A stretch of 64,000 nucleotides of DNA from Rhodococcus globerulus NBRC 14531 (GTDB lineage: Bacteria; Actinomycetota; Actinomycetes; Mycobacteriales; Mycobacteriaceae): positions 1,674,001 through 1,738,000 of the forward strand of contig NZ_BCWX01000001.1 in assembly GCF_001894805.1 (NCBI RefSeq). The letters run 5' to 3'. Shown one piece after another: positions 1 through 64,000 of this stretch. Both the position numbers and the translations under genes were made by a program. The notes under the pieces are model-generated. The model did not search any database and was not told where the DNA came from. It was given only the letters and a program-made list of their open reading frames with translations. The first letter of the stretch is position 1. Each line of letters opens with the position of its first letter.

Positions 1-4
1 CCGG

Positions 5-898
5 TCAATTACGTGAGATGTGTTGATCACGATCACTGAAGATCGGAGACCAGATGGGCGCGCCGCGCGACGAGCGCAGCGACGGAACGACCTTGCCGTC
101 AACGTCTTTGATTCCGTATTCGTGGGCAAGTTCGGCGGTGATGAAGGTGCCGCCCGAGCGTGTCGCGAGATTTGTGTCGACGGCGAGAGCTGCGATGACG
201 CGACCCGGGAATTCCGGGGTGCAGCCGTCCTCCGGCCGAGTAGCAGCCCGGCCATCCAAGCCAGGGACATTCGCCAGGTTTCGCTGCGCGCGTTCGGTGA
301 AGGTGAGGCCCTGCCAGAGCGAAAGGGACGTCACGTTATGCGGTTTCAGCTCGATGGCCATATCTCGTGCCATCCGGTCCACCGCAGACTTCGCCGTGCC
401 GAAGATGACGTTGTAGGTGTAAGTGACGCCGGTGTATCCGGAGACGGCCACTATGAGGCCGGACTTGTGCGGTGTCATGATCTTGGCGGCATGCCAAGCT
501 GCTACGAAGTTCGAGCGGACGCCGACATCCACCATTTCCCAATGGGAGAGCGGTTTCTCCCAGAAGGACTGTGGGTCGGTCAGGTCTTCGGGCAAGGAGA
601 ATGCGTTGTTGACAAGAATGTCCAATCGGCTTTGCTCGTCTCGTACCTGCTGGAACAGGGCGGCAACCTGTGCGTCGTCGGCGTGGTCCACTGCGACGGC
701 AACGCCCTTGCCGCCGCGCCGCGTACACTCAGCTGCTGTCTCTGCGATCGTGCCGGGTAGAGGATTCGACCCAGCGAGAACCGTGCGTCCCGTGACGTAG
801 ACGACGGCGCCCTGGTCTGCGAGCGCCAGCGCGATTCCTTTCCCGATACCGCGACTGGCGCCCGTGACCACAGCAACTTTGCCCGACAGAGAACTCAT
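5..898 (-). CDS. SDR oxidoreductase, DHRS1-like, catalytic Tyr replaced by Phe
   Basis: The 297-residue protein opens with a Rossmann cofactor motif (TGASRGIG, about residues 12-19) and has NNA at about 97-99 and an active-site Ser near 153, as in DHRS1-like short-chain dehydrogenases. Where the family has Tyr-x3-Lys, the codons read Phe166-Gly-Thr-Ala-Lys170 (ATC TTC GGC ACG GCG AAG on the minus strand), so the catalytic Tyr is missing. The ATG at 898 was chosen because it starts exactly at the family N-terminus and has GGGAG just upstream; longer readings give non-SDR sequence. It is the last gene of the catabolic operon, 13 nt after the aldehyde dehydrogenase. The fold is certain; activity is doubtful or unusual. 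Confidence 0.88.
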   Translation of the reverse strand: MSSLSGKVAVVTGASRGIGKGIALALADQGAVVYVTGRTVLAGSNPLPGTIAETAAECTRRGGKGVAVAVDHADDAQVAALFQQVRDEQSRLDILVNNAFSLPEDLTDPQSFWEKPLSHWEMVDVGVRSNFVAAWHAAKIMTPHKSGLIVAVSGYTGVTYTYNVIFGTAKSAVDRMARDMAIELKPHNVTSLSLWQGLTFTERAQRNLANVPGLDGRAATRPEDGCTPEFPGRVIAALAVDTNLATRSGGTFITAELAHEYGIKDVDGKVVPSLRSSRGAPIWSPIFSDRDQHISRN

Positions 899-911
899 CT
901 CCCGTGCTATT

Positions 912-2342
912 TCAGGAAGCGTCAGCGGTGTAGCCGAGTATGCCCTTGATCTCCAGGTAGTCGTGGAAACCGAATCCGCCCCACTCACGTCCGTTGCCGC
1001 TCTTCTTGTAGCCGCCGAACGGTGCGGCGAAGTCGAATCCGTCATTGATGGCGACGGACCCGGCGCGGATCCGTCGAGCGACGGCGCGAGCTTGCTCGAG
1101 GTCCGCGCCGGCAACAAATCCGGCGAGGCCGTACTCGGTGTCGTTTGCGATGTCGATGGCGTCGTCGATGTTGTCGTAGCCGAGAATCGTGAGAACCGGT
1201 CCGAAGATTTCCTCGCGGGCGATGGTCATGTTGTTGGTGACGTCGGCAAAAACGGTGGGGCGGACGTAGTAGCCCGTCGGCAAGTCGTCCGGACGTCCGA
1301 GGCCGCCCGCAACCAGCGTCGCACCTTCGCCGATCCCCTTGTCGATCAGGGACTGGATCTTCTCGAACTGGGCCTCGGACACTACGGGGCCGATTGCAGA
1401 ATCGCCGCCCGGATCACCCACGGTCACCTGTGATGCTGCCTCTTGCGCGGCGCTGATGGCTTCTGCCATCCGGGAATTGGGCACAAGCATGCGTGATGGT
1501 GCGCTGCACGTCTGCCCCGAGTTCATCATCATGGTTGCCACACCCTTTGCGACGTTCTCGGCGAAGTCGCCGTCGTCGAGGATGATGTTGGGGCTCTTGC
1601 CGCCGAGCTCCTGCGAGACTCGCTTGACGCCGGGTGCGGCGTTGGTGGCGATGTCGATGCCGGCGCGGGTGGAGCCGGTGAACGAGATCATGTCGACGCC
1701 CGGGTGTGCGGACAGTGCTGCCCCGACAGTGGGTCCGTCGCCCTGGACGAGGTTGAACACGCCGGCGGGAACTCCTGCAGCGTCGAGGATTTCGGTGAAA
1801 ATCTGGCCGGTGAACGGCGACTTCTCCGAAGGTTTGAGCACCATGGTGCAACCAGTTGCCAGTGCGGGGAAGACTTTCACGGCAATGAGGCTGATCGGCC
1901 AGTTCCACGGGGTGATCAATCCGCAGACTCCGATCGGTTCTTTGACGATCAGTGAATCGCCCTGCTGCTCCTCGAAGACGAAGTTCTCGAGCGCATCGAT
2001 CGCGGTGGTGAGATGACCGGCACCAAGGTTCACCTGGAAACCGTTGGCCAGCGCGTTCGGTGCGCCCATCTCCTCGGTCAGAGCTGCAGCGAGGTCGCCC
2101 ATCCGGTTCTGATACTCGGTGAGAATGTTTCGCAGAATCGTGAGTCGTTCCTCGCGGCTGGTTGCAGACCAACTCGAGAACGCGTCGCGTGCTGCCGCAA
2201 CGGCGCGGTCGACGTCTGCCGGTGATCCTGATGCTACTGTGCCGCAGACCTTCTCGGTCGCAGGATTGACGACCTCTAGTGTGCTGGACTCCGCTGGATC
2301 GACCCATTGTCCGCCGATGTAGAACTTCAGATATTCACGCAT
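912..2342 (-). CDS. NAD(P)-dependent aldehyde dehydrogenase
   Basis: The 476-residue protein is a typical ALDH-superfamily enzyme oxidising an aldehyde to a carboxylic acid with NAD(P)+. Visible landmarks are TPWNWP (about 144-149, with the oxyanion-hole Asn147), FTGSTRAG (221-228, cofactor binding), ELGGKSP with the general-base Glu245, and NSGQTCSAPSR with the nucleophile Cys279. Length is normal. The ATG at 2342 is preceded by AAAGGGA about 11 nt upstream. It lies 69 nt after the ThDP enzyme and 13 nt before the terminal SDR, so it is probably co-transcribed and would oxidise an aldehyde released earlier in the pathway. The substrate cannot be inferred. Confidence 0.95.
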   Translation of the reverse strand: MREYLKFYIGGQWVDPAESSTLEVVNPATEKVCGTVASGSPADVDRAVAAARDAFSSWSATSREERLTILRNILTEYQNRMGDLAAALTEEMGAPNALANGFQVNLGAGHLTTAIDALENFVFEEQQGDSLIVKEPIGVCGLITPWNWPISLIAVKVFPALATGCTMVLKPSEKSPFTGQIFTEILDAAGVPAGVFNLVQGDGPTVGAALSAHPGVDMISFTGSTRAGIDIATNAAPGVKRVSQELGGKSPNIILDDGDFAENVAKGVATMMMNSGQTCSAPSRMLVPNSRMAEAISAAQEAASQVTVGDPGGDSAIGPVVSEAQFEKIQSLIDKGIGEGATLVAGGLGRPDDLPTGYYVRPTVFADVTNNMTIAREEIFGPVLTILGYDNIDDAIDIANDTEYGLAGFVAGADLEQARAVARRIRAGSVAINDGFDFAAPFGGYKKSGNGREWGGFGFHDYLEIKGILGYTADAS

Positions 2343-2411
2343 GACTGTTCTGGTCCCTTTCGCAGTGTTCGTGAGTACTCGTCGAGCCGGGCATGATGCG
2401 TGCTGGAATGT

Positions 2412-4118
2412 TCACTGAGTGCCTTCTGCGTACCATGTTCGGAACTCGTCGTAGCTCGGCATTTCCTCGGAATTCGCCTTGGGGTCGACGGCAACGTGGA
2501 TGACGCCCGGCTTACCGCTGGCGTAGGCGCGCTTGATCGCCGGCGCGATATCCTCGTCGCGGTCGACGTACTCCCCGTAGCAGCCGAAGCCTTCGGCAAC
2601 CTTGTCGAGCCGCGTATCTGTGCTCCAGTGAACACCGGTCTCGAGTGATCCCTGGCCGTAGGTGCGTTTGTAGACACCCACCTCGAGTCCCCACGCATAG
2701 TCGACGGCAACTACGCAGACCAGCGGCAGGTTGAGTCGCGCAGCGGTTTCCAGTTCTGCGATATGGAATTGGAACGACGAGTCGCCGGTGATCAACATGA
2801 TGGGACGTTGGCCGCCGTCAGCTACACCGGCGCCGACGGCATACGGGAGCCCGGTGCCGAGGTGGCCGAAGTTCTGATTCCACATCACGTCGTGGGGTTT
2901 TGCCTGTGAGTACGTCCAGCCGAAGATAGTGGTGGCGCCGCCGTCTCGGACCATGATGCCGTCGCTCGGGAAATCCTTGGTCGCCTCGACAATCAGACGA
3001 GCGGGATGCACCGGAGACATACCGGACGGCGCGGTTTCGGCAAGTTCCGCCAGCTGCGTCGCATCCTGTGTGATCCAGCCGTCGAGCTCGGGGGTCGCCG
3101 TGCGCGGTGCATCCCACAGCGCGTCGGAGAGTTGGGGAACAATCGCGCGGAGATCGCCGACGAGGGGCACGTCGATCCTGCGGTTGACGCCGATCGCCTC
3201 CGGATCCTGTTCGACGAGGATCCATTTCCGGCTCGCTTCGTTCGCGATCCAGTGCCGGCCCCGGCCGTAGTGGACCGGCTCTCCGAGTTCGGTGCCGATT
3301 GCCAGGCACAGGTCGGATTTCACCACGGCGTCGACAGCGGCGGAGGAGAAGCCGTATGGAAAGGTGCGGTTCTCGAGTCCTTCGATGAAGGAGGTGCCCC
3401 CTGAGGTCTGAATGACAGGGCAGGCCATGGCATCTGCGAGTGCCTTGACGGATTCGCCGGCGCGGGAGGTGTGGACTCCGTGCCCGATGAGCAGAATGGG
3501 TTGCTGGGCCGCTTGGATCAATTTCACCGCTTCGGCAACGAAGTCTGGGCCCGCAGTCTGTCCGACCATGCGATACGCATTGGGGGGCAACGGGTCTGGC
3601 ACGTCCAGCTCTTCCTGGATGATGTGGGAGGGGTATTCGATGTACACGGGTCCAGGGGTGCCGGACAGCGCTTTCCGCAGTCCTTCGCGGATAATTTCGT
3701 CCGTCTGATCGGCGTATTCGATACTGGCACTGTATTTTACGGATGCTTCGAAGAGGTTTGCCTGTTTGACGAATTGAATGCGCCCACGTCGAACGCGCTG
3801 TTCGGTGATGCGGGCGCGCTGGCCACCGAGGAAGATCACCGGTGAGTTCTCGACTTTGGCGCACATCATGGCGCCGGCCAGGTTTGCGACGCCGGGGCCA
3901 AGGGTACCGATACACACCGCGGCCTTGCCGGTCATGCGCGATACGGCCTCAGCCATGAATCCGGCCGACTCTTCATGGTGCGGCGCAACCACATTCCATC
4001 CGCGTTCCTCGGCGAGGTGGAACATGTGCACGAAGTTCGGGTCGGGGATTCCGAAAATCGTGTTGATGCCCTCGGCTTCGAAGAGTTGCAAAATGCGTTC
4101 GTAAACCTTAACTGACAT
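2412..4118 (-). CDS. ThDP-dependent enzyme (acetolactate synthase/decarboxylase family)
   Basis: The 568-residue protein has the three-domain layout of thiamine-diphosphate enzymes: an N-terminal pyrimidine domain with the cofactor-activating Glu (HHEESAGFMAEA, Glu49), a central domain, and a C-terminal pyrophosphate domain. The metal/pyrophosphate motif is atypical. The usual GDG reads GDS (445-447), and the Asn ligand 27 residues after Asp446 is Asp473 (VAVDYAWG). Members make or break C-C bonds next to a carbonyl (2-oxoacid decarboxylation, carboligation, 1,2-dione cleavage). It overlaps the upstream SDR by 11 nt, so the pair is translationally coupled. It is not the housekeeping IlvB: no small-subunit gene is near and the operon is catabolic. 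Exact reaction unknown. Confidence 0.9.
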   Translation of the reverse strand: MSVKVYERILQLFEAEGINTIFGIPDPNFVHMFHLAEERGWNVVAPHHEESAGFMAEAVSRMTGKAAVCIGTLGPGVANLAGAMMCAKVENSPVIFLGGQRARITEQRVRRGRIQFVKQANLFEASVKYSASIEYADQTDEIIREGLRKALSGTPGPVYIEYPSHIIQEELDVPDPLPPNAYRMVGQTAGPDFVAEAVKLIQAAQQPILLIGHGVHTSRAGESVKALADAMACPVIQTSGGTSFIEGLENRTFPYGFSSAAVDAVVKSDLCLAIGTELGEPVHYGRGRHWIANEASRKWILVEQDPEAIGVNRRIDVPLVGDLRAIVPQLSDALWDAPRTATPELDGWITQDATQLAELAETAPSGMSPVHPARLIVEATKDFPSDGIMVRDGGATTIFGWTYSQAKPHDVMWNQNFGHLGTGLPYAVGAGVADGGQRPIMLITGDSSFQFHIAELETAARLNLPLVCVVAVDYAWGLEVGVYKRTYGQGSLETGVHWSTDTRLDKVAEGFGCYGEYVDRDEDIAPAIKRAYASGKPGVIHVAVDPKANSEEMPSYDEFRTWYAEGTQ

Positions 4119-5034
4119 GTGCGTTGCCCTCCATGGCTATCGCAAAACTCTTGGTGATGTGGTCGACGTGAGCTGACGGGACGACAGGCAGGATCCACGG
4201 ATCGCGGACGTCGCGGATGGCGTCGATCTGCCTTCCAACCTCCTCGATCGACCATGACGGTTGGTACACCCCGGGGGTTTCGGCGATGAATGCCCGAGCA
4301 ACGCGGCCGCCGATTGTCACCAGCATTTCGCCGGTGACGGAACAGGATTCGTGAGCCAGCCAGGCGGCCGTCGGGGCCGTGAGTTCCGGTCCCATGGGCG
4401 GGTACGACGACGTGTCGATCCCGTCGGCCAACCGCGTGATCGCTGCGGGAATGACGACGTTGGACAAGACGCCGTGGTCGGCACCCTCGATTGCTGCCAC
4501 GTTGGACAGTCCGATGATGCCCGCCTTGGACGCCGCGTAGTTCGCGATGCGGTTGTTTCCGTACAGACCGCCGATCGACGAGGTCAGCACGATCCGGCCG
4601 TATCCGGCGTCGCACATCAGCGGGAATGCCGGCCGCAGTACGTGAAATGCGCCGCGGAGGTGAACGTCGAGAACTGCGTCGAAATCCTCGTACGTCATCT
4701 CCGTCAGCGGTGCGTAGCGATTGTTTCCGGCGTTGTGGATGAGGATGTCGATACGTCCGTAGTGCTCGATGGCCGCGTTGACGATCGCCTGGCCGCCCGG
4801 TGCGGTTGCAACGGACGCAGTGCTCGCGACTGCATCGCCGCCGGCAGCAGTGATCTCCGCGACGACCGCACTGGCGACTCCGCTATCTGTATTCTCACCG
4901 CTGATCCCGACACCGGGATCGTTGACGACCACTTTGGCCCCCTTGGATGCAAGTAGTAGTGCGTACTCACGTCCGATTCCTCTGCCGGCGCCGGTAATGA
5001 CGGCAACACGACCGTCGAAGCGGGCCTCAGACAT
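4108..5034 (-). CDS. SDR family oxidoreductase (HSD17B4/MFE-like)
   Basis: The 308-residue protein is a complete classical SDR. It has the cofactor motif TGAGRGIG (14-21), NAG at 101-103, Ser152/153, and the catalytic pair Tyr166-x3-Lys170 (YAASK). The VVVNDPG stretch after the second strand resembles the multifunctional-enzyme 3-hydroxyacyl-CoA dehydrogenase branch, where Asp selects NAD(H). About 60 residues follow the SDR core, longer than a minimal SDR. It overlaps the BVMO gene upstream by 8 nt and the ThDP gene downstream by 11 nt, placing it firmly in the operon. It probably oxidises a hydroxyl group of an intermediate. Confidence 0.92.
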   Translation of the reverse strand: MSEARFDGRVAVITGAGRGIGREYALLLASKGAKVVVNDPGVGISGENTDSGVASAVVAEITAAGGDAVASTASVATAPGGQAIVNAAIEHYGRIDILIHNAGNNRYAPLTEMTYEDFDAVLDVHLRGAFHVLRPAFPLMCDAGYGRIVLTSSIGGLYGNNRIANYAASKAGIIGLSNVAAIEGADHGVLSNVVIPAAITRLADGIDTSSYPPMGPELTAPTAAWLAHESCSVTGEMLVTIGGRVARAFIAETPGVYQPSWSIEEVGRQIDAIRDVRDPWILPVVPSAHVDHITKSFAIAMEGNAHVS

Positions 5035-6880
5035 CGAGTTTCAGGCCTTCCAATGTGCCCGTGTCCCGCCAGGTTTGAAGGATTTCGCCCAGTTCGTAGA
5101 AACCGCCCCAGAACGGGTCGCCGAGGAATGAGCGCCCGTTCGGCTCGCCTTCGCTGTTGTAATAGCCGGGGGTGCATTCCGACGTGAACGTGCTGTTGTC
5201 GATCGAGTGGGCCCGGATGGTCTGGATCCAGCCTTCTTCGGCTGCCGCGGTGGGTTCGACATGCGTGGCTCCGCGCGCCTGAGCCTCTTTGATGATGTAC
5301 GCGATATGGTCGGCCTGCTGCTCGAACATCAGCGTTGTCGATGCGGTGACTCCGCCTTGAACGAAGCCGGTGGCAAAGTGGTTGGGGAAGCCGTGCGCCA
5401 TTACACCGTGCAGGGTGCGGAATCCCTTGCCCCAGTGGTCGTAGAGGGAGGTTCCGTCGCGACCGGCAAACGGCGCGATGTCGAACTGGCGGTCGAGCGC
5501 GGTGGTGATCTCGAACCCACTCGCGAACACGATCGCGTCGAACTCGAGCTCGACGCCGTCGACCATGACGCCCTTCTCGGTGATCCGTTCCACGCCTTTG
5601 GTTTCCGACACATCGATCAGAGTGACGTTCGGGCGATTGAAGGTCGGGAGATAGTCGTCGTTGAAGACGGGACGCTTGCACATGTTGCGGTAGTACGGCT
5701 TCAGTAGTTCCGCAGTGTCCGAGTCGTCGACGATCTCCTCGATCCGTCGGCGGAGCCGCTCCATCGATCGGTAGTCCTCGATCTCCTTGAGTTCCATGAA
5801 CTTCACCGGATCGGCGAGCGCAGCCCAGCCGTTGGTTTCGGTTAGTTTCGCGGCCATGTTGCGCGACACTTCGGTCCAGCCGTCACAAATGAGATCCGGC
5901 TCGCCGGGGGAGTAGAAGGCAAAGGCGGCATTGTGGAAGTTGCGCTGACGTGCTGCCCGCCAACCTGGCTCTAGACTGTTCACCCATTGAGGATCGGTCG
6001 GGTAGTTGGCTCGCTCGAAGATGTACGACGGTGTCCGCTGGAAGACGGTCAGGTGCTTCGCGCCTTTTGCCAGGTGAGGGATCGCCTGAATACCACTCGA
6101 TCCGGTGCCGATGACGGCGATTCGTTTGTCGGCGATCTTGTCCAGCCCGCCGTGCAGGTCGCCGCCGGTGTAGTCGTAATCCCACCGAGCCGTGTGGAAT
6201 GTGTGTCCCTTGAAGTCCGTGATCCCGGGGATACCCGGAAGCTTCGGCCGGTTGTATGGGCCCTGTGCCATGACGACAAAACGAGCATGGATCTCGTCGC
6301 CGCGATTGGTACGGATCTGCCAGCGATTGATCTCCTCGTCCCATTCCAGCGAGCGGATCAAGGTATGGAAGATCGCATTGTCGTAGAATCCGAAGTGCTT
6401 ACCGATGCGCTGAGCGTGCTCGAAGCACTCGTCGCCGTGCGAGAACCGCTCCTTCGGCATGTAGCCGGTTTCCTCGAGCAGCGGGAGGTAACAGTAGGCG
6501 TCCGAGTCGATCTGGATTCCCGGGTAGCGGTTCCAGTACCAGACGCCGCCGAAGTCCCCACCGAGTTCGACGATCTTGAAGTCTGTGACGCCCGCCTGCT
6601 GAAGGCGGTGCGCGGCAATGAGGCCGCAGAATCCACCGCCGAGGACTACGACCTCGATGTCGTCGGTGATGGGCTCGCGCGGTTCGACGGGCAGGTGCGG
6701 ATCGCTCTCGTAGAAACCCGCGAATTCGTCGGCGGCCTCCACGTACTGCTGCTGACCTTCGGGACGAACACGCTTGTCGCGTTCGAGGAGGTACTTCGCC
6801 CGGAGAGCGTCGATGTCGACTTCGGGAGTGTGTGTGGGCGCGCAAGGCGTCATGGCCGTAGCTTGGGTCGGTGCGGTCAT
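5027..6880 (-). CDS. Baeyer-Villiger monooxygenase (long type, 617 aa)
   Basis: This flavoprotein has an FAD-binding Rossmann motif GGGFCG (81-86), the Baeyer-Villiger fingerprint F-x-G-x3-H-x3-W-D (FKGHTFHTARWD, 223-234) and a second NADPH motif GTGSSG (258-263). The roughly 75-residue N-terminal extension (DALRAKYLLERDKRVRPEG) is typical of larger BVMOs such as cyclododecanone/cyclopentadecanone monooxygenases; that subgrouping is an inference. BVMOs insert oxygen next to a ketone to give an ester or lactone. It follows the Rieske gene by 44 nt and overlaps the next SDR by 8 nt. With a Rieske oxygenase and dehydrogenases in one operon, a cyclic ketone intermediate is likely. Confidence 0.95.
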   Translation of the reverse strand: MTAPTQATAMTPCAPTHTPEVDIDALRAKYLLERDKRVRPEGQQQYVEAADEFAGFYESDPHLPVEPREPITDDIEVVVLGGGFCGLIAAHRLQQAGVTDFKIVELGGDFGGVWYWNRYPGIQIDSDAYCYLPLLEETGYMPKERFSHGDECFEHAQRIGKHFGFYDNAIFHTLIRSLEWDEEINRWQIRTNRGDEIHARFVVMAQGPYNRPKLPGIPGITDFKGHTFHTARWDYDYTGGDLHGGLDKIADKRIAVIGTGSSGIQAIPHLAKGAKHLTVFQRTPSYIFERANYPTDPQWVNSLEPGWRAARQRNFHNAAFAFYSPGEPDLICDGWTEVSRNMAAKLTETNGWAALADPVKFMELKEIEDYRSMERLRRRIEEIVDDSDTAELLKPYYRNMCKRPVFNDDYLPTFNRPNVTLIDVSETKGVERITEKGVMVDGVELEFDAIVFASGFEITTALDRQFDIAPFAGRDGTSLYDHWGKGFRTLHGVMAHGFPNHFATGFVQGGVTASTTLMFEQQADHIAYIIKEAQARGATHVEPTAAAEEGWIQTIRAHSIDNSTFTSECTPGYYNSEGEPNGRSFLGDPFWGGFYELGEILQTWRDTGTLEGLKLDV

Positions 6881-6924
6881 CGGATCTTCTTTCGTCAGAG
6901 CAAGTCAGTACACGATGTGAGGAG

Positions 6925-8301
6925 TCAGGCGAGATCCACCGGCGCACCGGTACCCATGTACGTGGCTAGGTTGTGGTGGAGGTTGACGATGCTGCGTTCG
7001 CGGTACGGGTTGGGTTTCGGCCCTGAAAAGCCTTGCGACTTCATACCTTTCTGGACCGCAGCCATGTTCACGAAGTCCTGTGGCAGGACGGTTCGCCAGG
7101 CCGGATCCTCCGGCGGGGTGAACTCCCATTCGGTTTCCGGTTCCTCGCCTGCGGGGAAGAGTTCGTAGACAGCGGCCTCGAAGATGCACTTGTTCGGATC
7201 GTCGCCGTAGGGCCGGGCGCTGTAGCAGAGCATGTTGTTCAGGGCGTGCCCGATCTGGAAGTTCGGGAAGATCTGCCACGCCGTGCCACTTGCGGCGACA
7301 ACCTGTGGGTCGACGGTCGGCCAGATCACGCCACGCGCTTCGTCGTCGCGCCTGGCCGAATCCAGCCAGTGACGCAGAACCTGATCCGATGGGGTGCCCT
7401 CGGGGAGTTCGTCGATCAGTCGCTGGGCCGCATCGACGAGGGTCCGAGTTGTATTGGTGTTTGCATTTTCCCACGTGAAGTTCTGCATTTCGATGGTCGA
7501 CTTACGGGGGTCCGCGCCGCTGCCGATGCGCAGTTTTGCCTGGTTTTCTTCCATGCCCTTCGGTGCGTCGTAACCGATGTTGCTGTGCTTACCTTGGGCG
7601 CGGGACCAACCGAGAAAATTCCCGAAGTTCATGAACTCCGGGTGGGTGTACGGAACATGGTAGGTCTCCATGAACGCTTCGAGCGCAACCTTCCAGTTGC
7701 AGTCGAAGACAAGCCATTTGCGCCAGCGGTACCGCATGTTCTCGAGGTGGAAATGATCGAGAAGGGAAGCCGCGGGCTCGAGATAGTCACGCAGAGGTTC
7801 GCAGCCCGGATCCATGTTGATCCAGATCCATCCACCCCAGGTGTCCACTGTGACACCACGCAGCTTCGTTGATTCCTCGGTCAACCCACACGGCCAGTCC
7901 TGACGTTCGGCGGCGAAGGTGTTCTTGCCGTCGAGGTCGTACCGCCAGCCGTGAAACCCGCAGATGAATTGCCTTGCCTGGCCGCGGGCTTCGTGGGCAC
8001 CGGGCGGCGTGTCGACGAGTCGGCGACCGCGGTGGGAGCAGACGTTGTGATAGGCACTGATCGTGTCCGGGGTCGAGCGCACGATGATGACCGAGTCATC
8101 GAGAATTTCGTAGGTGAGAAAGTCGCCGACCTTGGGAATTTCCTCCACCCGACCGACCTGCTGCCACACTTTCGACCACAGCTTGTCGCCCTCGGCGCGG
8201 GAATACGTCTGCGAAATGTATGCATCCACACCGATGGTGAGTGGTGTGGAATGTGACTCGCTTACAGTCGATTCCGGAATGTTCTCGGCAGTGTCGGTCA
8301 T
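6925..8301 (-). CDS. Rieske non-heme iron oxygenase, alpha subunit
   Basis: The 458-residue protein has a Rieske [2Fe-2S] site, Cys88-x-His90 ... Cys114-x2-His117 (NVCSHRGRR and CGFHGW), followed by the mononuclear iron site around METYHVPYTH (His215 and His220). This is the oxygenase subunit of a ring-hydroxylating or related Rieske oxygenase, which uses O2 and electrons from a separate reductase to hydroxylate its substrate. No beta subunit, ferredoxin or reductase gene is present in the window, so redox partners must be encoded elsewhere or the enzyme is alpha-only. The ATG at 8301 has GGAGA upstream. It lies 28 nt after the SDR at 8330-9202 and 44 nt before the BVMO. Confidence 0.95.
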   Translation of the reverse strand: MTDTAENIPESTVSESHSTPLTIGVDAYISQTYSRAEGDKLWSKVWQQVGRVEEIPKVGDFLTYEILDDSVIIVRSTPDTISAYHNVCSHRGRRLVDTPPGAHEARGQARQFICGFHGWRYDLDGKNTFAAERQDWPCGLTEESTKLRGVTVDTWGGWIWINMDPGCEPLRDYLEPAASLLDHFHLENMRYRWRKWLVFDCNWKVALEAFMETYHVPYTHPEFMNFGNFLGWSRAQGKHSNIGYDAPKGMEENQAKLRIGSGADPRKSTIEMQNFTWENANTNTTRTLVDAAQRLIDELPEGTPSDQVLRHWLDSARRDDEARGVIWPTVDPQVVAASGTAWQIFPNFQIGHALNNMLCYSARPYGDDPNKCIFEAAVYELFPAGEEPETEWEFTPPEDPAWRTVLPQDFVNMAAVQKGMKSQGFSGPKPNPYRERSIVNLHHNLATYMGTGAPVDLA

Positions 8302-8329
8302 GGTGTCTCCTCTTCACATCGGTTCTGTG

Positions 8330-9202
8330 TCAGTGCGTTATCGCGTCGCGGAACGATTCGTCCTTGAGAAAAAGTGACGTGTGATCTGGGCCCATGTGCG
8401 TCCACTTGAGATTCAGTCCGCCGTCCACGAGCAATGTCTGTCCGGTGATGTAGGTCGAGAGATCCGACAACAGGAAGAGAATTGCACCGGCTTGCTCCTC
8501 AGGGCGGCCGCGTCGACCCATCGTGATGGCGCGGCGATCACGCTCGGGATCGTCGTCGACGTAGGTGGAAGACGCAGGGGTGGCGGTCACGCCGGGAGCG
8601 ATGGCGTTCACTCGAATACCGACTTCGGCGAGTTCCACGGCCATCGTGCGGGTTGCCGCGACCAAGGCGGCTTTTGCACTGCCGTAACCGATATGAAAAG
8701 GCGCGGTGTTCATTCCGCTGATCGACGAGATCGACACGATGGAACCGGGACGGCTCTGGGCCTTCAATTCCGACGCGACCATCTGGCTCATGAAGAACAT
8801 CGTTTCGAGATTTGCCGTGAACAATTCGCGCCAGTCCGCTCGGGTGACGCGAGTGGACGGCATCCAGGTTGCAGGGGCAGCGCCGCCGGCGACGTTGACC
8901 AATCCGTGCAGTTTGCCGTCGGTGCGTCGAATCTGCTCTCGCACGATGGCAATACCGTCGTCGGTGGACGCATCGGCCGCCAGTGGGATGATCGAAAGAC
9001 CCTGCGCGATAAGTGGTGCGATGTGGGTGTCGAGGTTTTCCTTGGAACGGCTCACGGCGATCACGGTTGCTCCGGCGCGGGCAAGCATGCTCGTTACCGA
9101 CGTGCCGATCCCGCCGCCTGCTGCGCCCGAGACAACCACGATGCGTCCGTCCAGACCGACAAAGCTGTCGCCAACTTGGCTGTTGCTCATCGCGTGGCTC
9201 AC
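8330..9202 (-). CDS. SDR family oxidoreductase
   Basis: The 290-residue classical SDR shows the cofactor motif SGAAGGGIG (25-33), Ser near 160, and Tyr173-x3-Lys177 (YGSAK), plus the usual C-terminal TGQTLLVDGG. The first codon is GTG at 9202, overlapping the stop of the upstream propeller gene as GTGA; an ATG five codons in (9190) is an alternative start. It probably oxidises the alcohol formed by the adjacent Rieske oxygenase to a ketone for the BVMO. That assignment is inferred from operon order, not from specificity residues. Confidence 0.92.
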   Translation of the reverse strand: MSHAMSNSQVGDSFVGLDGRIVVVSGAAGGGIGTSVTSMLARAGATVIAVSRSKENLDTHIAPLIAQGLSIIPLAADASTDDGIAIVREQIRRTDGKLHGLVNVAGGAAPATWMPSTRVTRADWRELFTANLETMFFMSQMVASELKAQSRPGSIVSISSISGMNTAPFHIGYGSAKAALVAATRTMAVELAEVGIRVNAIAPGVTATPASSTYVDDDPERDRRAITMGRRGRPEEQAGAILFLLSDLSTYITGQTLLVDGGLNLKWTHMGPDHTSLFLKDESFRDAITH

Positions 9203-10797
9203 ACTGCCTTGCGTAGTGCCAGGACGCTGCCTTCTGCATCTGCGGAGACGTAGATTGTTCCGTCCGGTCCGGCCGCGATGCCGGCGAACGGGCCCTGAGG
9301 ACCGGAGAACGGCGCTAGTCCCAGCAGCGGCTTGGGGGTGACACCCTCGGGTGCGCCCACCGGCAGATTGCCGGCAACTTTCTGCTGAATCTTGGTCGAC
9401 AGATCGAAGCTGATCAGGGCTTTTGTTCCGACATCGACGATGTAGAGCACGCCGCCCCGAACAAGAATTCCCTGCGGGTTCTCGAGTCCGTCGACGATCG
9501 TGTCGACGCTGGAGCCGTTGATCGCGACGATTCGTCCGGCGCCGGCTTCGGAGACCAGGCAGGTACCGTCCGCGGTGAAGGCCACGCCCATCGGGTCGTG
9601 CAGTCCCGAGGCCAATTCTTCAACCTGCCCGCTCGACCCGACGGCAACAACTTTGCCTGCTCCCAGGTCGGCAACCGCGATGGTTCCGTTCGCGGAGACC
9701 GCGACACCGTAGAGTTGGTCGAGTCCTTCGGCGAGGACCTCACTTTCAGCGGTGACGGCGTTGTAGCGCGAAACGGTTCCGTTGCCCGCGACGATGAATT
9801 CGCCGTCGCCGACGGCCGTCATTCCGCGGATGTAACCGGGGTATCCTGGGCTGAAAAGCATTCCGAGAGTGCGGAGTTCGCCGCTCGGTTCGAGTGCGAG
9901 CAAGAAGGTGCCATCGGCGATGTACAACGTGCCGTCCGGGCCAACGGTCAAATCCAGGGGCCAAGTCAAACCGTCGGCCAAGGCGGTGCGGGTTCGGCCA
10001 CCATCGAGGATCTCCGTGATCTGGCCGGTGAAACTCGATACGAACAGTCGATCACCTACGAAGGTGAGGTTGTCGAGTCCGGGATTGAGGCTTGCCAGTA
10101 CGGTGCGATCGCCGTTGCGGGGATTGATCCGCAGCACTTCGCCCGACGCCACCTGGGTGGAGACGATGAAGCCCTCGGAGTCGAACTTGACTGCGTCCGG
10201 GACGCCGAGATCTGCTGCGACGCGTTCGGGTTCACCGTTGCCGTCGGGGTCGATGCGCCAGATTTCGTTGGTCCCGAGCACCGGGTAGTACAGCTTGCCG
10301 TCGGGACCGACCTCCATGCCGTTGGGCATCGGGAGGTTTTCGAGAAGTATCCGGGGTGCGCCGCCGTCGAGGCTCAGTTCCATCAGACGGCCACCGATGC
10401 GGCACTCGTTGACGAACAGTCGCCCCTGGTGGAACGTGATTCCGTTGACTCCGGGGAGGTCGTCGCGCAAAAGCCGCGTGCTGCCGCTTGATTCGCGCAC
10501 GCTGACCCGGCCGTCGTAGTACTCGGTGATGTACAGGTCGCCGGTGGGATCGAAGGCGACGTCGTCGGGCGCAACGATGTCGCTGCCCATGGCGCTGATG
10601 GTCTCGAGGTTGCCGGTGTTGATGTCGAGCGCGCTGATCTGGCTGCCTGCCACCTGTGCCACGTAGACGCGGCCGTCCGGTCCGGTGCGGAGTCCGTTTG
10701 CGCCGAACAGCCTGCTCGGGGGAGTGAGCCGGGTGAGATTCCAGCCCTCGGCGAGGGTGAATTGCGCTGGGCTGGTGTAGCGGGCCGCCTGTGTCAA
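9199..10797 (-). CDS. Double beta-propeller NHL/SMP-30-like protein, possible lactonase
   Basis: The 532-residue protein is built of repeated blades with the pattern G-x-DG-x-(L/I)Y(I/V), for example GPDGRVYVAQ, DPTGDLYITE, GPDGKLYYP, GPDGTLYIAD and GPDGTIYVS. This indicates two six-bladed propellers of the NHL/SMP-30/gluconolactonase superfamily. I chose a TTG start at 10797 because AGGAGG stands 6 nt upstream; the longer reading adds sequence with no propeller character. No signal peptide is visible, so it is probably cytoplasmic. It is the first gene of the operon and overlaps the next gene by GTGA. SMP-30-type propellers hydrolyse lactones using a metal, which fits a BVMO pathway, but metal ligands cannot be assigned confidently. 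Confidence 0.85.
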   Translation of the reverse strand: MTQAARYTSPAQFTLAEGWNLTRLTPPSRLFGANGLRTGPDGRVYVAQVAGSQISALDINTGNLETISAMGSDIVAPDDVAFDPTGDLYITEYYDGRVSVRESSGSTRLLRDDLPGVNGITFHQGRLFVNECRIGGRLMELSLDGGAPRILLENLPMPNGMEVGPDGKLYYPVLGTNEIWRIDPDGNGEPERVAADLGVPDAVKFDSEGFIVSTQVASGEVLRINPRNGDRTVLASLNPGLDNLTFVGDRLFVSSFTGQITEILDGGRTRTALADGLTWPLDLTVGPDGTLYIADGTFLLALEPSGELRTLGMLFSPGYPGYIRGMTAVGDGEFIVAGNGTVSRYNAVTAESEVLAEGLDQLYGVAVSANGTIAVADLGAGKVVAVGSSGQVEELASGLHDPMGVAFTADGTCLVSEAGAGRIVAINGSSVDTIVDGLENPQGILVRGGVLYIVDVGTKALISFDLSTKIQQKVAGNLPVGAPEGVTPKPLLGLAPFSGPQGPFAGIAAGPDGTIYVSADAEGSVLALRKAV

Positions 10798-10910
10798 GGA
10801 GTGCCTCCTGTGGTGAGGAGAGATTTTTGGGGGTGAGTAGACGGGCCTCGACTGACCGATTGGGTCGTGACGTGCGCCACTCTTCGTTGATCGTGAGCTA
10901 ATCACGGAAC

Positions 10911-10941
10911 CCTAAGCATTTCAAGTATTGCAATCCTTAGG
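10911..10941. promoter_or_regulatory. Inverted repeat upstream of catabolic operon
   Basis: CCTAAG (10911-10916) and CTTAGG (10936-10941) form perfect 6-bp arms around a 19-nt AT-rich centre that carries ATTGCAAT. It lies about 115-145 nt upstream of the TTG start of the operon's first gene. That is a plausible place for an operator or activator site, but no binding protein can be named. Confidence 0.35.
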
Positions 10942-11099
10942 AGGATGGAAGTACGATTCTCGCTATATGTGTGTCTGATTTCCGGTTTTGACGCAGCACT
11001 GATCGTGGGCAGTACTGATGATCGCCATGTGCGTATGTGCAGTACGGCGGCTTTGTTCGCTGTGAGTCCGGCTGCTGGCCGGCGGGCAAGGGGTTTTGA

Positions 11100-11116
11100 C
11101 TGTCCTTGGTGGACAG
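11100..11116. promoter_or_regulatory. Short inverted repeat CTGTCC-N5-GGACAG
   Basis: Perfect 6-bp arms (11100-11105 and 11111-11116) lie around TTGGT, just after GGGGTTTT. This could be an operator of a dimeric regulator or a small hairpin. It lies in the non-coding stretch upstream of the catabolic operon. Confidence 0.3.
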
Positions 11117-11165
11117 CGACTTTCGTTCGCCCTGACCTTCGAGCAATCCGGCACACTTCGGCTAT

Positions 11166-11387
11166 ATGCCGGACGGAGGCATGATCGAGACCGTAAGTCC
11201 AGGTGCTGATCTGCCCGAAGGCGGGTTAGCGCGCGACTACCTTTGGGCCGGCCTCGGCGTCACGCGATGCGGTCACTGCATTGCCTACATCCGCGAAGGC
11301 ATCCACGATTCGTGCGTGGTTGGCCCGCTCTGCGATCACTTTCCACCCTCCTCTGGACGCAACCGTGGATACCGTTTATTCCGGTAA
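11166..11387 (+). CDS. Possible small Cys-containing protein (73 aa)
   Basis: An open frame of 73 codons has mostly G/C third positions and a plausible composition (LARDYLWAGLGV, then CGHC and two further Cys before position 60). No ribosome binding site precedes the first ATG; TATAT directly upstream could be a -10 box for a leaderless transcript. A second ATG at 11181 has GGAGG directly adjacent. No family is recognised. It may be a real small protein or chance coding in an otherwise empty region. Confidence 0.3.
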   Translation: MPDGGMIETVSPGADLPEGGLARDYLWAGLGVTRCGHCIAYIREGIHDSCVVGPLCDHFPPSSGRNRGYRLFR

Positions 11388-11501
11388 CGCGATGGCGTGC
11401 AAGACTGGTGGATGAACCGCTGAGTCATCCGTTCCGGATAGGTGCCGTTTCTACGGCAATAGGGTGAAAATCGCGGCGGGTGAAAATCACAAGGGTGGCA
11501 A

Positions 11502-11660
11502 ATGTACGAATCGAATTTGTTCTCCGACTCCAGTGCGACGGAGTCGGCCGAGATCGAAAAAACTGCAGAGGAATTGGCGTCCGAACGCACCGCATCTGTG
11601 GCGGAACGTTCCAACGCCGACACCGCTGAACAGCGCCAGTCGCAACTGTTCAGCGGGTAG
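11502..11660 (+). CDS. Small hypothetical protein (52 aa), acidic and helical
   Basis: This 52-codon frame begins with ATG at 11502, preceded by AAGGGTGG about 4-11 nt upstream, and ends with TAG at 11660. The product (MYESNLFSDSSATESAEIEK to the C-terminus QSQLFSG) is rich in Glu, Ala and Ser and looks like a single amphipathic helix. Codon use matches the neighbours. It is convergent with the VOC gene, leaving about 20 nt between stops. No family recognised. Confidence 0.5.
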   Translation: MYESNLFSDSSATESAEIEKTAEELASERTASVAERSNADTAEQRQSQLFSG

Positions 11661-11680
11661 TTTTTCGGCGCCGAGACGGG

Positions 11681-12061
11681 TCAGGATTCTTTCAGGACGG
11701 AGATCACGTTTCCGGCCGGGTCGGTAAACCAGGCGATATCGGGGCCGTTGCCTCGCATGATGCCGTTTTCCTCCTGAGGGAATCCGTCGTATTTGACGAA
11801 CTCCACTCCGCGGCCGGTCAGTTCGTCGACCGCACTGTCGATATCGTCCACGAGGAAATTCAGGATCGTGTACGACGCGGGTTCGTGATTCGGCTTGGGA
11901 TAGACGAGTATTTCGGTCCCACCTGCTAGGTGCAGGCGGATAATTCCCATTTCCTCGTCTGTGACCTTCAATCCAAGGGTTTCGCCATAGAATTTCTTGG
12001 CCGCGTCAATGTCGTCGACAGAGAATCCGCTGATGGCTTTTGTGCTTCCGAGTGCACTCAT
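11681..12061 (-). CDS. VOC (glyoxalase/bleomycin-resistance fold) family protein
   Basis: The 126-residue protein has the two beta-alpha-beta-beta-beta halves of the vicinal-oxygen-chelate fold: ISGFSVDDIDAAKKFYGETL at the start and DPAGNVISVL at the end. The ATG at 12061 overlaps the stop of the upstream VOC gene (ATGA), so the two are translationally coupled. Members are metal-dependent lyases, dioxygenases or antibiotic-binding proteins; the substrate cannot be inferred. Confidence 0.88.
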   Translation of the reverse strand: MSALGSTKAISGFSVDDIDAAKKFYGETLGLKVTDEEMGIIRLHLAGGTEILVYPKPNHEPASYTILNFLVDDIDSAVDELTGRGVEFVKYDGFPQEENGIMRGNGPDIAWFTDPAGNVISVLKES

Positions 12062-12468
12062 TTCTTGTCCTCGCTCATGGTCGACTCCATCTCGGCTCGG
12101 GCTGCCTCGCTGAACTCGATAATCTGGATGTAGTTGCCATCGGGATCGATCGCAGTGGCAAACCAACTGCCGCCGCGGTCTTCGAGCGGGGCGAACCAGG
12201 CTCCGCCGAGTGCATCGATCCGCTTCGCAATTGCGCGCGCATCGTCGGTCTCGATATTGAGGAACATTCGGCCGGGTTCTTTGTTGGTGTCGCCGATGTC
12301 GTCGCGTTTGTCGATCATCACGTAGAAACCGTTGAAGTCGAGGACGTCGTAGCCGGGTTCTCCGGGTGTTCGGTCGACTTTCGGCGCAAATGCCTGCGCA
12401 TACCAGTCGCGCAGCCGATCTGGGTTGGTGCTGGAGAGCAAAATGCTCCCGATGCTGGATCCGGACAT
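12058..12468 (-). CDS. VOC family protein
   Basis: The 136-residue protein carries the VOC fold with NPDRLRDWYAQAFAP near the N-terminus and WFATAIDPDGNYIQIIEF near the C-terminus, where the family places a metal-ligand Glu. It is the first gene of a two-gene VOC operon and overlaps the next by 4 nt. The pair may form a heterodimer or act on related substrates. The only nearby regulator is the XRE-cupin gene 91 nt upstream on the same strand. Confidence 0.88.
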   Translation of the reverse strand: MSGSSIGSILLSSTNPDRLRDWYAQAFAPKVDRTPGEPGYDVLDFNGFYVMIDKRDDIGDTNKEPGRMFLNIETDDARAIAKRIDALGGAWFAPLEDRGGSWFATAIDPDGNYIQIIEFSEAARAEMESTMSEDKK

Positions 12469-12559
12469 GCTTCCTCCTACTGGTAGCCGTACGGGCGAGT
12501 CGAGAAGGACTGCCTAGATTTATAGACTGCCCACTTCCGCAAAAGTCATCGCACGATAC

Positions 12560-13120
12560 TCAGATATGTTCGGACACCAGGATTGCCGTCGTGCCGGGTT
12601 CGAGTGCTCGGAAGATATGGTCTTCGTCGCCTGGGTAGGAGAGGTAGTCACCCGGACCCAGTTCGACGGGGTCAGTGGTCGGTCCGACTTCGGCTCGACC
12701 ATGACTGATGACAACGTGTTCGGTGGTTCCGCGTGCATGTGGCGTGGAGATGCGCGGTTCTCCCGGCTCGGCGACTATCCGGTAGATGTCGCGCCGGGCA
12801 TTCGGCGGGCTGGGAGCCAGAAGCGTCGCAATGTACGACGCGTTTGCAGACCCAATGGCTGGGCCGTCACCGGCGCGAATCAACTGGACGGGGTGCGACG
12901 GGGAGTCGACGAGTTGCGCGAACGGAACGCCCAGCGCGTTTCCGAGAGCCCACAACGTTTCCAGGCTGGGGTTTCCCAGGCCGGATTCGAGTTGTGAGAG
13001 TGTCGATTTGGCGATGTCGGCCCGTCGTGCGACTTCGGAGATGCTCAGTCCGGCTCGGGTGCGCTCTCGTTTGAGCGCACGCGCAACCAGTTGCTGAGGC
13101 GTACTGTCCCCACTGACCAT
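12560..13120 (-). CDS. XRE-family regulator with C-terminal cupin domain
   Basis: The 186-residue protein has an N-terminal helix-turn-helix (ISEVARRADIAKSTLSQLE, about 27-45) and a C-terminal cupin with a typical ending (ELGPGDYLSYPGDEDHIF). XRE-cupin regulators sense small ligands, often amino acids or their derivatives. It is divergent from azlCD, and the intergenic region carries three CGTTCG/CGAAC half-sites, so it probably controls the branched-chain amino acid exporter and itself. Confidence 0.93.
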   Translation of the reverse strand: MVSGDSTPQQLVARALKRERTRAGLSISEVARRADIAKSTLSQLESGLGNPSLETLWALGNALGVPFAQLVDSPSHPVQLIRAGDGPAIGSANASYIATLLAPSPPNARRDIYRIVAEPGEPRISTPHARGTTEHVVISHGRAEVGPTTDPVELGPGDYLSYPGDEDHIFRALEPGTTAILVSEHI

Positions 13121-13140
13121 TGTTCGATGCTCCGATCATT

Positions 13141-13174
13141 CGTTCGCCTTGACGAACGGTGTCAGTTCGTTCAA
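13141..13174. promoter_or_regulatory. Operator region between xre-cupin and azlC
   Basis: CGTTCG (13141-13146) and CGAACG (13153-13158) are a perfect 6-bp inverted repeat with a 6-nt spacer. CGAAC (13153-13157) also pairs with GTTCG (13165-13169). The three phased half-sites sit between the divergent starts at 13120 and 13185, where the XRE-cupin protein would be expected to bind. Confidence 0.55.
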
Positions 13175-13184
13175 CATAGAATAC

Positions 13185-13862
13185 ATGCGTTCTCTATGGC
13201 GAACACTTGATCGTGACACTGTCCGGGTGGCCGCGTTGATTTGCGCGTCTGTGGCCGTGGTGGGGGTGTCCTACGGCGTCACTGCTGGGTCTGCCGGATT
13301 CTCGCTCTGGCAACTACTTGTGCTTGCGATCCTGGTGCTCGGGGCATCGTCGGAGTTTCTGTTCATCGGGATCATTGCCGTCGGCGGAAGTCCGGTCGCG
13401 GCGGTTCTTGCCGGGTTGCTGATCAATTCACGAAATTTTGCCTACGGATTATCTGTCGGCTCATTCCTCGGCCAAGGCTGGCGGCGAGTGGTGGGCGCGC
13501 ATCTGGTCAATGACGAATCCGTGGCGATTGCCACCGCTCAGTACACTCTCGCGCGAAAGCGAGCGGCCTTCTGGCTGTGCGGAATCGGAATCGCGATCTG
13601 CTGGCCGCTCGGTGCGTTGACGGGCGGAATTCTCGGCTCGGTGGTCCGTGATCCGGCGACGCTCGGACTGGACGCCGCGTTTCCGGTCGTGATTCTCGCG
13701 CTGGTGTTGCCGGCATTGAAGGAGAGACTCACGTTGATTGCGGCGTCCGTCGGCGCGGTTGTAGCGGTGGGCACTTCGACCTTCTTGCCATCGGGAATGG
13801 CCCCACTTGTGGCCTTGTTGGGGATGGCTGCTGTCCTCCCGTTTCGGGAGAACGCCCGATGA
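13185..13862 (+). CDS. azlC: AzlC-family branched-chain amino acid permease subunit
   Basis: The 225-residue hydrophobic protein has several membrane spans and matches the AzlC large subunit, including the LINSRNFAYGLSVGSFL region. AzlC with AzlD exports branched-chain amino acids. I took the ATG at 13185; a TTG at 13149 would add 12 residues but overlaps the operator. No clear ribosome binding site is visible. The ATGA overlap with azlD shows coupled translation, and the divergent XRE-cupin gene is the likely regulator. Confidence 0.88.
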   Translation: MRSLWRTLDRDTVRVAALICASVAVVGVSYGVTAGSAGFSLWQLLVLAILVLGASSEFLFIGIIAVGGSPVAAVLAGLLINSRNFAYGLSVGSFLGQGWRRVVGAHLVNDESVAIATAQYTLARKRAAFWLCGIGIAICWPLGALTGGILGSVVRDPATLGLDAAFPVVILALVLPALKERLTLIAASVGAVVAVGTSTFLPSGMAPLVALLGMAAVLPFRENAR

Positions 13863-14179
13863 GTGCACTGGGCGTGAGTGTTGCGATCGTCGTATTTGCC
13901 TGTGGCACTTATGCCTTGCGGGTCAGTGGAGTTCTGCTCCGGGCTCGGGTTGCACTGTCCGCTGGGGCGCTTGCGTCGCTCGATCGCAGTATTGTGTGTC
14001 TGCTGGTTGCCGTAGCGCTGACGTCGATGCTGTTCGACGGCAACGATTTTGGTGGGCCCGCACGTGTCGTCGGCGTGAGTGCCGGCGCGATTGCTGCGTG
14101 GTTCAAAGCTCCACTGGTTGCGGTGGTGTTCGTCGCGGCGGGCGTCACCGCATTGCTGCGGTTGTCAGGAATTGCGTAG
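13859..14179 (+). CDS. azlD: AzlD-family branched-chain amino acid transport subunit
   Basis: The 106-residue membrane protein has about four hydrophobic segments, with YALRVSGVLLRAR near the N-terminus as in AzlD small subunits. It overlaps azlC by ATGA. Its 3' end overlaps the convergent tetR gene by 15 nt, so the two genes share coding DNA on opposite strands. Confidence 0.88.
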   Translation: MSALGVSVAIVVFACGTYALRVSGVLLRARVALSAGALASLDRSIVCLLVAVALTSMLFDGNDFGGPARVVGVSAGAIAAWFKAPLVAVVFVAAGVTALLRLSGIA

Positions 14180-14803
14180 CGCAGCGTGCGGGTTTGTCAA
14201 TCGTGCGCGTATTCCGTCGATGAACAGGTCGAGGCCGAACTGGAAGCGGACGGTGGGATCGCCGTCGAGGAGATCGTCGTCGGATCCGCCGCCGATGATC
14301 TCCGGGGCGTCGGGGGAGATGGGAGCCCTGGTCAGGGCGCCGAATTCTTCCATTTGGGCGCGAGACTGTTCGTCGACGGTATGCCCGAGGACGTAGTACA
14401 GGACTGCGTAGGCTGCGAGTTCGGCATGTTCCCGTGACAGGCCTGACGTGAGTCCGGCCGTCACGAAGTTCTCGCGCACCTCGCTTGTCGTCATCCGTGA
14501 CGCGAAGGTGGCGCTCACCAACTCGGCGCCGTCGCGGTGCGCCAGCAGAGCGGACCTAAGTCTGTGTGCCAGTTCGGAATAGGATTCTTCCCAGCTCTCG
14601 GCGTCGATCGGGGTGTCCACGCCCTCGAGGATCTTGTCGACCACCGCGCCGAGCAAAGTCTGCTTGTTCGGGAAATGCCAGTACAGGGCGCCGGGCTGAA
14701 CGCCGAGAGACGTGGCCAGTCTGCGCATCGTGAGGTCGGCCAGGCCGAATTCGTCGAGGATCGCCATAGCGCCGTCCAGAACGTCTCCGCGTCGCAACTG
14801 CAC
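14165..14803 (-). CDS. bioQ: TetR-family regulator, probable BioQ
   Basis: The 212-residue protein has an N-terminal HTH (LTMRRLATSLGVQPGALYWH, about 24-43) and a TetR_C-type ligand domain. It is divergent from bioB, and the shared intergenic region has two 13-bp palindromes of the form TGAAC-N3-GTTCA, like the biotin-repressor BioQ sites known in corynebacteria and mycobacteria. The BioQ assignment rests on this position and operator. Its 3' end overlaps azlD by 15 nt. Confidence 0.82.
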   Translation of the reverse strand: MQLRRGDVLDGAMAILDEFGLADLTMRRLATSLGVQPGALYWHFPNKQTLLGAVVDKILEGVDTPIDAESWEESYSELAHRLRSALLAHRDGAELVSATFASRMTTSEVRENFVTAGLTSGLSREHAELAAYAVLYYVLGHTVDEQSRAQMEEFGALTRAPISPDAPEIIGGGSDDDLLDGDPTVRFQFGLDLFIDGIRARLTNPHAALRNS

Positions 14804-14886
14804 GTGTTTGCCCCTCGTTTTCTGTGGATCGAACCGATGGCCTCATCGGAGCTTGCCTTTGACAGTATTCCACCTCGTCTCTAACG

Positions 14887-14915
14887 TGAACACCGTTCAA
14901 CTTGTACGGTGTTCA
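14887..14915. promoter_or_regulatory. Tandem BioQ-type operators upstream of bioB
   Basis: Site 1 (14887-14899) is a perfect palindrome, TGAAC-ACC-GTTCA. Site 2 (14903-14915) is TGTAC-GGT-GTTCA, one mismatch from perfect. Their centres are 16 bp apart. They lie between the tetR start (14803) and the bioB GTG (14943). The half-site and spacing match the published actinobacterial BioQ motif. Confidence 0.8.
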
Positions 14916-14942
14916 ATTTTCCAGTCTTGAAGGAGACTCCCG

Positions 14943-15971
14943 GTGACTCCGACCTCGGTAAGCACGGCGCCCGCTTCGATCGACATCCTCGACCTCGCCC
15001 GCGAGCAGGTCCTCGAACGCGGCGAAGGCCTGAGCGAAAGCCAGGTGCTCGACGTACTTCGATTGGGCGACGAACGCCTGGAGGACCTGCTGGCCCTCGC
15101 CCACGATGTGCGTATGAAATGGTGTGGGCCCGAAGTCGAGGTCGAAGGCATCATCAGCCTCAAGACCGGCGGTTGCCCCGAGGACTGCCATTTCTGCTCG
15201 CAGTCCGGGCTTTTCCAATCTCCCGTGCGTGCGGCGTGGCTCGATATTCCCAGCCTGGTGGAGGCTGCCAAGCAGACGGCCAAATCGGGTGCCACGGAAT
15301 TCTGCATCGTTGCCGCCGTCCGTGGGCCGGACGCGAAGTTGCTGGCGCAGGTCGCGGCCGGAATCGAAGCGATCCGCAATGAGGTCGACATTCAGATCGC
15401 CTGCTCGCTCGGCATGCTGACGCAGGAGCAGGTTGATCAACTCGCCGCGATGGGAGTGCACCGGTACAACCACAACCTGGAAACCTCGAAATCGCATTTC
15501 CCGAACGTGGTCACCACTCACACGTGGGACGAGCGGTGGAACACGTTGCGCATGGTTCGCGAAGCGGGCATGGAAGTGTGCTGTGGCGGAATTCTGGGAA
15601 TGGGCGAGACGTTGGAGCAGCGAGCGGAATTTGCCGCGAACCTCGCTGAACTGGAGCCAGACGAGGTCCCGCTCAACTTCCTCAATCCGCGTCCGGGAAC
15701 GCCGTTCGGCGATCTCGAGGTCCTTCCCGCAAGCGAGGCGCTGAAGTCCGTGGCGGCATTCCGCCTCGCATTGCCGCGCACCATCCTGCGTTTTGCCGGT
15801 GGGCGTGAGATCACGCTCGGTGACCTTGGTGCCAAGCAGGGAATCCTCGGCGGCATCAATGCCGTCATCGTCGGTAACTACCTCACGACGCTCGGCCGTC
15901 CAGCCGAAAGTGACCTCGATTTGCTCATCGATCTGCAGATGCCGATCAAAGCCCTGAACGACACGCTGTGA
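14943..15971 (+). CDS. bioB: Biotin synthase
   Basis: The 342-residue radical-SAM enzyme converts dethiobiotin to biotin. The SAM [4Fe-4S] motif Cys78-x3-Cys82-x2-Cys85 (CPEDCHFC) is intact, as are YNHNLETS and the C-terminal GNYLTT region typical of BioB. The GTG start has GAAGGAG 7-13 nt upstream. It overlaps the next gene, a biotin synthase auxiliary protein, by GTGA. The tandem BioQ-type sites upstream suggest biotin-dependent repression. Other bio genes are not in the window. Confidence 0.98.
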
Positions 15972-16192
15972 CCGAGTCGGTCACGGACGAGCGATACAAC
16001 CCGTACACCGGGCGTCGACTCGTCGAGGGCGTCGAAGACCCGACGCCGGCCGCTGCGTCGCTCGGACTCGAACCACCTCGGTTCTGCGAGCACTGCGGTC
16101 GGCGCATGATCGTGCAAATCAGCCCAGACGGGTGGTGGGCAAAGTGCTCACGTCACGGAGTGGTCGACTCGATCGACGCAAAGCTCAGGTAG
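15968..16192 (+). CDS. bsaP: Biotin synthase auxiliary protein BsaP
   Basis: The 74-residue protein has Cys40-x2-Cys43 (CEHC) and Cys60-x2-His63 (CSRH), a likely metal or Fe-S site. It is fused to bioB by a GTGA overlap. Its position and motifs match Rv1590 of M. tuberculosis, reported as an iron-sulfur auxiliary protein needed by actinobacterial biotin synthase. Orthology is inferred from size, cysteine pattern and synteny. Confidence 0.85.
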
Positions 16193-16210
16193 CGCGCGGC
16201 AGGTGGCAAC

Positions 16211-17377
16211 TCACGTCGGAGGCGTTGTCACCGGTGGGAATTTGTGTGCCTTGATCGCCCCAGTCGTCGGAGGTGGCAGGAACAGATTTCCGCGAAGGCT
16301 GCCGCGGGCAGTTCGGACTGCCACCAGGCACCACGTGCCCAATAGCCCGACGTAGGCGATGGCAGCGGCGTATCGGAAAGCCGGCAATTCGGTATGCAAC
16401 GCCAATTGTGTTGTGCCAGTGACAAATGTTCCGACCGGAAAAGTCAAACTCCACCACGTCAGGGCAAACGGCATTCCCTGGCGTGCGGTCCGGACTGTCA
16501 GCGCTGTGGCCAATCCGATCCACAACACCGCGAATCCCCACACGGGAACTCCGAACAGGATCGAAAAGATTCCCATCCCCGATGCCAACTGCGGTGAAAC
16601 GGCAAGATGCGCGTTCGCTCCGAGCAGGCCGACCGCGGTGATGGACTGGCCCAGCGGACCCAGGACGATCCACAGAGTCGGCACACGAGCGGTTCCGGAG
16701 GTGCCGAAGTGGGCGAGGCGACTCCACACCATCGTGATGATGATGAACGACGCGAACAACGACAGGCCGAACATGGCGTAACAGCCGTAGAGCATCGTCG
16801 TGCGTCCGGTGCCGGGCGGCATATGGGGGATGAGCAGCGCGCCGGTCGCGGCGGAGACCATGGGCGGAACGACGGGCATCAGCCACCCGCCGAAGGCCGC
16901 GTCCGCTTCGACCTTGTGCTGAGTGAACATCAGATAAGGGATGGTCATTGCGGTAAATAGTCCGCCGATGGTTCCCATCGTCCACAGTGCCGCGTCGAGG
17001 CCGACAGCAGCGCGTTCCCCGATGAGAGACTTTCCGACCAATAGCGCTCCGGCTCCCACTGTCAGAAATGCCATCGGTGCGGCGCCGTAGAAATGCGCCA
17101 TCTGTGGGTTGTGTGCATGGCTGCGAGCCACCGTCGGATGGCGTACCCAATGCGCCACCACTGCGACGACGAGAACCACGAGCAAAATCGCGGCGAGTGT
17201 CCACATCACCTGTGCAAACACTTGCTGACCCCGAACTTGCACGGGGAGTGTTGCTGCTGCCGTCGCGACAATTCCGGTGCCCATGACGGACGCGAACCAG
17301 TTCGGCCCGAGATTGCCGAGGATCTGCCCGGGCGATTGCAGTGAGGAAAGTAACCACGGCTGGTGCGGTGCAACCAC
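16211..17377 (-). CDS. TDT-family (TehA/SLAC1-like) membrane transporter
   Basis: The 388-residue protein has about ten hydrophobic segments. It begins with LGPNWFASVMGTGIVATAAA, the typical first helix of the tellurite-resistance/dicarboxylate transporter family (TehA, Mae1, SLAC1). These are anion channels or dicarboxylate/sulfite exporters; substrate unknown. The GTG start at 17377 has GAGGAG 4-9 nt upstream. It is convergent with bsaP, with only 18 nt between the stops and no obvious hairpin. Confidence 0.9.
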   Translation of the reverse strand: MVAPHQPWLLSSLQSPGQILGNLGPNWFASVMGTGIVATAAATLPVQVRGQQVFAQVMWTLAAILLVVLVVAVVAHWVRHPTVARSHAHNPQMAHFYGAAPMAFLTVGAGALLVGKSLIGERAAVGLDAALWTMGTIGGLFTAMTIPYLMFTQHKVEADAAFGGWLMPVVPPMVSAATGALLIPHMPPGTGRTTMLYGCYAMFGLSLFASFIIITMVWSRLAHFGTSGTARVPTLWIVLGPLGQSITAVGLLGANAHLAVSPQLASGMGIFSILFGVPVWGFAVLWIGLATALTVRTARQGMPFALTWWSLTFPVGTFVTGTTQLALHTELPAFRYAAAIAYVGLLGTWCLVAVRTARGSLRGNLFLPPPTTGAIKAHKFPPVTTPPT

Positions 17378-17498
17378 GATTGCTCCTCGCTCAGGGCGCC
17401 AATTGATATGAAATGGTGCGTCAGGTCAGCGTAGCGGCGCCGGCACTGATTCCGAGAGGTTCTCGACTGATGGACGGGGGAAGGTAGCGTCACACAAT

Positions 17499-18068
17499 GT
17501 GATTTCTCTTCGGCGGACTCGACTACGCACTGCCCTTCTCATCGGTTGCTCAACGGCAGCGGTCAGCGCGCTGATCGGAGTGCTGTGGGCGTTCCTGGTG
17601 CCGGCCGAGCATCTGTTGGTTGTCTCCGAGGGCCGCGGAATTGCGCTGACCGGGGAGAGTCTTCATCAGTTCGATGCGGTCGCGATCTTTTTCCTGCTTG
17701 CCCTGATTCTCGGTGTTCTCACCGGGGTGGCCGCGTGGCTCGCGAGATTCAGCCGAGGGCCGTACGCGCTCGGCGGGTTGATCGTCGGTTCAGTGCTCGG
17801 CACTGCACTGATGGCTGCAGTGGGCACCGGCATCGCGAAGTTGCGATTTCCGTCCGTCGACAATCCGGCGGTGGGGGAGATCATCGCGCGGGCGCCCGGC
17901 ATCGGCACGTTGCTGGTGCTGATCGTTCAGCCGTTGGCGGCGTGCATCACGACATTGGTTCTTGTGGCACTGAGCCCGTACGACGACCTCGGGGTTGCCG
18001 ACCATGCGGACGACGCGGACGTCGAGGCTGATGTGTTGTCGGAGCCCGCGACGCAGGAATTGTCCTGA
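17499..18068 (+). CDS. DUF2567 membrane protein
   Basis: The 189-residue protein has about four membrane segments and an acidic C-terminal tail (DDADVEADVL). It is the positional match of Rv1591, which follows bioB and Rv1590 in mycobacteria, here separated by the inserted TDT transporter gene. Function unknown. The GTG at 17499 is used; the purine-rich GGGGGAAGG lies unusually far upstream (about 16 nt), so the start is not certain. Confidence 0.8.
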   Translation: MISLRRTRLRTALLIGCSTAAVSALIGVLWAFLVPAEHLLVVSEGRGIALTGESLHQFDAVAIFFLLALILGVLTGVAAWLARFSRGPYALGGLIVGSVLGTALMAAVGTGIAKLRFPSVDNPAVGEIIARAPGIGTLLVLIVQPLAACITTLVLVALSPYDDLGVADHADDADVEADVLSEPATQELS

Positions 18069-18091
18069 CGGTTGGTCTAGCAGACGCCTAA

Positions 18092-19492
18092 TTGTCCGTT
18101 GTCGTTCATACTCAGCGCGTGCCTGTATTCGAAGCTGACATCGCCCGTCCGCGCGCCACAGTAACCACTCCTGAGGTGTTGCTGGGTGGTAGGGCTGCTC
18201 GCAAGGTTGTGACCCGCTCGCAACTAGCGCTGTGGAACGACGCCGAGCGAGGTCACGATTCGCTCGCAACGATACTGGCGCAGAACACGATTCGGGCGCA
18301 GGACTTGCTGCCGATCCGGCATGGCCGAATGGCGGCATCTCCGTGGACGTACTTCCGGGGCGCGGCCGCGGTCATGGCCGCCGATCTCGGATCGGCGCCG
18401 AACACAGGCATCGGGGTGCAGTTGTGTGGAGATGCCCACGTGCTGAACTTCGGGCTCTGGGCCACCCCGGAACGCAACTTGTCCTTCGATCTCCGCGACT
18501 TCGACGAAACCGTTCCAGGCCCGTTCGAGTGGGACGTCAAGAGACTCGCCGCAAGCATCGTCGTCCTCGCCCGTGAGAACGGAGTTTCCGAGGACCGTGC
18601 AGAAGCGGCGACGGTGGCAGCAATGAGGGCCTACCGAGACAAGATCGAGTCCTACGCTGCAACCCCCGAAATCGACATCTGGTACGACCGCATCGACGTT
18701 GACCGTCTGCTGGGCTACTTCACCCCGGATACTGCCCTGCGCGCCGGGCAAATGATCGAAAACAAAGCTCAGCGTCGAACCAGTCGGGGAGCGTCACGCA
18801 AGCTCACGGAGATTGTCGACGGACGGCGACGTATCCGTGAAGAGCCACCGTTCCGCACGCACGTCGGCGACAGTCAGGTCGAACTTGTCACCGAGGTCGT
18901 GGCCGGTTACAGCACTTCGGTTCCGGACCATATCTGGAGTCTGCTCTCGCGATATCGGGCATCGGACGTGGTGCGGCAAGTGGTGGGTGTCGGCAGCGTC
19001 GGGATGCGTGTTTATCTTGCACTTCTCGAAGAGCGTCGGACCGGCGATCCGTTTTTCCTCCAGATCAAGCAGGCCGGGCCCTCGGTGTACGAGGGATACG
19101 TCGAACCGAGCAGATACTCGAACTGCGGTGAGCGAGTTGTCCAGGGGCAACGCATGCTTCAGAGTGCGACTGACATGTTCGTCGGATGGACCAGTGTTGG
19201 CGGCATGGATTTCTACGTTCGACAATTCCGCGACATGAAGGTCATTCCCGACGGCGCAACCATCGGACCGTACCTCGCCGAATTCGCAAGTGCGTGTGGG
19301 GAAGTGCTGGCTCGTGCTCATGCCCGGAGCGGTGACGCGAGCGCGATCTCCGAATATCTCGGCCAGTCGGACAAAGCCGTTGTGGCTTTGGCGAAGTTCG
19401 CGCGCCGGTACGCGGATCAGAACGAGCGCGATCACGCACAGTTGGTTGCGGCGATTGCCCGTGGATCGGTGGCGCGTGCTCCCGGTTGGTGA
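18092..19492 (+). CDS. DUF2252 family protein
   Basis: The roughly 466-residue soluble protein has the DUF2252 signatures PWTYFRGAAAVMAADL, QLCGDAHVLNFG and FDLRDFDETVPGPFEWD, followed by RLAASI. The pattern resembles kinase-like phosphotransferase folds (an HxN-like and a DFD-like element), but the family has no settled function. The start is ambiguous: TTG at 18092 (used) or GTG at 18119; neither has a good ribosome binding site. It overlaps the next small gene by GTGA. Confidence 0.88.
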   Translation: MSVVVHTQRVPVFEADIARPRATVTTPEVLLGGRAARKVVTRSQLALWNDAERGHDSLATILAQNTIRAQDLLPIRHGRMAASPWTYFRGAAAVMAADLGSAPNTGIGVQLCGDAHVLNFGLWATPERNLSFDLRDFDETVPGPFEWDVKRLAASIVVLARENGVSEDRAEAATVAAMRAYRDKIESYAATPEIDIWYDRIDVDRLLGYFTPDTALRAGQMIENKAQRRTSRGASRKLTEIVDGRRRIREEPPFRTHVGDSQVELVTEVVAGYSTSVPDHIWSLLSRYRASDVVRQVVGVGSVGMRVYLALLEERRTGDPFFLQIKQAGPSVYEGYVEPSRYSNCGERVVQGQRMLQSATDMFVGWTSVGGMDFYVRQFRDMKVIPDGATIGPYLAEFASACGEVLARAHARSGDASAISEYLGQSDKAVVALAKFARRYADQNERDHAQLVAAIARGSVARAPGW

Positions 19493-19722
19493 CGGTGGAC
19501 CGCGCGAGCCAGGCCGAGGACGCTCAACGGGTATTTTGCGAACTCGCTGCGAAACACGACGTTGCCGTGGCCTTGGTCAGCGAAAGCCCCATGCCACCGA
19601 TCATTCGTCCTTCCGAGGCCGAATCCCCAGAGTTCTCACAGAATGAGCACAACGGCAGCACAAGATTGTGGGCTTACATAGGAGTCACAGTGATTGATTC
19701 CTCGAAGGAGATGCCGCAATGA
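19489..19722 (+). CDS. Hypothetical protein (77 aa)
   Basis: The frame starts with GTG at 19489, overlapping the DUF2252 stop as GTGA, and its own stop overlaps the next ATG as ATGA. These overlaps are the main evidence that it is real. The product begins with a helical segment (AEDAQRVFCELAAKHDVAVALV) and continues into low-complexity Ser/Glu/Pro sequence. No family recognised. Confidence 0.5.
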   Translation: MTVDRASQAEDAQRVFCELAAKHDVAVALVSESPMPPIIRPSEAESPEFSQNEHNGSTRLWAYIGVTVIDSSKEMPQ

Positions 19723-20051
19723 GTGCTCACACAGTTGATCTCGACCGGGGAGTGGTGTTGGTGACCGATATCGGCCGCGATCACGGAACGCGTGTTGCCG
19801 CCGAGTTCCTTGCTGCCGGCTGGAATGTGGCAGTGACGGCTCGCAGCGTCACGGAACTGGTTCGGATCATGTCTGGCAAGCCGACGCATCGGTTCTTCGC
19901 GGTTGTCGCGGATCCGACGGATCGTTGGCAGGCGGATCGCATTCTCGACCGGGTGGGTGCACGTTTCGGCACGATCAACCGCGTGGTCGATCCCACCGGA
20001 ACCGTCGCCGCAGCATGGATGATGAGAAGTGATGTCGATGCTGTTGCCTGA
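19719..20051 (+). CDS. Truncated SDR-like Rossmann protein (110 aa)
   Basis: The protein resembles only the first half of a short-chain dehydrogenase: a strand plus a modified glycine motif (LVTDIGRDHGTRVA), then helix and strand (AGWNVAVTARS) and ADPTD. Where SDRs have NNAG it has VDPTG, and the Tyr-x3-Lys half is absent. It overlaps the upstream gene by ATGA and ends 15 nt from the convergent nrtR stop. It is either a decayed SDR or a small nucleotide-binding protein working with DUF2252. Confidence 0.6.
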   Translation: MSAHTVDLDRGVVLVTDIGRDHGTRVAAEFLAAGWNVAVTARSVTELVRIMSGKPTHRFFAVVADPTDRWQADRILDRVGARFGTINRVVDPTGTVAAAWMMRSDVDAVA

Positions 20052-20066
20052 CAGTAATATTCGCAG

Positions 20067-20795
20067 TCAGCTTGGCGGTCGTAGAGCCGCAAACTCGTCC
20101 GTCACGCGCAGCGTGGAGTCGGTGAAGCGGTAGAGCGCCGGCGGACGGCCACCTGATTTCCCGGACGGCGCCGTGTTTCCGGTGGCCGTGAGCACACCGC
20201 GTCGGCAAAGGACTCGATGCAGATTGGTTGCATCCACCTGATATCCAAGTGCAGCGCAATAGATTTCACGCAGAGTTGACATCGCGAACTCGTCTGGAGC
20301 CAGGCCGAAGCCGATGTTCGTGTAGGAGAGCTTGGCGGCCAATCGGTTGCGGGCGTGCCGAACAACAGTGCCGTGGTCGAAAGACATCTCCGGCAGCTGC
20401 GACACCGGGTGCCAAGCAGTGTCGGACGGAAGTTGAGGGTCCGCGCTCAAGGGAACCAGTCCCAGGAAGGTCGACGCGATGCGGCGCCCACCCGGAACGC
20501 GCTGCGGATCGCTGAAAACGGACAGTTGTTCGAGATGTGCGACCTTACGCAGATCGACCTTGTCGGCGAGGAGTCTGCGAGCCGACGTGGTGAGGTCCTC
20601 GTCGTCACGCAGGGTGCCGCCGGGCAGTGACCATGTGCCCTTCTGTGGATCGAGCGCGCGCTGCCACAGCAGGACGGCAAGTTCTTCACGTTCATCGGTG
20701 CTGTGAGCGCCGTCACCTGCGGTGATGTCAGTGGGAAAGGCGCGAACCTGGAACACCGCTGTGAGCACTTCGTGGGTGGTGTTACTATTGGGCAC
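20067..20795 (-). CDS. nrtR: NrtR-type NUDIX transcriptional regulator of NAD synthesis
   Basis: The 242-residue protein has a NUDIX-like domain ([14 protein letters not shown]) and a C-terminal winged helix region ([12 protein letters not shown] ... [10 protein letters not shown]), the NrtR architecture (called NdnR in corynebacteria). The NUDIX box is degenerate: RRLLAD stands where the catalytic REUxEE belongs, so it is probably a sensor rather than a hydrolase. I start at the GTG at 20795, where homology begins; upstream reading is antisense to nadA. It is divergent from nadABC, and a perfect inverted repeat lies directly at its start, implying autorepression. Confidence 0.88.
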
Positions 20796-20818
20796 GTTTT
20801 CGATCCTAAGTCGAAAAC
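20796..20818. promoter_or_regulatory. NrtR operator candidate
   Basis: GTTTTCGA (20796-20803) and TCGAAAAC (20811-20818) are perfect 8-bp inverted arms around TCCTAAG. The repeat directly abuts the nrtR GTG and covers its ribosome binding site (AGGA on the minus strand). It lies 80 nt upstream of nadA. The symmetry and location fit an NrtR site repressing both directions. Confidence 0.75.
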
Positions 20819-20829
20819 CTCGATAACGG

Positions 20830-20855
20830 AAATCCGGGCCAGCCCGTTCGGATTT
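20830..20855 (+). promoter_or_regulatory. Inverted repeat in the nadA leader
   Basis: AAATCCG (20830-20836) and CGGATTT (20849-20855) are perfect 7-bp arms with a 12-nt loop. It lies between the NrtR operator and the nadA ribosome binding site. It could be a leader hairpin or a second, different operator. Confidence 0.4.
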
Positions 20856-20897
20856 GAACTGGGTGATGAGCCTGGGTTCACGGTGAAGGAGAACGCC

Positions 20898-21935
20898 ATG
20901 ACGACCACGACGTTGTGGGAGGGATCGACCTCGCAGATTCACGACGGCCCCGGCGGTTACGCAGGAGTCGAAGCGACCCCCGAGTGGGCTGCCGAGGTCA
21001 AACGTCTGGCTCGCGAACGCGGTGCCACGATTCTGGCGCACAATTACCAGCTTCCCGCTATTCAGGATGTCGCCGACCACGTCGGTGACTCTCTTGCCCT
21101 CTCGCGTATCGCGGCGGAGGCCCCCGAAGACACGATCGTGTTCTGCGGCGTCCACTTCATGGCCGAGACCGCCAAGATTCTGTCGCCGTCCAAGACGGTG
21201 CTGATTCCGGACGAGCGCGCCGGTTGCTCGTTGGCTGATTCCATCAACGCGGAGCAACTTCGCGAGTGGAAGGCGGACAACCCGAACGCCCTCGTCGTGT
21301 CCTATGTCAACACCACGGCCGAGGTCAAGGGCCTGACGGACATCTGCTGCACGTCGTCCAATGCAGTCGACGTGGTCAACTCCATTGATCCCGACCGAGA
21401 AGTTCTCTTCCTCCCGGACCAGTTCCTCGGAGCCCACGTCAAGCGCGTCACAGGCCGCACCAACATGCAGATCTGGGCCGGTGAATGCCACGTCCACGCG
21501 GGTATCAACGGTGACGAGTTGACGGCGAAGTCCAAGGCTCACCCCGATGCCGAGCTTTTTGTGCACCCTGAATGCGGTTGTGCCACTTCGGCTCTGTACT
21601 TGGCCGGCGAAGGTGCGGTTCCGGCGGACAAGGTCAAGATCCTCTCCACCGGTGGCATGCTCGACGCTGCCCGCGTCACGAAGAGCAAGCAGGTTCTGGT
21701 CGCCACGGAAATCGGCATGCTGCACCAGTTGCGTAAAGCCGCACCGGATGTCGACTTCCAGGCGGTGAATGACCGCGCGTCGTGCCCGTACATGAAGATG
21801 ATCACTCCGGCCGCGTTGCTTCGTTGCCTCCTCGAAGGCAAGGACGAGGTTCACGTCGACCTCGAGATGGCCAAGCGTGCTCAGAAATCGGTGCAGCGCA
21901 TGATCGAGATCGGTAATCCGGGCGGCGGCGAGTGA
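20898..21935 (+). CDS. nadA: Quinolinate synthase A
   Basis: The 345-residue [4Fe-4S] enzyme condenses iminoaspartate with dihydroxyacetone phosphate to quinolinate. The three cluster cysteines appear in [18 protein letters not shown] and RASCPYMK. The ATG at 20898 has GAAGGAG 7 nt upstream, better than the long upstream reading through the regulatory region. It overlaps nadB by GTGA. It is the first gene of nadABC and probably under NrtR control. Confidence 0.97.
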
Positions 21936-23506
21936 CGAGCCCTGCCGGGCGCTACGCCTGGGAGGCGCATGCCGATCTTGTTGTGGTCGGCGGCGGCGTT
22001 GCGGGGCTCACAGCCGCGCGCGTCGCGTCGATGCGCGGGTTGAAGGTGCTCACTGTCAGCAAGGGCGGTCCGACCGATACGTCGACGCAGTATGCGCAGG
22101 GCGGGATTGCCGTCGTGGGCGACTTGAGTACCGATTCGGTGGATTCACATGTCGCCGATACCTGCGAAGCCGGTGTCGGACTGTGCGACGAAGCAGCGGT
22201 GTACTCCGTTGTGGAAGCCGGGCACGAGGCAGTCGCGGCACTGGCCGCGCTCGGTGCAGTGTTCGATCGTGGGCGTGACGGCGAAGTGTCCCGTACCCGC
22301 GAGGGTGGCCACAGCACCAGGCGAATCATCCACGCCGGTGGAGACGCCACCGGCGCGGAAGTGCAGCGGGCACTCAACGCCGCTGGTCTCCCGGTCCTGT
22401 TCGGCGCCGCTGCCGTGCAGGTAGTCACCAATCGGCGCGGTGTGTGTGGGCTTGTCGTGTCCTCCCCGGACGGCCTGGGCGTGATCCATGCGCCTGCTGT
22501 TCTGTTGGCGACGGGTGGTCTCGGCCAGTTGTACTCGTGCAGTACCAATCCGCCAGGTGCAACCGCTGACGGTATCGCGCTGGCGCTCGCAGCTGGTGCG
22601 TCGGTCGCCGACCTCGAATTCGTGCAGTTCCACCCGACGGTTCTGTTCACTCCCGGCGGCCTCGGTCGACGGCCGCTGATCAGTGAGGCCGTACGCGGTG
22701 AGGGTGCAATTCTTGTTGACACCAACGGTGATTCGGTGACTGCAGGAGTTCACCCCCTTGGTGATCTGGCGCCCCGTGACGTCGTCTCGCGGGCAATTGC
22801 CGCGCGTCTGCGTGACCTGGGCAGCGATCATGTGTACCTCGACGCTCGAAAACTCGACGGGTTCTCGACGCGATTCCCGAACATCACGGCCTCGTGCCTC
22901 GAGGCGGGCATAGATCCTCGGACGCAGCTGATTCCGGTTGCTCCCGCCGCCCACTACTCGTGTGGTGGTGTCGCGACGGACGTCCACGGACGTACCGGAG
23001 TTCCGGGACTCTATGCGGCGGGAGAAGTTGCCCGTACCGGTCTGCACGGTGCCAATCGCCTTGCATCCAATAGTCTTCTCGAAGGATTGGTCGTGGGGGA
23101 GCGAGCCGGGATCGCCGCCGCGGAGCGACGTGAGGTTCACGCCGAGGTTGTCAACGTCGCCAGCGCACCGCTGCCGATATTGCCCCGCGAGGCCGTTCAG
23201 ACGATCATGACTACTCACGCATCGGTTGTTCGAGACGGCGCCGGCCTCGAAGCTGCACGCACCGGCCTTGCGCATGCGGAACTCACTCTTGCAGTGAATG
23301 CCGAGGAACTCGAGGACGCCGCGTTGACGGTGACTGCGACGGCACTGGTTGCGGTCGCCGCTGCACGCACCGAGAGCCGCGGGTGCCACACCCGCACCGA
23401 TTACCCGGAAACCGATCCCGATCAGCGTCGCAGCATCCGCATCAAGCGCGGTGCCGATGGCGATATGGAAATACACGACATGTTGTTGACAGGAGCCCAC
23501 CGATGA
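21932..23506 (+). CDS. nadB: L-aspartate oxidase
   Basis: The 524-residue flavoprotein oxidises L-aspartate to iminoaspartate, supplying NadA. The N-terminus has the FAD motif [13 protein letters not shown] followed by [12 protein letters not shown], diagnostic of NadB, and [14 protein letters not shown] of the fumarate reductase/aspartate oxidase family. The GTG start overlaps the nadA stop, and its own stop overlaps nadC by ATGA. Confidence 0.97.
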
Positions 23507-24375
23507 CCGCGCAGAAGACCTTGCCGGCCCCCCTCGAGCTTGACGAAGTCCTGACGCTGGTTCGACTCGCTTTGGACGAAGATCTTCGCTACGGACCAGA
23601 CGTCACCTCCGTTGCGACAGTTCCCGCTGACGCGACCGCGAAGGCGTCGGTTGTCTCGCGCGCCGAAGGGACGGTTGCGGGAATCGATGTCGGACTGCTT
23701 GTCCTCGACGAAGTGATCGGCGTGGGCAACTACGACGTTGTCGATCGTGTTGCCGACGGCACCCGTGTGGTTCCCGGCCAATCGGTGCTGACCGTCGAAG
23801 CGCCTACCCGCGGATTGCTCACGGCGGAACGGACGATGCTCAACTTGGTGTGCCACCTGTCCGGAATCGCCACCGCTACAGCGGCTTGGGTTGATGCCGT
23901 TGCCGGCACCGATGCAAAGATCCGCGATAGCCGCAAGACCCTTCCCGGTCTGCGCGCGCTGCAGAAGTACGCCGTCCAGGTCGGTGGGGGAGTCAATCAC
24001 CGCATGGGTCTCGGTGACGCGGCTTTGATCAAGGACAATCACGTTGCTGCCGCCGGATCTGTCGTCGCAGCACTGCGGGCTGTGCGTGAACTTGCGCCGG
24101 ACATCGAGTGCGAGGTCGAGGTAGACACCCTCGAGCAGCTTGATCTGGTGCTTGCCGAAAATGTCGAACTTATTCTGCTGGACAACTTCCCGTTGTGGCA
24201 GACCCAGATCGCGGTGCAGCGACGTAACACCGCGTCGCCCGCGACCAAGCTCGAATCTTCCGGCGGTCTGAGTCTCGACGTTGCCGCCGAGTACGCGGGT
24301 ACCGGAGTCGATTATCTGGCGGTCGGTGCCCTCACGCACTCTGTGACGGTTCTGGATCTCGGTCTGGATATGTGA
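23503..24375 (+). CDS. nadC: Nicotinate-nucleotide diphosphorylase (carboxylating)
   Basis: The 290-residue enzyme converts quinolinate and PRPP to nicotinate mononucleotide. Family motifs are clear: RDSRKTLPGLRALQKYAV, GGGVNHRMGLGDAALIKDNH and the C-terminal YLAVGALTHSV. It is the third gene of the nadABC operon, coupled by ATGA. A 14-bp hairpin immediately follows its stop. Confidence 0.97.
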   Translation: MTAQKTLPAPLELDEVLTLVRLALDEDLRYGPDVTSVATVPADATAKASVVSRAEGTVAGIDVGLLVLDEVIGVGNYDVVDRVADGTRVVPGQSVLTVEAPTRGLLTAERTMLNLVCHLSGIATATAAWVDAVAGTDAKIRDSRKTLPGLRALQKYAVQVGGGVNHRMGLGDAALIKDNHVAAAGSVVAALRAVRELAPDIECEVEVDTLEQLDLVLAENVELILLDNFPLWQTQIAVQRRNTASPATKLESSGGLSLDVAAEYAGTGVDYLAVGALTHSVTVLDLGLDM

Positions 24376-24414
24376 CTCTCATGGCCGCCGCCTGTTCGGG
24401 GGCGGCCATGAGAG
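24376..24414. terminator. Hairpin terminator after nadC
   Basis: A perfect 14-bp stem (CTCTCATGGCCGCC at 24376-24389 with its complement at 24401-24414) and an 11-nt loop begin at the base after the nadC stop. There is no T-run, common for actinobacterial terminators. It can serve both nadC and the convergent GNAT gene. Confidence 0.8.
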
Positions 24415-24432
24415 CATGTGTGGGTTCGGCCG

Positions 24433-24885
24433 TCAGGTCGTCAGGCGAAGCTGGATCAAAACGTGGTCGGTCTCGGCATCGGTGTAGCGTCCCGTTTCCT
24501 CGAAACCCATGATGTCGTAGAAGCGTCGTGCCGATCCGTTGAGTTCGTAAACCTCGAGCGTTACCGCTCCGTGCAGTGTCGTTGCGTGCTCGACGAGCAG
24601 CCGCCCGATTCCGAGTCGTTGAGCCTGTGGTGACACGAACAGGCCGCCGATCTCTGCTCCCAGTAGGCCGAGCAGGCCTACAACCTGCTCGTCGGTTTCG
24701 GCAACCCAGTTGTCTGCCTTCACGAGGTAGATGTCGCGCATCTTCGCCTCACGTGCACCTTCGCCCTCACCGTCGATAAAGGGGTGTGCGAGTTTTGATG
24801 CCTGCGACCACAATTCGATGACGGCATCCTCGTCGGAGGGCCGATAGGGTCGAATCTTCACGATGTTGGCGCCTGTTGAGTCCAC
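24433..24885 (-). CDS. GNAT family N-acetyltransferase
   Basis: The 150-residue protein has the GNAT fold: an N-terminal strand (VKIRPYRPSDEDAVIELW), a central acetyl-CoA loop of the Q/R-x2-G-x-G/A type (VSPQAQRLGIGRLL) and the NGSARRFYDIMGF motif near the C-terminus. The GTG at 24885 has AGGGT upstream; a GTG at 24861 is an alternative. It is single, convergent to nadC. Substrate unknown. Confidence 0.9.
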   Translation of the reverse strand: MDSTGANIVKIRPYRPSDEDAVIELWSQASKLAHPFIDGEGEGAREAKMRDIYLVKADNWVAETDEQVVGLLGLLGAEIGGLFVSPQAQRLGIGRLLVEHATTLHGAVTLEVYELNGSARRFYDIMGFEETGRYTDAETDHVLIQLRLTT

Positions 24886-24927
24886 GGCATCACCCTAGGT
24901 CATCTCGAGTTCACAGGAATCTCGCAG

Positions 24928-24941
24928 CCACTGTGCAGTGG
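24928..24941. promoter_or_regulatory. Palindrome upstream of glycosyltransferase
   Basis: CCACTG-TG-CAGTGG is a perfect 14-bp palindrome between the GNAT start and the glycosyltransferase ATG. This is a possible operator for either divergent gene. No regulator is adjacent. Confidence 0.35.
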
Positions 24942-24997
24942 TGTCGCGGGTCCGCGCGCGAAGGTAGTGAATATCACCACCTGTGAAGGGACTCATG

Positions 24998-26989
24998 ATG
25001 ACCGCAGTTCTGAATCCGGCGCCGCCGCGGCCGCCGGCGCCCCCTGTCCATCACGGCGACCCGTCACAGTCGTGGATTCGTACCCGCGGCGCCGCATCGG
25101 CCTTGACTGCGCTTCTCGTAGGCACCGCAGTTCTCTACCTGTGGAACCTGAGCGCAAGTGGTTATGCCAACACCTTCTATGCGGCAGCGGCTCAGGCAGG
25201 TTCGCAGGACTGGAAAGCTTGGTTCTTCGGATCGCTGGACACGTCCAACTTCATCACCGTCGACAAACCACCCGCGTCGCTGTGGGTAATGGGGTTGTCA
25301 GGACGAATCTTCGGATTCTCGAGCCTGAGTCTGCTTGTGCCGCAGGCGTTGATGGGAGTTGGTTCGGTTGCGCTCGTCTACGCGGCAGTGAAACGCGTCG
25401 CGACTCCGACAGCGGGGCTCATTGCGGGCGCCGTTCTCGCGGCAACACCCGCGGCTGCGCTCATGTTCAAGTTCGACAATCCCGATGCCTTGTTAGTGCT
25501 CCTGATGACACTGGCGGGTTACTGGGTGGTTCGAGCAGTCGAGACGTCGGTGGGCCGACGCGCCGCGATGTGGATTGCTCTCACCGGCATTGCTCTCGGC
25601 TTTGCATTCCTCACCAAGATGCTGCAGGGTCTGATGGTGCTGCCCGCGTTCGGCCTGGCGTATCTGGTTGCCGGACAGGCCAGGTTGCGCGCCCGAGTTC
25701 TGCACCTTGCGATCGGTGTTGGTGCGGTGATCCTGGCGGCCGGGTGGTGGGTGCTGGCCGTGTGGCTCTGGCCCGCAGATTCGAGGCCGTACATCGGGGG
25801 CTCGACCAACAACAGCGTCATGGATCTTGTCCTCGGGTACAACGGGCTCGGTCGGATCTTCGGGAATTCCGGTGGCGGTGGCGGCGGAATGAGTGGCGGC
25901 GCTGCAGGTTCGAGCTTCGGCGGGAGCACGGGCCTCGATCGGTTGTTCGGAAGTGAGATGGGAATTCAGATCTCGTGGCTGATCCCCGCTGCGCTGATTG
26001 CACTTGTTCTCGGACTGATAGCGCGTGGTCGTGCCCCGAGAACCGATCTGTTGCGGGCGTCGATGATCGTCTGGGGCGGCTGGTTCCTGGTGACGGGGCT
26101 GATCTTCAGCTACATGTCCGGCACCATCCATCCCTACTACACCGTGGCGTTGGCTCCCGCGATTGCCGGAATGATCGCAGCCGGCGGATACGCATTGTGG
26201 TTGGAACGGTCGCGGTGGATCGGGCGACTCGGCCTGGCATCAATGATGTTTGCTGCGGGAATCTGGAGTTGGGTTCTCCTGCATCGCAATTCCGACTGGC
26301 TACCGGCTCTCGAATGGATCGTACTGGCAGGGACTGTCGTCGGCGCGGCACTGATTCTCCTCGGCGCCAGGAATCGGTTCCGGAAGTTGGTGATTGCGGG
26401 GCTGGTCGTCGGATCGTTGGCCGGCATCGGAGGCTCCGCCTCGTACTCAATTGCCACCGCAGCAACAGCTCACGGTGGATCCATCCCCACGGCCGGCCCG
26501 GCCGGTGCCGTATCCGATTCGGGAATGGGCGGCGGGATGACCCGTGGCCAGGCACCTGGCGACAGCATGACTCCTGGTCAGGCACCTGGCAGCAGTACGG
26601 ATGCGCCGCTGGGCGCCGACGCCACGCCGACCCCATCGGCTGGCACGGGTGCCAACAGTTCCGAGCTGACAGCCATGCTGATCGGCGCAGGCACCCGCTG
26701 GTCCGCAGCAACCAACGGGTCGCAGAGTGCCGCGACGTACGAGTTGGCGAGCAATACTGCCGTGATGGCGACCGGTGGTTGGAGTTCGGACCCAGCACCC
26801 ACGTTGGACCAGTTCATCTCCTATGTCACGAACGGCGATGTCCACTATTACGTCGCTGGTGGTCAGGGCGGTGGCCGCGGCGGCGGTGACAGTACGTCGA
26901 GTGCAATCCAAGCCTGGGTGGAAGCCAATTTCGAAGGCACAACCGTCGGGAATGCAACGGTTTACGACCTCAGTGGCTACGCCGACTAG
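24998..26989 (+). CDS. GT39/PMT-type membrane glycosyltransferase (YkcB-like)
   Basis: The roughly 663-residue protein has about a dozen membrane helices. It shows the ArnT/PMT-type sequence FITVDKPPASLWVMGLSGR and LMFKFDNPDALLVLL, indicating a polyprenyl-phosphate-sugar dependent transferase acting outside the membrane. Two Gly-rich stretches occur (about residue 290, GGGGGGMSGG, and about residues 500-560, with an imperfectly repeated GQAPG), and the end has a soluble domain closing in GNATVYDLSGYAD. I chose ATG 24998 (AAGGG 7 nt upstream); 24995 also fits. Acceptor unknown; probably cell-envelope glycan or glycoprotein. Confidence 0.85.
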   Translation: MTAVLNPAPPRPPAPPVHHGDPSQSWIRTRGAASALTALLVGTAVLYLWNLSASGYANTFYAAAAQAGSQDWKAWFFGSLDTSNFITVDKPPASLWVMGLSGRIFGFSSLSLLVPQALMGVGSVALVYAAVKRVATPTAGLIAGAVLAATPAAALMFKFDNPDALLVLLMTLAGYWVVRAVETSVGRRAAMWIALTGIALGFAFLTKMLQGLMVLPAFGLAYLVAGQARLRARVLHLAIGVGAVILAAGWWVLAVWLWPADSRPYIGGSTNNSVMDLVLGYNGLGRIFGNSGGGGGGMSGGAAGSSFGGSTGLDRLFGSEMGIQISWLIPAALIALVLGLIARGRAPRTDLLRASMIVWGGWFLVTGLIFSYMSGTIHPYYTVALAPAIAGMIAAGGYALWLERSRWIGRLGLASMMFAAGIWSWVLLHRNSDWLPALEWIVLAGTVVGAALILLGARNRFRKLVIAGLVVGSLAGIGGSASYSIATAATAHGGSIPTAGPAGAVSDSGMGGGMTRGQAPGDSMTPGQAPGSSTDAPLGADATPTPSAGTGANSSELTAMLIGAGTRWSAATNGSQSAATYELASNTAVMATGGWSSDPAPTLDQFISYVTNGDVHYYVAGGQGGGRGGGDSTSSAIQAWVEANFEGTTVGNATVYDLSGYAD

Positions 26990-27036
26990 GCAGGGCAGGT
27001 GCCCGGTCGCCGGACACTGTCGGTCATGATCGAACA

Positions 27037-28221
27037 ATGCCTGGAACCGAGGAGCGTCTGCCGAAGGATCGGCGTCAACGATGGACGTGGCGCGACACCG
27101 CGTTTATCGCGGTGGTCGTGCTGCTGGGCGCCGGTGCGGCGCGCCTGACGCAGGACGACGGCCCGGCTGCGATTCCCGGTTGTGAATCCGTCGAAGCGGC
27201 CGGGGAGGTGGAGAGTTTTCTGGTCGCCACGATCGGGGGTGACGACCCCGGGTACAACGATCCTGACTATCCGTGGTTCTCCAAGTCGAAAGCAGACGCG
27301 ATGCGTAGGGCGGTGACTGAGGCACTACCGGTGGACGCCAGACTTGAAGACCCGGGATTCGCCTTCATATTTCCGCCAGTGCACAACTTCGGCGAGGCCC
27401 GGTCGCCCGAATCGGCGGAGGAATTGACCCTCGGTGGTTCGACCACTGCACTTGGTGACATAGCCCGCGGTGATGCGCGAGCAACGGTCTCGGTGGATGT
27501 TCGAGAATGGACAGGACCGATTCCGTCGTGTGTCGAAGGTTCCGTAGATCGGCGTGAAGTGCGTGCCGACGGAAGAGTTCTCGACTTCTACGAGGCGAAA
27601 GACGCTGCCAGTCCATATGCTCAGGACTTTGTCGTAGTCTACGTCCCCGGTGTCAGTCGCGTCTTCGCCTCGGTAACCGGATTTGACGGATCGGACGCGC
27701 AAGTCCTGTCGACGGACGAGTTGGTCGACGTCGCTCTCGCGCCAGGTTTTGCTGTGACAGAAGATATTCCGCCGATGACATTCTGTGGCATTCTCACTGT
27801 GATGGAGGAAGGCGGGGTGGACAACAACGTTGTGTCGAGGCTCAACACTGTGCTCGACGAGCGATGGCGGTGGCTCGGAACAACCGGCCTCAGGCTCGAC
27901 CGTCCGTTGGGTTCGCTGGTGCCGGACGACTCGGGCAGCGGCCTGTGCGCGGACGTTGTCGTGAGCGCGCCGGGTGCGGCAGCGAACCTGCAAATCTCGA
28001 TTACCCGGAACGGATTCCGCTTGCTCGAGAACGCCGTAATCCTGCCCGACGATACGTTGATCAGTCGCACCGAGAACCCCGGCACAAGTTCGGTGGCCGT
28101 CCAGCATCCGTCCGGCGAGACTGTTGTTGTGCGAACGGTGACGCACACTGTGTCGCCGCTGGTAATCGAGCAACTCGAGTTGATTGCGACGTCACCCGGT
28201 CTCGAAATTGCGCCGAGCTAG
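27037..28221 (+). CDS. Hypothetical membrane-anchored extracytoplasmic protein
   Basis: The 394-residue protein has a short basic N-terminus (RLPKDRRQRW), one hydrophobic span (TAFIAVVVLLGAGAARL) and a long, mainly extracytoplasmic acidic domain with Cys in IPGC, IPSC, TFC and GLC. There is no lipobox, so it is anchored by the signal-like helix. No family recognised. It follows the glycosyltransferase by 47 nt on the same strand, so a role at the envelope is possible. Confidence 0.72.
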   Translation: MPGTEERLPKDRRQRWTWRDTAFIAVVVLLGAGAARLTQDDGPAAIPGCESVEAAGEVESFLVATIGGDDPGYNDPDYPWFSKSKADAMRRAVTEALPVDARLEDPGFAFIFPPVHNFGEARSPESAEELTLGGSTTALGDIARGDARATVSVDVREWTGPIPSCVEGSVDRREVRADGRVLDFYEAKDAASPYAQDFVVVYVPGVSRVFASVTGFDGSDAQVLSTDELVDVALAPGFAVTEDIPPMTFCGILTVMEEGGVDNNVVSRLNTVLDERWRWLGTTGLRLDRPLGSLVPDDSGSGLCADVVVSAPGAAANLQISITRNGFRLLENAVILPDDTLISRTENPGTSSVAVQHPSGETVVVRTVTHTVSPLVIEQLELIATSPGLEIAPS

Positions 28222-28289
28222 GGAAGGTTCGATGGAACTGGCAGAATCAGAGGGTATTTGCCGCTTCGACTAGCTGGAGGCAACAAAAA

Positions 28290-28838
28290 ATGGGCGACGT
28301 CAGCCCGGCGCGGGGTGGGGACTTTTCCGCGTGGTTCATCGACCAGTTTGCGACGTATTGGCAGTCGGGCGGTGGTGCTCGCATCGAGGGCCGGATCGCC
28401 GGCTATCTGCTCATCAATGAATCTCCGGGCGTCAGTGCCGAGGAGTTGGCCATTGCTCTCGACACCAGTCGTGGATCTGTCTCCAACTACATTCGACGGC
28501 TCATCGATCGAGGTTTTGTGAAGCTCGTTCGTAGGCCTCGCGATCGAACTCATTACTACGTCATGGATTCCGACGTGTGGGGCGGCTTCCTCGAGAACGA
28601 GCACCAGTACCTCGAGAATCAGCGCACGCTCGCCACCGAGGCACTTCAGTATGCAAACCCCAACGGCCCCGCCTACATTCGTGTGCTGAACATGCGCGAC
28701 TACATGGGCTGGATCATCGACAATCGCATGCTCGGGAGTGAATGGGCTCGATTCAAGGAAGTGCGGGACGGGGCAGTTCAGGACGAGGCAGTTCGGGACG
28801 AGGCAGGACAAGATAGAGCAGGGCCCGCACCTGAATAA
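28290..28838 (+). CDS. GbsR/MarR-like transcriptional regulator
   Basis: The 182-residue protein has a winged helix (GVSAEELAIALDTSRGSVSN, then IRRLIDRGFVKLVRRPRDR with a wing ending HYYVM), as in the GbsR group of MarR-like regulators. The C-terminus ends in imperfect repeats of V(Q/R)DEA. The ATG at 28290 is preceded by GGAGG 9 nt upstream. The TAA stop lies inside the hairpin that terminates both this gene and the convergent siderophore-binding gene. Target genes are not evident. Confidence 0.85.
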   Translation: MGDVSPARGGDFSAWFIDQFATYWQSGGGARIEGRIAGYLLINESPGVSAEELAIALDTSRGSVSNYIRRLIDRGFVKLVRRPRDRTHYYVMDSDVWGGFLENEHQYLENQRTLATEALQYANPNGPAYIRVLNMRDYMGWIIDNRMLGSEWARFKEVRDGAVQDEAVRDEAGQDRAGPAPE

Positions 28839-28852
28839 GGTACGGGCCCTGC
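28818..28852. terminator. Bidirectional terminator overlapping a stop codon
   Basis: GCAGGGCCCGCACC (28818-28831) pairs with GGTACGGGCCCTGC (28839-28852): 14 bp with one mismatch and a 7-nt loop. The GbsR-like gene stops inside it (28836-28838), and the convergent lipoprotein gene ends just beyond. Confidence 0.75.
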
Positions 28853-28866
28853 GGGTCTCGCCGGCT

Positions 28867-29901
28867 TTATTTGTTCAGTTTTGCGACTGCCTCGTCGATC
28901 ATCGGTGCGTAGCGCTCGAGTGACCACGGGACGGTCAAGGGATTGATCATCGATGATCCCGTCACAAAAGGCTGGTCCGTCGGGGCGATGATAGTTCCTC
29001 GTGCGACGGCCGGAATCTGCTGATAGGCGGGCTGCGCTTCGATTTCGGCCCGGTTCGCGGGATCGGAGTAGAAGGTGAACAGCAGGTCCGAATTGTTCAG
29101 GAGGTGGGCATTCTCGAGGCCGATCACTGCAGAATCGGTACCTTCGGACTCGGTCAGCGTGTTCACGACGGGATCAACCTGCAAGCCCAGTCCGCGAACC
29201 ATGGCAACACGCTGCTCTTCGGCGAAGAACACGCCGAGTGTTCCTGGGCCGGTGTTGTAGATGAACGAGAAGCTTACGTCTGCGTAATTGGGATGTGCTG
29301 CAGACGATTTCGCGAACTGGTCTTTGATCTTGTCGATCTCGGCGGTGGCTTTCCCGGTTTCGCCCATGGCCTTTCCGATCACGTTGATCTGCTCTTCCCA
29401 TGTGATAGTCCACGGGCTTTCCTCGTACGCAACGGTGGGTGCAAAGGCGTTGAGGGAGTCGAACTGCTGCTGGGTGATACCGGACCATGGTGCGAGGATC
29501 AGATCGGGATCAAGAGCGATGATCGCTTCGATGTTCAGATCGGCTCCGCCGGTGAACTGCTCGGGGAGTTCGCCGCCTTGTTCGGTGACTGCCTCGTGAA
29601 CCCAGGGGAGGTAGCCGGATTCGTCACTGCCCCATGAATATTTCTCGACGCCGACGGGAATGGTGCCCAGCGCGATGACTGTCTCGGCGGAACCCATGCC
29701 GAGCGTGACGATCCGCTCCGGCTTCTCGGTGATGACTGCCTTGCCGAGAGCATGCTCGATAGTGACGGTCTCGAAGTTGCCGGTATTGGTGTCGGTGGTG
29801 TCGCTGCTACTGGTACTGCAACCGCCGATTGCCAGGGCGGCGATGACAAGTCCACTCAGGAGCGCAGACCGGCGGAGGGATCGCACGGGGGCGTATCGCA
29901 T
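28867..29901 (-). CDS. Iron-siderophore ABC transporter substrate-binding lipoprotein
   Basis: The 344-residue protein has a lipoprotein signal peptide with lipobox (IGGC, Cys near residue 28) and a FepB/FecB-like periplasmic-binding fold: VTIEHALGKAVITEKPERIV at the start and ALDPDLILAPWSG in the middle. It would capture ferric siderophores outside the membrane. No permease or ATPase genes are adjacent, so it is an orphan binding protein. An IdeR/DtxR-type iron box lies about 90 nt upstream of the start, consistent with iron repression. Confidence 0.93.
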   Translation of the reverse strand: MRYAPVRSLRRSALLSGLVIAALAIGGCSTSSSDTTDTNTGNFETVTIEHALGKAVITEKPERIVTLGMGSAETVIALGTIPVGVEKYSWGSDESGYLPWVHEAVTEQGGELPEQFTGGADLNIEAIIALDPDLILAPWSGITQQQFDSLNAFAPTVAYEESPWTITWEEQINVIGKAMGETGKATAEIDKIKDQFAKSSAAHPNYADVSFSFIYNTGPGTLGVFFAEEQRVAMVRGLGLQVDPVVNTLTESEGTDSAVIGLENAHLLNNSDLLFTFYSDPANRAEIEAQPAYQQIPAVARGTIIAPTDQPFVTGSSMINPLTVPWSLERYAPMIDEAVAKLNK

Positions 29902-29986
29902 GAAGAGCCTTTCGGTGTCGAGGCGCCGGAGTGCTCTTGTGGCTCTCGTGGATCACCGAGCAAGATGGACTGGCGCACAGGAAGCA

Positions 29987-29997
29987 TAGGCTAGCCT
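29987..29997 (-). promoter_or_regulatory. IdeR/DtxR-type iron box
   Basis: TAGGCTAGCCT matches the core of the 19-bp iron box (TTAGGTTAGGCTAACCTAA) in 10 of 11 positions (A to G in the right half); AGGCTAGCCT is a perfect palindrome. It lies between the siderophore-binding gene (start 29901) and the MarR gene, where iron repression of the former is expected. Confidence 0.7.
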
Positions 29998-30047
29998 TCC
30001 CTGAACTTTCAAGTCAATTGAAAGTTCAGACCGCCTGCACCGGTTGT

Positions 30048-30503
30048 TCAGTCCGTCGGCATGGATCCCAGGCGGGCCAGGAGTGGCGCCGCGTCGACAA
30101 GTTTGGCCGCGTCGTCGGGATCCATTCCCGCCAAGAGGCTTCGAATGCCGTCGGCCCACATCTGGTCGATCTTCTGGTTGTTGTGGGTGGCCACTGGGGT
30201 TTGGTGCAGGCGGAACGAGCGTCCGTCGCTGGGATCGGATCGCTTCTCGAGTAGGCCTTGGTCCACCAGTCGGCGAACCGTTGTGCTGACGTTGCTGCTT
30301 TGCAAGTTCAAGGCGCGCGCGATCTCCGACACCGTACTGCCGGGATGTTCCTCGATTGCGCGGAGGACTTCGATCTCGGAATGGGGGAGTCGGGATAAGC
30401 CCGCCTCCTTCTCGCCGAAGCGCCGCAATGCCCACACCACCGAACGCGCCGTATGTGCCAAGCGCTGGACATCGTCATCTGTTGCAACCGATTTGTTGGA
30501 CAC
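30048..30503 (-). CDS. MarR family transcriptional regulator
   Basis: The 151-residue protein is a standard MarR winged-helix regulator: LPHSEIEVLRAIEEHPGSTV, then HTH (ALNLQSSNVSTTVRRLVDQG) and the wing DPSDGRSFRL with the conserved Asp/Arg. It is divergent from a Bcr/CflA drug-efflux gene across 85 nt containing overlapping AT-rich palindromes, the classic arrangement of a MarR repressor of an efflux pump. Confidence 0.93.
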   Translation of the reverse strand: MSNKSVATDDDVQRLAHTARSVVWALRRFGEKEAGLSRLPHSEIEVLRAIEEHPGSTVSEIARALNLQSSNVSTTVRRLVDQGLLEKRSDPSDGRSFRLHQTPVATHNNQKIDQMWADGIRSLLAGMDPDDAAKLVDAAPLLARLGSMPTD

Positions 30504-30522
30504 GAACCCAGTCTAGACGTTA

Positions 30523-30558
30523 AGATATATATAAATCTATATCTATTTCTAGATATAG
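30523..30558. promoter_or_regulatory. Overlapping AT-rich MarR operators
   Basis: CTATATCTA (30537-30545) and TAGATATAG (30550-30558) are perfect 9-bp arms with a TTTC spacer. AGATATA (30523-30529) also pairs with TATATCT (30538-30544). The block is strikingly AT-rich for this genome and sits between the divergent marR and efflux genes. Confidence 0.7.
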
Positions 30559-30588
30559 CCGTAGTGCAAAACTGGATGAAGGATCAAT

Positions 30589-31851
30589 GTGAAACAGCAC
30601 GTGCAGGAAGCAGACACCATGGTGGAGTCCGACCCGGTGTCTGTGTCGGACGCGGGACACGCGACACATCTACCCGCCAAGATCATCGCCACATTGGCTC
30701 TGTTGGCGGCTGTGGCACCACTGGCCATCGACATGTATCTGCCGGCATTCCCTGAGATGTCGGTGGAGTTCGATACCAGTGCATCAGCCGTACAGCTGAC
30801 ACTCACGACCTTCCTGGTCGGCCTTGCCCTTGGGCAACTTGTGTTCGGCCCGCTCTCCGATCGGTACGGTCGACGGCCACTACTTCTCATCGGGACTGTG
30901 GCTTGCGCCGTCTTCAGTGCCGGCGCCGCACTGGCGCCGAGCATCGAACTTCTCGCCGCAGCGCGCTTTGTGCAGGGCTTTGCCGGGGCGGCGGGAATTG
31001 TCCTGGGCCGCGCGGTGATCTCCGATCGTGCCCGCGGTGCCGCTGCGGCAAAATTGTTCAGCCTGCTCGTGGTGATCAACGCAGTAGCACCGGTAATCGC
31101 GCCGCTACTCGGCGGTGTTGTTGTCACTAATTTCGGGTGGCGTGGCGTGTTCTGGGTTCTGACAGTGCTGTCCGCGTTGATGTTCGTGTGCGTCCTTGCA
31201 TTGGTATCGGAAACGCTCCCGAAGGAATTGCGCACCACCGGCGGCGCTGCCGCGATGCTGGGTGAGGCTCGAAACGTTCTGCGGAACCGCCGGTACGTCG
31301 GGTTCACCCTCGCGTACGCCTTCGCTTTTGGTGTCATGTTTGCGTACATCTCTGCGTCACCGTTTGTCCTGCAGAATGTGCACGGACTCTCCACTGCTTG
31401 GTACACAGTTGTTTTCACCGTCAACGCGGTCGGTCTTGTGATCTTCAGCGTCGCCAACGGCGGGGTTGTCGCGAAACTAGGTGACCGGGTGACGTTGCGG
31501 ATCGGTCTCACGTTGCTCGCGGTGTTTTCGGCAGTCATGCTGATCAATGCGCTTGCCGGGCCCGTTCTGTGGATCACTCTGATCGCGTTGTGGTGCACGA
31601 TGGCCAGCCTCGGCCTTGTCATCGCCAACGCCACAACCTTGGCGCTCGGTGAGGCGCGGCAGGCCGCCGGTACCGGATCGGCAGTGCTTGGTGCGCTGCA
31701 GTTCCTGCTCGCTGCTGCGATTTCCCCGCTCGTCGGGATCGGCGGGGAGGGCACCGCCCTGCCTATGGCCATCGCAATGGTCGTCAGTGCGCTCATCGCG
31801 CTGTCGGCGCTTGCCCTGACGAGAGGGAAGGCTTCAGCAGACGCGCAGTAA
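30589..31851 (+). CDS. Bcr/CflA-type multidrug efflux MFS transporter
   Basis: The 420-residue protein has twelve predicted helices. It begins with the DHA1 signature LAIDMYLPAFPEM and has GPLSDRYGRRPLLLIG in loop 2-3, typical of Bcr/CflA drug:H+ antiporters. The GTG at 30589 has GAAGGA upstream; a later ATG (30619) is possible. The divergent MarR gene is the likely repressor. A strong terminator follows. Confidence 0.92.
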   Translation: MKQHVQEADTMVESDPVSVSDAGHATHLPAKIIATLALLAAVAPLAIDMYLPAFPEMSVEFDTSASAVQLTLTTFLVGLALGQLVFGPLSDRYGRRPLLLIGTVACAVFSAGAALAPSIELLAAARFVQGFAGAAGIVLGRAVISDRARGAAAAKLFSLLVVINAVAPVIAPLLGGVVVTNFGWRGVFWVLTVLSALMFVCVLALVSETLPKELRTTGGAAAMLGEARNVLRNRRYVGFTLAYAFAFGVMFAYISASPFVLQNVHGLSTAWYTVVFTVNAVGLVIFSVANGGVVAKLGDRVTLRIGLTLLAVFSAVMLINALAGPVLWITLIALWCTMASLGLVIANATTLALGEARQAAGTGSAVLGALQFLLAAAISPLVGIGGEGTALPMAIAMVVSALIALSALALTRGKASADAQ

Positions 31852-31872
31852 TCTGTGCCGAACTCGCCACAG

Positions 31873-31907
31873 CCGACCCGGGACACCACCAGTCCCGGGT
31901 CGGTTTT
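31873..31907 (+). terminator. Rho-independent terminator after efflux gene
   Basis: A 12-bp perfect stem (CCGACCCGGGAC and its complement, 31873-31884 with 31892-31903) with a 7-nt loop is followed by TTTT. It starts 21 nt after the efflux-gene stop. Confidence 0.9.
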
Positions 31908-31990
31908 CACGTGGAAGGAGTCGAAATATCACCCTCAGCGGGTGATGTCCGACCGCCGGTGGCCGGATACATTTCAGCTACTCGTTTCCT

Positions 31991-32020
31991 CGAAGTAGAA
32001 GTGCGCGAAGTAGAAGTGCG
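31991..32020. repeat. Tandem 15-bp direct repeat (2 copies)
   Basis: CGAAGTAGAAGTGCG occurs twice back-to-back (31991-32005 and 32006-32020), followed by CGAG. It lies about 140 nt upstream of the GlsB-like gene. It could be a regulatory site or simple slippage. Confidence 0.9.
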
Positions 32021-32161
32021 CGAGAGAACAGTGCAGGTTGAAGCAAGGCGGTCAGCGGATTTTGCTCAATTCACCGACGGATAAACGGACATATGGGAAA
32101 GATTGCGCGAAAGCGTCGTGTTCGGTTCGCGGAGTACGCCTAGCTGAAAGGGCTTTGCCTC

Positions 32162-32443
32162 ATGCTCATCATCGGAATGATCTTGTTCGGAACCGTCATC
32201 GGAGCGGGTGCCCAGTTGATCCTCGGTGGCAACACCCGACGATTGGACTGGCCCTTCGCTTTCATCGCGGGAATTGGTGGATCGCTGGTCGGCGGCTTGC
32301 TCGTGAGTCTGATTGCGGGTGACGGACTTTCATTGCGTCCCAGTGGAATCATCGGCTCGCTGGTCGGAGCTGTCCTGATCACCGCAGGTTGGCAGTGGTA
32401 CCGCCGGACTTCGAGCAACGCTGCGCATTCCACCGATCGCTAA
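32162..32443 (+). CDS. GlsB/YeaQ/YmgE-type small membrane stress protein
   Basis: The 93-residue protein has three hydrophobic helices with small-residue patterns (GTVIGAGAQLIL, GIGGSLVGGLLVSL, GIIGSLVGAVLIT), like transglycosylase-associated/GlsB-YeaQ membrane proteins linked to envelope stress. The ATG at 32162 follows GAAAGGGC. It is followed 39 nt later by another small membrane gene. Confidence 0.75.
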   Translation: MLIIGMILFGTVIGAGAQLILGGNTRRLDWPFAFIAGIGGSLVGGLLVSLIAGDGLSLRPSGIIGSLVGAVLITAGWQWYRRTSSNAAHSTDR

Positions 32444-32482
32444 CTTTCATCGTCGACATCTCCTTCTGCGAGAGGCAAGAAT

Positions 32483-32896
32483 ATGACCGACACATCGTCA
32501 CCGTCACACGCTCATCCGGTGCGCAGTGGCATCGCGACCGGCACAAATTTTGCAGCAGCAGCCCTTCTCTTCATAGTCGGCATCATTTCCCTCCTTCAAG
32601 GGATTTCGGCTGTCGCGAACGACGACCTTTTTGTTGTCGGGGTCAACTACGTCTACGAATTCGATGTGACGACGTGGGGTTGGATTCACATAGCCCTGGG
32701 CGTCGTTGGCCTCGCGATTGCCATCGGAATGATGATGGCTGCCACGTGGGCGCGTATTGCGGCGATCCTGATTGCAGCGCTCTCGATCATCGCGAACTTC
32801 CTGTGGCTTCCGCATTATCCGCTCTGGTCGATCCTGATCATCGCGCTCGATGTCATTGTTATCTGGGCCGTAGCCACCTGGGATGCCGAGGACTGA
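32483..32896 (+). CDS. DUF7144-like four-helix membrane protein
   Basis: The 137-residue protein has four membrane segments: AAALLFIVGIISLLQGISAV, a loop with YVYEFDVTTWGWIHIALGVV, MMMAATWARIAAILIAALS and LWSILIIALDVIVIW. This pattern is common in actinobacterial small integral membrane proteins (DUF7144 type). The ATG has GAGAGGC upstream. Function unknown; it may share a stress-related transcript with the preceding gene. Confidence 0.8.
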   Translation: MTDTSSPSHAHPVRSGIATGTNFAAAALLFIVGIISLLQGISAVANDDLFVVGVNYVYEFDVTTWGWIHIALGVVGLAIAIGMMMAATWARIAAILIAALSIIANFLWLPHYPLWSILIIALDVIVIWAVATWDAED

Positions 32897-33009
32897 CCGA
32901 GCGAGGCTCGACGCGTCTCGGCAGAAGGTGCCTCGAGGTGTTTTCCGAGTTATTCGTGTCTCCCGGCTTTTGCTCTTGAGGATGCACGTCGCCATCTAGT
33001 GTGTGATTG

Positions 33010-34383
33010 GTGACCACAGAAAAGCCCATACAGGGCAGCGGACGCCGCGCGGGCGGACGGTTGTCGCGGGGGGTTGTTGCCGCCTACGCCGCGGGAAGTG
33101 TCGGGACGGGTGGTTTTGGCGTCCTGCCAGGATTGGTACTGGCGTACTACCTCACCGACACCTTGGGCGTCGCGGCTGGTTTGGCGTCGCTGGTAGTAAT
33201 TGTTCCCAAGATTGCGGACGTACTTGTCGATCCGCTGATCGGCACGGTCAGTGATCGAAGTTCGCATCGAACGGGCACGCGCGTACCCCTGATGTTGGCG
33301 GGTTCGCTTGCCCTTCCGTTGCTCTTCGTACTCACCTTTGCTGCACCGGTGTCAGCCGGCCCGGGTGTCGGCGCGGTGTGGGTACTGGTGTTCTTCCTGC
33401 TGGCAGCGAGCGCCTACAGCCTGTTCCAAGTGCCGTACATCGCCCTGCCTACGGAACTGACGGGCGACTATCACGAGCGAACTCGATTGGTGTCCGTCCG
33501 AATAGCGGTACTGGCCTTGGCAATTCTTGTGATCGGTGGCGGGGGACCAGCGCTTCGCAACGCTGCTGGAGGTGGGGCTGCGGGCTATCTGGTGATGGCC
33601 GTGGGCGTGTCGGCGTTGATGTGCGGGGCAATGCTCTGGGCGGTATTCGGCGCGGCGCGGCGCACGGTGACACGCGCCGATGCGCCGGTGGGCTCATTGC
33701 TCTCGCAGTATCGCGACGGATTCGACGCAGTTCGCAGTACGCGATCGTTCCGTTTGCTCGTGATCGTGTTTGTCCTGCAAGCCCTCGCGACGGCCGTGAT
33801 GTTGGGCGGTGCCCAGTATCTCGCGACGTATGTCATGGGGAACGAAGACGCCATCACGGGGCTGTTCGCGGCGTTGGTCGGCCCGGCGCTGGTCATCATG
33901 CCGCTGTGGTACCGCTATTCCCATCGCCACGGCAAGCTCCGCGGATATGTTGTCGCATCGACGGTTTTTGTTGTCGCCACACTGCTTTTGGCGTTCGCTG
34001 CAGTTGACGCCGGAGCGTGGATCTACGGTGTGGTCGGACTGGCGGGCGTCGGCTACGCCGGAATGCAGGTATTTCCGTTGGCCATGCTTCCCGACGTAAT
34101 CGAAGACGATGCCCGCATCGGCGGACGCCAACGAGGCGGCTCGCTCAGCGGGATCTGGACGGCAGCAGAGACTGCTGGTCTTGCACTCGGACCAGCAGTG
34201 TTCCTGCTGTTTCTGGCGTCGACAGGCTTTGTGTCCTCGCAGGCAGGGGAGACGGTTGACCAGCCGGACTCCGCAATCACCGGCATCGCCCTCGGATTCT
34301 CTCTGGCCCCGGCCGCTCTGGTCGCGATCAGCCTTGTCGTCTTACGCGCATACAGCAGTGAACAGGAGCACGATGACCGCTAG
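33010..34383 (+). CDS. MFS transporter, GPH (sugar:cation symporter)-like
   Basis: The roughly 457-residue protein has twelve helices. It has the MFS_2/GPH features of loop 2-3 (DVLVDPLIGTVSDRSSHRTG) and FQVPYIALPTELTGDYHERT in the middle. Known members import glycosides or related solutes. The GTG at 33010 is used (a TTG one codon upstream is possible). Its 3' end overlaps the PLP decarboxylase gene by 11 nt, so the two are translationally coupled and the transporter probably handles that enzyme's substrate or product. Confidence 0.88.
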   Translation: MTTEKPIQGSGRRAGGRLSRGVVAAYAAGSVGTGGFGVLPGLVLAYYLTDTLGVAAGLASLVVIVPKIADVLVDPLIGTVSDRSSHRTGTRVPLMLAGSLALPLLFVLTFAAPVSAGPGVGAVWVLVFFLLAASAYSLFQVPYIALPTELTGDYHERTRLVSVRIAVLALAILVIGGGGPALRNAAGGGAAGYLVMAVGVSALMCGAMLWAVFGAARRTVTRADAPVGSLLSQYRDGFDAVRSTRSFRLLVIVFVLQALATAVMLGGAQYLATYVMGNEDAITGLFAALVGPALVIMPLWYRYSHRHGKLRGYVVASTVFVVATLLLAFAAVDAGAWIYGVVGLAGVGYAGMQVFPLAMLPDVIEDDARIGGRQRGGSLSGIWTAAETAGLALGPAVFLLFLASTGFVSSQAGETVDQPDSAITGIALGFSLAPAALVAISLVVLRAYSSEQEHDDR

Positions 34384-35887
34384 TGACACCAACTCTTTTC
34401 TTGGTAATACCTCGATCGAGCAACGGTCTGCGGAAGTGCTGGAGAGACTCCGCAGCCTGCGTGAACAGGACGCCCCCACCCACGGTGGGCGAGTTCTGTC
34501 TTACGTGTACGACAGCGGACTGGCCGCGCTCGATCAGTTGGCCACGGACGCAGCGCAATTAGTACAACCCGTCAACGGGCTTGATCCCACGGTGTTTCCG
34601 TCCACCGCGGTGATGGAACGAGAACTCGTCGGGTTCGTCCGCGGATTCCTCCACGGAGATGGCGATGTTATCGGCAACGTCACCAGCGGTGGCACCGAAA
34701 GTTGTGTGCTGGCCGTCAAAGCCGCCCGCGACCTGCGCGGACTTCCGCCGGGAGAGGGATCGATAGTCCTGCCTACCACCGCTCATGCTGCTTTCCACAA
34801 GGCGGCGCACCTACTCGGTCTCGAACTGATTCTCGTCGCCGTCGATCCCAATTCCGGTCGTGTGCGCGCCGCCGACATTGGATCGGCTCTGCGGAGCGAC
34901 ACGGTGCTGATCGTGGCGTCGGCCCCGAGCTATCCGTTTGCTGCTCTCGACCCGATCGTCGAGATCGCGGAAATTGCTCGTACACAGTCGGTTCCGTTTC
35001 ACGTCGATGCCTGCATCGGAGGGTTTGCCCTGCCCTGGTGGGGTGAACTGCCGCCCTGGGACTTCCAGGTTCCCGGTGTCACCAGCATCTCGGCCGACGT
35101 ACACAAGTACGGCTACTCGCCAAAAGGTGCGTCGGTTCTTCTGTACCGGGGGCGCGATCTGCACCGTAAGCAGTACTTCGGTCTTACAGCGTGGCCCGGA
35201 TATCCCGTGGTCAATCCGACCTTGATGGGGTCGAAATCCGTTGCCGCCCTGGCCGGAGCCTGGTCCATCACTCAGGTGCTGGGCGAATCGGGTTACGCCG
35301 ACCTCGTTATTCGCGCTCACCGAGCGACTGCGTCGCTCGTGGACACGATTGGCGGCATCGACGGTTTGCGCGTCGTCGGAACGCCGGTCGGCCCACTCTT
35401 CGCAGTAGCGGCGGATGGGGGAGTGCCGCCGGACCGGCAGGTCGATCCACATCGCTGGGCCACCGCCGTCGGCGTTCGAGGGTTTGTGCTCCAGGGGCAA
35501 CCTGCGTCGACGCAACACGACGGAACTGCATTGCCGCGAACCACCCATCTCACGATCACGCCCGTGACGGACAGTGTGCTGAGTGAGCTGACCAGTGCGT
35601 TGGTGTTGGGGGCCGACGATGTTCGGGGCCTTCCCGCGGCCGGGCCGCCCCCCGCGCTGGCCGAGCTGGCCGGCGCGTTCGAGCGCGGTGACGTGAGTGT
35701 CGACGACGTTCGCGCATTGCCGAGTGAGGCTGTTGCAGCCGCACTCGTGTCGGCCGGTCTGGATCCGAAGGGCACTGGCGACTCGCCACTCGACATGGCT
35801 GCGGTCCTCGCCGCCGTCGAGTCCTTGCCCCGCGAGGTTACGACGCGACTGCTGGTGGAATTCCTGGCCGGACTCGTGGAACCCTGA
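34373..35887 (+). CDS. PLP-dependent decarboxylase/lyase (group II, S1P-lyase-like)
   Basis: The 504-residue fold-type I PLP enzyme has GNVTSGGTESCVLAVKAAR, HVDACIGGFALPW (the Asp that binds the pyridine nitrogen) and SADVHKYGYSPKGAS with the Schiff-base Lys. This pattern is closest to sphingosine-1-phosphate lyase/glutamate decarboxylase-like enzymes. About 100 C-terminal residues form an unusual helical extension rich in Ala/Asp. The ATG at 34373 lies inside the transporter gene (11-nt overlap). The substrate is probably an amino acid or a phospho-amino alcohol. Confidence 0.9.
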   Translation: MTASDTNSFLGNTSIEQRSAEVLERLRSLREQDAPTHGGRVLSYVYDSGLAALDQLATDAAQLVQPVNGLDPTVFPSTAVMERELVGFVRGFLHGDGDVIGNVTSGGTESCVLAVKAARDLRGLPPGEGSIVLPTTAHAAFHKAAHLLGLELILVAVDPNSGRVRAADIGSALRSDTVLIVASAPSYPFAALDPIVEIAEIARTQSVPFHVDACIGGFALPWWGELPPWDFQVPGVTSISADVHKYGYSPKGASVLLYRGRDLHRKQYFGLTAWPGYPVVNPTLMGSKSVAALAGAWSITQVLGESGYADLVIRAHRATASLVDTIGGIDGLRVVGTPVGPLFAVAADGGVPPDRQVDPHRWATAVGVRGFVLQGQPASTQHDGTALPRTTHLTITPVTDSVLSELTSALVLGADDVRGLPAAGPPPALAELAGAFERGDVSVDDVRALPSEAVAAALVSAGLDPKGTGDSPLDMAAVLAAVESLPREVTTRLLVEFLAGLVEP

Positions 35888-35921
35888 TTCGAACGGCTTG
35901 CGTCGCATCAAAACCTCACAT

Positions 35922-37286
35922 ATGCCGCGAAATTTCGCTGTCCCGGGCGTAGATTTCGAGTATCGGAGGCTGTCGTTTCGGGGAAGGGACGAATGGGTGA
36001 CTGGTGCCGCAACCAAGGTTCTGACACTGTTCGAGGAATTGGTGGGGATCGAACTCCCAATCCAGGTGCGCTGTTGGGACGGTTCCCAAGCCGGCCCTCC
36101 CGACGCAGCGGCCCGGGTCTTTTTCCGGAACCGACGCGCGCTGCGGAGGGTTCTCTATTCGCCGAACGAATTGGGTTTGGCGCGGGCGTACGTCTCCGGA
36201 GACTTGGACGTCGACGGAGACATCTTTGCGCTGCTGGATGTTCCGGATCTTGTTTCGCGGATTGGTGAGCATCGCCTGGCCGGGATGTCGGCACGCACGA
36301 TTGCCCGGTCGGTGGTGACTTTTGTCGGCTTGGGCGCGGTCGGGCTTCCGCCGTCGCCGCCCGAGATCGAGATGCGCTCCAAACGGGGAAAGCGCCACAG
36401 CAAGTCTCGTGATTCGGCGACTGTCTCTCACCACTATGACGTCGGAAATCGTTTCTACGAGCTGTTTCTCGGACCGAGCATGGTCTATTCGTGCGGGTAC
36501 TGGCCGGACGGCACTGTGTCACTCGAGGACGCGCAGCGAGAGAAACTTGATCTGATCTGCCGGAAGCTGGATTTGAAGCCGGGAATGCGCCTGCTCGACG
36601 TCGGGTGTGGGTGGGGATCGATGGCACTGCATGCGGCGCAGAATTACGGCGTCGACGTTGTCGGTGTTTCGCTCAGCCGCGAACAGGTGGAGTACGCCAA
36701 GGCTCGGGTAGCGGACGCGGGATTGACCGAACATATCGAGGTTCGGGTGCAGGATTACCGCGACGTGGATGACGGCCCGTACGACGCTATTTCGAGCATC
36801 GGTATGTCGGAACACGTGGGTTTGGCGAACCTGCCGGTCTATGCGGCACACCTGCACGGGTTGCTGAAGCCGGAGGGACGCTTTCTCAATCACGCCATTG
36901 CTTCGGTGAAGTCGTTGCCGGACAAGGTTGTCGGCGCTCCTGGTTTCATCGACAGATACATCTTCCCGGACGGTGAGATCCTTCCGTTGAGTAAAACGGT
37001 TGACGCTCTGGAGCGTTCAGGATTCGAGACTCGGGACAGTGATGCGCTGCGCGAACACTATGCGCTGACACTGCGTGCGTGGGTGGCGAATCTGCGGGAG
37101 AACTGGGACGCTGCTGTTGCCGAGGTCGGCGACGCGCGGGTCCGTACGTGGTTGTTGTACCTTGCGGCCAGCGCTCTCGGCTTCGAGGAGGCGCATCGAC
37201 TGACCATTCATCAAGTGCTGGCGGTGAAACCCGGTGAACGAGGATCAAGTGGCATGCCGCGATCGCGGCGCAACTGGTATCGCTGA
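35922..37286 (+). CDS. Cyclopropane-fatty-acyl-phospholipid synthase-like methyltransferase
   Basis: The 454-residue SAM-dependent enzyme has an N-terminal lipid-binding domain (RVLYSPNELGLARAYVSGDL), then SHHYDVGNRFYELFLGPSM, and the SAM motif LLDVGCGWGSMALHAA, all typical of CFA synthases acting on unsaturated phospholipid acyl chains. The family Cys is seen in MVYSCGYW. The ATG at 35922 has no clear ribosome binding site. It starts 34 nt after the decarboxylase and is probably co-transcribed. Confidence 0.92.
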   Translation: MPRNFAVPGVDFEYRRLSFRGRDEWVTGAATKVLTLFEELVGIELPIQVRCWDGSQAGPPDAAARVFFRNRRALRRVLYSPNELGLARAYVSGDLDVDGDIFALLDVPDLVSRIGEHRLAGMSARTIARSVVTFVGLGAVGLPPSPPEIEMRSKRGKRHSKSRDSATVSHHYDVGNRFYELFLGPSMVYSCGYWPDGTVSLEDAQREKLDLICRKLDLKPGMRLLDVGCGWGSMALHAAQNYGVDVVGVSLSREQVEYAKARVADAGLTEHIEVRVQDYRDVDDGPYDAISSIGMSEHVGLANLPVYAAHLHGLLKPEGRFLNHAIASVKSLPDKVVGAPGFIDRYIFPDGEILPLSKTVDALERSGFETRDSDALREHYALTLRAWVANLRENWDAAVAEVGDARVRTWLLYLAASALGFEEAHRLTIHQVLAVKPGERGSSGMPRSRRNWYR

Positions 37287-37307
37287 GCCGGATCGCGGGC
37301 GCGTTCG

Positions 37308-38000
37308 ATGCGTCGATGGTTGACTGAGCGGGTGAACGAGCCATTGCAGGATTTGCCGATTCCGGGAAACCAGAGCGGCTTGGGTGCCGGGCCCGCACTG
37401 CGAGTCACCGCGGGACTGGTGCTCGGCATTGTCGCGGGAATTGTCATGTGGATAGTGGGCTTTCCGCGGTTCTCCTTTCTGATCGGCTGGAATGTGGCGG
37501 CGCTGGTGTTCACGGTCTGGACGTGGATCCTGGTGTGGCCGTTCGACGCTGTGACGACGGCCAGTCACGCGACTCGTGAGGAACCGGCACGCAATGTCGC
37601 ACACCTTCTCGTTCTCGCTGCAGCGGTGGCCAGCCTGGTCGGTATCGCGCTCCTGCTTGTTGCCTCACCTGACGGCCGTCGATACCAAGTTGTCGCCGCG
37701 TCGGTTGCGGTTGTCAGCGTTGTCATTTCGTGGATAGCTGTGCACACGCTGTTCGCTCTGGGATACGCCCGGTTGTACTACACAGGTCCGGACGGTGGGA
37801 TCGACTTCAATCAGGAAGAACCGCCGCGGTACAGCGATTTTGCCTATGTCGCCTATACCGTGGGTATGAGCTTCGCGATCTCGGACACCAATTTGCAGTC
37901 GTCGGACATGCGGGCAATGGCGCTCGGCCACGCGTTGCTGTCTTATCTGTTCGGCTCGGTCATCGTCGCGTCGGTAGTCAATTTGATCGCCGGATTATGA
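37308..38000 (+). CDS. DUF1345 membrane protein
   Basis: The 230-residue protein has about five membrane segments. The conserved C-terminal DUF1345 block is present ([29 protein letters not shown], and [19 protein letters not shown]). The architecture resembles the last helices of ion-channel-like proteins, but no function is established. It follows the CFA-synthase gene by 21 nt in the same direction. Confidence 0.88.
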
Positions 38001-38015
38001 GCTGCCACCGGTAAG

Positions 38016-38645
38016 TCAGGCCGCGGCGCGGCCGATGCTCGACAGGAAGCCTGCCGCCCCGAAGAACAGTCCGGCAAAAACACGGTTGGTGATTCTCTGC
38101 TGTTTCGGTGACCGCATGAGCCGCAGGACCCGAGCCGCAAGTCCGGTGTATCCGGTCATCACGACGACATCGACCGCGCACATGGTCGCCGCGATGATCA
38201 GGTACTGCGGTACCAGTGGCGCGTTCGGATCGAGGAACTGCGGAAGAACTGCGAGCATGAACACCACGGCTTTGGGATTGCTGGCATTTACCAGGAACCC
38301 ACGCACCATCATCATCGGACCGGAGCGCCGCGCGGCTTCGGAGTCGGTGGTTATCTCGCTGGGAGCGGACCGCCACTGCCGCACTCCGAGATACACCAGG
38401 TAGGCGACGCCCAGCCATTTGATGATCGAGAACGCCGCCGTCGAGTTGGCGAGGATCGCGCCGACGCCGGCCGCGACGATTCCGATCTGCAGGAGAAGTC
38501 CGAGTTGCAATCCGAGAATGTTCCAGTAGCCGCGACGGAGTCCGACGGCCAGACCGGAGGACATCGAGGCGATTGCCCCGGCGCCGGGGGACAGACTGAT
38601 CACCCAGCTTGCGCCGAAGAATGCCAACCAGACGTGCCAACTCAT
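38016..38645 (-). CDS. LysE family amino-acid exporter
   Basis: The 209-residue protein has six membrane segments with the LysE/RhtB pattern SLSPGAGAIASMSSGLAVG at the first helix-loop and LGVAYLVYLGVRQWRS in the middle, plus NPKAVVFMLAVLPQFLDP. The ATG at 38645 has AAAGG 7 nt upstream; longer readings are not family-like. Convergent with DUF1345 (15-nt gap). It exports an amino acid or related molecule. Confidence 0.9.
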   Translation of the reverse strand: MSWHVWLAFFGASWVISLSPGAGAIASMSSGLAVGLRRGYWNILGLQLGLLLQIGIVAAGVGAILANSTAAFSIIKWLGVAYLVYLGVRQWRSAPSEITTDSEAARRSGPMMMVRGFLVNASNPKAVVFMLAVLPQFLDPNAPLVPQYLIIAATMCAVDVVVMTGYTGLAARVLRLMRSPKQQRITNRVFAGLFFGAAGFLSSIGRAAA

Positions 38646-38803
38646 ACTTTTGCCTTTCGGCTGGGAAGGTATGCGGCCCGTGACGGTGACGGGACTCCGA
38701 AGAAGTGTAGTTGTACGTGTTGGTGCGTTCGGAGTGGTACCGACCGTTCCGGCACGGTACATTCGTTCTTGTTGTCTGAATATTTGCCAGGCGGGGGATC
38801 GGC

Positions 38804-39917
38804 GTGATGAATTTTGGCGGTGACGCAGGGCCGCGTTCGTTGATTCGTAATCAGATCGAGGTTTCCGAAACCCGTATGCGTTACGGGATCGCCGTGCTGG
38901 TTCCCGTTTTTGCTCTTGTCGGGGTGTGTGCTGCGTTTTCCGATGAAGGTCAGAACAATGCGTTCCGGAGAATTGTTGCGGTGCTGGTCCTCGTCAGTAC
39001 TCTTCCGGCAGCGTATCTGGTCAGTCGAATTCGATTCGGCATCATCTGGTGGAACCGGGATATGGGGCATCATTCCGTTCCACGGGCGAGCACGTACTTC
39101 GTTCTCTATGCAGATTTGGGTGTGACCGTAGTACTGGCGACGTTCGCCAATCACGAATTGGCGCTGTACGGGACAGCTCTGTTTGCGGTGATCAGTGTGT
39201 ACGTGGCGCATTTTGTCCGGTGGGCAGAGACCGTGGTGCACATGGTCTTCACGAGTTGTGTGATCGCCGTTTTTGCCGTTCTCACGTGGCGTCAGGGATA
39301 CCACGATATTGCGGGAATTCTTGCGAGGGCGGCAACGTCGGTGATCGCTGTCAATGCGACGCTTGTCCTACTCAGGTCGTTCTCGGCGGGCATGCTGACG
39401 TCGTACCGCACTCAATTTGCGAATGCCAATCGTGATCCGTTGACCGGACTCCTCAACCGGCGAGGCTTCGAATTGTGGATGCAGATTGCGGAAGAGCGTG
39501 GGCCTGGTCGATCCGGCGTGCTACTGCTCGACATCGACAACTTCAAGGCGGTCAACGACGGGTCCGGTCACGACGGCGGTGACACGGTGTTGCGGTTGCT
39601 TTCGCGCAGACTCGAACGAGTCGTCGGCGTGGACGCGGCAGTAGCTCGAACAGGTGGCGATGAGTTTGCTATCGCGGTGCGCGGCGATATAGCAGGGCTC
39701 ACGCGACTTGCAGAAGCGATTCGGGGGGAGGTCGCCGTGCGTTCCGACGACGTTCCGATCGGTCAGTATCGGTGTTGCACAACTCGCGTCGGGCGCGCAC
39801 GGGAAACTGACGGGGCAGGAACAGATCAAGGAGGCTTTGTCTCGTGCAGACAAAGCGATGTACGAGGCGAAGTCGGACGGTCGCAACCGCGTCGTGGCTG
39901 ATGTGTCAGCGCAGTAG
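38804..39917 (+). pseudogene. GGDEF diguanylate cyclase, frameshifted near 39760
   Basis: An N-terminal membrane domain of about six helices is followed by a GGDEF domain: ANRDPLTGLLNRRGFELWM, LLLDIDNFKAVNDGSGHDGGD and the active-site loop ARTGGDEFAIAV. The first frame runs to VPI (39752-39760) and then becomes nonsense until a stop at 39901. The normal family ending (VSIGVAQLASG, then EALSRADKAMYEAKSDGRNR) continues in the next frame from 39762 to the stop at 39917. A single-base insertion or two-base deletion at about 39758-39762 explains this. Either the gene is broken or the assembly has an error there. A missing C-terminal strand would probably abolish c-di-GMP synthesis. Confidence 0.85.
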
Positions 39918-39973
39918 TCCACACTGAGCCACATTTCCAGCGCCGCTCGTCCCGTCGATGCGATGATCGATTG

Positions 39974-40630
39974 ATGAGTGAATTTCCGGTTCTGGACCTG
40001 ACGCCCGACGAATTGTTGACGACAACGCGCACGGTACGAAAGCGCTTGGACCTGACAAGGCCCGTTCCTCTGGATCTGATCAAGGAATGCCTGGAGATCG
40101 CGTTGCAAGCTCCGTCGGGATCGAACCGCCAGGGATGGCAATGGGTGGTGGTGACCGACCCCGAACTGCGTCGACAGATCGGCGACATTTACAAAGACGT
40201 CACGGAGAGCTATTTGGCGTCGCAGGGGGCTCCGGCGCAGTTGTTCAGTGACGATCCGGATCGGGCTGCAGTCCAAGCGCGTGTCGGAAGTAGTGCCGAG
40301 TGGCTCGGCCAACACATGGGTGAAGTTCCGGTGCTGATGATTCCGTGCATCAAGGCGGAGCGGACCTTGCCTGCCGGTAATCAGGCGGGACTCTGGGGAT
40401 CGTTACTTCCCGCGGCGTGGAGTTACGCATTGGCGGCGCGCGCCCGCGGATTGGGAACGGCGTGGACAACACTGCACCTTGCGCGCGAAGCCGAAGTCGC
40501 AGAAATCCTGGGAATCCCGGCGGGCTTCCACCAGGGCGCGCTGGTACCCACCGCGTACTTCACGGGAGAGACCTTCAAACCGGCGGCACGCGAGCCGATC
40601 GACAACATTCTGCACCTTGACCGATGGTGA
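39974..40630 (+). CDS. Nitroreductase family FMN oxidoreductase
   Basis: The 218-residue protein starts with a classic nitroreductase N-terminus (TVRKRLDLTRPVP, then ALQAPSGSNRQGWQWVVV) where FMN-binding Arg/Ser/Asn residues lie, and ends with IPAGFHQGALVPTAYFTGE. Members reduce nitro groups, quinones or enones with NAD(P)H. It overlaps the RibD-like reductase gene by 7 nt, so the two are coupled. Confidence 0.92.
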   Translation: MSEFPVLDLTPDELLTTTRTVRKRLDLTRPVPLDLIKECLEIALQAPSGSNRQGWQWVVVTDPELRRQIGDIYKDVTESYLASQGAPAQLFSDDPDRAAVQARVGSSAEWLGQHMGEVPVLMIPCIKAERTLPAGNQAGLWGSLLPAAWSYALAARARGLGTAWTTLHLAREAEVAEILGIPAGFHQGALVPTAYFTGETFKPAAREPIDNILHLDRW

Positions 40631-41172
40631 ACCTCGAGTACTCGGCGATCTGCTCGCTCGACGGCTATGTCGCCGACGAGGAGGGGAACTTCGACTGGGC
40701 AATGCCGGACGCCGAGGTACACGGCTTTGCCAACAACCTCGAACGCGACGTGGGCACGCAGCTGTACGGGCGCCGGATGTACGAGATCATGGCGGCGTGG
40801 GAAACGATGGCGGATCCCGACCCGATTGCCGAAGACTTCGCTCGGATCTGGCGCCGAGCGGACAAAGTTGTGTACTCGACGACGCTGGCGGAGCCGTCGA
40901 CTCAGCGAACCCGTATCGAGCGGACCTTTGACTCCGAAGCCGTGCGGGCGATGAAAGCAAGGGCGACGCAGGATATTTCGATCGGTGGTCCCACACTGGC
41001 AGCTCATGCGCTGGCCGCCGGTCTGGTCGACGAGATTCACCTGTTCCTTTGCCCCGTGATCGTCGGTAGCGGACTGCGCGCATTGTCTGCCGACGTTCAT
41101 GTCGACCTCGAACTGATGGAGCAGAAGGCGTTTCGGAGTGGAGTTGTCTATCTGCGATACAGAGTGAGGTAG
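40624..41172 (+). CDS. RibD C-terminal-like dihydrofolate reductase family protein
   Basis: The 182-residue protein has the RibD_C/DHFR-like pattern: ICSLDGYVADEEGNFDWAMP, QLYGRRMYEIM, ISIGGPTLAAHALAAGLVDE and LCPVIVGSGLRAL. These standalone domains reduce flavin- or pterin-like substrates with NADPH, usually of unknown identity. The ATG lies inside the nitroreductase gene (7-nt overlap). Confidence 0.9.
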   Translation: MVNLEYSAICSLDGYVADEEGNFDWAMPDAEVHGFANNLERDVGTQLYGRRMYEIMAAWETMADPDPIAEDFARIWRRADKVVYSTTLAEPSTQRTRIERTFDSEAVRAMKARATQDISIGGPTLAAHALAAGLVDEIHLFLCPVIVGSGLRALSADVHVDLELMEQKAFRSGVVYLRYRVR

Positions 41173-41180
41173 GGACTGAG

Positions 41181-41621
41181 TCAGGACAGCGATACGGGCA
41201 TGATATCTGCCACGATGACGTGAATGAGGCCGTCGCGAATCTCGAATGTCTCCCGGATCTCGACCGTCATCAAGCGTGTGTCGGCAACGCCGGCATCGAG
41301 GAGATAGACGGCGGTCACGACGTCCCCCTCTTCGGTCATTCGAAGATCACGCACGGACTGAATCACGGTGTACTGCACACCGTGATCGAGGTCGGCGCTC
41401 AACTGAGGGCCCGAGAACCCGGTTTGGATGCCTGCTTCGACGCGCGTGGCGTCCGGCGCGAAGTGCACGTCGGTGACGTCGTGAGAGACCAACGCGTCGA
41501 TGTAGGCCCGGGCTTCTGCCTCACGGGGTGAGTCCGGTGCGGCTTGGGCAAGTGAAGCACCGGTAAAAATCATTGCTGCAGAGATGGCTGCAGTGGCGAC
41601 GGTCTTTCCGAACGTGGACAT
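41181..41621 (-). CDS. Secreted small protein, probable NTF2/SnoaL-like
   Basis: The 146-residue protein has a Sec signal peptide (hydrophobic AAISAAMIFTGASLA, cleavage near AQA-AP around residue 28). The mature part (EAEARAYIDALVSHD ... HFAPDATRVEAG ... ETFEIRDGLIHVIVADI) looks like a small NTF2/SnoaL-like barrel. The ATG at 41621 is used because the signal peptide begins there. It is 8 nt downstream of the GH1 gene and probably co-expressed with it. Confidence 0.75.
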   Translation of the reverse strand: MSTFGKTVATAAISAAMIFTGASLAQAAPDSPREAEARAYIDALVSHDVTDVHFAPDATRVEAGIQTGFSGPQLSADLDHGVQYTVIQSVRDLRMTEEGDVVTAVYLLDAGVADTRLMTVEIRETFEIRDGLIHVIVADIMPVSLS

Positions 41622-41629
41622 GAGAGTTC

Positions 41630-42916
41630 CTATCGCGTGGTGTTGGTGCAACTGAGTGGGGGATCGACAAGCGAGCAGAATGCGGGAGCTTTCACGGGTA
41701 CGTAATCCGGCCCGACGCCGTTGTCTTCGATGATGTTCCGGTACGTCTCCACGCCGTCGGTGGGGGTACGGGTGAGGGTGGGATCGGTCAGGACGTCGAC
41801 GGTGTACAGACCGAAACGTGGCCGGTACGAACCCCATTCGTAGTTGTCGGTGATGGACCAGTAGTTGTATCCGATAACGTCGGCGCCGTCCTCGCGGGCG
41901 CGTTCCATCCAATAGACGTGGTCGCTCAGATGATTCGAGCGCGTGTACCCGTCGGGGCGAGGATTTCCGTTGTCTGTGGGCATTCCGTTCTCGACGACGT
42001 AGAGGGGGAGTTCCGGGAACTTGCGTGAATAGCGCATCAGTGCGTCGTACAAACCCTCGGGCTGTGGTGTGACGTTGTAGAACTCGTCGATCGCGGCGTA
42101 GGCCGCGGTCGGGTTGTCCAGTGCCACACCGTAGTAGTAGTCGATACCGAGGAAGTCGAGTTTGTCGCTGACCCGATCGGTGAACACGGAGTCGATTGCC
42201 TCCGAGACACCCGGAATGAACGCGAAGTTGCTGCTGACGCGAGCGCCCGGGTCGAGGACGTGGATGCGGTCGTAGATCGATCGGTGCACTCGAACAAGTG
42301 CGTCGAACATCGAGGGTGCCTGGGGGAGCGTGATTCCGCCGTACGTCAACTCACGCTGCACGTACACCGTCGGTTCGTTGATCGTGATCCACAATGCGCC
42401 GACCCCGGAGTATCGCGCGACCACCTTCTCGGCGTTGGTCAGCCAGTCGGCTTCGGTTTTCGGGTTTGTCCACCCACCTTGATCGACGACCCAACCCGGA
42501 TATACCCAGTGATCGAGAGTGATCATCGGCGTCATTCCGCGGGCCAGGATATGCGCGACAACATCGTCGTAGTATCCGAATTCGGTCTCGTTCCACGTTC
42601 CGGGTGAGGGTTGCACCCGCGCCCATTCGACGCCGAAGCGGAACACCTGCGCGCCCAGATCTGCCGCGCGGTCGATGTCCTCGGTGAAGCGGTGCCGAAA
42701 GTCGACCGAGTCGCCGATGATGTCGTGGGTGCGACCCGATGCGGAGTACCTCGACCAGTTGCTGTCTGGGGAGGAACCCTCCGACTGAAAACCGGAAGTG
42801 GCAACGCCCCATAGGAACTCCTCCGACGGGGTTCCCGATGCCTGCGCCGGCGATGCCGCCACCCCGATCACGAGGGCGAGTAGGGCGGCGGCAATCGACC
42901 GTGACGTGACTCCCAT
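41630..42916 (-). CDS. Secreted GH1-family glycosidase
   Basis: The 428-residue protein has a Sec signal peptide (cleavage near AQA around residue 26) and a GH1 barrel starting LWGVATSGFQSEG. The acid/base is Glu181 in TINEP and the nucleophile is Glu309 in VVENG. The order and spacing are those of beta-glucosidase-type enzymes, although the region LDHWVYPGWV differs from the usual H-x-D-x-P. Secretion suggests a role in turnover of an envelope or plant-derived glycoside. It lies 49 nt downstream of the arabinosyltransferase on the same strand. Confidence 0.93.
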   Translation of the reverse strand: MGVTSRSIAAALLALVIGVAASPAQASGTPSEEFLWGVATSGFQSEGSSPDSNWSRYSASGRTHDIIGDSVDFRHRFTEDIDRAADLGAQVFRFGVEWARVQPSPGTWNETEFGYYDDVVAHILARGMTPMITLDHWVYPGWVVDQGGWTNPKTEADWLTNAEKVVARYSGVGALWITINEPTVYVQRELTYGGITLPQAPSMFDALVRVHRSIYDRIHVLDPGARVSSNFAFIPGVSEAIDSVFTDRVSDKLDFLGIDYYYGVALDNPTAAYAAIDEFYNVTPQPEGLYDALMRYSRKFPELPLYVVENGMPTDNGNPRPDGYTRSNHLSDHVYWMERAREDGADVIGYNYWSITDNYEWGSYRPRFGLYTVDVLTDPTLTRTPTDGVETYRNIIEDNGVGPDYVPVKAPAFCSLVDPPLSCTNTTR

Positions 42917-42965
42917 GATGGGAGGTTAGGTCATACAGGTGTCCAGAAAGGTGGCTTTTGCAGGA

Positions 42966-45900
42966 TCAGAATTCAATCGTCATCGGACCGGGAGTCCACA
43001 TACCCGAACGTTGCACGCGGGATTCGTCGAGTTCCGCGGGTACCGCCGCAGGATCCAGTCGAGTGTATTTCTCGATCGAACCCCAGTCGCGACCCCAGTC
43101 GTTGTCGAGATACGACGGTATGGTCTGCGCACTGACGAGGAGATCGATCCACCCGAGCGGACCACCACCGAAGTGGTCCTGCCACGCTGTGGTCACGAGT
43201 GCGCCGCTGTGATCGGGCAGGATGCGGTACTCGGGAACCTCGGCAACGCCGACGCGATGATCGAACGGGCGCTGGCACGGAAAGGCCAGACCCACAGCCC
43301 AATCCAACATCACGGGAGTTTCGGAACCGACAACGTCCTGCAGTTTCTGTGTTTGCGGTACACGCGGCGGAGTAACCGCTACCCATTGATCGTCCTTGCT
43401 GTCGAGATCGCTGACAACAAGACGAATAGTGTTGGCTTCCACAGGAATCTGGTCGAGAGGAACGCGAAGGTTGCGCCACGACGGCGACGGGCCGATGTCG
43501 AGAGGTGCGATTCGGCCACCGATTTCGACGTCATCGGCACCTCGCGCGGTGCCGTATTCGACCTCGACGTTCTGCCCGTACGTGACGATGCCGTCAGTGT
43601 CGACGGATCGGACGCGTCCGGCTGCGGCGATGGAAATGATGTCGCCGCGGGTGCCGCTGTCGCTGAGGTCGGGAAGTTGGTACCACCCACTGGTCAGGGT
43701 GCCCGGTGCGGCTTGGCCGTAGCTGCCCATCACCGGAGTTGTGGCGGGATCGAGGCCGAACGGCAACGCGACCGAACTGCCGTTGACGCCGGTCACTCCA
43801 GCACCACCACCGGTTCCGGCGGAGTTTCCGGCCGTGGTCTCGTCGCTGTCGACAGTGTTGGCACCACCGGTGGCGGTCGCTTCCTTGTCGGCGCTGAGGT
43901 CGCCGGCAACACCGTTCGGATCAAATCCGGTGACGCCGCCGGCTGAAAGTGCGGTTGCGATGTCGCCGGACAGCGGCGTCAGCATCGATGCGTTCGGATC
44001 TGTTTCGAGCAGGACGTCGTTGGCTAGTCCACAGGGTTGTCCGAGCACCGCGTCGACGTTCGCGCGACCCACCGAATAGGCCGGGTACTGGCTGATCACG
44101 CCCTTGGACATCGAGAGAACTTCGAAGAGAACCATGGCACCGGCAGCGACGGTCAGCGGTGAGATGGCCAGCAGGCGAGCCTGACGCGGCGACATCTCCT
44201 TGCCGACGGTGTACGGCTCACGGAAGAAGAACCACGCGGCGACCCCGAGCATCAGCACGGTCAGCCCGAGGAGAACGGTGCTCGCGCCGAGCCCACTGAT
44301 CGATACGGGTTTGTCCCACCAGGGAACGCTGTAGCTCGAGACGTAGTAGTTGCTGTTGCTGCCGGTGAACGCCACTGCGAGCAGGAACAGCACGCCTGCG
44401 GCGAACAGCGCGCGATTGCGCGGGGAACGTAGAAGGGTGGTTCCGACCGCAACTGCCGTCATCATTGCGAGAATTGCTGTCAGCCCCGCGAAGATCCCGA
44501 AGTGGTGAGTCCACTTGGTGGGCGAGAACATCAGCAGCGGCAGCGCGCCGATGGTGAGACCGACAATTCGCCGCGGCGGGCCGGCGGCCAATCCGGGGAT
44601 GCGGCCGCCTTTGCGGAGCATCATCGCGGTGCAGACTCCCAGGCACAGGAACATGACAAACACGCCGAAGCGCCGTGTCAGTGATCCGTCAACGGAGATG
44701 TTGAGCAGGTACTGGTAGCGCAGATATTCGTCGAACCACGGGGCGTTCGGTGAGATCGAGTGAACGCGCTGCATCTCGATGACGGCGGCCAGGCTCTGAT
44801 CGCCGAAGGCGGGGATGAGAATCGACAGTCCTGCAGCAAGAAGCGGTCCGACGGCAGCGAGGTAACCGGTGGTCCGAGCGCGTTCGACGATGATGCCGAT
44901 GACGGGACGGATGCCGGCGATCAGCGCGGCGAAGCAGATCAGCCCGGACGGACCTGCCGTCAACGTGAACCCGGCAATCAGAATTGCGACGGCAACCGGC
45001 AGGAGTCGACGTGTCGCGATGGCGCGTTCGATCGAGCACCACGTCAGGAGAACACCGAGTGCAACAATCGGTTCGGGGCGCAATCCGTTGTTGAACGGGA
45101 GCCAGAATGCGAGAAAAACGAGCGCGCCGGTCCAGAGAGCAAGACGGTTTCCGCGGATTGCTGCGCCGAGACGCGGGGCGACCTCACGACTGATGACAAG
45201 CCACGCGACGACGCCGGCCACAAGTGCTGGGAGCCGGACCCACGGGCTTGCCGGACTGATGTGCGCGAGCAGTCCGAGGATGTTGTAGTAGGGAGTTCCG
45301 AACGGTGTTTCCGGGACGGCGAACCAGCGGAAGTAGTTCGACATGTACCCGGATTGCTCAGCTGCCCTGGCCATCGTGAACTGGTAGCCGTCGTCGGTTG
45401 TCGTGGCTCCGATGAAGTGCCACAGCACCAATGTTCCGATGACAACACCGTCGACGCGGGTGAATTTCCACCACCTCGTCGGCAGAAATTTGCGGCTGTG
45501 GCGGCCGTCGAGATTATCGAGGCGGTGCAACGCGACGAGCGAGATGATTGCGGTCAACGCGCCGAGAATCATGGCGAGCGTTTTGATCGTCGACGGGCTC
45601 GACGTGAATCGGGAGTCGGAGACTATCGAGACGTCCAATCCGGCGGCAGCGGTGTTCAGGTCGCTGAACACTCCGACAACTTGCGGCCGGTGGTCACCAT
45701 CGAGAATCCGTGGCTCTGACCCGGTGACGGAGACCGTCGTCCGGGTGGGCTCGGCGAGCACCGTCAGCGCACAACCGCCGGGGAGTTCGTCGAGCGGTCC
45801 CGAGAACACAACCTCGTCCCGCAGGATCGCGTCGACGCGTGCGGGTGCGTCTGCCGATGCGGGCGACACCGTAGCGACAAACCCGTAGCGACGCGCATCG

Positions 45901-46220
45901 GCGGCGCGTGCGGGCGCGGTAGATACGAGGGTTCCACCCGTTGCTGCCAGCTCGTTTATCGACGCGCACGGAATGGAGGCCTCGAACCGCTGCGGTGTGT
46001 ACGAGACGAGGGGGGATTCGACGCTGGTCGTCGAACCGGCCTGTGGCCAGTTGATGTTGGCCGTGTCCTGCTGGATAGGCAGGAACGGTATGGATACACA
46101 CGCGAGGATTCCGAGAATGGAGGCAACGATTGCCACCATCCTTGCGTGCGACTGCCGTGCGGCGCGCTGCGGAATCGGCGGGTTGGGAGGTGCGGCCACG
46201 GCCACGTCACTGTCTGTCAC
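42966..46220 (-). CDS. Arabinosyltransferase (EmbA/B/C family, GT53)
   Basis: The 1084-residue protein begins with a short cytosolic tail and a first membrane helix, then an extracytoplasmic N-terminal domain. Thirteen or so helices follow with the catalytic loop motif TTDDGYQFTMAR (DDGY about 276-279) and SNYFRWFAVPE, as in mycobacterial Emb proteins. The last 350 residues form the soluble carbohydrate-binding domain. Emb enzymes add arabinofuranose from decaprenyl-phospho-arabinose to arabinogalactan or lipoarabinomannan. Only one emb gene is here, next to a secreted glycosidase, away from the usual embCAB context. It is divergent from hisD. Confidence 0.93.
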   Translation of the reverse strand: MTDSDVAVAAPPNPPIPQRAARQSHARMVAIVASILGILACVSIPFLPIQQDTANINWPQAGSTTSVESPLVSYTPQRFEASIPCASINELAATGGTLVSTAPARAADARRYGFVATVSPASADAPARVDAILRDEVVFSGPLDELPGGCALTVLAEPTRTTVSVTGSEPRILDGDHRPQVVGVFSDLNTAAAGLDVSIVSDSRFTSSPSTIKTLAMILGALTAIISLVALHRLDNLDGRHSRKFLPTRWWKFTRVDGVVIGTLVLWHFIGATTTDDGYQFTMARAAEQSGYMSNYFRWFAVPETPFGTPYYNILGLLAHISPASPWVRLPALVAGVVAWLVISREVAPRLGAAIRGNRLALWTGALVFLAFWLPFNNGLRPEPIVALGVLLTWCSIERAIATRRLLPVAVAILIAGFTLTAGPSGLICFAALIAGIRPVIGIIVERARTTGYLAAVGPLLAAGLSILIPAFGDQSLAAVIEMQRVHSISPNAPWFDEYLRYQYLLNISVDGSLTRRFGVFVMFLCLGVCTAMMLRKGGRIPGLAAGPPRRIVGLTIGALPLLMFSPTKWTHHFGIFAGLTAILAMMTAVAVGTTLLRSPRNRALFAAGVLFLLAVAFTGSNSNYYVSSYSVPWWDKPVSISGLGASTVLLGLTVLMLGVAAWFFFREPYTVGKEMSPRQARLLAISPLTVAAGAMVLFEVLSMSKGVISQYPAYSVGRANVDAVLGQPCGLANDVLLETDPNASMLTPLSGDIATALSAGGVTGFDPNGVAGDLSADKEATATGGANTVDSDETTAGNSAGTGGGAGVTGVNGSSVALPFGLDPATTPVMGSYGQAAPGTLTSGWYQLPDLSDSGTRGDIISIAAAGRVRSVDTDGIVTYGQNVEVEYGTARGADDVEIGGRIAPLDIGPSPSWRNLRVPLDQIPVEANTIRLVVSDLDSKDDQWVAVTPPRVPQTQKLQDVVGSETPVMLDWAVGLAFPCQRPFDHRVGVAEVPEYRILPDHSGALVTTAWQDHFGGGPLGWIDLLVSAQTIPSYLDNDWGRDWGSIEKYTRLDPAAVPAELDESRVQRSGMWTPGPMTIEF

Positions 46221-46319
46221 GACTTTCGACCCTAGCGGTGCGTGACGCGTTTGTTATAAACACAGCGACCTTCGAAATGTCGGATGTGGAATTTGCCTAA
46301 ATCCCGCGACGCCGATCGA

Positions 46320-46360
46320 CAGTGACCGCCGCCACTGGCGGCGATGGCGGGTGGTCGCTG
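46320..46360 (+). promoter_or_regulatory. Two-stage hairpin in the emb/hisD intergenic region
   Basis: The outer stem CAGTGACC (46320-46327) pairs with GGTCGCTG (46353-46360) through one wobble. The inner stem GCCGCC-ACT-GGCGGC (46328-46342) is perfect. It is followed 9 nt later by GGTGGACCGG, which resembles part of a T-box. It may be part of a hisD leader, if transcription starts upstream near 46267. Confidence 0.45.
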
Positions 46361-46382
46361 AGCGCCGCAGGTGGACCGGTGC

Positions 46383-46410
46383 TTAACAGGGTGCGACTAT
46401 CCTGAATAAT
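46383..46410 (+). promoter_or_regulatory. Candidate hisD promoter
   Basis: TTAACA (46383-46388) and AATAAT (46405-46410) are separated by 16 nt; each matches a sigma-70 hexamer in five of six positions. Transcription would start near 46417, leaving a leader of about 59 nt before hisD. A second possible -10 (TATAAA, 46255-46260) would give a leader of about 209 nt. Confidence 0.45.
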
Positions 46411-46421
46411 TGACGTCAGTT

Positions 46422-46445
46422 CTGTGTTCTCTCCGCGAGACACAG
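46422..46445 (+). promoter_or_regulatory. hisD leader hairpin overlapping an anti-Shine-Dalgarno sequence
   Basis: CTGTGT-t-CTC pairs with GAG-ACACAG (9 bp, one bulge; 46422-46445). The segment GTTCTCTC (46426-46433) inside it can also pair with the hisD ribosome binding site GAGAGGAAC (46463-46471). The two pairings are mutually exclusive, the layout of a translational switch. Confidence 0.4.
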
Positions 46446-46475
46446 GTCCCCCGTTTGCGTACGAGAGGAACTCTC

Positions 46476-49538
<3,063 letters not shown>

Positions 49539-49542
<4 letters not shown>

Positions 49543-49688
49543 GCGTCCTCTTTACCTATCTGTTGTTCATCGGCGCGGGAATCGCTGTGGGCGGGGCCTA
49601 CTCGATGTTCAAGGTGAACAAATTGGCGTCGGGAATCCTTCTGGCACTGGCAATTCTTGCAGCGGTAGCCGGCGCGCTGCGCATCTGA
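49539..49688 (+). CDS. 49-aa two-helix membrane protein in the his operon
   Basis: A 49-codon frame starts with GTG at 49539 (GTGA overlap with hisB), and its TGA shares one base with the ATG of the next MFS gene. The product ([20 protein letters not shown], then a short KVNK loop and [17 protein letters not shown]) forms two membrane helices. It corresponds in position to the small unknown gene between hisB and an MFS gene in corynebacterial his operons. It may be a transporter accessory subunit; function unknown. Confidence 0.75.
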
Positions 49689-50905
49689 TGGTCGAACGCA
49701 CATCATCCCCGGGGTTACTCCGAACCCCGGGGATGATCAGTGTCCTGGTCATGGCTGCTGCTGCATTTGGTGGCTGGTCGTTACTGCTTCCGGTTGTTCC
49801 GTTGGTGGTGGCGCAGTCGGGTGGCTCCGACGCCTTGGCCGGGGCCGTGACGGGCGTCTTCATGGCGGCTACTGTGCTGACACAGTTGCTGGTGCCGCGC
49901 TTGTTGAGGACTCGCGGCTATCGTCCTGTACTCACTGCGGGGTGCCTGTTGCTCGGGCCACCGTCGCTGGTGCTGTTGATGTCTTCCGATTCGATTGCGG
50001 CGTTGTCGGTGTCGGCAGTGCGCGGTGTCGGATTCGGTTTGCTCACGGTCGCCGGCGGCGCACTGGTCGCGGAATTGGCGCCCAGGCGGATCCTGGGCCG
50101 AGCTACCGGAGCCCAGGGCATCGCGATTGCCGCCTCTCAAATGGCAGGGTTGCCACTGGGTTTGGCGATAGCGGCACGATGGTCGGCCACACCGGTCTTC
50201 GTTTTGGGTGCCGTGGTTCCGGCGCTCGCGGTAATCGCCATCACCCGCTTGCCGAAATTGCGCGCTCAGCCAACCGGCACGTCTGCGCGAGTGAGTGTGT
50301 TCACGGTGATCGTCCCCGTGGTCGCGCTTGCGTGTGTGTCAGCGTCGTTCGGCGGCTTGTCCTCACTGTTGCCCATCGCAATTTCGGATCGTGCCGCAAT
50401 CGCCGGCGTGGTGCTGGCGACGGCCAGCGGGTCCATGCTGGTGGGTCGATACTCAGCGGGATTGATCTCCGATCGATTCGGTAGCGGCAAGATGCTCGCA
50501 CCGGCCTTGGTGTCGGCGACAGTCGGTCTCCTCCTGTTCGCCCTGAGTGTCGATGACGGTGCGAATGTGGTGTTGATCGGCGCTGCAGTGCTTTTCGGGT
50601 TCGGATTCGGTGCTGTGCAGAATGAATCCTTGGTCATGGCTTTTTCGGCGGCAGGTCCAAAACGCATCGGATCGGCCAGCGCGATCTGGAACATCGCATA
50701 CGACGCCGGAACTGGAATCGGCGCGATTGCGCTGGGATTTGTGGCATCGGCGTCGGGATACACGTGGGTATTCATCGTCTCGGCAAGTGTCGTCGCGTTG
50801 ATCCCGGCACTCGCTGTGGCCGGCACATCGATCGGCCGGCGGGGCGATCCGAAACCGGACAACCACACGGCAGGTTCTAAGATCCGGAGTTATGACAACC
50901 TTTGA
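49688..50905 (+). CDS. MFS transporter embedded in the his operon
   Basis: The 405-residue protein has twelve helices, begins with a Pro-rich tail and has RLLRTRGYRPVL in loop 2-3 and GRYSAGLISDRFGSGK in loop 8-9, as in DHA1-type MFS proteins. It is sandwiched between hisB plus a 49-aa membrane gene and DUF2470/hisH, with overlaps on both sides. Co-expression suggests export or import of histidine, a pathway intermediate or a related compound. No substrate can be read from the sequence. Confidence 0.88.
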   Translation: MVERTSSPGLLRTPGMISVLVMAAAAFGGWSLLLPVVPLVVAQSGGSDALAGAVTGVFMAATVLTQLLVPRLLRTRGYRPVLTAGCLLLGPPSLVLLMSSDSIAALSVSAVRGVGFGLLTVAGGALVAELAPRRILGRATGAQGIAIAASQMAGLPLGLAIAARWSATPVFVLGAVVPALAVIAITRLPKLRAQPTGTSARVSVFTVIVPVVALACVSASFGGLSSLLPIAISDRAAIAGVVLATASGSMLVGRYSAGLISDRFGSGKMLAPALVSATVGLLLFALSVDDGANVVLIGAAVLFGFGFGAVQNESLVMAFSAAGPKRIGSASAIWNIAYDAGTGIGAIALGFVASASGYTWVFIVSASVVALIPALAVAGTSIGRRGDPKPDNHTAGSKIRSYDNL

Positions 50906-51188
50906 CGACACGGTTATCGCCGGTGTGACCGCTCATATGAATGCGGATCACACGAGCGACAATCTGATGATCGTTCGGGCTTTCGCGGAGCCGACCGCGA
51001 CCAGCGCGCGAATGGTGGGACTCGATTCGGTTGCGGGCGAGTGGGTTGCCGAGGTCGACGGGACGGAAAAGCTCGTGAAGGTTCCGTGGCCCGAGCCGGC
51101 AGTGGACCGCGCCGCCATCCGGACGCAAGTGGTTGCTCTGTGTATGGACGCGTACAACAAACTTGGTGTCGCGAGGCCCGAGCACTGA
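50892..51188 (+). CDS. DUF2470 domain protein
   Basis: The 98-residue protein matches DUF2470: VTAHMNADHTSDNLMIVRAF at the N-terminus, a middle GLDSVAGEWVAEV and a helical end. The HMNxDH motif resembles the haem-contact region of HugZ/HutZ-like proteins, but DUF2470 alone has no proven role. It starts 14 nt inside the MFS gene and precedes hisH by 37 nt. Confidence 0.88.
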   Translation: MTTFDDTVIAGVTAHMNADHTSDNLMIVRAFAEPTATSARMVGLDSVAGEWVAEVDGTEKLVKVPWPEPAVDRAAIRTQVVALCMDAYNKLGVARPEH

Positions 51189-51225
51189 TCGCAGTAGCGT
51201 CAGACGTGCCCGATAGAGTTGGGGC

Positions 51226-51861
51226 ATGAGCGCTTCCACGATTGCCGTCCTCGACTACGGCTCCGGCAACCTGCATTCGGCCACCCGCGCATTGGCGCGC
51301 ACCGGCGCACAGGTGGAGGTAACCAGCGATCCCAAGGTGGCGCTGGCCGCAGACGGCCTGGTCGTTCCCGGCGTCGGCGCTTTTGCTGCGTGCATGGAGG
51401 GCCTGCGTGAGGTTCGGGGTGAGCGGATCATCGGTCAGCGCCTCGCGGGCGGACGGCCGGTTCTGGGCATCTGTGTCGGTATGCAGATCCTGTTCGAGCG
51501 CGGCGTCGAATTCGGCGTCGAAGCCGAAGGGTGCGGCGAGTGGCCCGGCACTGTCGAGCGCTTGAAGGCCGATGTGTTGCCGCACATGGGATGGAACACC
51601 GTCGAAGCACCCGAGTCCAGCACGCTGTTCAAGGGCATCGACGCGGACACCCGTTTCTACTTCGTCCACTCGTACGGTGTGCAGAACTGGGAACTGCCGC
51701 CGTCCGAGCACATCGCTGCTCCCAAACTGACGTGGGCCGATCACGGCGGAAAGTTCCTCGCTGCCGTCGAGAACGGTGCGCTGTCCGCAACGCAGTTCCA
51801 CCCCGAGAAGTCGGGCGATGCGGGTGCTGAGTTGCTGAGCAACTGGGTGCAGAGTTTGTGA
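51226..51861 (+). CDS. hisH: Imidazole glycerol phosphate synthase glutaminase subunit
   Basis: The 211-residue class-I glutamine amidotransferase has the nucleophile Cys in [11 protein letters not shown], and the His/Glu pair in QFHPEKSGD. It hydrolyses glutamine and channels ammonia to HisF. The ATG at 51226 starts at [14 protein letters not shown], the family N-terminus. It overlaps the next membrane gene by GTGA. Confidence 0.96.
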
Positions 51862-52121
51862 CCGGACCTTCCGGCAAGTACAGCGGAGACAACTTCTCGT
51901 TGGCTCGTCTTGCGCTGTTCTCGCTCGGCGCCGCCGTGGCTGTTCTGGCAGTCACGACGGTGATCGTCGTTCTGGTGGATCCGACGCCCGTCGTGGGGCT
52001 CGTGATCGGCCTCGTCGGGGTTGGCGCGGCCATCGCGGCGATGGGCGTCGTGTCGAAGCGGATGACGCGAAATGCCTTCGGCGACGGTGATCAAGACCCG
52101 ACACACGGTTCAAGGTCCTGA
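51858..52121 (+). CDS. Small membrane protein in the his operon (87 aa)
   Basis: The 87-residue protein has two membrane helices ([21 protein letters not shown] and [20 protein letters not shown]) and a charged C-terminus. It starts by GTGA overlap with hisH and ends 19 nt before priA. Small membrane proteins at this position are frequent in actinobacterial his operons. Function unknown. Confidence 0.8.
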
Positions 52122-52140
52122 CCGACTAGGGTTATCGCAC

Positions 52141-52875
52141 GTGAGCCTGGTCCTTTTGCCTGCTGTGGATGTTGTCAACGGTGAAGCTGTTCGCCTCGTG
52201 CAAGGAGAGGCGGGAAGTGAGACCGGTTACGGGTCGCCCCGCGACGCCGCCCTTGCGTGGCAGAACGACGGTGCCGAATGGGTACATCTTGTCGACCTCG
52301 ACGCCGCCTTCGGGCGCGGATCCAACAGCGAACTGCTGGCAGGCGTCATCGGTGACCTGACGGTCAAGGTCGAACTGTCCGGTGGAATCCGTGACGACGC
52401 CTCCCTCGAAGCTGCACTGGCCACCGGCTGTGCTCGCGTCAACCTCGGCACCGCTGCCATCGAAGATCCCGAGTGGTGCGCTCGTGCATTGGCCAAGTAC
52501 GGCGACAGGATTGCCGTCGGCCTCGATGTGCGTCTGGTCGACGGCCAGTACCGTACCCGCGGGCGCGGCTGGGTCACCGACGGCGGAGACCTCTGGGAAA
52601 CCCTCGCTCGTCTGGACCGTGACGGCTGCACGCGTTACGTCGTCACCGACGTATCCAAGGACGGAACCCTCACCGGTCCCAATCTCGAACTTCTGAGCCA
52701 GGTGTGCGCCGTGACCGACGCCCACGTTGTTGCATCCGGTGGTGTTTCAACCATCGACGATCTGCTGGCCATCTCCAGCCTCGTTGATCAGGGCGTCGAA
52801 GGCGCGATTGTCGGCAAGGCGCTGTACGCCGGCCGCTTCACCCTTCCTGAAGCACTTGCTGCAGTTTCCGGTTAG
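52141..52875 (+). CDS. priA: Phosphoribosyl isomerase A (HisA/TrpF bifunctional)
   Basis: The 244-residue (beta/alpha)8 isomerase has catalytic Asp residues in [13 protein letters not shown] and [14 protein letters not shown]. HisA isomerises ProFAR to PRFAR; in actinobacteria without a separate trpF the same enzyme (PriA) also serves tryptophan synthesis. The GTG at 52141 is used. It lies between the small membrane gene and impA, with hisF next. Confidence 0.95.
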
Positions 52876-52884
52876 ATTCGCTTG

Positions 52885-53718
52885 ATGAACCCGCCGCGTG
52901 ACCTCGACGAACTCCTCGCGATTGCCGGTGGGCTGCTTGACGGCGTTCACGATCAGTTTGTTGCCGGTGTGGGTTCGCCGAGCGCAGTCCGTAAGGGTTG
53001 GGCCGATTTTGCCACCGAGGTGGACCTCGCGCTCGAGAAGCGGTTGTCGTCGGAGTTGTTCGATCGCACCGGGATTGAAGTGCACGGCGAGGAATTCGGC
53101 GGGCCCGACATCGAGTCCGGGCTCGTCTGGGTTCTCGATCCCGTCGACGGCACGTTCAACTACTCGGCCGGGCTCCCGCAGGCCGGCACTCTGCTGGCAT
53201 TGCTCGACGACGGCGTTCCGGTCCTGGGGTTGACCTGGTTGCCGTTGATCGGACATACCTACGCGGCAAAAGCGGGCGGCCCGTTGCTGGTGAACGGCAG
53301 CGCCGTACCACCCTTGGCATCCACTGATCTGGCGTCGTCGATCGTTGCGCTGGGTGCGCTCAACGCGAAGAGTCGCGGACGAATTCCCGGCAGCTATCGG
53401 CTGGAAGTACTGGCCGAAATCAGCAAGGTGTCTTCCCGTATCCGTATCCACGGCAGCACGGGAGTTGATCTGGCCTTCACCGCGGCAGGCATTTTGGGCG
53501 GCGCAATCGTCTATGGGCACAATGCGTGGGACAACGCGGCGGGCGTTGCCCTTGTCCGCGCGGCAGGTGGGGTAGTCACCGACCTCGCCGGTAACCCGTG
53601 GACCGTAGAATCGGGTTCGGTACTTGCTGCCGCTCCCGGTGTTCACGGTGAAATTCTCGACATCCTTACATCGCTCGGTGATCCGCGCGCTTCGTCCTCA
53701 GGAGGACCAACGTCATGA
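52885..53718 (+). CDS. impA: Inositol monophosphatase family protein (ImpA)
   Basis: The 277-residue protein has the IMPase metal motifs [15 protein letters not shown] and [10 protein letters not shown]. It dephosphorylates a sugar or inositol phosphate. Because it sits between priA and hisF, as in mycobacteria and corynebacteria, it could supply histidinol-phosphate phosphatase (HisN) activity, although in other actinobacteria a separate homologue does this. It overlaps hisF by ATGA. Confidence 0.92.
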
Positions 53719-54488
53719 CCCTCGCAGTTCGTGTGATCCCGTGCCTCGACGTCGATGCCGGACGAGTGGTCAAGGGTGTCAACTTCGAGAACCTTCGCGA
53801 CGCGGGCGATCCGGTCGAACTGGCCGCAGCGTACGACGCCCAAGGCGCCGACGAGCTGACCTTCCTGGACGTGACCGCGTCGACGTCTGATCGTGGCACG
53901 ATGCTCGACGTCGTAAGTCGTACTGCCGAGCAGGTTTTCATTCCGCTGACGGTGGGCGGCGGTGTACGCACGGTCGAGGACGTCGACCGCCTGCTGCGCG
54001 CCGGAGCCGACAAGGTCAGCGTCAACACCGCAGCCATCGCACGTCCTGAACTGCTCAAGGAATTGAGTGAGCGTTTCGGTTCGCAGTGCATCGTCTTGTC
54101 CGTCGACGCAAGGACGGTTCCGCAGGGCCAGCCGGACACGCCGTCCGGCTGGGAGGTCACGACGCACGGTGGCAAGCGCGGAACCGGCATCGACGCGGTC
54201 GAGTGGGCCGAGCGCGGCGCAGAGTTGGGCGTCGGAGAGATCCTGCTCAACTCCATGGACGCTGACGGCACCAAGGCCGGTTTCGACCTCCTGATGATCC
54301 GCGCGGTCCGCGCCGCCGTTCACGTTCCGGTGATTGCCAGCGGCGGCGCCGGTCTGGTCGAACATTTTGCGCCTGCCGTCGAAGCAGGCGCCGACGCAGT
54401 CCTCGCGGCAAGTGTCTTCCACTTCGGTGACCTGAGCATCCCGCAGGTCAAGGACGCCATGCGCGCCGAAGGGATTGTTGTCCGCTAG
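53715..54488 (+). CDS. hisF: Imidazole glycerol phosphate synthase cyclase subunit
   Basis: The 257-residue (beta/alpha)8 cyclase has catalytic Asp residues in [16 protein letters not shown] and LNSMDADGT. With HisH it makes imidazoleglycerol phosphate and AICAR. It overlaps impA by ATGA. Its stop overlaps the convergent tetR stop by 4 nt; hisI, which normally follows, is 7.6 kb away. Confidence 0.97.
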
Positions 54489-55138
54489 GTGTTTTCTGCT
54501 CGGATTCCGTCGAACATCATCCGGGTGATCGCCTGATTGAGGGCGGTGCAGTCCACGGACGACTCGGCTCGCAGTCCCTGTATGCCGCTGGCCAGCATCA
54601 TGCCGTTGACGGCCTGGGCCGTATTCGCGATGTCGAGGTCGGCGCGAAGGTATCCGCATTCGACGCCGTGACGGAGATATCCGGCAGTCAGTGCGGCGGC
54701 CTGGTCGAGTAGGTCGAGCATCCGGCCGGTCAGGTCGGCGTCGACCCCCGTTGTCTCGAAGAGCAGCACCCGCGGGATCCGTGGGTCGTCGAAAAAGATA
54801 CGGGGGAGTACATCCGCGATGCGGGCTACCTGAGCTCGGTACTCGTCCAAGGTGTTGGCTGCGTCCGGCGCATTGTCGGTGGCCAGTGCGTCGATGATCT
54901 TGGCAATCAGATCGTCGATAACGTGATCGATGATGTCGCGTTTGTTCTCGAAGTATCGGTAGAACGTGCCGTGGCCGATACCGAGAGTTGTTGCAATATC
55001 AGCGATTCCGGTGGCGTGATAGCCCCGTTGGGCAAAACACTCGAACGATGCGTCGATGATCTCGCGGCGTAGTTCCGCCTTTTTTCGCTCCGCTCGGGTT
55101 ATGGCCTTCGTCACGCTGAAGATGATACCGTTTTCCAT
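54485..55138 (-). CDS. TetR/AcrR family regulator
   Basis: The 217-residue protein has a TetR HTH ([20 protein letters not shown], about 43-62) and a ligand domain with hydrophobic helices. It is divergent from a BVMO gene, with a 22-bp imperfect palindrome overlapping its ATG. The ATG at 55138 is used; a GTG at 55114 would place the start downstream of the palindrome. It probably represses the BVMO gene and itself. Its 3' end overlaps hisF by 4 nt. Confidence 0.92.
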
Positions 55139-55146
55139 AACGGAAT
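55125..55146. promoter_or_regulatory. TetR operator overlapping its start codon
   Basis: ATACCGTT (55125-55132) and AACGGAAT (55139-55146) are 8-bp arms with one mismatch around TTCCAT. The tetR ATG (55136-55138, minus strand) is inside the spacer. It lies 46 nt upstream of the BVMO ATG, so one dimer could block both. Confidence 0.65.
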
Positions 55147-55191
55147 GACGTGTCAGTTTCTGATGTGCGGTTCACGAGGGGATTTCAACTG

Positions 55192-56673
55192 ATGGCAGTG
55201 CAGTACGACGCAGTAGTGGTCGGGGCGGGCTTTGGCGGAATGGGCGCAGCCATTCAACTCAAGCGGTTGGGCCTGAACAACCTGGCGATCCTCGAACGCG
55301 AGGATGATCTGGGTGGAACGTGGCACGTCAATCGCTATCCGGGATTGGCGGTCGACATCGCGTCGGTCACCTACTCGTATTCGTTCGAGCCCAATCCGCA
55401 CTGGTCGAGGCTCTTTGCGCCAGGTGCGGAATTGAAGAAGTATGCCGACCATGTCGCGGACAAGTACGACCTACGACGCCATATGACATTCGGCGCCGTC
55501 GTGAACGGCGCGCGGTGGGACGAGGACGAGGCGCACTGGGTGGTGTCCGTGGACGGGCAGCCTGAGATCACCGCGACCTATCTACTGACGGCGACGGGCT
55601 TTCTCTCTCAGCCGCATCGGCCGGATATCTCCGGCATCGACGAATTTGCGGGCAAGATCATTCACACCACGGCGTGGGACGATTCGTACGATCTTGCCGG
55701 TACGAAGACGGCAATCATCGGAACCGGCGCTACTGCAGTGCAACTCATTCCCGAAGTTGCGCGCCAAGCCGCGGATCTGACCGTGTACCAACGCACGCCA
55801 ATCTGGGTTGTTCCCAAGCTCGACGTCCCCATTCCGTCGGCCGTCCAGAAGCTCTTCTCTCGAATTCCGTTGACCCAGCGGATCGCGCGAGCTGTCAGTT
55901 CCGGAATTCTGGAAATGATCATGGTGAGCGCTGTCTTGCACTACAAGCAGGTGAAGTTGCTCAACAAGGGCGCCGCAGCAGCATCGCGTGCCTTCCTGCG
56001 GTCGCAGGTCCGCGACGCGGCGCTGCGTAAGCAGCTCACTCCCGACTACGATTTCGGATGCAAGCGACCTACCTTCTCCAACAGCTACTTCCGTACATTC
56101 ACCAAACGAAACGTTCACCTCGAGACCACGTCGATCGACCACATTGCCGCCGACGGTATCGTCACGGTTGACGGTCGTAAGACCGAGATCGACACTCTGG
56201 TGCTGGCTACTGGGTTCAATCTGTGGGACGTCAACTTCCCGGCCATCGAGGTTATCGGCCGAGAGGGCAGAAATCTCGGAAAGTGGTGGCGTGACAACCG
56301 TTTCCAGGCGTATGAGGGAGTGTCCGTCCCGCATTTCCCTAACTTTCTCACCCTCGCGAGTCCCTATTCGTACAGCGGGCTGTCCTACTTCACGACCATC
56401 GAATCGCAGATGCAGCACATCGAGCGACTGTTCGGTGAACTGAAGCGGCGAGGAGCCGACACCTTCGAGGTCACCGAGGCCGCCAATACCGAGTTTCTCG
56501 ACCGAATGACCGAAAACCTGGCGGACTCCGTTTTCTACGGCGGCAGTTGCCAGACCGCGCGAAGCTATTACTTCAATCAGCACGGTGAGGCGGCTATCCT
56601 GCGGCCAACATCGACGCGCAACGCATTTGTCGAGGCGAAGCGCTTCCCTCTCGAGGCCTATTCGATCTCCTGA
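55192..56673 (+). CDS. Baeyer-Villiger-type flavin monooxygenase (493 aa)
   Basis: The protein has the FAD motif GAGFGG (11-16), the BVMO fingerprint FAGKIIHTTAWD (152-163) and NADPH motif GTGATA (177-182). Length and ending are of the shorter cyclohexanone/acetone-monooxygenase-like BVMOs. The ATG at 55192 has GAGGGG about 11 nt upstream; a GTG at 55150 is possible but overlaps the promoter area. It is divergent from tetR and 126 nt upstream of the PknK-like gene. Substrate unknown; the TetR ligand may be the substrate. Confidence 0.93.
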   Translation: MAVQYDAVVVGAGFGGMGAAIQLKRLGLNNLAILEREDDLGGTWHVNRYPGLAVDIASVTYSYSFEPNPHWSRLFAPGAELKKYADHVADKYDLRRHMTFGAVVNGARWDEDEAHWVVSVDGQPEITATYLLTATGFLSQPHRPDISGIDEFAGKIIHTTAWDDSYDLAGTKTAIIGTGATAVQLIPEVARQAADLTVYQRTPIWVVPKLDVPIPSAVQKLFSRIPLTQRIARAVSSGILEMIMVSAVLHYKQVKLLNKGAAAASRAFLRSQVRDAALRKQLTPDYDFGCKRPTFSNSYFRTFTKRNVHLETTSIDHIAADGIVTVDGRKTEIDTLVLATGFNLWDVNFPAIEVIGREGRNLGKWWRDNRFQAYEGVSVPHFPNFLTLASPYSYSGLSYFTTIESQMQHIERLFGELKRRGADTFEVTEAANTEFLDRMTENLADSVFYGGSCQTARSYYFNQHGEAAILRPTSTRNAFVEAKRFPLEAYSIS

Positions 56674-56799
56674 GCTTTCCTGCGCTTGTTTCCTGGCAAA
56701 GGGCGACGGTGCGCTGCGGCAAAAAGGGATATCCTGATTTTGGGCTTCTCGAGATCAGTGCCAGCGAATCTTCGGGGAGGGTTGGTTGGTGCAAGGTTG

Positions 56800-59700
56800 A
56801 TGTCGGAAATCGATCCGTTTGGTACGCAGCGTGCTGATCCGTTCAGCACGGCGCACGATACGTCGAACGTCGTCTCCGAACTGGAGATGTCGGGGCTGGA
56901 GGACGCCCGCGAGATCGGGCGTGGAGGCTTCGGCGTCGTCTATTGCTGTTCGCAGCCGCGCTTGGATCGCATCGTTGCTGTCAAGGTCCTGACCGCAAGC
57001 GTTGAACAGGAAAACGATGCTCGCTTCGTCCGTGAACAACACGTGATGGGGAGGCTGACCGGTCACCCGAACATCGTCAACGTTTTGCACGTCGGCACCA
57101 CTGCAAGCGGTCACCCGTACATCGTGATGCCGTATCACCCGAGAGGATCTCTGGAAACAAGAATTCGTTCGACGGGTCCGCTGTCGCTGAACGAGACTCT
57201 TAGGCTCGGAGTGAAAATTGCCGGCGCCCTCGAAAGTGCTCATCGACTCGGGATCCTCCACCGGGACGTCAAACCTGCGAACATCCTGTTCACCGACTAT
57301 GGCGAGCCGGCGATCACGGATTTCGGTATCGCGCACATCGTGGGCGGATTCGAGACGTCCACCGGTACCGTGACGGGATCGCCGGCGTTCACGGCACCCG
57401 AAATTCTCAGCGGAGAGCCGCCCAGCGTTGCGGGAGATATCTACGGTCTCGGTGCAACATTGTTCTGCGCTGTGTCCGGGCACGCGGCATTCCAACGTCG
57501 CAGCGGCGAGGAATTGATCGCGCAGTTCTTGCGCATCACGACCGAGCCGATTCCCGACCTCCGTGAACTGGGAATCCCGGAAGGGATGTCCGCGGCGATC
57601 GAGCACGCGATGTATGGCGACCCACTTCGGCGGACTGCTTCTGCCCGCGAATTCGGCGAAGACCTTCGGAAGATCCAGTCGGTTAAAGGTTTTCCCGTTA
57701 CCGATATGGCGCTGCTGGCAACTGAAGCGGGTGAGGAAAGTCAGCAGAACTCCGGAGCGTCAGATGGCAATGTCCTCGTCAGATACGCAGGCTCGTCTGC
57801 GACAACCACGTCCCCGCCCCCTTCCGGCAATTTGCCGTTGGAACTGACCAGCTTCATCGGTCGGCGGCGAGAGTTGACCGAAACCAAAGCGAAGATTCTC
57901 GAATCGCGGCTGGTCACATTGACGGGTATCGGTGGCGTAGGAAAGACTCGGCTGGCGGTGAGAGTCGCAGCGGATCTGCGACAGAAATTTGACGACGGAG
58001 TGTCCGTAGCCGAACTGGGCGAACTCCAGGACGCGTCTTTGCTTGCCGAACTTGTTGCGTCCTCGCTCGGGATCAGAGACCGAACCGGCCCCCTCGACGA
58101 CGTATTGGCTGACTTTCTTGCCAATCGGAACGTTCTGCTTTTGCTGGACAACTGCGAACACCTGGTTGATGCAGTAGCCGATCTGGTCACGTTTCTTCTG
58201 CGCGTGTGTCCGGACCTTCGCATTCTCGCAACCAGTCGTGAACCGCTCGGTATCGGTGGCGAGACTGTCCTTCGGGTGCCACCGTTGTCCGTGCCCGCCC
58301 CCGACCGCGAAACGTCGATTCACGGTCTGTCCAGATTCGACGCGATCACGCTGTTCACTGATCGCGCCGCCGCGGCATTGCCTGGATTCGAGCTGACTGA
58401 GGGAAACAAGGTCACGGTTGCGCGGATTTGTCAGCGGCTCGACGGATTGCCCCTACCCATCGAATTGGCTGCAGCCCGATTGCGTTCGATGTCCGTCGAA
58501 CAGATCCTGGATCGGTTGACCGACCGGTTCAAGCTTCTCACACTCGGTAGTCGTAATGCGCCGTCCCGTCAACAGACCTCGAGGTTGTGCATGGACTGGA
58601 GTTACGACCTCTGCACCAGGTGGGAACAGCAGTTGTGGGCGCGGCTGTCCGTTTTTGCCGGTGGCTTCGAACTCGATGCAGTGGAAAGCATTTGCTGCGG
58701 CGATCACAGTGCGGACGAGTTGCTCGACGGAATGGCCTCGCTGGTCGACAAGTCGATCCTGATCCGCGAAGAATCGGAAACGGTCGTGCGTTTCCGGATG
58801 CTCGATACGCTCCACGACTACGGCCGCGAGAAGGCAGAGGAATCCGGCGACTACGGTTTGTTGCGGCGGCAACATCGCGACTGGTATCGAAAGATGGTGC
58901 TGGAAGCGGAAACCGAATGGATCAGTGCCCGGCAGAAGGACTGGATTGATCGATTGGGGAGAGAACAATCAAATCTCCGCGACGCGATGGACTACGCGGA
59001 GTCGACGCACAGTGACGACCGCCTCGGGCTGCAGATCGCCGGCGCACTCTTCCCATTCTGGCTCTCGCGTGGACTTTTCAGCGAGGGGCGCTATTGGCTC
59101 GACCACCTCCTGGACATCGATGTCGAGCATCCGACCGTCGACAGAATCAAAGCGCTATGTGCCAGTGGCGTTCTCGCCGAAATCCAGGGTGCGCTCGATG
59201 TCGCGGCGGCGCGTGTTGCCGAAGCGGTCGAGCTGTCCCACAAGCTGGATGTGTTCGATCACCTGGACTTGTCCGAGCATCTCGACGAGTGGACCTCGCA
59301 GGCTAGGGTGATCCAAGCGCAAGGCTGCCTCGAACTGTTTCTCGGCGACACTGCGCGCGCGTGTGACTACCTCCGGAAGGCGTTGGACCTGGTCGGCACC
59401 GGCGATGATCTCGCCTTGCGGGTGTGGATTCTGAACACGCTCGGGATGGCGTACGAAGCCAATGGTGAGACGGACCAGTCGATCTCCTGTCATGAGCAGG
59501 TTCTTGCGATCACGCAGCGCACCGGCGAATCGGTGTACCGGTCCTACTCGCTGTGGTCGATGGGCGTCGCGGTCTGGCGTCAAGGAGATCTCGCTTACGC
59601 AGCGGACCTTGTCAAACAGGCATTGCGTATCGCCGAACGCGTCGAGGAACCGCTCACGGCGACGGTGTGTTTGGACGCGCTTGCATGGATTGCCGGCGCC

Positions 59701-60132
59701 GAACACGACGAACGTCGCGCCGTGGTCTTGATGGGCGCCGCCGAGGCGATCGTCGACATGGTGAACAGTTCTCCGGTTCTGTTTCCGAGCTTGGGAAACT
59801 ATCGGCAGCGATGCGAGCAGGAAACGCTTCGTGCGCTTGGCAGCCAGGCTTTTCGCAGTGCCCGGAATCAAGGGCACGCCCTGGACTTTCACGAGTCCGT
59901 AGCCTTTGCGCTGCAAGAGAATCCGTCGGCTACCGGCCAGGAGGCCGGATTGAGTGCGCGCGAACAACAGGTTGCCGACCTCGTCGCTGTCGGCCTGGAT
60001 AACAAAGCCATCGCGGATAACCTGGCAATCTCGGTTCGGACCACGCAACGGCATATCGAGCACATTCTGACAAAGCTCGGTTTCACCTCGCGCACACAAC
60101 TCGCGGCGTGGGAGTTGGAGCAGCCCTCGTAG
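56800..60132 (+). CDS. pknK: PknK-like Ser/Thr kinase-ATPase-LuxR regulator (1110 aa)
   Basis: The N-terminal kinase has the glycine loop IGRGGFGVVY (39-48), Lys62, HRDVKPAN (154-161, Asp156), DFG (174-176) and APE (199-201). A central AAA/STAND ATPase has Walker A GIGGVGKT (376-383) and Walker B VLLLLDNCEH. TPR-like helices follow, and the C-terminus is a LuxR HTH (LSAREQQVADLVAVGLDNKA). This is the exact layout and length of mycobacterial PknK, which phosphorylates regulators. I use ATG 56800; upstream reading is unlikely. It lies 3' of the BVMO gene, recalling the mycobacterial pknK-virS-mymA arrangement. Confidence 0.93.
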   Translation: MSEIDPFGTQRADPFSTAHDTSNVVSELEMSGLEDAREIGRGGFGVVYCCSQPRLDRIVAVKVLTASVEQENDARFVREQHVMGRLTGHPNIVNVLHVGTTASGHPYIVMPYHPRGSLETRIRSTGPLSLNETLRLGVKIAGALESAHRLGILHRDVKPANILFTDYGEPAITDFGIAHIVGGFETSTGTVTGSPAFTAPEILSGEPPSVAGDIYGLGATLFCAVSGHAAFQRRSGEELIAQFLRITTEPIPDLRELGIPEGMSAAIEHAMYGDPLRRTASAREFGEDLRKIQSVKGFPVTDMALLATEAGEESQQNSGASDGNVLVRYAGSSATTTSPPPSGNLPLELTSFIGRRRELTETKAKILESRLVTLTGIGGVGKTRLAVRVAADLRQKFDDGVSVAELGELQDASLLAELVASSLGIRDRTGPLDDVLADFLANRNVLLLLDNCEHLVDAVADLVTFLLRVCPDLRILATSREPLGIGGETVLRVPPLSVPAPDRETSIHGLSRFDAITLFTDRAAAALPGFELTEGNKVTVARICQRLDGLPLPIELAAARLRSMSVEQILDRLTDRFKLLTLGSRNAPSRQQTSRLCMDWSYDLCTRWEQQLWARLSVFAGGFELDAVESICCGDHSADELLDGMASLVDKSILIREESETVVRFRMLDTLHDYGREKAEESGDYGLLRRQHRDWYRKMVLEAETEWISARQKDWIDRLGREQSNLRDAMDYAESTHSDDRLGLQIAGALFPFWLSRGLFSEGRYWLDHLLDIDVEHPTVDRIKALCASGVLAEIQGALDVAAARVAEAVELSHKLDVFDHLDLSEHLDEWTSQARVIQAQGCLELFLGDTARACDYLRKALDLVGTGDDLALRVWILNTLGMAYEANGETDQSISCHEQVLAITQRTGESVYRSYSLWSMGVAVWRQGDLAYAADLVKQALRIAERVEEPLTATVCLDALAWIAGAEHDERRAVVLMGAAEAIVDMVNSSPVLFPSLGNYRQRCEQETLRALGSQAFRSARNQGHALDFHESVAFALQENPSATGQEAGLSAREQQVADLVAVGLDNKAIADNLAISVRTTQRHIEHILTKLGFTSRTQLAAWELEQPS

Positions 60133-60233
60133 CGCTGGGGATCATGACTTGTCGCAATGGATGTAGTCGGGCGGAACCGTGCGGTACTCCCGTGCGTCCA
60201 ACTGGGTGAAGCCAATGGACAAGGGGGAGTGCT

Positions 60234-60743
60234 GTGAGGCCGTGGGGCGCTTGTCTGTCGGTTTCTGTGGTCGCTCTACTTGGGGGATGTTCCTCGACGG
60301 TTGTGGGTGAGGCTTACCCGGTCGATTCGATCGGAATGTTCGATCCGTGCGCGGTTCTGAGTCACGATGAGCTCTTGAACTTGGGTGTTGATCCCGGCAC
60401 GCAGGAGGCCGACCTTTTCAATACGCACATCGATGGATTCAATGTCTGCTCGTGGTTCGGACCAGAATATTATCTGGGTCTCACATCAACAAAATACACG
60501 CTCGACGACGTGAAGGCGAACCCTGAGTATCGTGATTTCAGTAGTGGGAGTGTTGCCGGGCGCGAAGTTTTGATCTTCCTGGATGCAGCAGATGTCGAGA
60601 GTGCGGCATGCAATTTGGTATTCGCAACAGTGCAGTCCACCGCAATGATTCGAATCGATAAAAAGTTTGGCGAGCCGCAGGACGAAGAGCCTTGTGCACT
60701 CGTAGAACGGGTAGCACAAACAGTAGTTCGGCTACTCCCGTAG
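60234..60743 (+). CDS. DUF3558 family lipoprotein
   Basis: The 169-residue protein has a lipoprotein signal with lipobox (LGGC, Cys about residue 19). The mature part opens with DPCAVLSHDELLNLGVDP, the DUF3558 hallmark, and has Cys in VCSWF and PCALV that may form disulfides. The GTG at 60234 has AAGGGGGAG 4 nt upstream. It lies in a patch of lower GC than its surroundings. Function of DUF3558 is unknown; it is extracellular and membrane-anchored. Confidence 0.85.
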   Translation: MRPWGACLSVSVVALLGGCSSTVVGEAYPVDSIGMFDPCAVLSHDELLNLGVDPGTQEADLFNTHIDGFNVCSWFGPEYYLGLTSTKYTLDDVKANPEYRDFSSGSVAGREVLIFLDAADVESAACNLVFATVQSTAMIRIDKKFGEPQDEEPCALVERVAQTVVRLLP

Positions 60744-60795
60744 CTGTCCGGATCTTTGTGTCAACTGAAAATCAAAGTTTAAGAGTGAGGGATGA

Positions 60796-61134
60796 ATGTC
60801 CAATTCGGAATCGGAACTTAGTATCGACACCGACGTCGCACAACCAATTGCCACTGCGTGCGAGATGCTCATCGCTGAGTATCGTCGCATGATCGTTAGC
60901 GCTCGACACCTCAAAGGTCTCGGAGGATTCGGCACGCTGGATTCTGGGCTTGCTCTTCAGGACAAGTTTGAGGGAAAGGCTTTTGGTAGTCCAGACTCAT
61001 TGGTGAATGCGTTGGAAAGTCACATCGCCGCAGTCGATGGCATGCGCGCGTACTTTCAGAAGTGCATCGACAATGCAGTAACACAAGACCAAACCAATGT
61101 TGACTCTCTCAGGGGTGTGGGTCAGACCAACTGA
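60796..61134 (+). CDS. Hypothetical helical protein (112 aa)
   Basis: The 112-residue protein is mostly helical and acidic: IATACEMLIAEYRRMIVSAR, then SLVNALESHIAAVDGMRAYF. Gly-rich turns (GLGGFG) separate the helices, vaguely like small secreted WXG100/Esx-type helical hairpins, but no W-x-G motif is present. It follows the DUF3558 lipoprotein by 52 nt in the same low-GC patch. No family recognised. Confidence 0.6.
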   Translation: MSNSESELSIDTDVAQPIATACEMLIAEYRRMIVSARHLKGLGGFGTLDSGLALQDKFEGKAFGSPDSLVNALESHIAAVDGMRAYFQKCIDNAVTQDQTNVDSLRGVGQTN

Positions 61135-61177
61135 ATTATGTTCATTATCGGACGGGATTGACACATATTGCCATACT

Positions 61178-61330
61178 ATGTTCAACAGCTATCAATTGCA
61201 GTTCCTGTTGGACGAATTGTCAATGGTGATTCCGAAGAACGAGCAAGAAGAACAATCGATCGCCGATCTGAAAACTGCGGCGAAATCTGCAATCCGTCGG
61301 CATGGATATCTCTGGTTCGTTGGAGATTGA
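61178..61330 (+). CDS. Hypothetical small protein (50 aa)
   Basis: A 50-codon frame starts at ATG 61178 and gives MFNSYQLQFLLDELSMVIPK followed by a Glu/Ala-rich helix and a C-terminal HGYLWFVGD. The composition is protein-like but no ribosome binding site is clear. It may form a transcript with the preceding gene, 43 nt upstream. Function unknown. Confidence 0.5.
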   Translation: MFNSYQLQFLLDELSMVIPKNEQEEQSIADLKTAAKSAIRRHGYLWFVGD

Positions 61331-61440
61331 GTGTGGTCGCGCCCTGTTAGATTCGAGAAGTTACGACCCGCGCAATCGTCGGGCGGCAGCAGTTGGTCTG
61401 AAGGGAAGCGAACATGACAGTGCAATATTGCCGGCGATAG

Positions 61441-61977
61441 TTACGTCGACTTATGCGTCCATGTCCTCGACTTCACCCCGGCAGGAACCATGACAATCGG
61501 GTATCTGTTCTGGCGGTCCAGGCGTGAGGTGACAGAACTGTGCAGCAACTGACTCATCGCGGAAATCGGACCTCGTCGCGGCGCCCCGATCACGATGGTG
61601 AACGCGTCGTACTTCTCCGCCGTCGACACGATGAGATCTGCCGGGTCATCGTGCTTGCAGTCGTATGTCCAGTTGCCGGGGTGAGATGTCAAAGCAGAGA
61701 GTGCGCGTTCACGTTGAGTGATCATCGCGGAATTGAGGCGTTTCTCGAACTGAGGTGAATCGGTTTCCACGGGTTGGTCCTCGGCATCGATGCAGTGAAC
61801 GACATGAAGTGATGCATCTTCCGCGGTGGCCAGCGAGAGGGCAAAGTCCAGCACGTCGACGCTCGACGGTTCGCTGCCGATGCCCACCACGACATGGCGT
61901 GGATTGGCGATGCCTGTTGCCGGACTCTCGAGGTGGAAGGTGTGCTCGGGGTGTGGTCCGTCATGATGCTTCTTCAT
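61441..61977 (-). CDS. Universal stress protein (UspA-like)
   Basis: The 178-residue protein has a roughly 25-residue His/Pro-rich N-terminal extension before one Usp domain ([42 protein letters not shown] ... YPIVMVPAG). The ATP-binding G-x2-G-x9-G(S/T) motif is degenerate, so it may not bind ATP. The ATG at 61977 has GGAGAA upstream. It is divergent from hisI. Confidence 0.85.
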
Positions 61978-62094
61978 CGCGAGTTCTCCTTAACCAGGCG
62001 AACGAATCTACGAATTCGGAACTTTGACAACTACTTTACGGCTGTCGCCACTGAGTTTCCGGAGGCGGATTCCGCAGGAGAGGCCGTGGGACGG

Positions 62095-62106
62095 TATAAA
62101 CGTCCT
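62095..62106 (+). promoter_or_regulatory. Candidate leaderless promoter of hisI
   Basis: TATAAA (62095-62100) lies exactly 7 nt upstream of the hisI ATG (62107), so transcription would start on the first base of the start codon. No ribosome binding site precedes the ATG. A small inverted repeat GGACG/CGTCC (62089-62093 with 62101-62105) surrounds the -10 box. Confidence 0.6.
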
Positions 62107-62451
62107 ATGAGTCTTGACCCCGCGATTGCAGCAAAACTGAAGCGAAATGACGCCGGACTGTTCAGCGCAGTCGCGCAGGAAAAGTCCACAGGCGATGTGT
62201 TGATGGTCGCGTGGATGGACGACGAAGCACTCGCTCGCACTTTGGAAACCCGTAAGGGAACGTACTATTCGCGTTCGCGTCAGCAGTACTGGGTCAAGGG
62301 GGAGACGTCGGGCCACACCCAGTATGTCCACGAAGTTCGCCTCGACTGTGACGGCGATTCAGTCCTTCTGATCGTCGATCAGGAAGGCGCTGCGTGCCAC
62401 ACCGGCACACACACCTGCTTCGATACCGACGTACTGCTCGCTGCAGAGTAG
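62107..62451 (+). CDS. hisI: Phosphoribosyl-AMP cyclohydrolase
   Basis: The 114-residue zinc enzyme opens the adenine ring of PR-AMP in histidine synthesis. The C-terminal CHTGTHTCF motif and [18 protein letters not shown] are diagnostic; there is no fused HisE domain. It is 7.6 kb downstream of hisF, unlike the adjacent hisF-hisI of mycobacteria, and has its own probable leaderless promoter. The ATG at 62107 is chosen because longer readings are not family-like. Confidence 0.96.
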
Positions 62452-62477
62452 GAAAACTTCACCGAAGGGGGAGCATT

Positions 62478-62771
62478 ATGGCCGCGACGAAGACTCCGCA
62501 GCCGCTCGATTATTCGTTTACCTCTCCGATCGAGAAGGACGGCGCGTTTGCGACGTATCTGACCGTGCCGGGGTCGGCGGACCTGCTCGGTACCCGGCGA
62601 GCAGTCAAGGTTGTCGGCACGCTGGACGGTGAGCACCCCTTCGAAGCGACCTTGATGCCCTCAGGCGACGGACCGCATTGGTTGCCACTGCGGGTAGCGC
62701 TGTGCAAAGCGATCGGTAAGAGCGCGGCAGGCGAAGAAGTGTCGGTTCACCTGCAGCAGCGTTTGAGCTGA
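62478..62771 (+). CDS. DUF1905 domain protein
   Basis: The 97-residue protein has the DUF1905 core: FTSPIEKDGAFATYLTVP, GTRRAVKVVGTLDGEHPFEA and PLRVALCKAIGKSAAG. The family is a small beta barrel of unknown function, sometimes fused to YdeI-type domains. The ATG at 62478 has GAAGGGGGAG 4 nt upstream. It follows hisI by 26 nt and may be on the same transcript. Confidence 0.9.
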   Translation: MAATKTPQPLDYSFTSPIEKDGAFATYLTVPGSADLLGTRRAVKVVGTLDGEHPFEATLMPSGDGPHWLPLRVALCKAIGKSAAGEEVSVHLQQRLS

Positions 62772-62795
62772 CTTTTGCCTTGATGAAGGAGCGTC

Positions 62796-63422
62796 ATGGT
62801 CGCTGAAGCAGTTGACTCTTTGTCATTGGTAACCCGGCACCTGAGCGGGGTCAGTGGCGACGAGGGGAAAACGCGATCGCTCCACATGTCGCGTGAACTC
62901 GCGGCTCCGATCACGACGGTGTGGTCGGCAATAGCCGACTTGGATCGCATTCCACAGTGGTTCATGCCTGTTTCAGGCGACGCCCGACTCGGTGGTCGCT
63001 ATCAACTCGACGGCAATGCCGGTGGTGAGATTCTGGCGTGCACCACGCCGCACACACTGAAGATCACCTGGGAATACGGCGGTGACGTCAGCTACGTGAC
63101 GATCAAATTGATCGAAACCTCCAGCAGGGAAACACTATTCGATTTCGATCACACTGCCGATGTCGACCCGGATCGTTGGAGTGAATACGGGCCAGGTGCC
63201 GTTGGGGTCGGTTGGGACATGGGATTGCTGGGATTGGCGCAACACGTCGAACAGGGAACCAACACACCGCTGGAGACGCCGGAGTGGTCGGCAAGTGACG
63301 AAGCCAAGGCATTCATGGCAGCCAGTAGTGAGTTGTGGGCTGACGCCGCGATTGCTGCCGGCGACGATCCTGCGCAGGCGCGAGCCGCCGCCGCACGAAC
63401 AACCGCTGCATACACCGGGTAG
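62796..63422 (+). CDS. SRPBCC (AHSA1-like) family protein
   Basis: The 208-residue protein has a START/SRPBCC fold: MSRELAAPITTVWSAIADLD, WFMPVSGDARLGGRYQL, ITWEYGGDVSYVTIKL and GLLGLAQHVEQG near the C-terminus. These proteins bind hydrophobic ligands or act as chaperone cofactors; no specific role can be inferred. It follows DUF1905 by 24 nt. Confidence 0.88.
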   Translation: MVAEAVDSLSLVTRHLSGVSGDEGKTRSLHMSRELAAPITTVWSAIADLDRIPQWFMPVSGDARLGGRYQLDGNAGGEILACTTPHTLKITWEYGGDVSYVTIKLIETSSRETLFDFDHTADVDPDRWSEYGPGAVGVGWDMGLLGLAQHVEQGTNTPLETPEWSASDEAKAFMAASSELWADAAIAAGDDPAQARAAAARTTAAYTG

Positions 63423-63495
63423 AGATCATCTCCGCGGACTAACATCGGAATAGTCTGGTTGTTGCGGGACTTCCGCGCCACGAGCGGAGACAACG

Positions 63496-63885
63496 ATGGT
63501 GTACCGGCTCATCGAAAGTGCGACGGTATTCGTTCACTTCAGCTTCATTCTCTACGTGGTCTTCGGTGGTTTCGTGGCGTGCAAGTGGCGTCATACAATT
63601 GTTTTTCACCTCGTCGCAGTCGCGTGGGGTGCAGGTTCGGTCCTGATCGGATATGACTGCCCGCTCACGCATCTCGAGAACTGGGCCCGTCGGATGGCGG
63701 GAAGTTCCGAATTACCGTCCGCAGGGTTCATCTCTCACTACATTGCCGGCGTTTTCTATCCGGTCAGTATCGAAGCGATTGTCCAGGGCGTTGCCGCGAC
63801 AGTGGTCGTGGGTTCCTGGGTGGGATACGTGTTGCTCGGACGGCATGTGAAGTCTGCGTCGGTAGGGGCGCAGCCACGCCGTTGA
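63496..63885 (+). CDS. DUF2784 membrane protein
   Basis: The 129-residue protein has three or four membrane segments and the DUF2784 motifs VHFSFILYVVFGGF and YDCPLTHLENW, ending in a short basic tail. Conserved Cys, Asp and His in the central loop suggest a metal or cofactor site, but function is unknown. The ATG at 63496 follows GGAGACAAC. Confidence 0.9.
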   Translation: MVYRLIESATVFVHFSFILYVVFGGFVACKWRHTIVFHLVAVAWGAGSVLIGYDCPLTHLENWARRMAGSSELPSAGFISHYIAGVFYPVSIEAIVQGVAATVVVGSWVGYVLLGRHVKSASVGAQPRR

Positions 63886-63893
63886 TTGTGTTT

Positions 63894-64000
63894 TCAGGCG
63901 AGTCCGGTCTCCCACGTGAAGCCGTCCGGATCGGTGAACGGCGCCCCGTCACCAGTGATGATGATTCGACTCGATCCGCTGCCTTCGGGTGCGACGCCCG
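63894..64000 (-). CDS. VOC family protein, C-terminal fragment (cut by window end)
   Basis: The last 35 codons before the stop read ...GSGSSRIIITGDGAPFTDPDGFTWETGLA. The DPDGFTWE ending is typical of VOC/glyoxalase-fold proteins. The rest of the gene lies beyond the right edge of the window. It is convergent with DUF2784, with only 8 nt between them. Confidence 0.65.
   Translation of the reverse strand, partial: GVAPEGSGSSRIIITGDGAPFTDPDGFTWETGLA

Follow-up and report, generated by a model that had tools for sequence, protein, structure and literature searches.

A conserved actinobacterial gene set with a Baeyer-Villiger monooxygenase and a double beta-propeller looks like an unstudied ring-opening route

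The window, that is the whole stretch of DNA analysed here, comprises 64,000 nucleotides of Rhodococcus globerulus NBRC 14531 (NZ_BCWX01000001.1). At positions 5–10797 it contains eight minus-strand frames, all open, in the transcription order PROP, SDR1, RIES, BVMO, SDR2, THDP, ALDH and SDR3, and the families of the eight products agree with their Pfam matches. Three more genes of the same genome (locus L009) follow directly on the same strand beyond the window edge, giving an 11-gene run:

PROP, 9199..10797, minus strand: double beta-propeller of 532 aa, SMP-30/gluconolactonase-like, putative lactone hydrolase (Pfam SGL)
SDR1, 8330..9202, minus strand: classical short-chain dehydrogenase (Pfam adh_short_C2)
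RIES, 6925..8301, minus strand: Rieske non-haem iron oxygenase alpha subunit (Pfam Rieske and Ring_hydroxyl_A)
BVMO, 5027..6880, minus strand: type I Baeyer-Villiger monooxygenase with N-terminal extension, nearest solved relative 5mq6
SDR2, 4108..5034, minus strand: short-chain dehydrogenase with C-terminal extension (Pfam adh_short)
THDP, 2412..4118, minus strand: thiamine-diphosphate enzyme of the acetolactate synthase/oxalyl-CoA decarboxylase/benzaldehyde lyase superfamily, putative C-C lyase or decarboxylase (three TPP domains)
ALDH, 912..2342, minus strand: aldehyde dehydrogenase (Pfam Aldedh, 511.8 bits)
SDR3, 5..898, minus strand: SDR-fold protein, catalytic Tyr replaced by Phe (FGTAK; Pfam adh_short)
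SnoaL_4-like gene, window -568 to -8, minus strand: family taken from homologues
TauD-type dioxygenase gene, window -1418 to -555, minus strand: family taken from homologues
FabG-type SDR gene, window -2158 to -1415, minus strand: type judged by eye

The frames confirm the layout described in an earlier note on this DNA, with overlaps of 4–11 nt (PROP/SDR1 4 nt, BVMO/SDR2 8 nt, SDR2/THDP 11 nt) and gaps of 13–69 nt (SDR1-RIES 28 nt, RIES-BVMO 44 nt, THDP-ALDH 69 nt, ALDH-SDR3 13 nt). The unit of eight genes, however, has to be enlarged to at least 11, since the run continues past the edge and the number eight is therefore a limit set by the window. PROP starts at the TTG at 10797, with AGGAGG upstream, and stops at 9199, while SDR3 runs from the ATG at 898 to a stop at 5; longer frames are listed for both (to 10905 and 1117, respectively), and the shorter starts are preferred because homologues and spacing fit them. 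Judged from spacing and conservation, the eight genes are probably co-transcribed, and a scan of 10600–11700 detected no sigma-70-like promoter and nothing above chance. None of the 11 genes (8 assigned by Pfam, 3 by homologue families) encodes a ferredoxin or reductase that could serve the Rieske oxygenase, so that the pathway is not “complete” as first described, and RIES may borrow its electron-transfer partners from elsewhere in the genome.

Of the eight-gene set proposed for a search in other genomes, it is a core of seven that recurs. In the best 80 of 190 BVMO relatives, PROP-SDR1-RIES-BVMO-SDR2-THDP-ALDH are found in the same order on one strand at 33 loci (matches of at least 52% identity), of which 15 also contain SDR3; 11 further loci have at least three of the families and 36 have fewer. 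The locus overview used matches of at least 35% identity except for PROP and RIES, and the orthologue sets required 52% identity and 80% coverage. Orthologues of PROP (at least 61% identity), RIES (at least 65%) and BVMO (at least 57%) occur in identical sets of 39 of 298 genomes of the order. The order kept at 33 of 80 loci is a strong argument against chance and, together with the identical 39-genome profiles, rules out chance clustering, in agreement with the earlier proposal of one functional unit.

Of the 34 species sampled from the mycobacterial genus, 32 contain the core; the negatives are those among the genomes listed, apparently with same-family negatives given first. The core is also found at many loci of Nocardia, Rhodococcus, Williamsia and Actinomadura. 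Four mycobacterial genomes have the set split over two places with all seven parts retained, and two Sphingobium plasmid loci match all seven families at 52–71%, although ALDH and PROP match piecewise in one of them. One genome (G247) contains a BVMO at 56% but neither PROP nor RIES, and many of the more weakly related BVMOs are solitary. THDP is found in 9 of 396 genomes drawn from the phylum, all 9 in the window's family, and other searches detected it in 3 genomes of another family and at loci of further families. The neighbourhoods of relatives include a GntR/FCD regulator, a PimC-like acyl-CoA dehydrogenase, CoA transferase III and CoA ligases, which supports the catabolic role suggested before.

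The closest solved relative of BVMO is 5mq6 (E 1.8e-116), which we take to be PockeMO, a polycyclic-ketone enzyme, and this likeness favours the alicyclic ring attack that the earlier note had in mind. BVMO aligns nearly full length, N-terminal part included, with the type I enzymes PockeMO and PtlE/PntE and shares their fingerprints. Both [AG]GxWxxxx[FY]P[GM]xxxD and FxGxxxHxxxW[PD] are present in the window protein. All 47 orthologues have the first and 41 have the second, and in five of the six sequences that deviate Tyr replaces the first Phe. The best NCBIfam match is PtlE (pentalenolactone D synthase), but the score of 647.9 bits against an equivalog cut-off of 1100 rules out that identity, and the presence of Rieske and ThDP enzymes in the set is a further difference from this group. 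According to the available text of one study, the relatives Sle_13190 and Sle_62070 take complex ketones (PMC6058054).

In RIES, the Rieske ligand pattern CxH...CxxH is present in 45 of 45 orthologues, and the Ring_hydroxyl_A domain is found as well. The SDRs had been assigned to alcohol oxidation, which still suits SDR1 and SDR2, where the catalytic Tyr and Lys are kept in 40 of 40 and 44 of 44 sequences. It does not suit SDR3, whose YxxxK site reads FGTAK, FGMAK or FGTCK with Phe for Tyr in 18 of 18, outside the classical-SDR definition; because the catalytic Tyr is absent, SDR3 is no plain alcohol dehydrogenase. Relatives of the TauD enzyme have PtlD as second match, far below its cut-off.

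PROP scores 62.9 bits against Pfam SGL (cut-off 26.3), and its predicted model has a pLDDT of 91.4. The RPA3624 lactonase aligns to residues 28–266 of this model, the first propeller (Z 27.3, rmsd 2.2, 235 aligned), and the top structural matches, above RPA3624, are non-enzymatic NHL propellers including designed Pizza proteins and PknD (Z 28–30). SMP-30/gluconolactonase enzymes have Glu, Asn and Asp as metal ligands in the pore, and the first-blade Glu is typical of them. PROP shares Pfam SGL and the first-propeller alignment with such proteins, but differs from them in having two propellers per chain and an Asn at the position of this Glu. In a 58-row alignment, which counts the window protein twice, N34 is kept in 57 rows and D78, D79, N118, N159, D242 and N243 in all 58, while D201 is kept in 41 and lost in distant relatives. 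Asn or Asp occupies the equivalent position in five of six first-propeller blades down to 38–40% identity, and the second propeller lacks such conservation. Asn at the same blade position is also found in Pizza/NHL-type repeats, and the metal ligands cannot be read from a solved lactonase because the five listed alignments are to Pizza and LRP4 repeats. Moreover, distant BVMO-propeller pairs occur without RIES or THDP at 12 of 13 loci. Because of this pairing and the near-invariant Asn/Asp set of the first domain, PROP probably acts as a lactonase on the BVMO product, which strengthens the earlier view of the propeller as the partner of BVMO.

Residues E49, D446 and D473 of THDP are invariant (40 rows), and the GQxC motif of ALDH is present in 38 of 38 sequences. 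Among the 25 families listed of 52, THDP reaches no NCBIfam cut-off. By these scores it is not assigned to the catabolic or biosynthetic acetolactate synthase families (best 268.8 vs 509 bits), nor to those of 2-hydroxyacyl-CoA lyase/oxalyl-CoA decarboxylase (192.1 vs 600 bits for NF058623 and 211.6 vs 557 for NF006721), and comparison of the active-site letters with solved relatives singles out no single reaction. In part of the mycobacteria, THDP and ALDH are replaced by a luciferase-like oxidoreductase (LLM); the ThDP enzyme to which an extra C-C cleavage was ascribed before can be exchanged for another enzyme. The 198 genomes of the mycobacterial genus include 101 with THDP, 51 with LLM, none with both (26 expected) and 46 with neither, an exclusion that simple statistics overstate because the genomes are related. 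In the 39 core genomes, the loci of which were all inspected, THDP is found in 31 and LLM in 8, and among all loci inspected, LLM at 80% or more occurs at 10, none of which has THDP in its stretch. An LLM-class gene beside the THDP set of Rhodococcus USK13 is no exception, as it shares just 27% identity with the mycobacterial LLM.

A tree of 42 loci and the window (without G026, G045, the second copy of G036 and the duplicate loci L102, L103 and L105) requires the LLM label to change four times, and well-supported branches force two or more of these changes; L127, L139, L143, L145 and L157 were labelled THDP from a gene elsewhere in the same genome, and L051 was unlabelled. Judging by this tree, the swap has happened at least twice. 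The family nearest to LLM is an F420 subfamily, with a score below cut-off, and for this reason LLM is perhaps no monooxygenase.

The content and order of the genes, their co-inheritance, the pairing of BVMO and PROP without the rest and the THDP/LLM exclusion are computed results. From here on we infer all the reactions, their sequence and the substrate class. The reading we somewhat favour is an operon that serves the breakdown of a bulky alicyclic compound (poly- or macrocyclic, terpenoid- or steroid-like). The interpretation in the earlier note is, as a whole, partly supported. RIES would hydroxylate a ring carbon, SDR1 would form the ketone, BVMO would convert it to a lactone (or ester) and PROP would hydrolyse this product. 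The freed alcohol would be oxidised to a new ketone by SDR2, THDP would cleave the C-C bond beside that carbonyl (in a 2-oxo acid or acyloin) to release an aldehyde, and ALDH would turn the aldehyde into an acid, with an LLM-class oxidoreductase taking the place of THDP and ALDH in part of the mycobacteria. The acid could then enter beta-oxidation by way of a CoA transferase or ligase and of acyl-CoA dehydrogenases, for which relatives have genes nearby.

The lactonase step would be lost if PROP were a binding, sensing or scaffold protein, its linkage to BVMO reflecting substrate handling and an unlinked esterase opening the lactone. The higher-ranking NHL propellers (designed Pizza proteins, PknD) and the missing first-blade Glu fit such a protein, but we consider it doubtful in view of the Asn/Asp set retained in five of six blades to 38–40% identity, the alignment of a known lactonase to the first propeller at Z 27.3, and the BVMO-PROP pair at 12 of 13 distant loci. 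An alpha-oxidation cycle that acts on CoA esters (2-hydroxyacyl-CoA lyase, formyl-CoA, CoA transferase) and combines THDP and ALDH with TauD or RIES as hydroxylase, while BVMO works on another part of the molecule, is unlikely. In similarity to THDP, oxalyl-CoA decarboxylases and 2-hydroxyacyl-CoA lyases come only slightly behind acetolactate synthase, the TauD enzyme follows in the window's run, and mycobacteria have family III CoA transferases within the same cluster. However, THDP stays under every lyase or decarboxylase cut-off among the 25 listed families, the CoA transferase of the window's genome lies in a separate opposite-strand group downstream, and the LLM swap suits a simple carbonyl cleavage at least equally.

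Some of the mycobacteria have the LLM beside the type I BVMO, an arrangement that resembles the progesterone pdc cluster (PMC12239570), and the BVMO group accepts bulky ketones, according to the available text of PMC6058054. A related pathway for a steroid or hormone side chain or D-ring is nevertheless quite improbable: pdc has four genes (BVMO, LLM and two regulators), its main text contains no Rieske, thiamine or dioxygenase terms (PMC12239570), and steroid genes were not recognised by eye among the neighbours inspected. As an alternative to degradation, biosynthesis or tailoring of a secondary metabolite, in the manner of PtlE and PtlD in pentalenolactone, is very improbable. These two proteins are indeed the best match of BVMO and the second match of the TauD relatives, but both scores fall far under the cut-offs, no synthase or cyclase was recognised nearby, the neighbours in relatives are beta-oxidation and FCD/GntR genes, and the core is found in 32 of the 34 mycobacterial species sampled, with negatives among the genomes listed.

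Taking the catabolic reading further, this group of seven or more genes, shared by many actinobacteria and some Sphingobium plasmids, looks like an unstudied route for opening a bulky ring, with a core in most species sampled from the mycobacterial genus, besides the loci in Nocardia, Rhodococcus, Williamsia and Actinomadura. Tentatively, and with less assurance than for the catabolic role, we suggest a widespread undescribed actinobacterial route. Its dedicated family of double-propeller lactonases would have evolved alongside PockeMO-type BVMOs, and a single carbonyl C-C cleavage would be the work of either THDP and ALDH or a luciferase-like flavin/F420 enzyme, the two being interchangeable and exchanged on two or more occasions. 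One metabolic step would apparently be met by two unrelated enzyme types within the same gene set, and a putative new lactonase family tied to BVMOs could be of use in biocatalysis.

Catabolic operons of the cyclohexanone/cyclopentanone type contain an alcohol dehydrogenase, a BVMO, a lactone hydrolase and an aldehyde dehydrogenase. The window set follows the same logic, but has a beta-propeller in place of the alpha/beta-hydrolase, Rieske, ThDP and TauD enzymes in addition, and a larger BVMO. The earlier remark that no characterised pathway has this combination agrees with text searches of the open-licence literature, where no characterised cluster with the same gene set and a known substrate was found, subscription papers being mostly outside this scope; the available text of a cortisone/phytosterol paper contains no Baeyer-Villiger or thiamine terms (PMC7807495). 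In the pdc cluster of Caenibius tardaugens, BVMO and LLM are both described as oxidising progesterone, and this combination is shared with the mycobacterial LLM version of the set (PMC12239570). The anthraquinone route of Sphingobium sp. AntQ-1, in the available text, likewise involves BVMO-hydrolase pairs, located on a Sphingobium megaplasmid, but differs in its aromatic substrate and in using an alpha/beta hydrolase and a monoterpene epsilon-lactone hydrolase with no propeller (PMC9836352). In Sphingobium RAC03, an alpha/beta hydrolase is located one gene from BVMO and could be a candidate for opening the lactone there.

The source genome of the window is 6.7 Mb, and the run of same-strand genes found in the window continues past its edge with three more genes, overlapping or 12 nt apart:

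5-10797, minus strand: in transcription order, double beta-propeller protein (PROP), SDR-type protein SDR1, Rieske oxygenase alpha subunit (RIES), type I Baeyer-Villiger monooxygenase (BVMO), SDR-type protein SDR2, thiamine-diphosphate enzyme (THDP), aldehyde dehydrogenase (ALDH) and SDR-type protein SDR3 (from open frames and families)
Window -568 to -8, minus strand: SnoaL_4-like protein (family from homologues)
Past the window edge, minus strand: TauD-type dioxygenase (family from homologues)
Past the window edge, minus strand: FabG-type SDR (type judged by eye)

PROP starts with a TTG at 10797 preceded by AGGAGG, SDR3 starts at 898, and the junctions among the eight genes are spaced as the earlier note had claimed (overlaps of 4, 8 and 11 nt; gaps of 13, 28, 44 and 69 nt). 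No Rieske reductase is encoded within this run. Farther on, on the opposite strand, lie frames grouping with families F18 (resembling enoyl-CoA hydratase by eye), F16 (by its representative butyryl-CoA:acetate CoA-transferase-like, score below cut-off) and F15 (by its representative CoA transferase III). Up to two SnoaL-type small proteins stand beside SDR3 in some loci, as here and in L011 (15914-16537); F14 is one such family and F24 is similar by eye.

A GTDB genome search for BVMO relatives found 190, and in 33 of the best 80 loci, which were kept, the seven genes from PROP to ALDH retain order and strand. These 33 come from Rhodococcus, Nocardia, Williamsia, Gordonia, Actinomadura, Amycolatopsis, Streptacidiphilus and Actinophytocola, and SDR3 follows next in 15 of them; the remaining loci contain at least three of the families (11 of 80) or fewer (36 of 80). 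A Rhodococcus plasmid has all seven genes in order according to its annotation, a Mycobacterium branderi plasmid only part of the set, and a Myxococcales contig BVMO-RIES-THDP-ALDH. For each of the seven, two Sphingobium plasmids gave a match (52-71% identity); SDR2 lies several kilobases away there, and SDR1 is divergent. On the plasmid of Sphingobium RAC03 (L093, about 17700-20960) the ALDH and PROP matches are in pieces with no gene listed, unlike the single matches in L094, and these copies may be broken. A gammaproteobacterial contig (L086) carries three BVMO relatives in tandem, and L084 carries two in opposite directions.

At identity thresholds of 61% for PROP, 65% for RIES and 57% for BVMO, orthologues of all three occur in the identical 39 of 298 genomes of the order, the lists being compared by reading. 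Below these thresholds PROP identity falls at once to 42%, and G247 has a 56% BVMO with the others absent. THDP is found in 31 of the 39 core genomes and, at E 1e-100, nowhere else among the 298. RIES is present in 32 of 34 sampled species of genus g2, which we take to be the group of Mycobacterium, Mycolicibacterium and Mycolicibacter because named loci of these fall among its rows in the tree. In four g2 genomes (G148, G195, G226 and G273; locus pairs L100/L127, L104/L139, L155/L143 and L156/L145) the set is split into SDR1-RIES-BVMO-SDR2-ALDH and, elsewhere, PROP with THDP. The parts are thus kept within a genome though chromosomally apart, which argues for one function. One TGA lies inside the BVMO match of G148 (C75:132199-134055), a copy that may be broken. 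In G154 (L161 and L162), an additional PROP (61%) is accompanied, about 18 kb away, by an additional RIES (53%); close to this RIES are an SDR3-like gene (69%) and a distantly related luciferase-like oxidoreductase (LLM; 36%). This may be a sister pathway.

In the order that we propose, RIES would hydroxylate the substrate, SDR1 would convert the hydroxyl to a ketone and BVMO the ketone to a lactone, PROP would open the lactone, SDR2 would oxidise the newly formed alcohol, and THDP with ALDH (or LLM) would shorten the chain to an acid for CoA-dependent oxidation. The BVMO group (PockeMO, PtlE/PntE) is reported to accept bulky ketones (PMC6058054). Neighbours in relatives, pimeloyl-CoA-dehydrogenase-like and cyclohexanecarboxylate-CoA-ligase-like (both below cut-offs), would fit a ring-derived acid. 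In SDR3 (5-898), Phe replaces the catalytic Tyr in 18 of 18 orthologues compared, so it must serve another role or none, and it may be a non-dehydrogenase SDR. No paper on such a gene set was found in text searches of open-licence literature; among the nearest systems in print, the progesterone pdc cluster (PMC12239570) and anthraquinone BVMO-hydrolase pairs (PMC9836352) differ from the present set. The set is read as BVMO-based ring cleavage, in itself a known kind of pathway, here with an unusual candidate for lactone opening and a putative C-C cleavage module in interchangeable versions.

The candidate for lactone opening is PROP, whose relatives (38-42% identity) occur in 13 genomes of another family, f14. 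There they adjoin a BVMO relative (about 46-51% identity) in 12 of 13 loci, counting L129, where the BVMO match is in pieces; the stretch read at L119 has no BVMO, and those read at the other 12 have no match to RIES, THDP or ALDH. This pairing is the deepest linkage found in this analysis, and it fits a PROP that acts on the BVMO product. A TetR-like - BVMO - PROP - SDR cassette (TetR and SDR named by eye) recurs in f14 (L113-L115 and L128) and may represent the system in its minimal form.

The AlphaFold model of PROP (pLDDT 91.4, built with 42 sequences) is almost wholly beta, and its repeats are consistent with two propellers. In VIA-align it matches Pizza and NHL propellers best (Z 28-30), and the lactonase RPA3624 aligns to the first propeller (Z 27.3, rmsd 2.2, 235 residues). 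In an alignment of 58 rows (the window protein counted twice, 13 rows distant), D78, D79, N118, N159, D242 and N243 are conserved in 58 of 58 and N34 in 57 (the L093 match, itself in pieces, has a gap there); D201 is conserved in just 41. The conserved positions are the equivalent site in five of the six first-propeller blades and are taken, by analogy, to face the pore. In the second propeller most of the corresponding sites are variable or carry glycine. The set supports a metal-binding pore without proving one, because plain NHL repeats also have Asn at the equivalent site. Sphingobium RAC03 has an alpha/beta hydrolase gene just one gene away from BVMO, which for that strain weakens any strict claim that the propeller replaces such an enzyme.

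The putative C-C cleavage module has two versions. When the loci of all 39 core genomes were viewed, an LLM gene lay between RIES and BVMO in all eight that lack THDP and in none of the 31 with THDP. ALDH (at least 69% identity) is at one of the loci in 31 of 31 THDP genomes and has no match in the stretch read in the other eight. The LLM version, with its family assigned by Pfam on L085 and L122, is also present in two named Mycobacterium loci from the BVMO search (L052 and L085). Among 198 genomes of the genus, a draw partly overlapping the earlier sample, 101 have THDP, 51 an LLM orthologue (at least 79% identity), 46 neither and none both, against 26 expected with both if independent. THDP scored below every curated cut-off among the families listed, and LLM is nearest an F420-dependent subfamily with a score below cut-off, so this resemblance does not fix its cofactor or reaction. 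Oxidative cleavage at a carbonyl, yielding an acid, can be the outcome both of a thiamine lyase or decarboxylase acting with an aldehyde dehydrogenase and of a luciferase-like enzyme, and we infer it to be the step shared by both versions. At least two of the four changes that the LLM label requires on the RIES+BVMO tree are forced by well-supported branches; by this tree the swap, in whichever direction, happened more than once.
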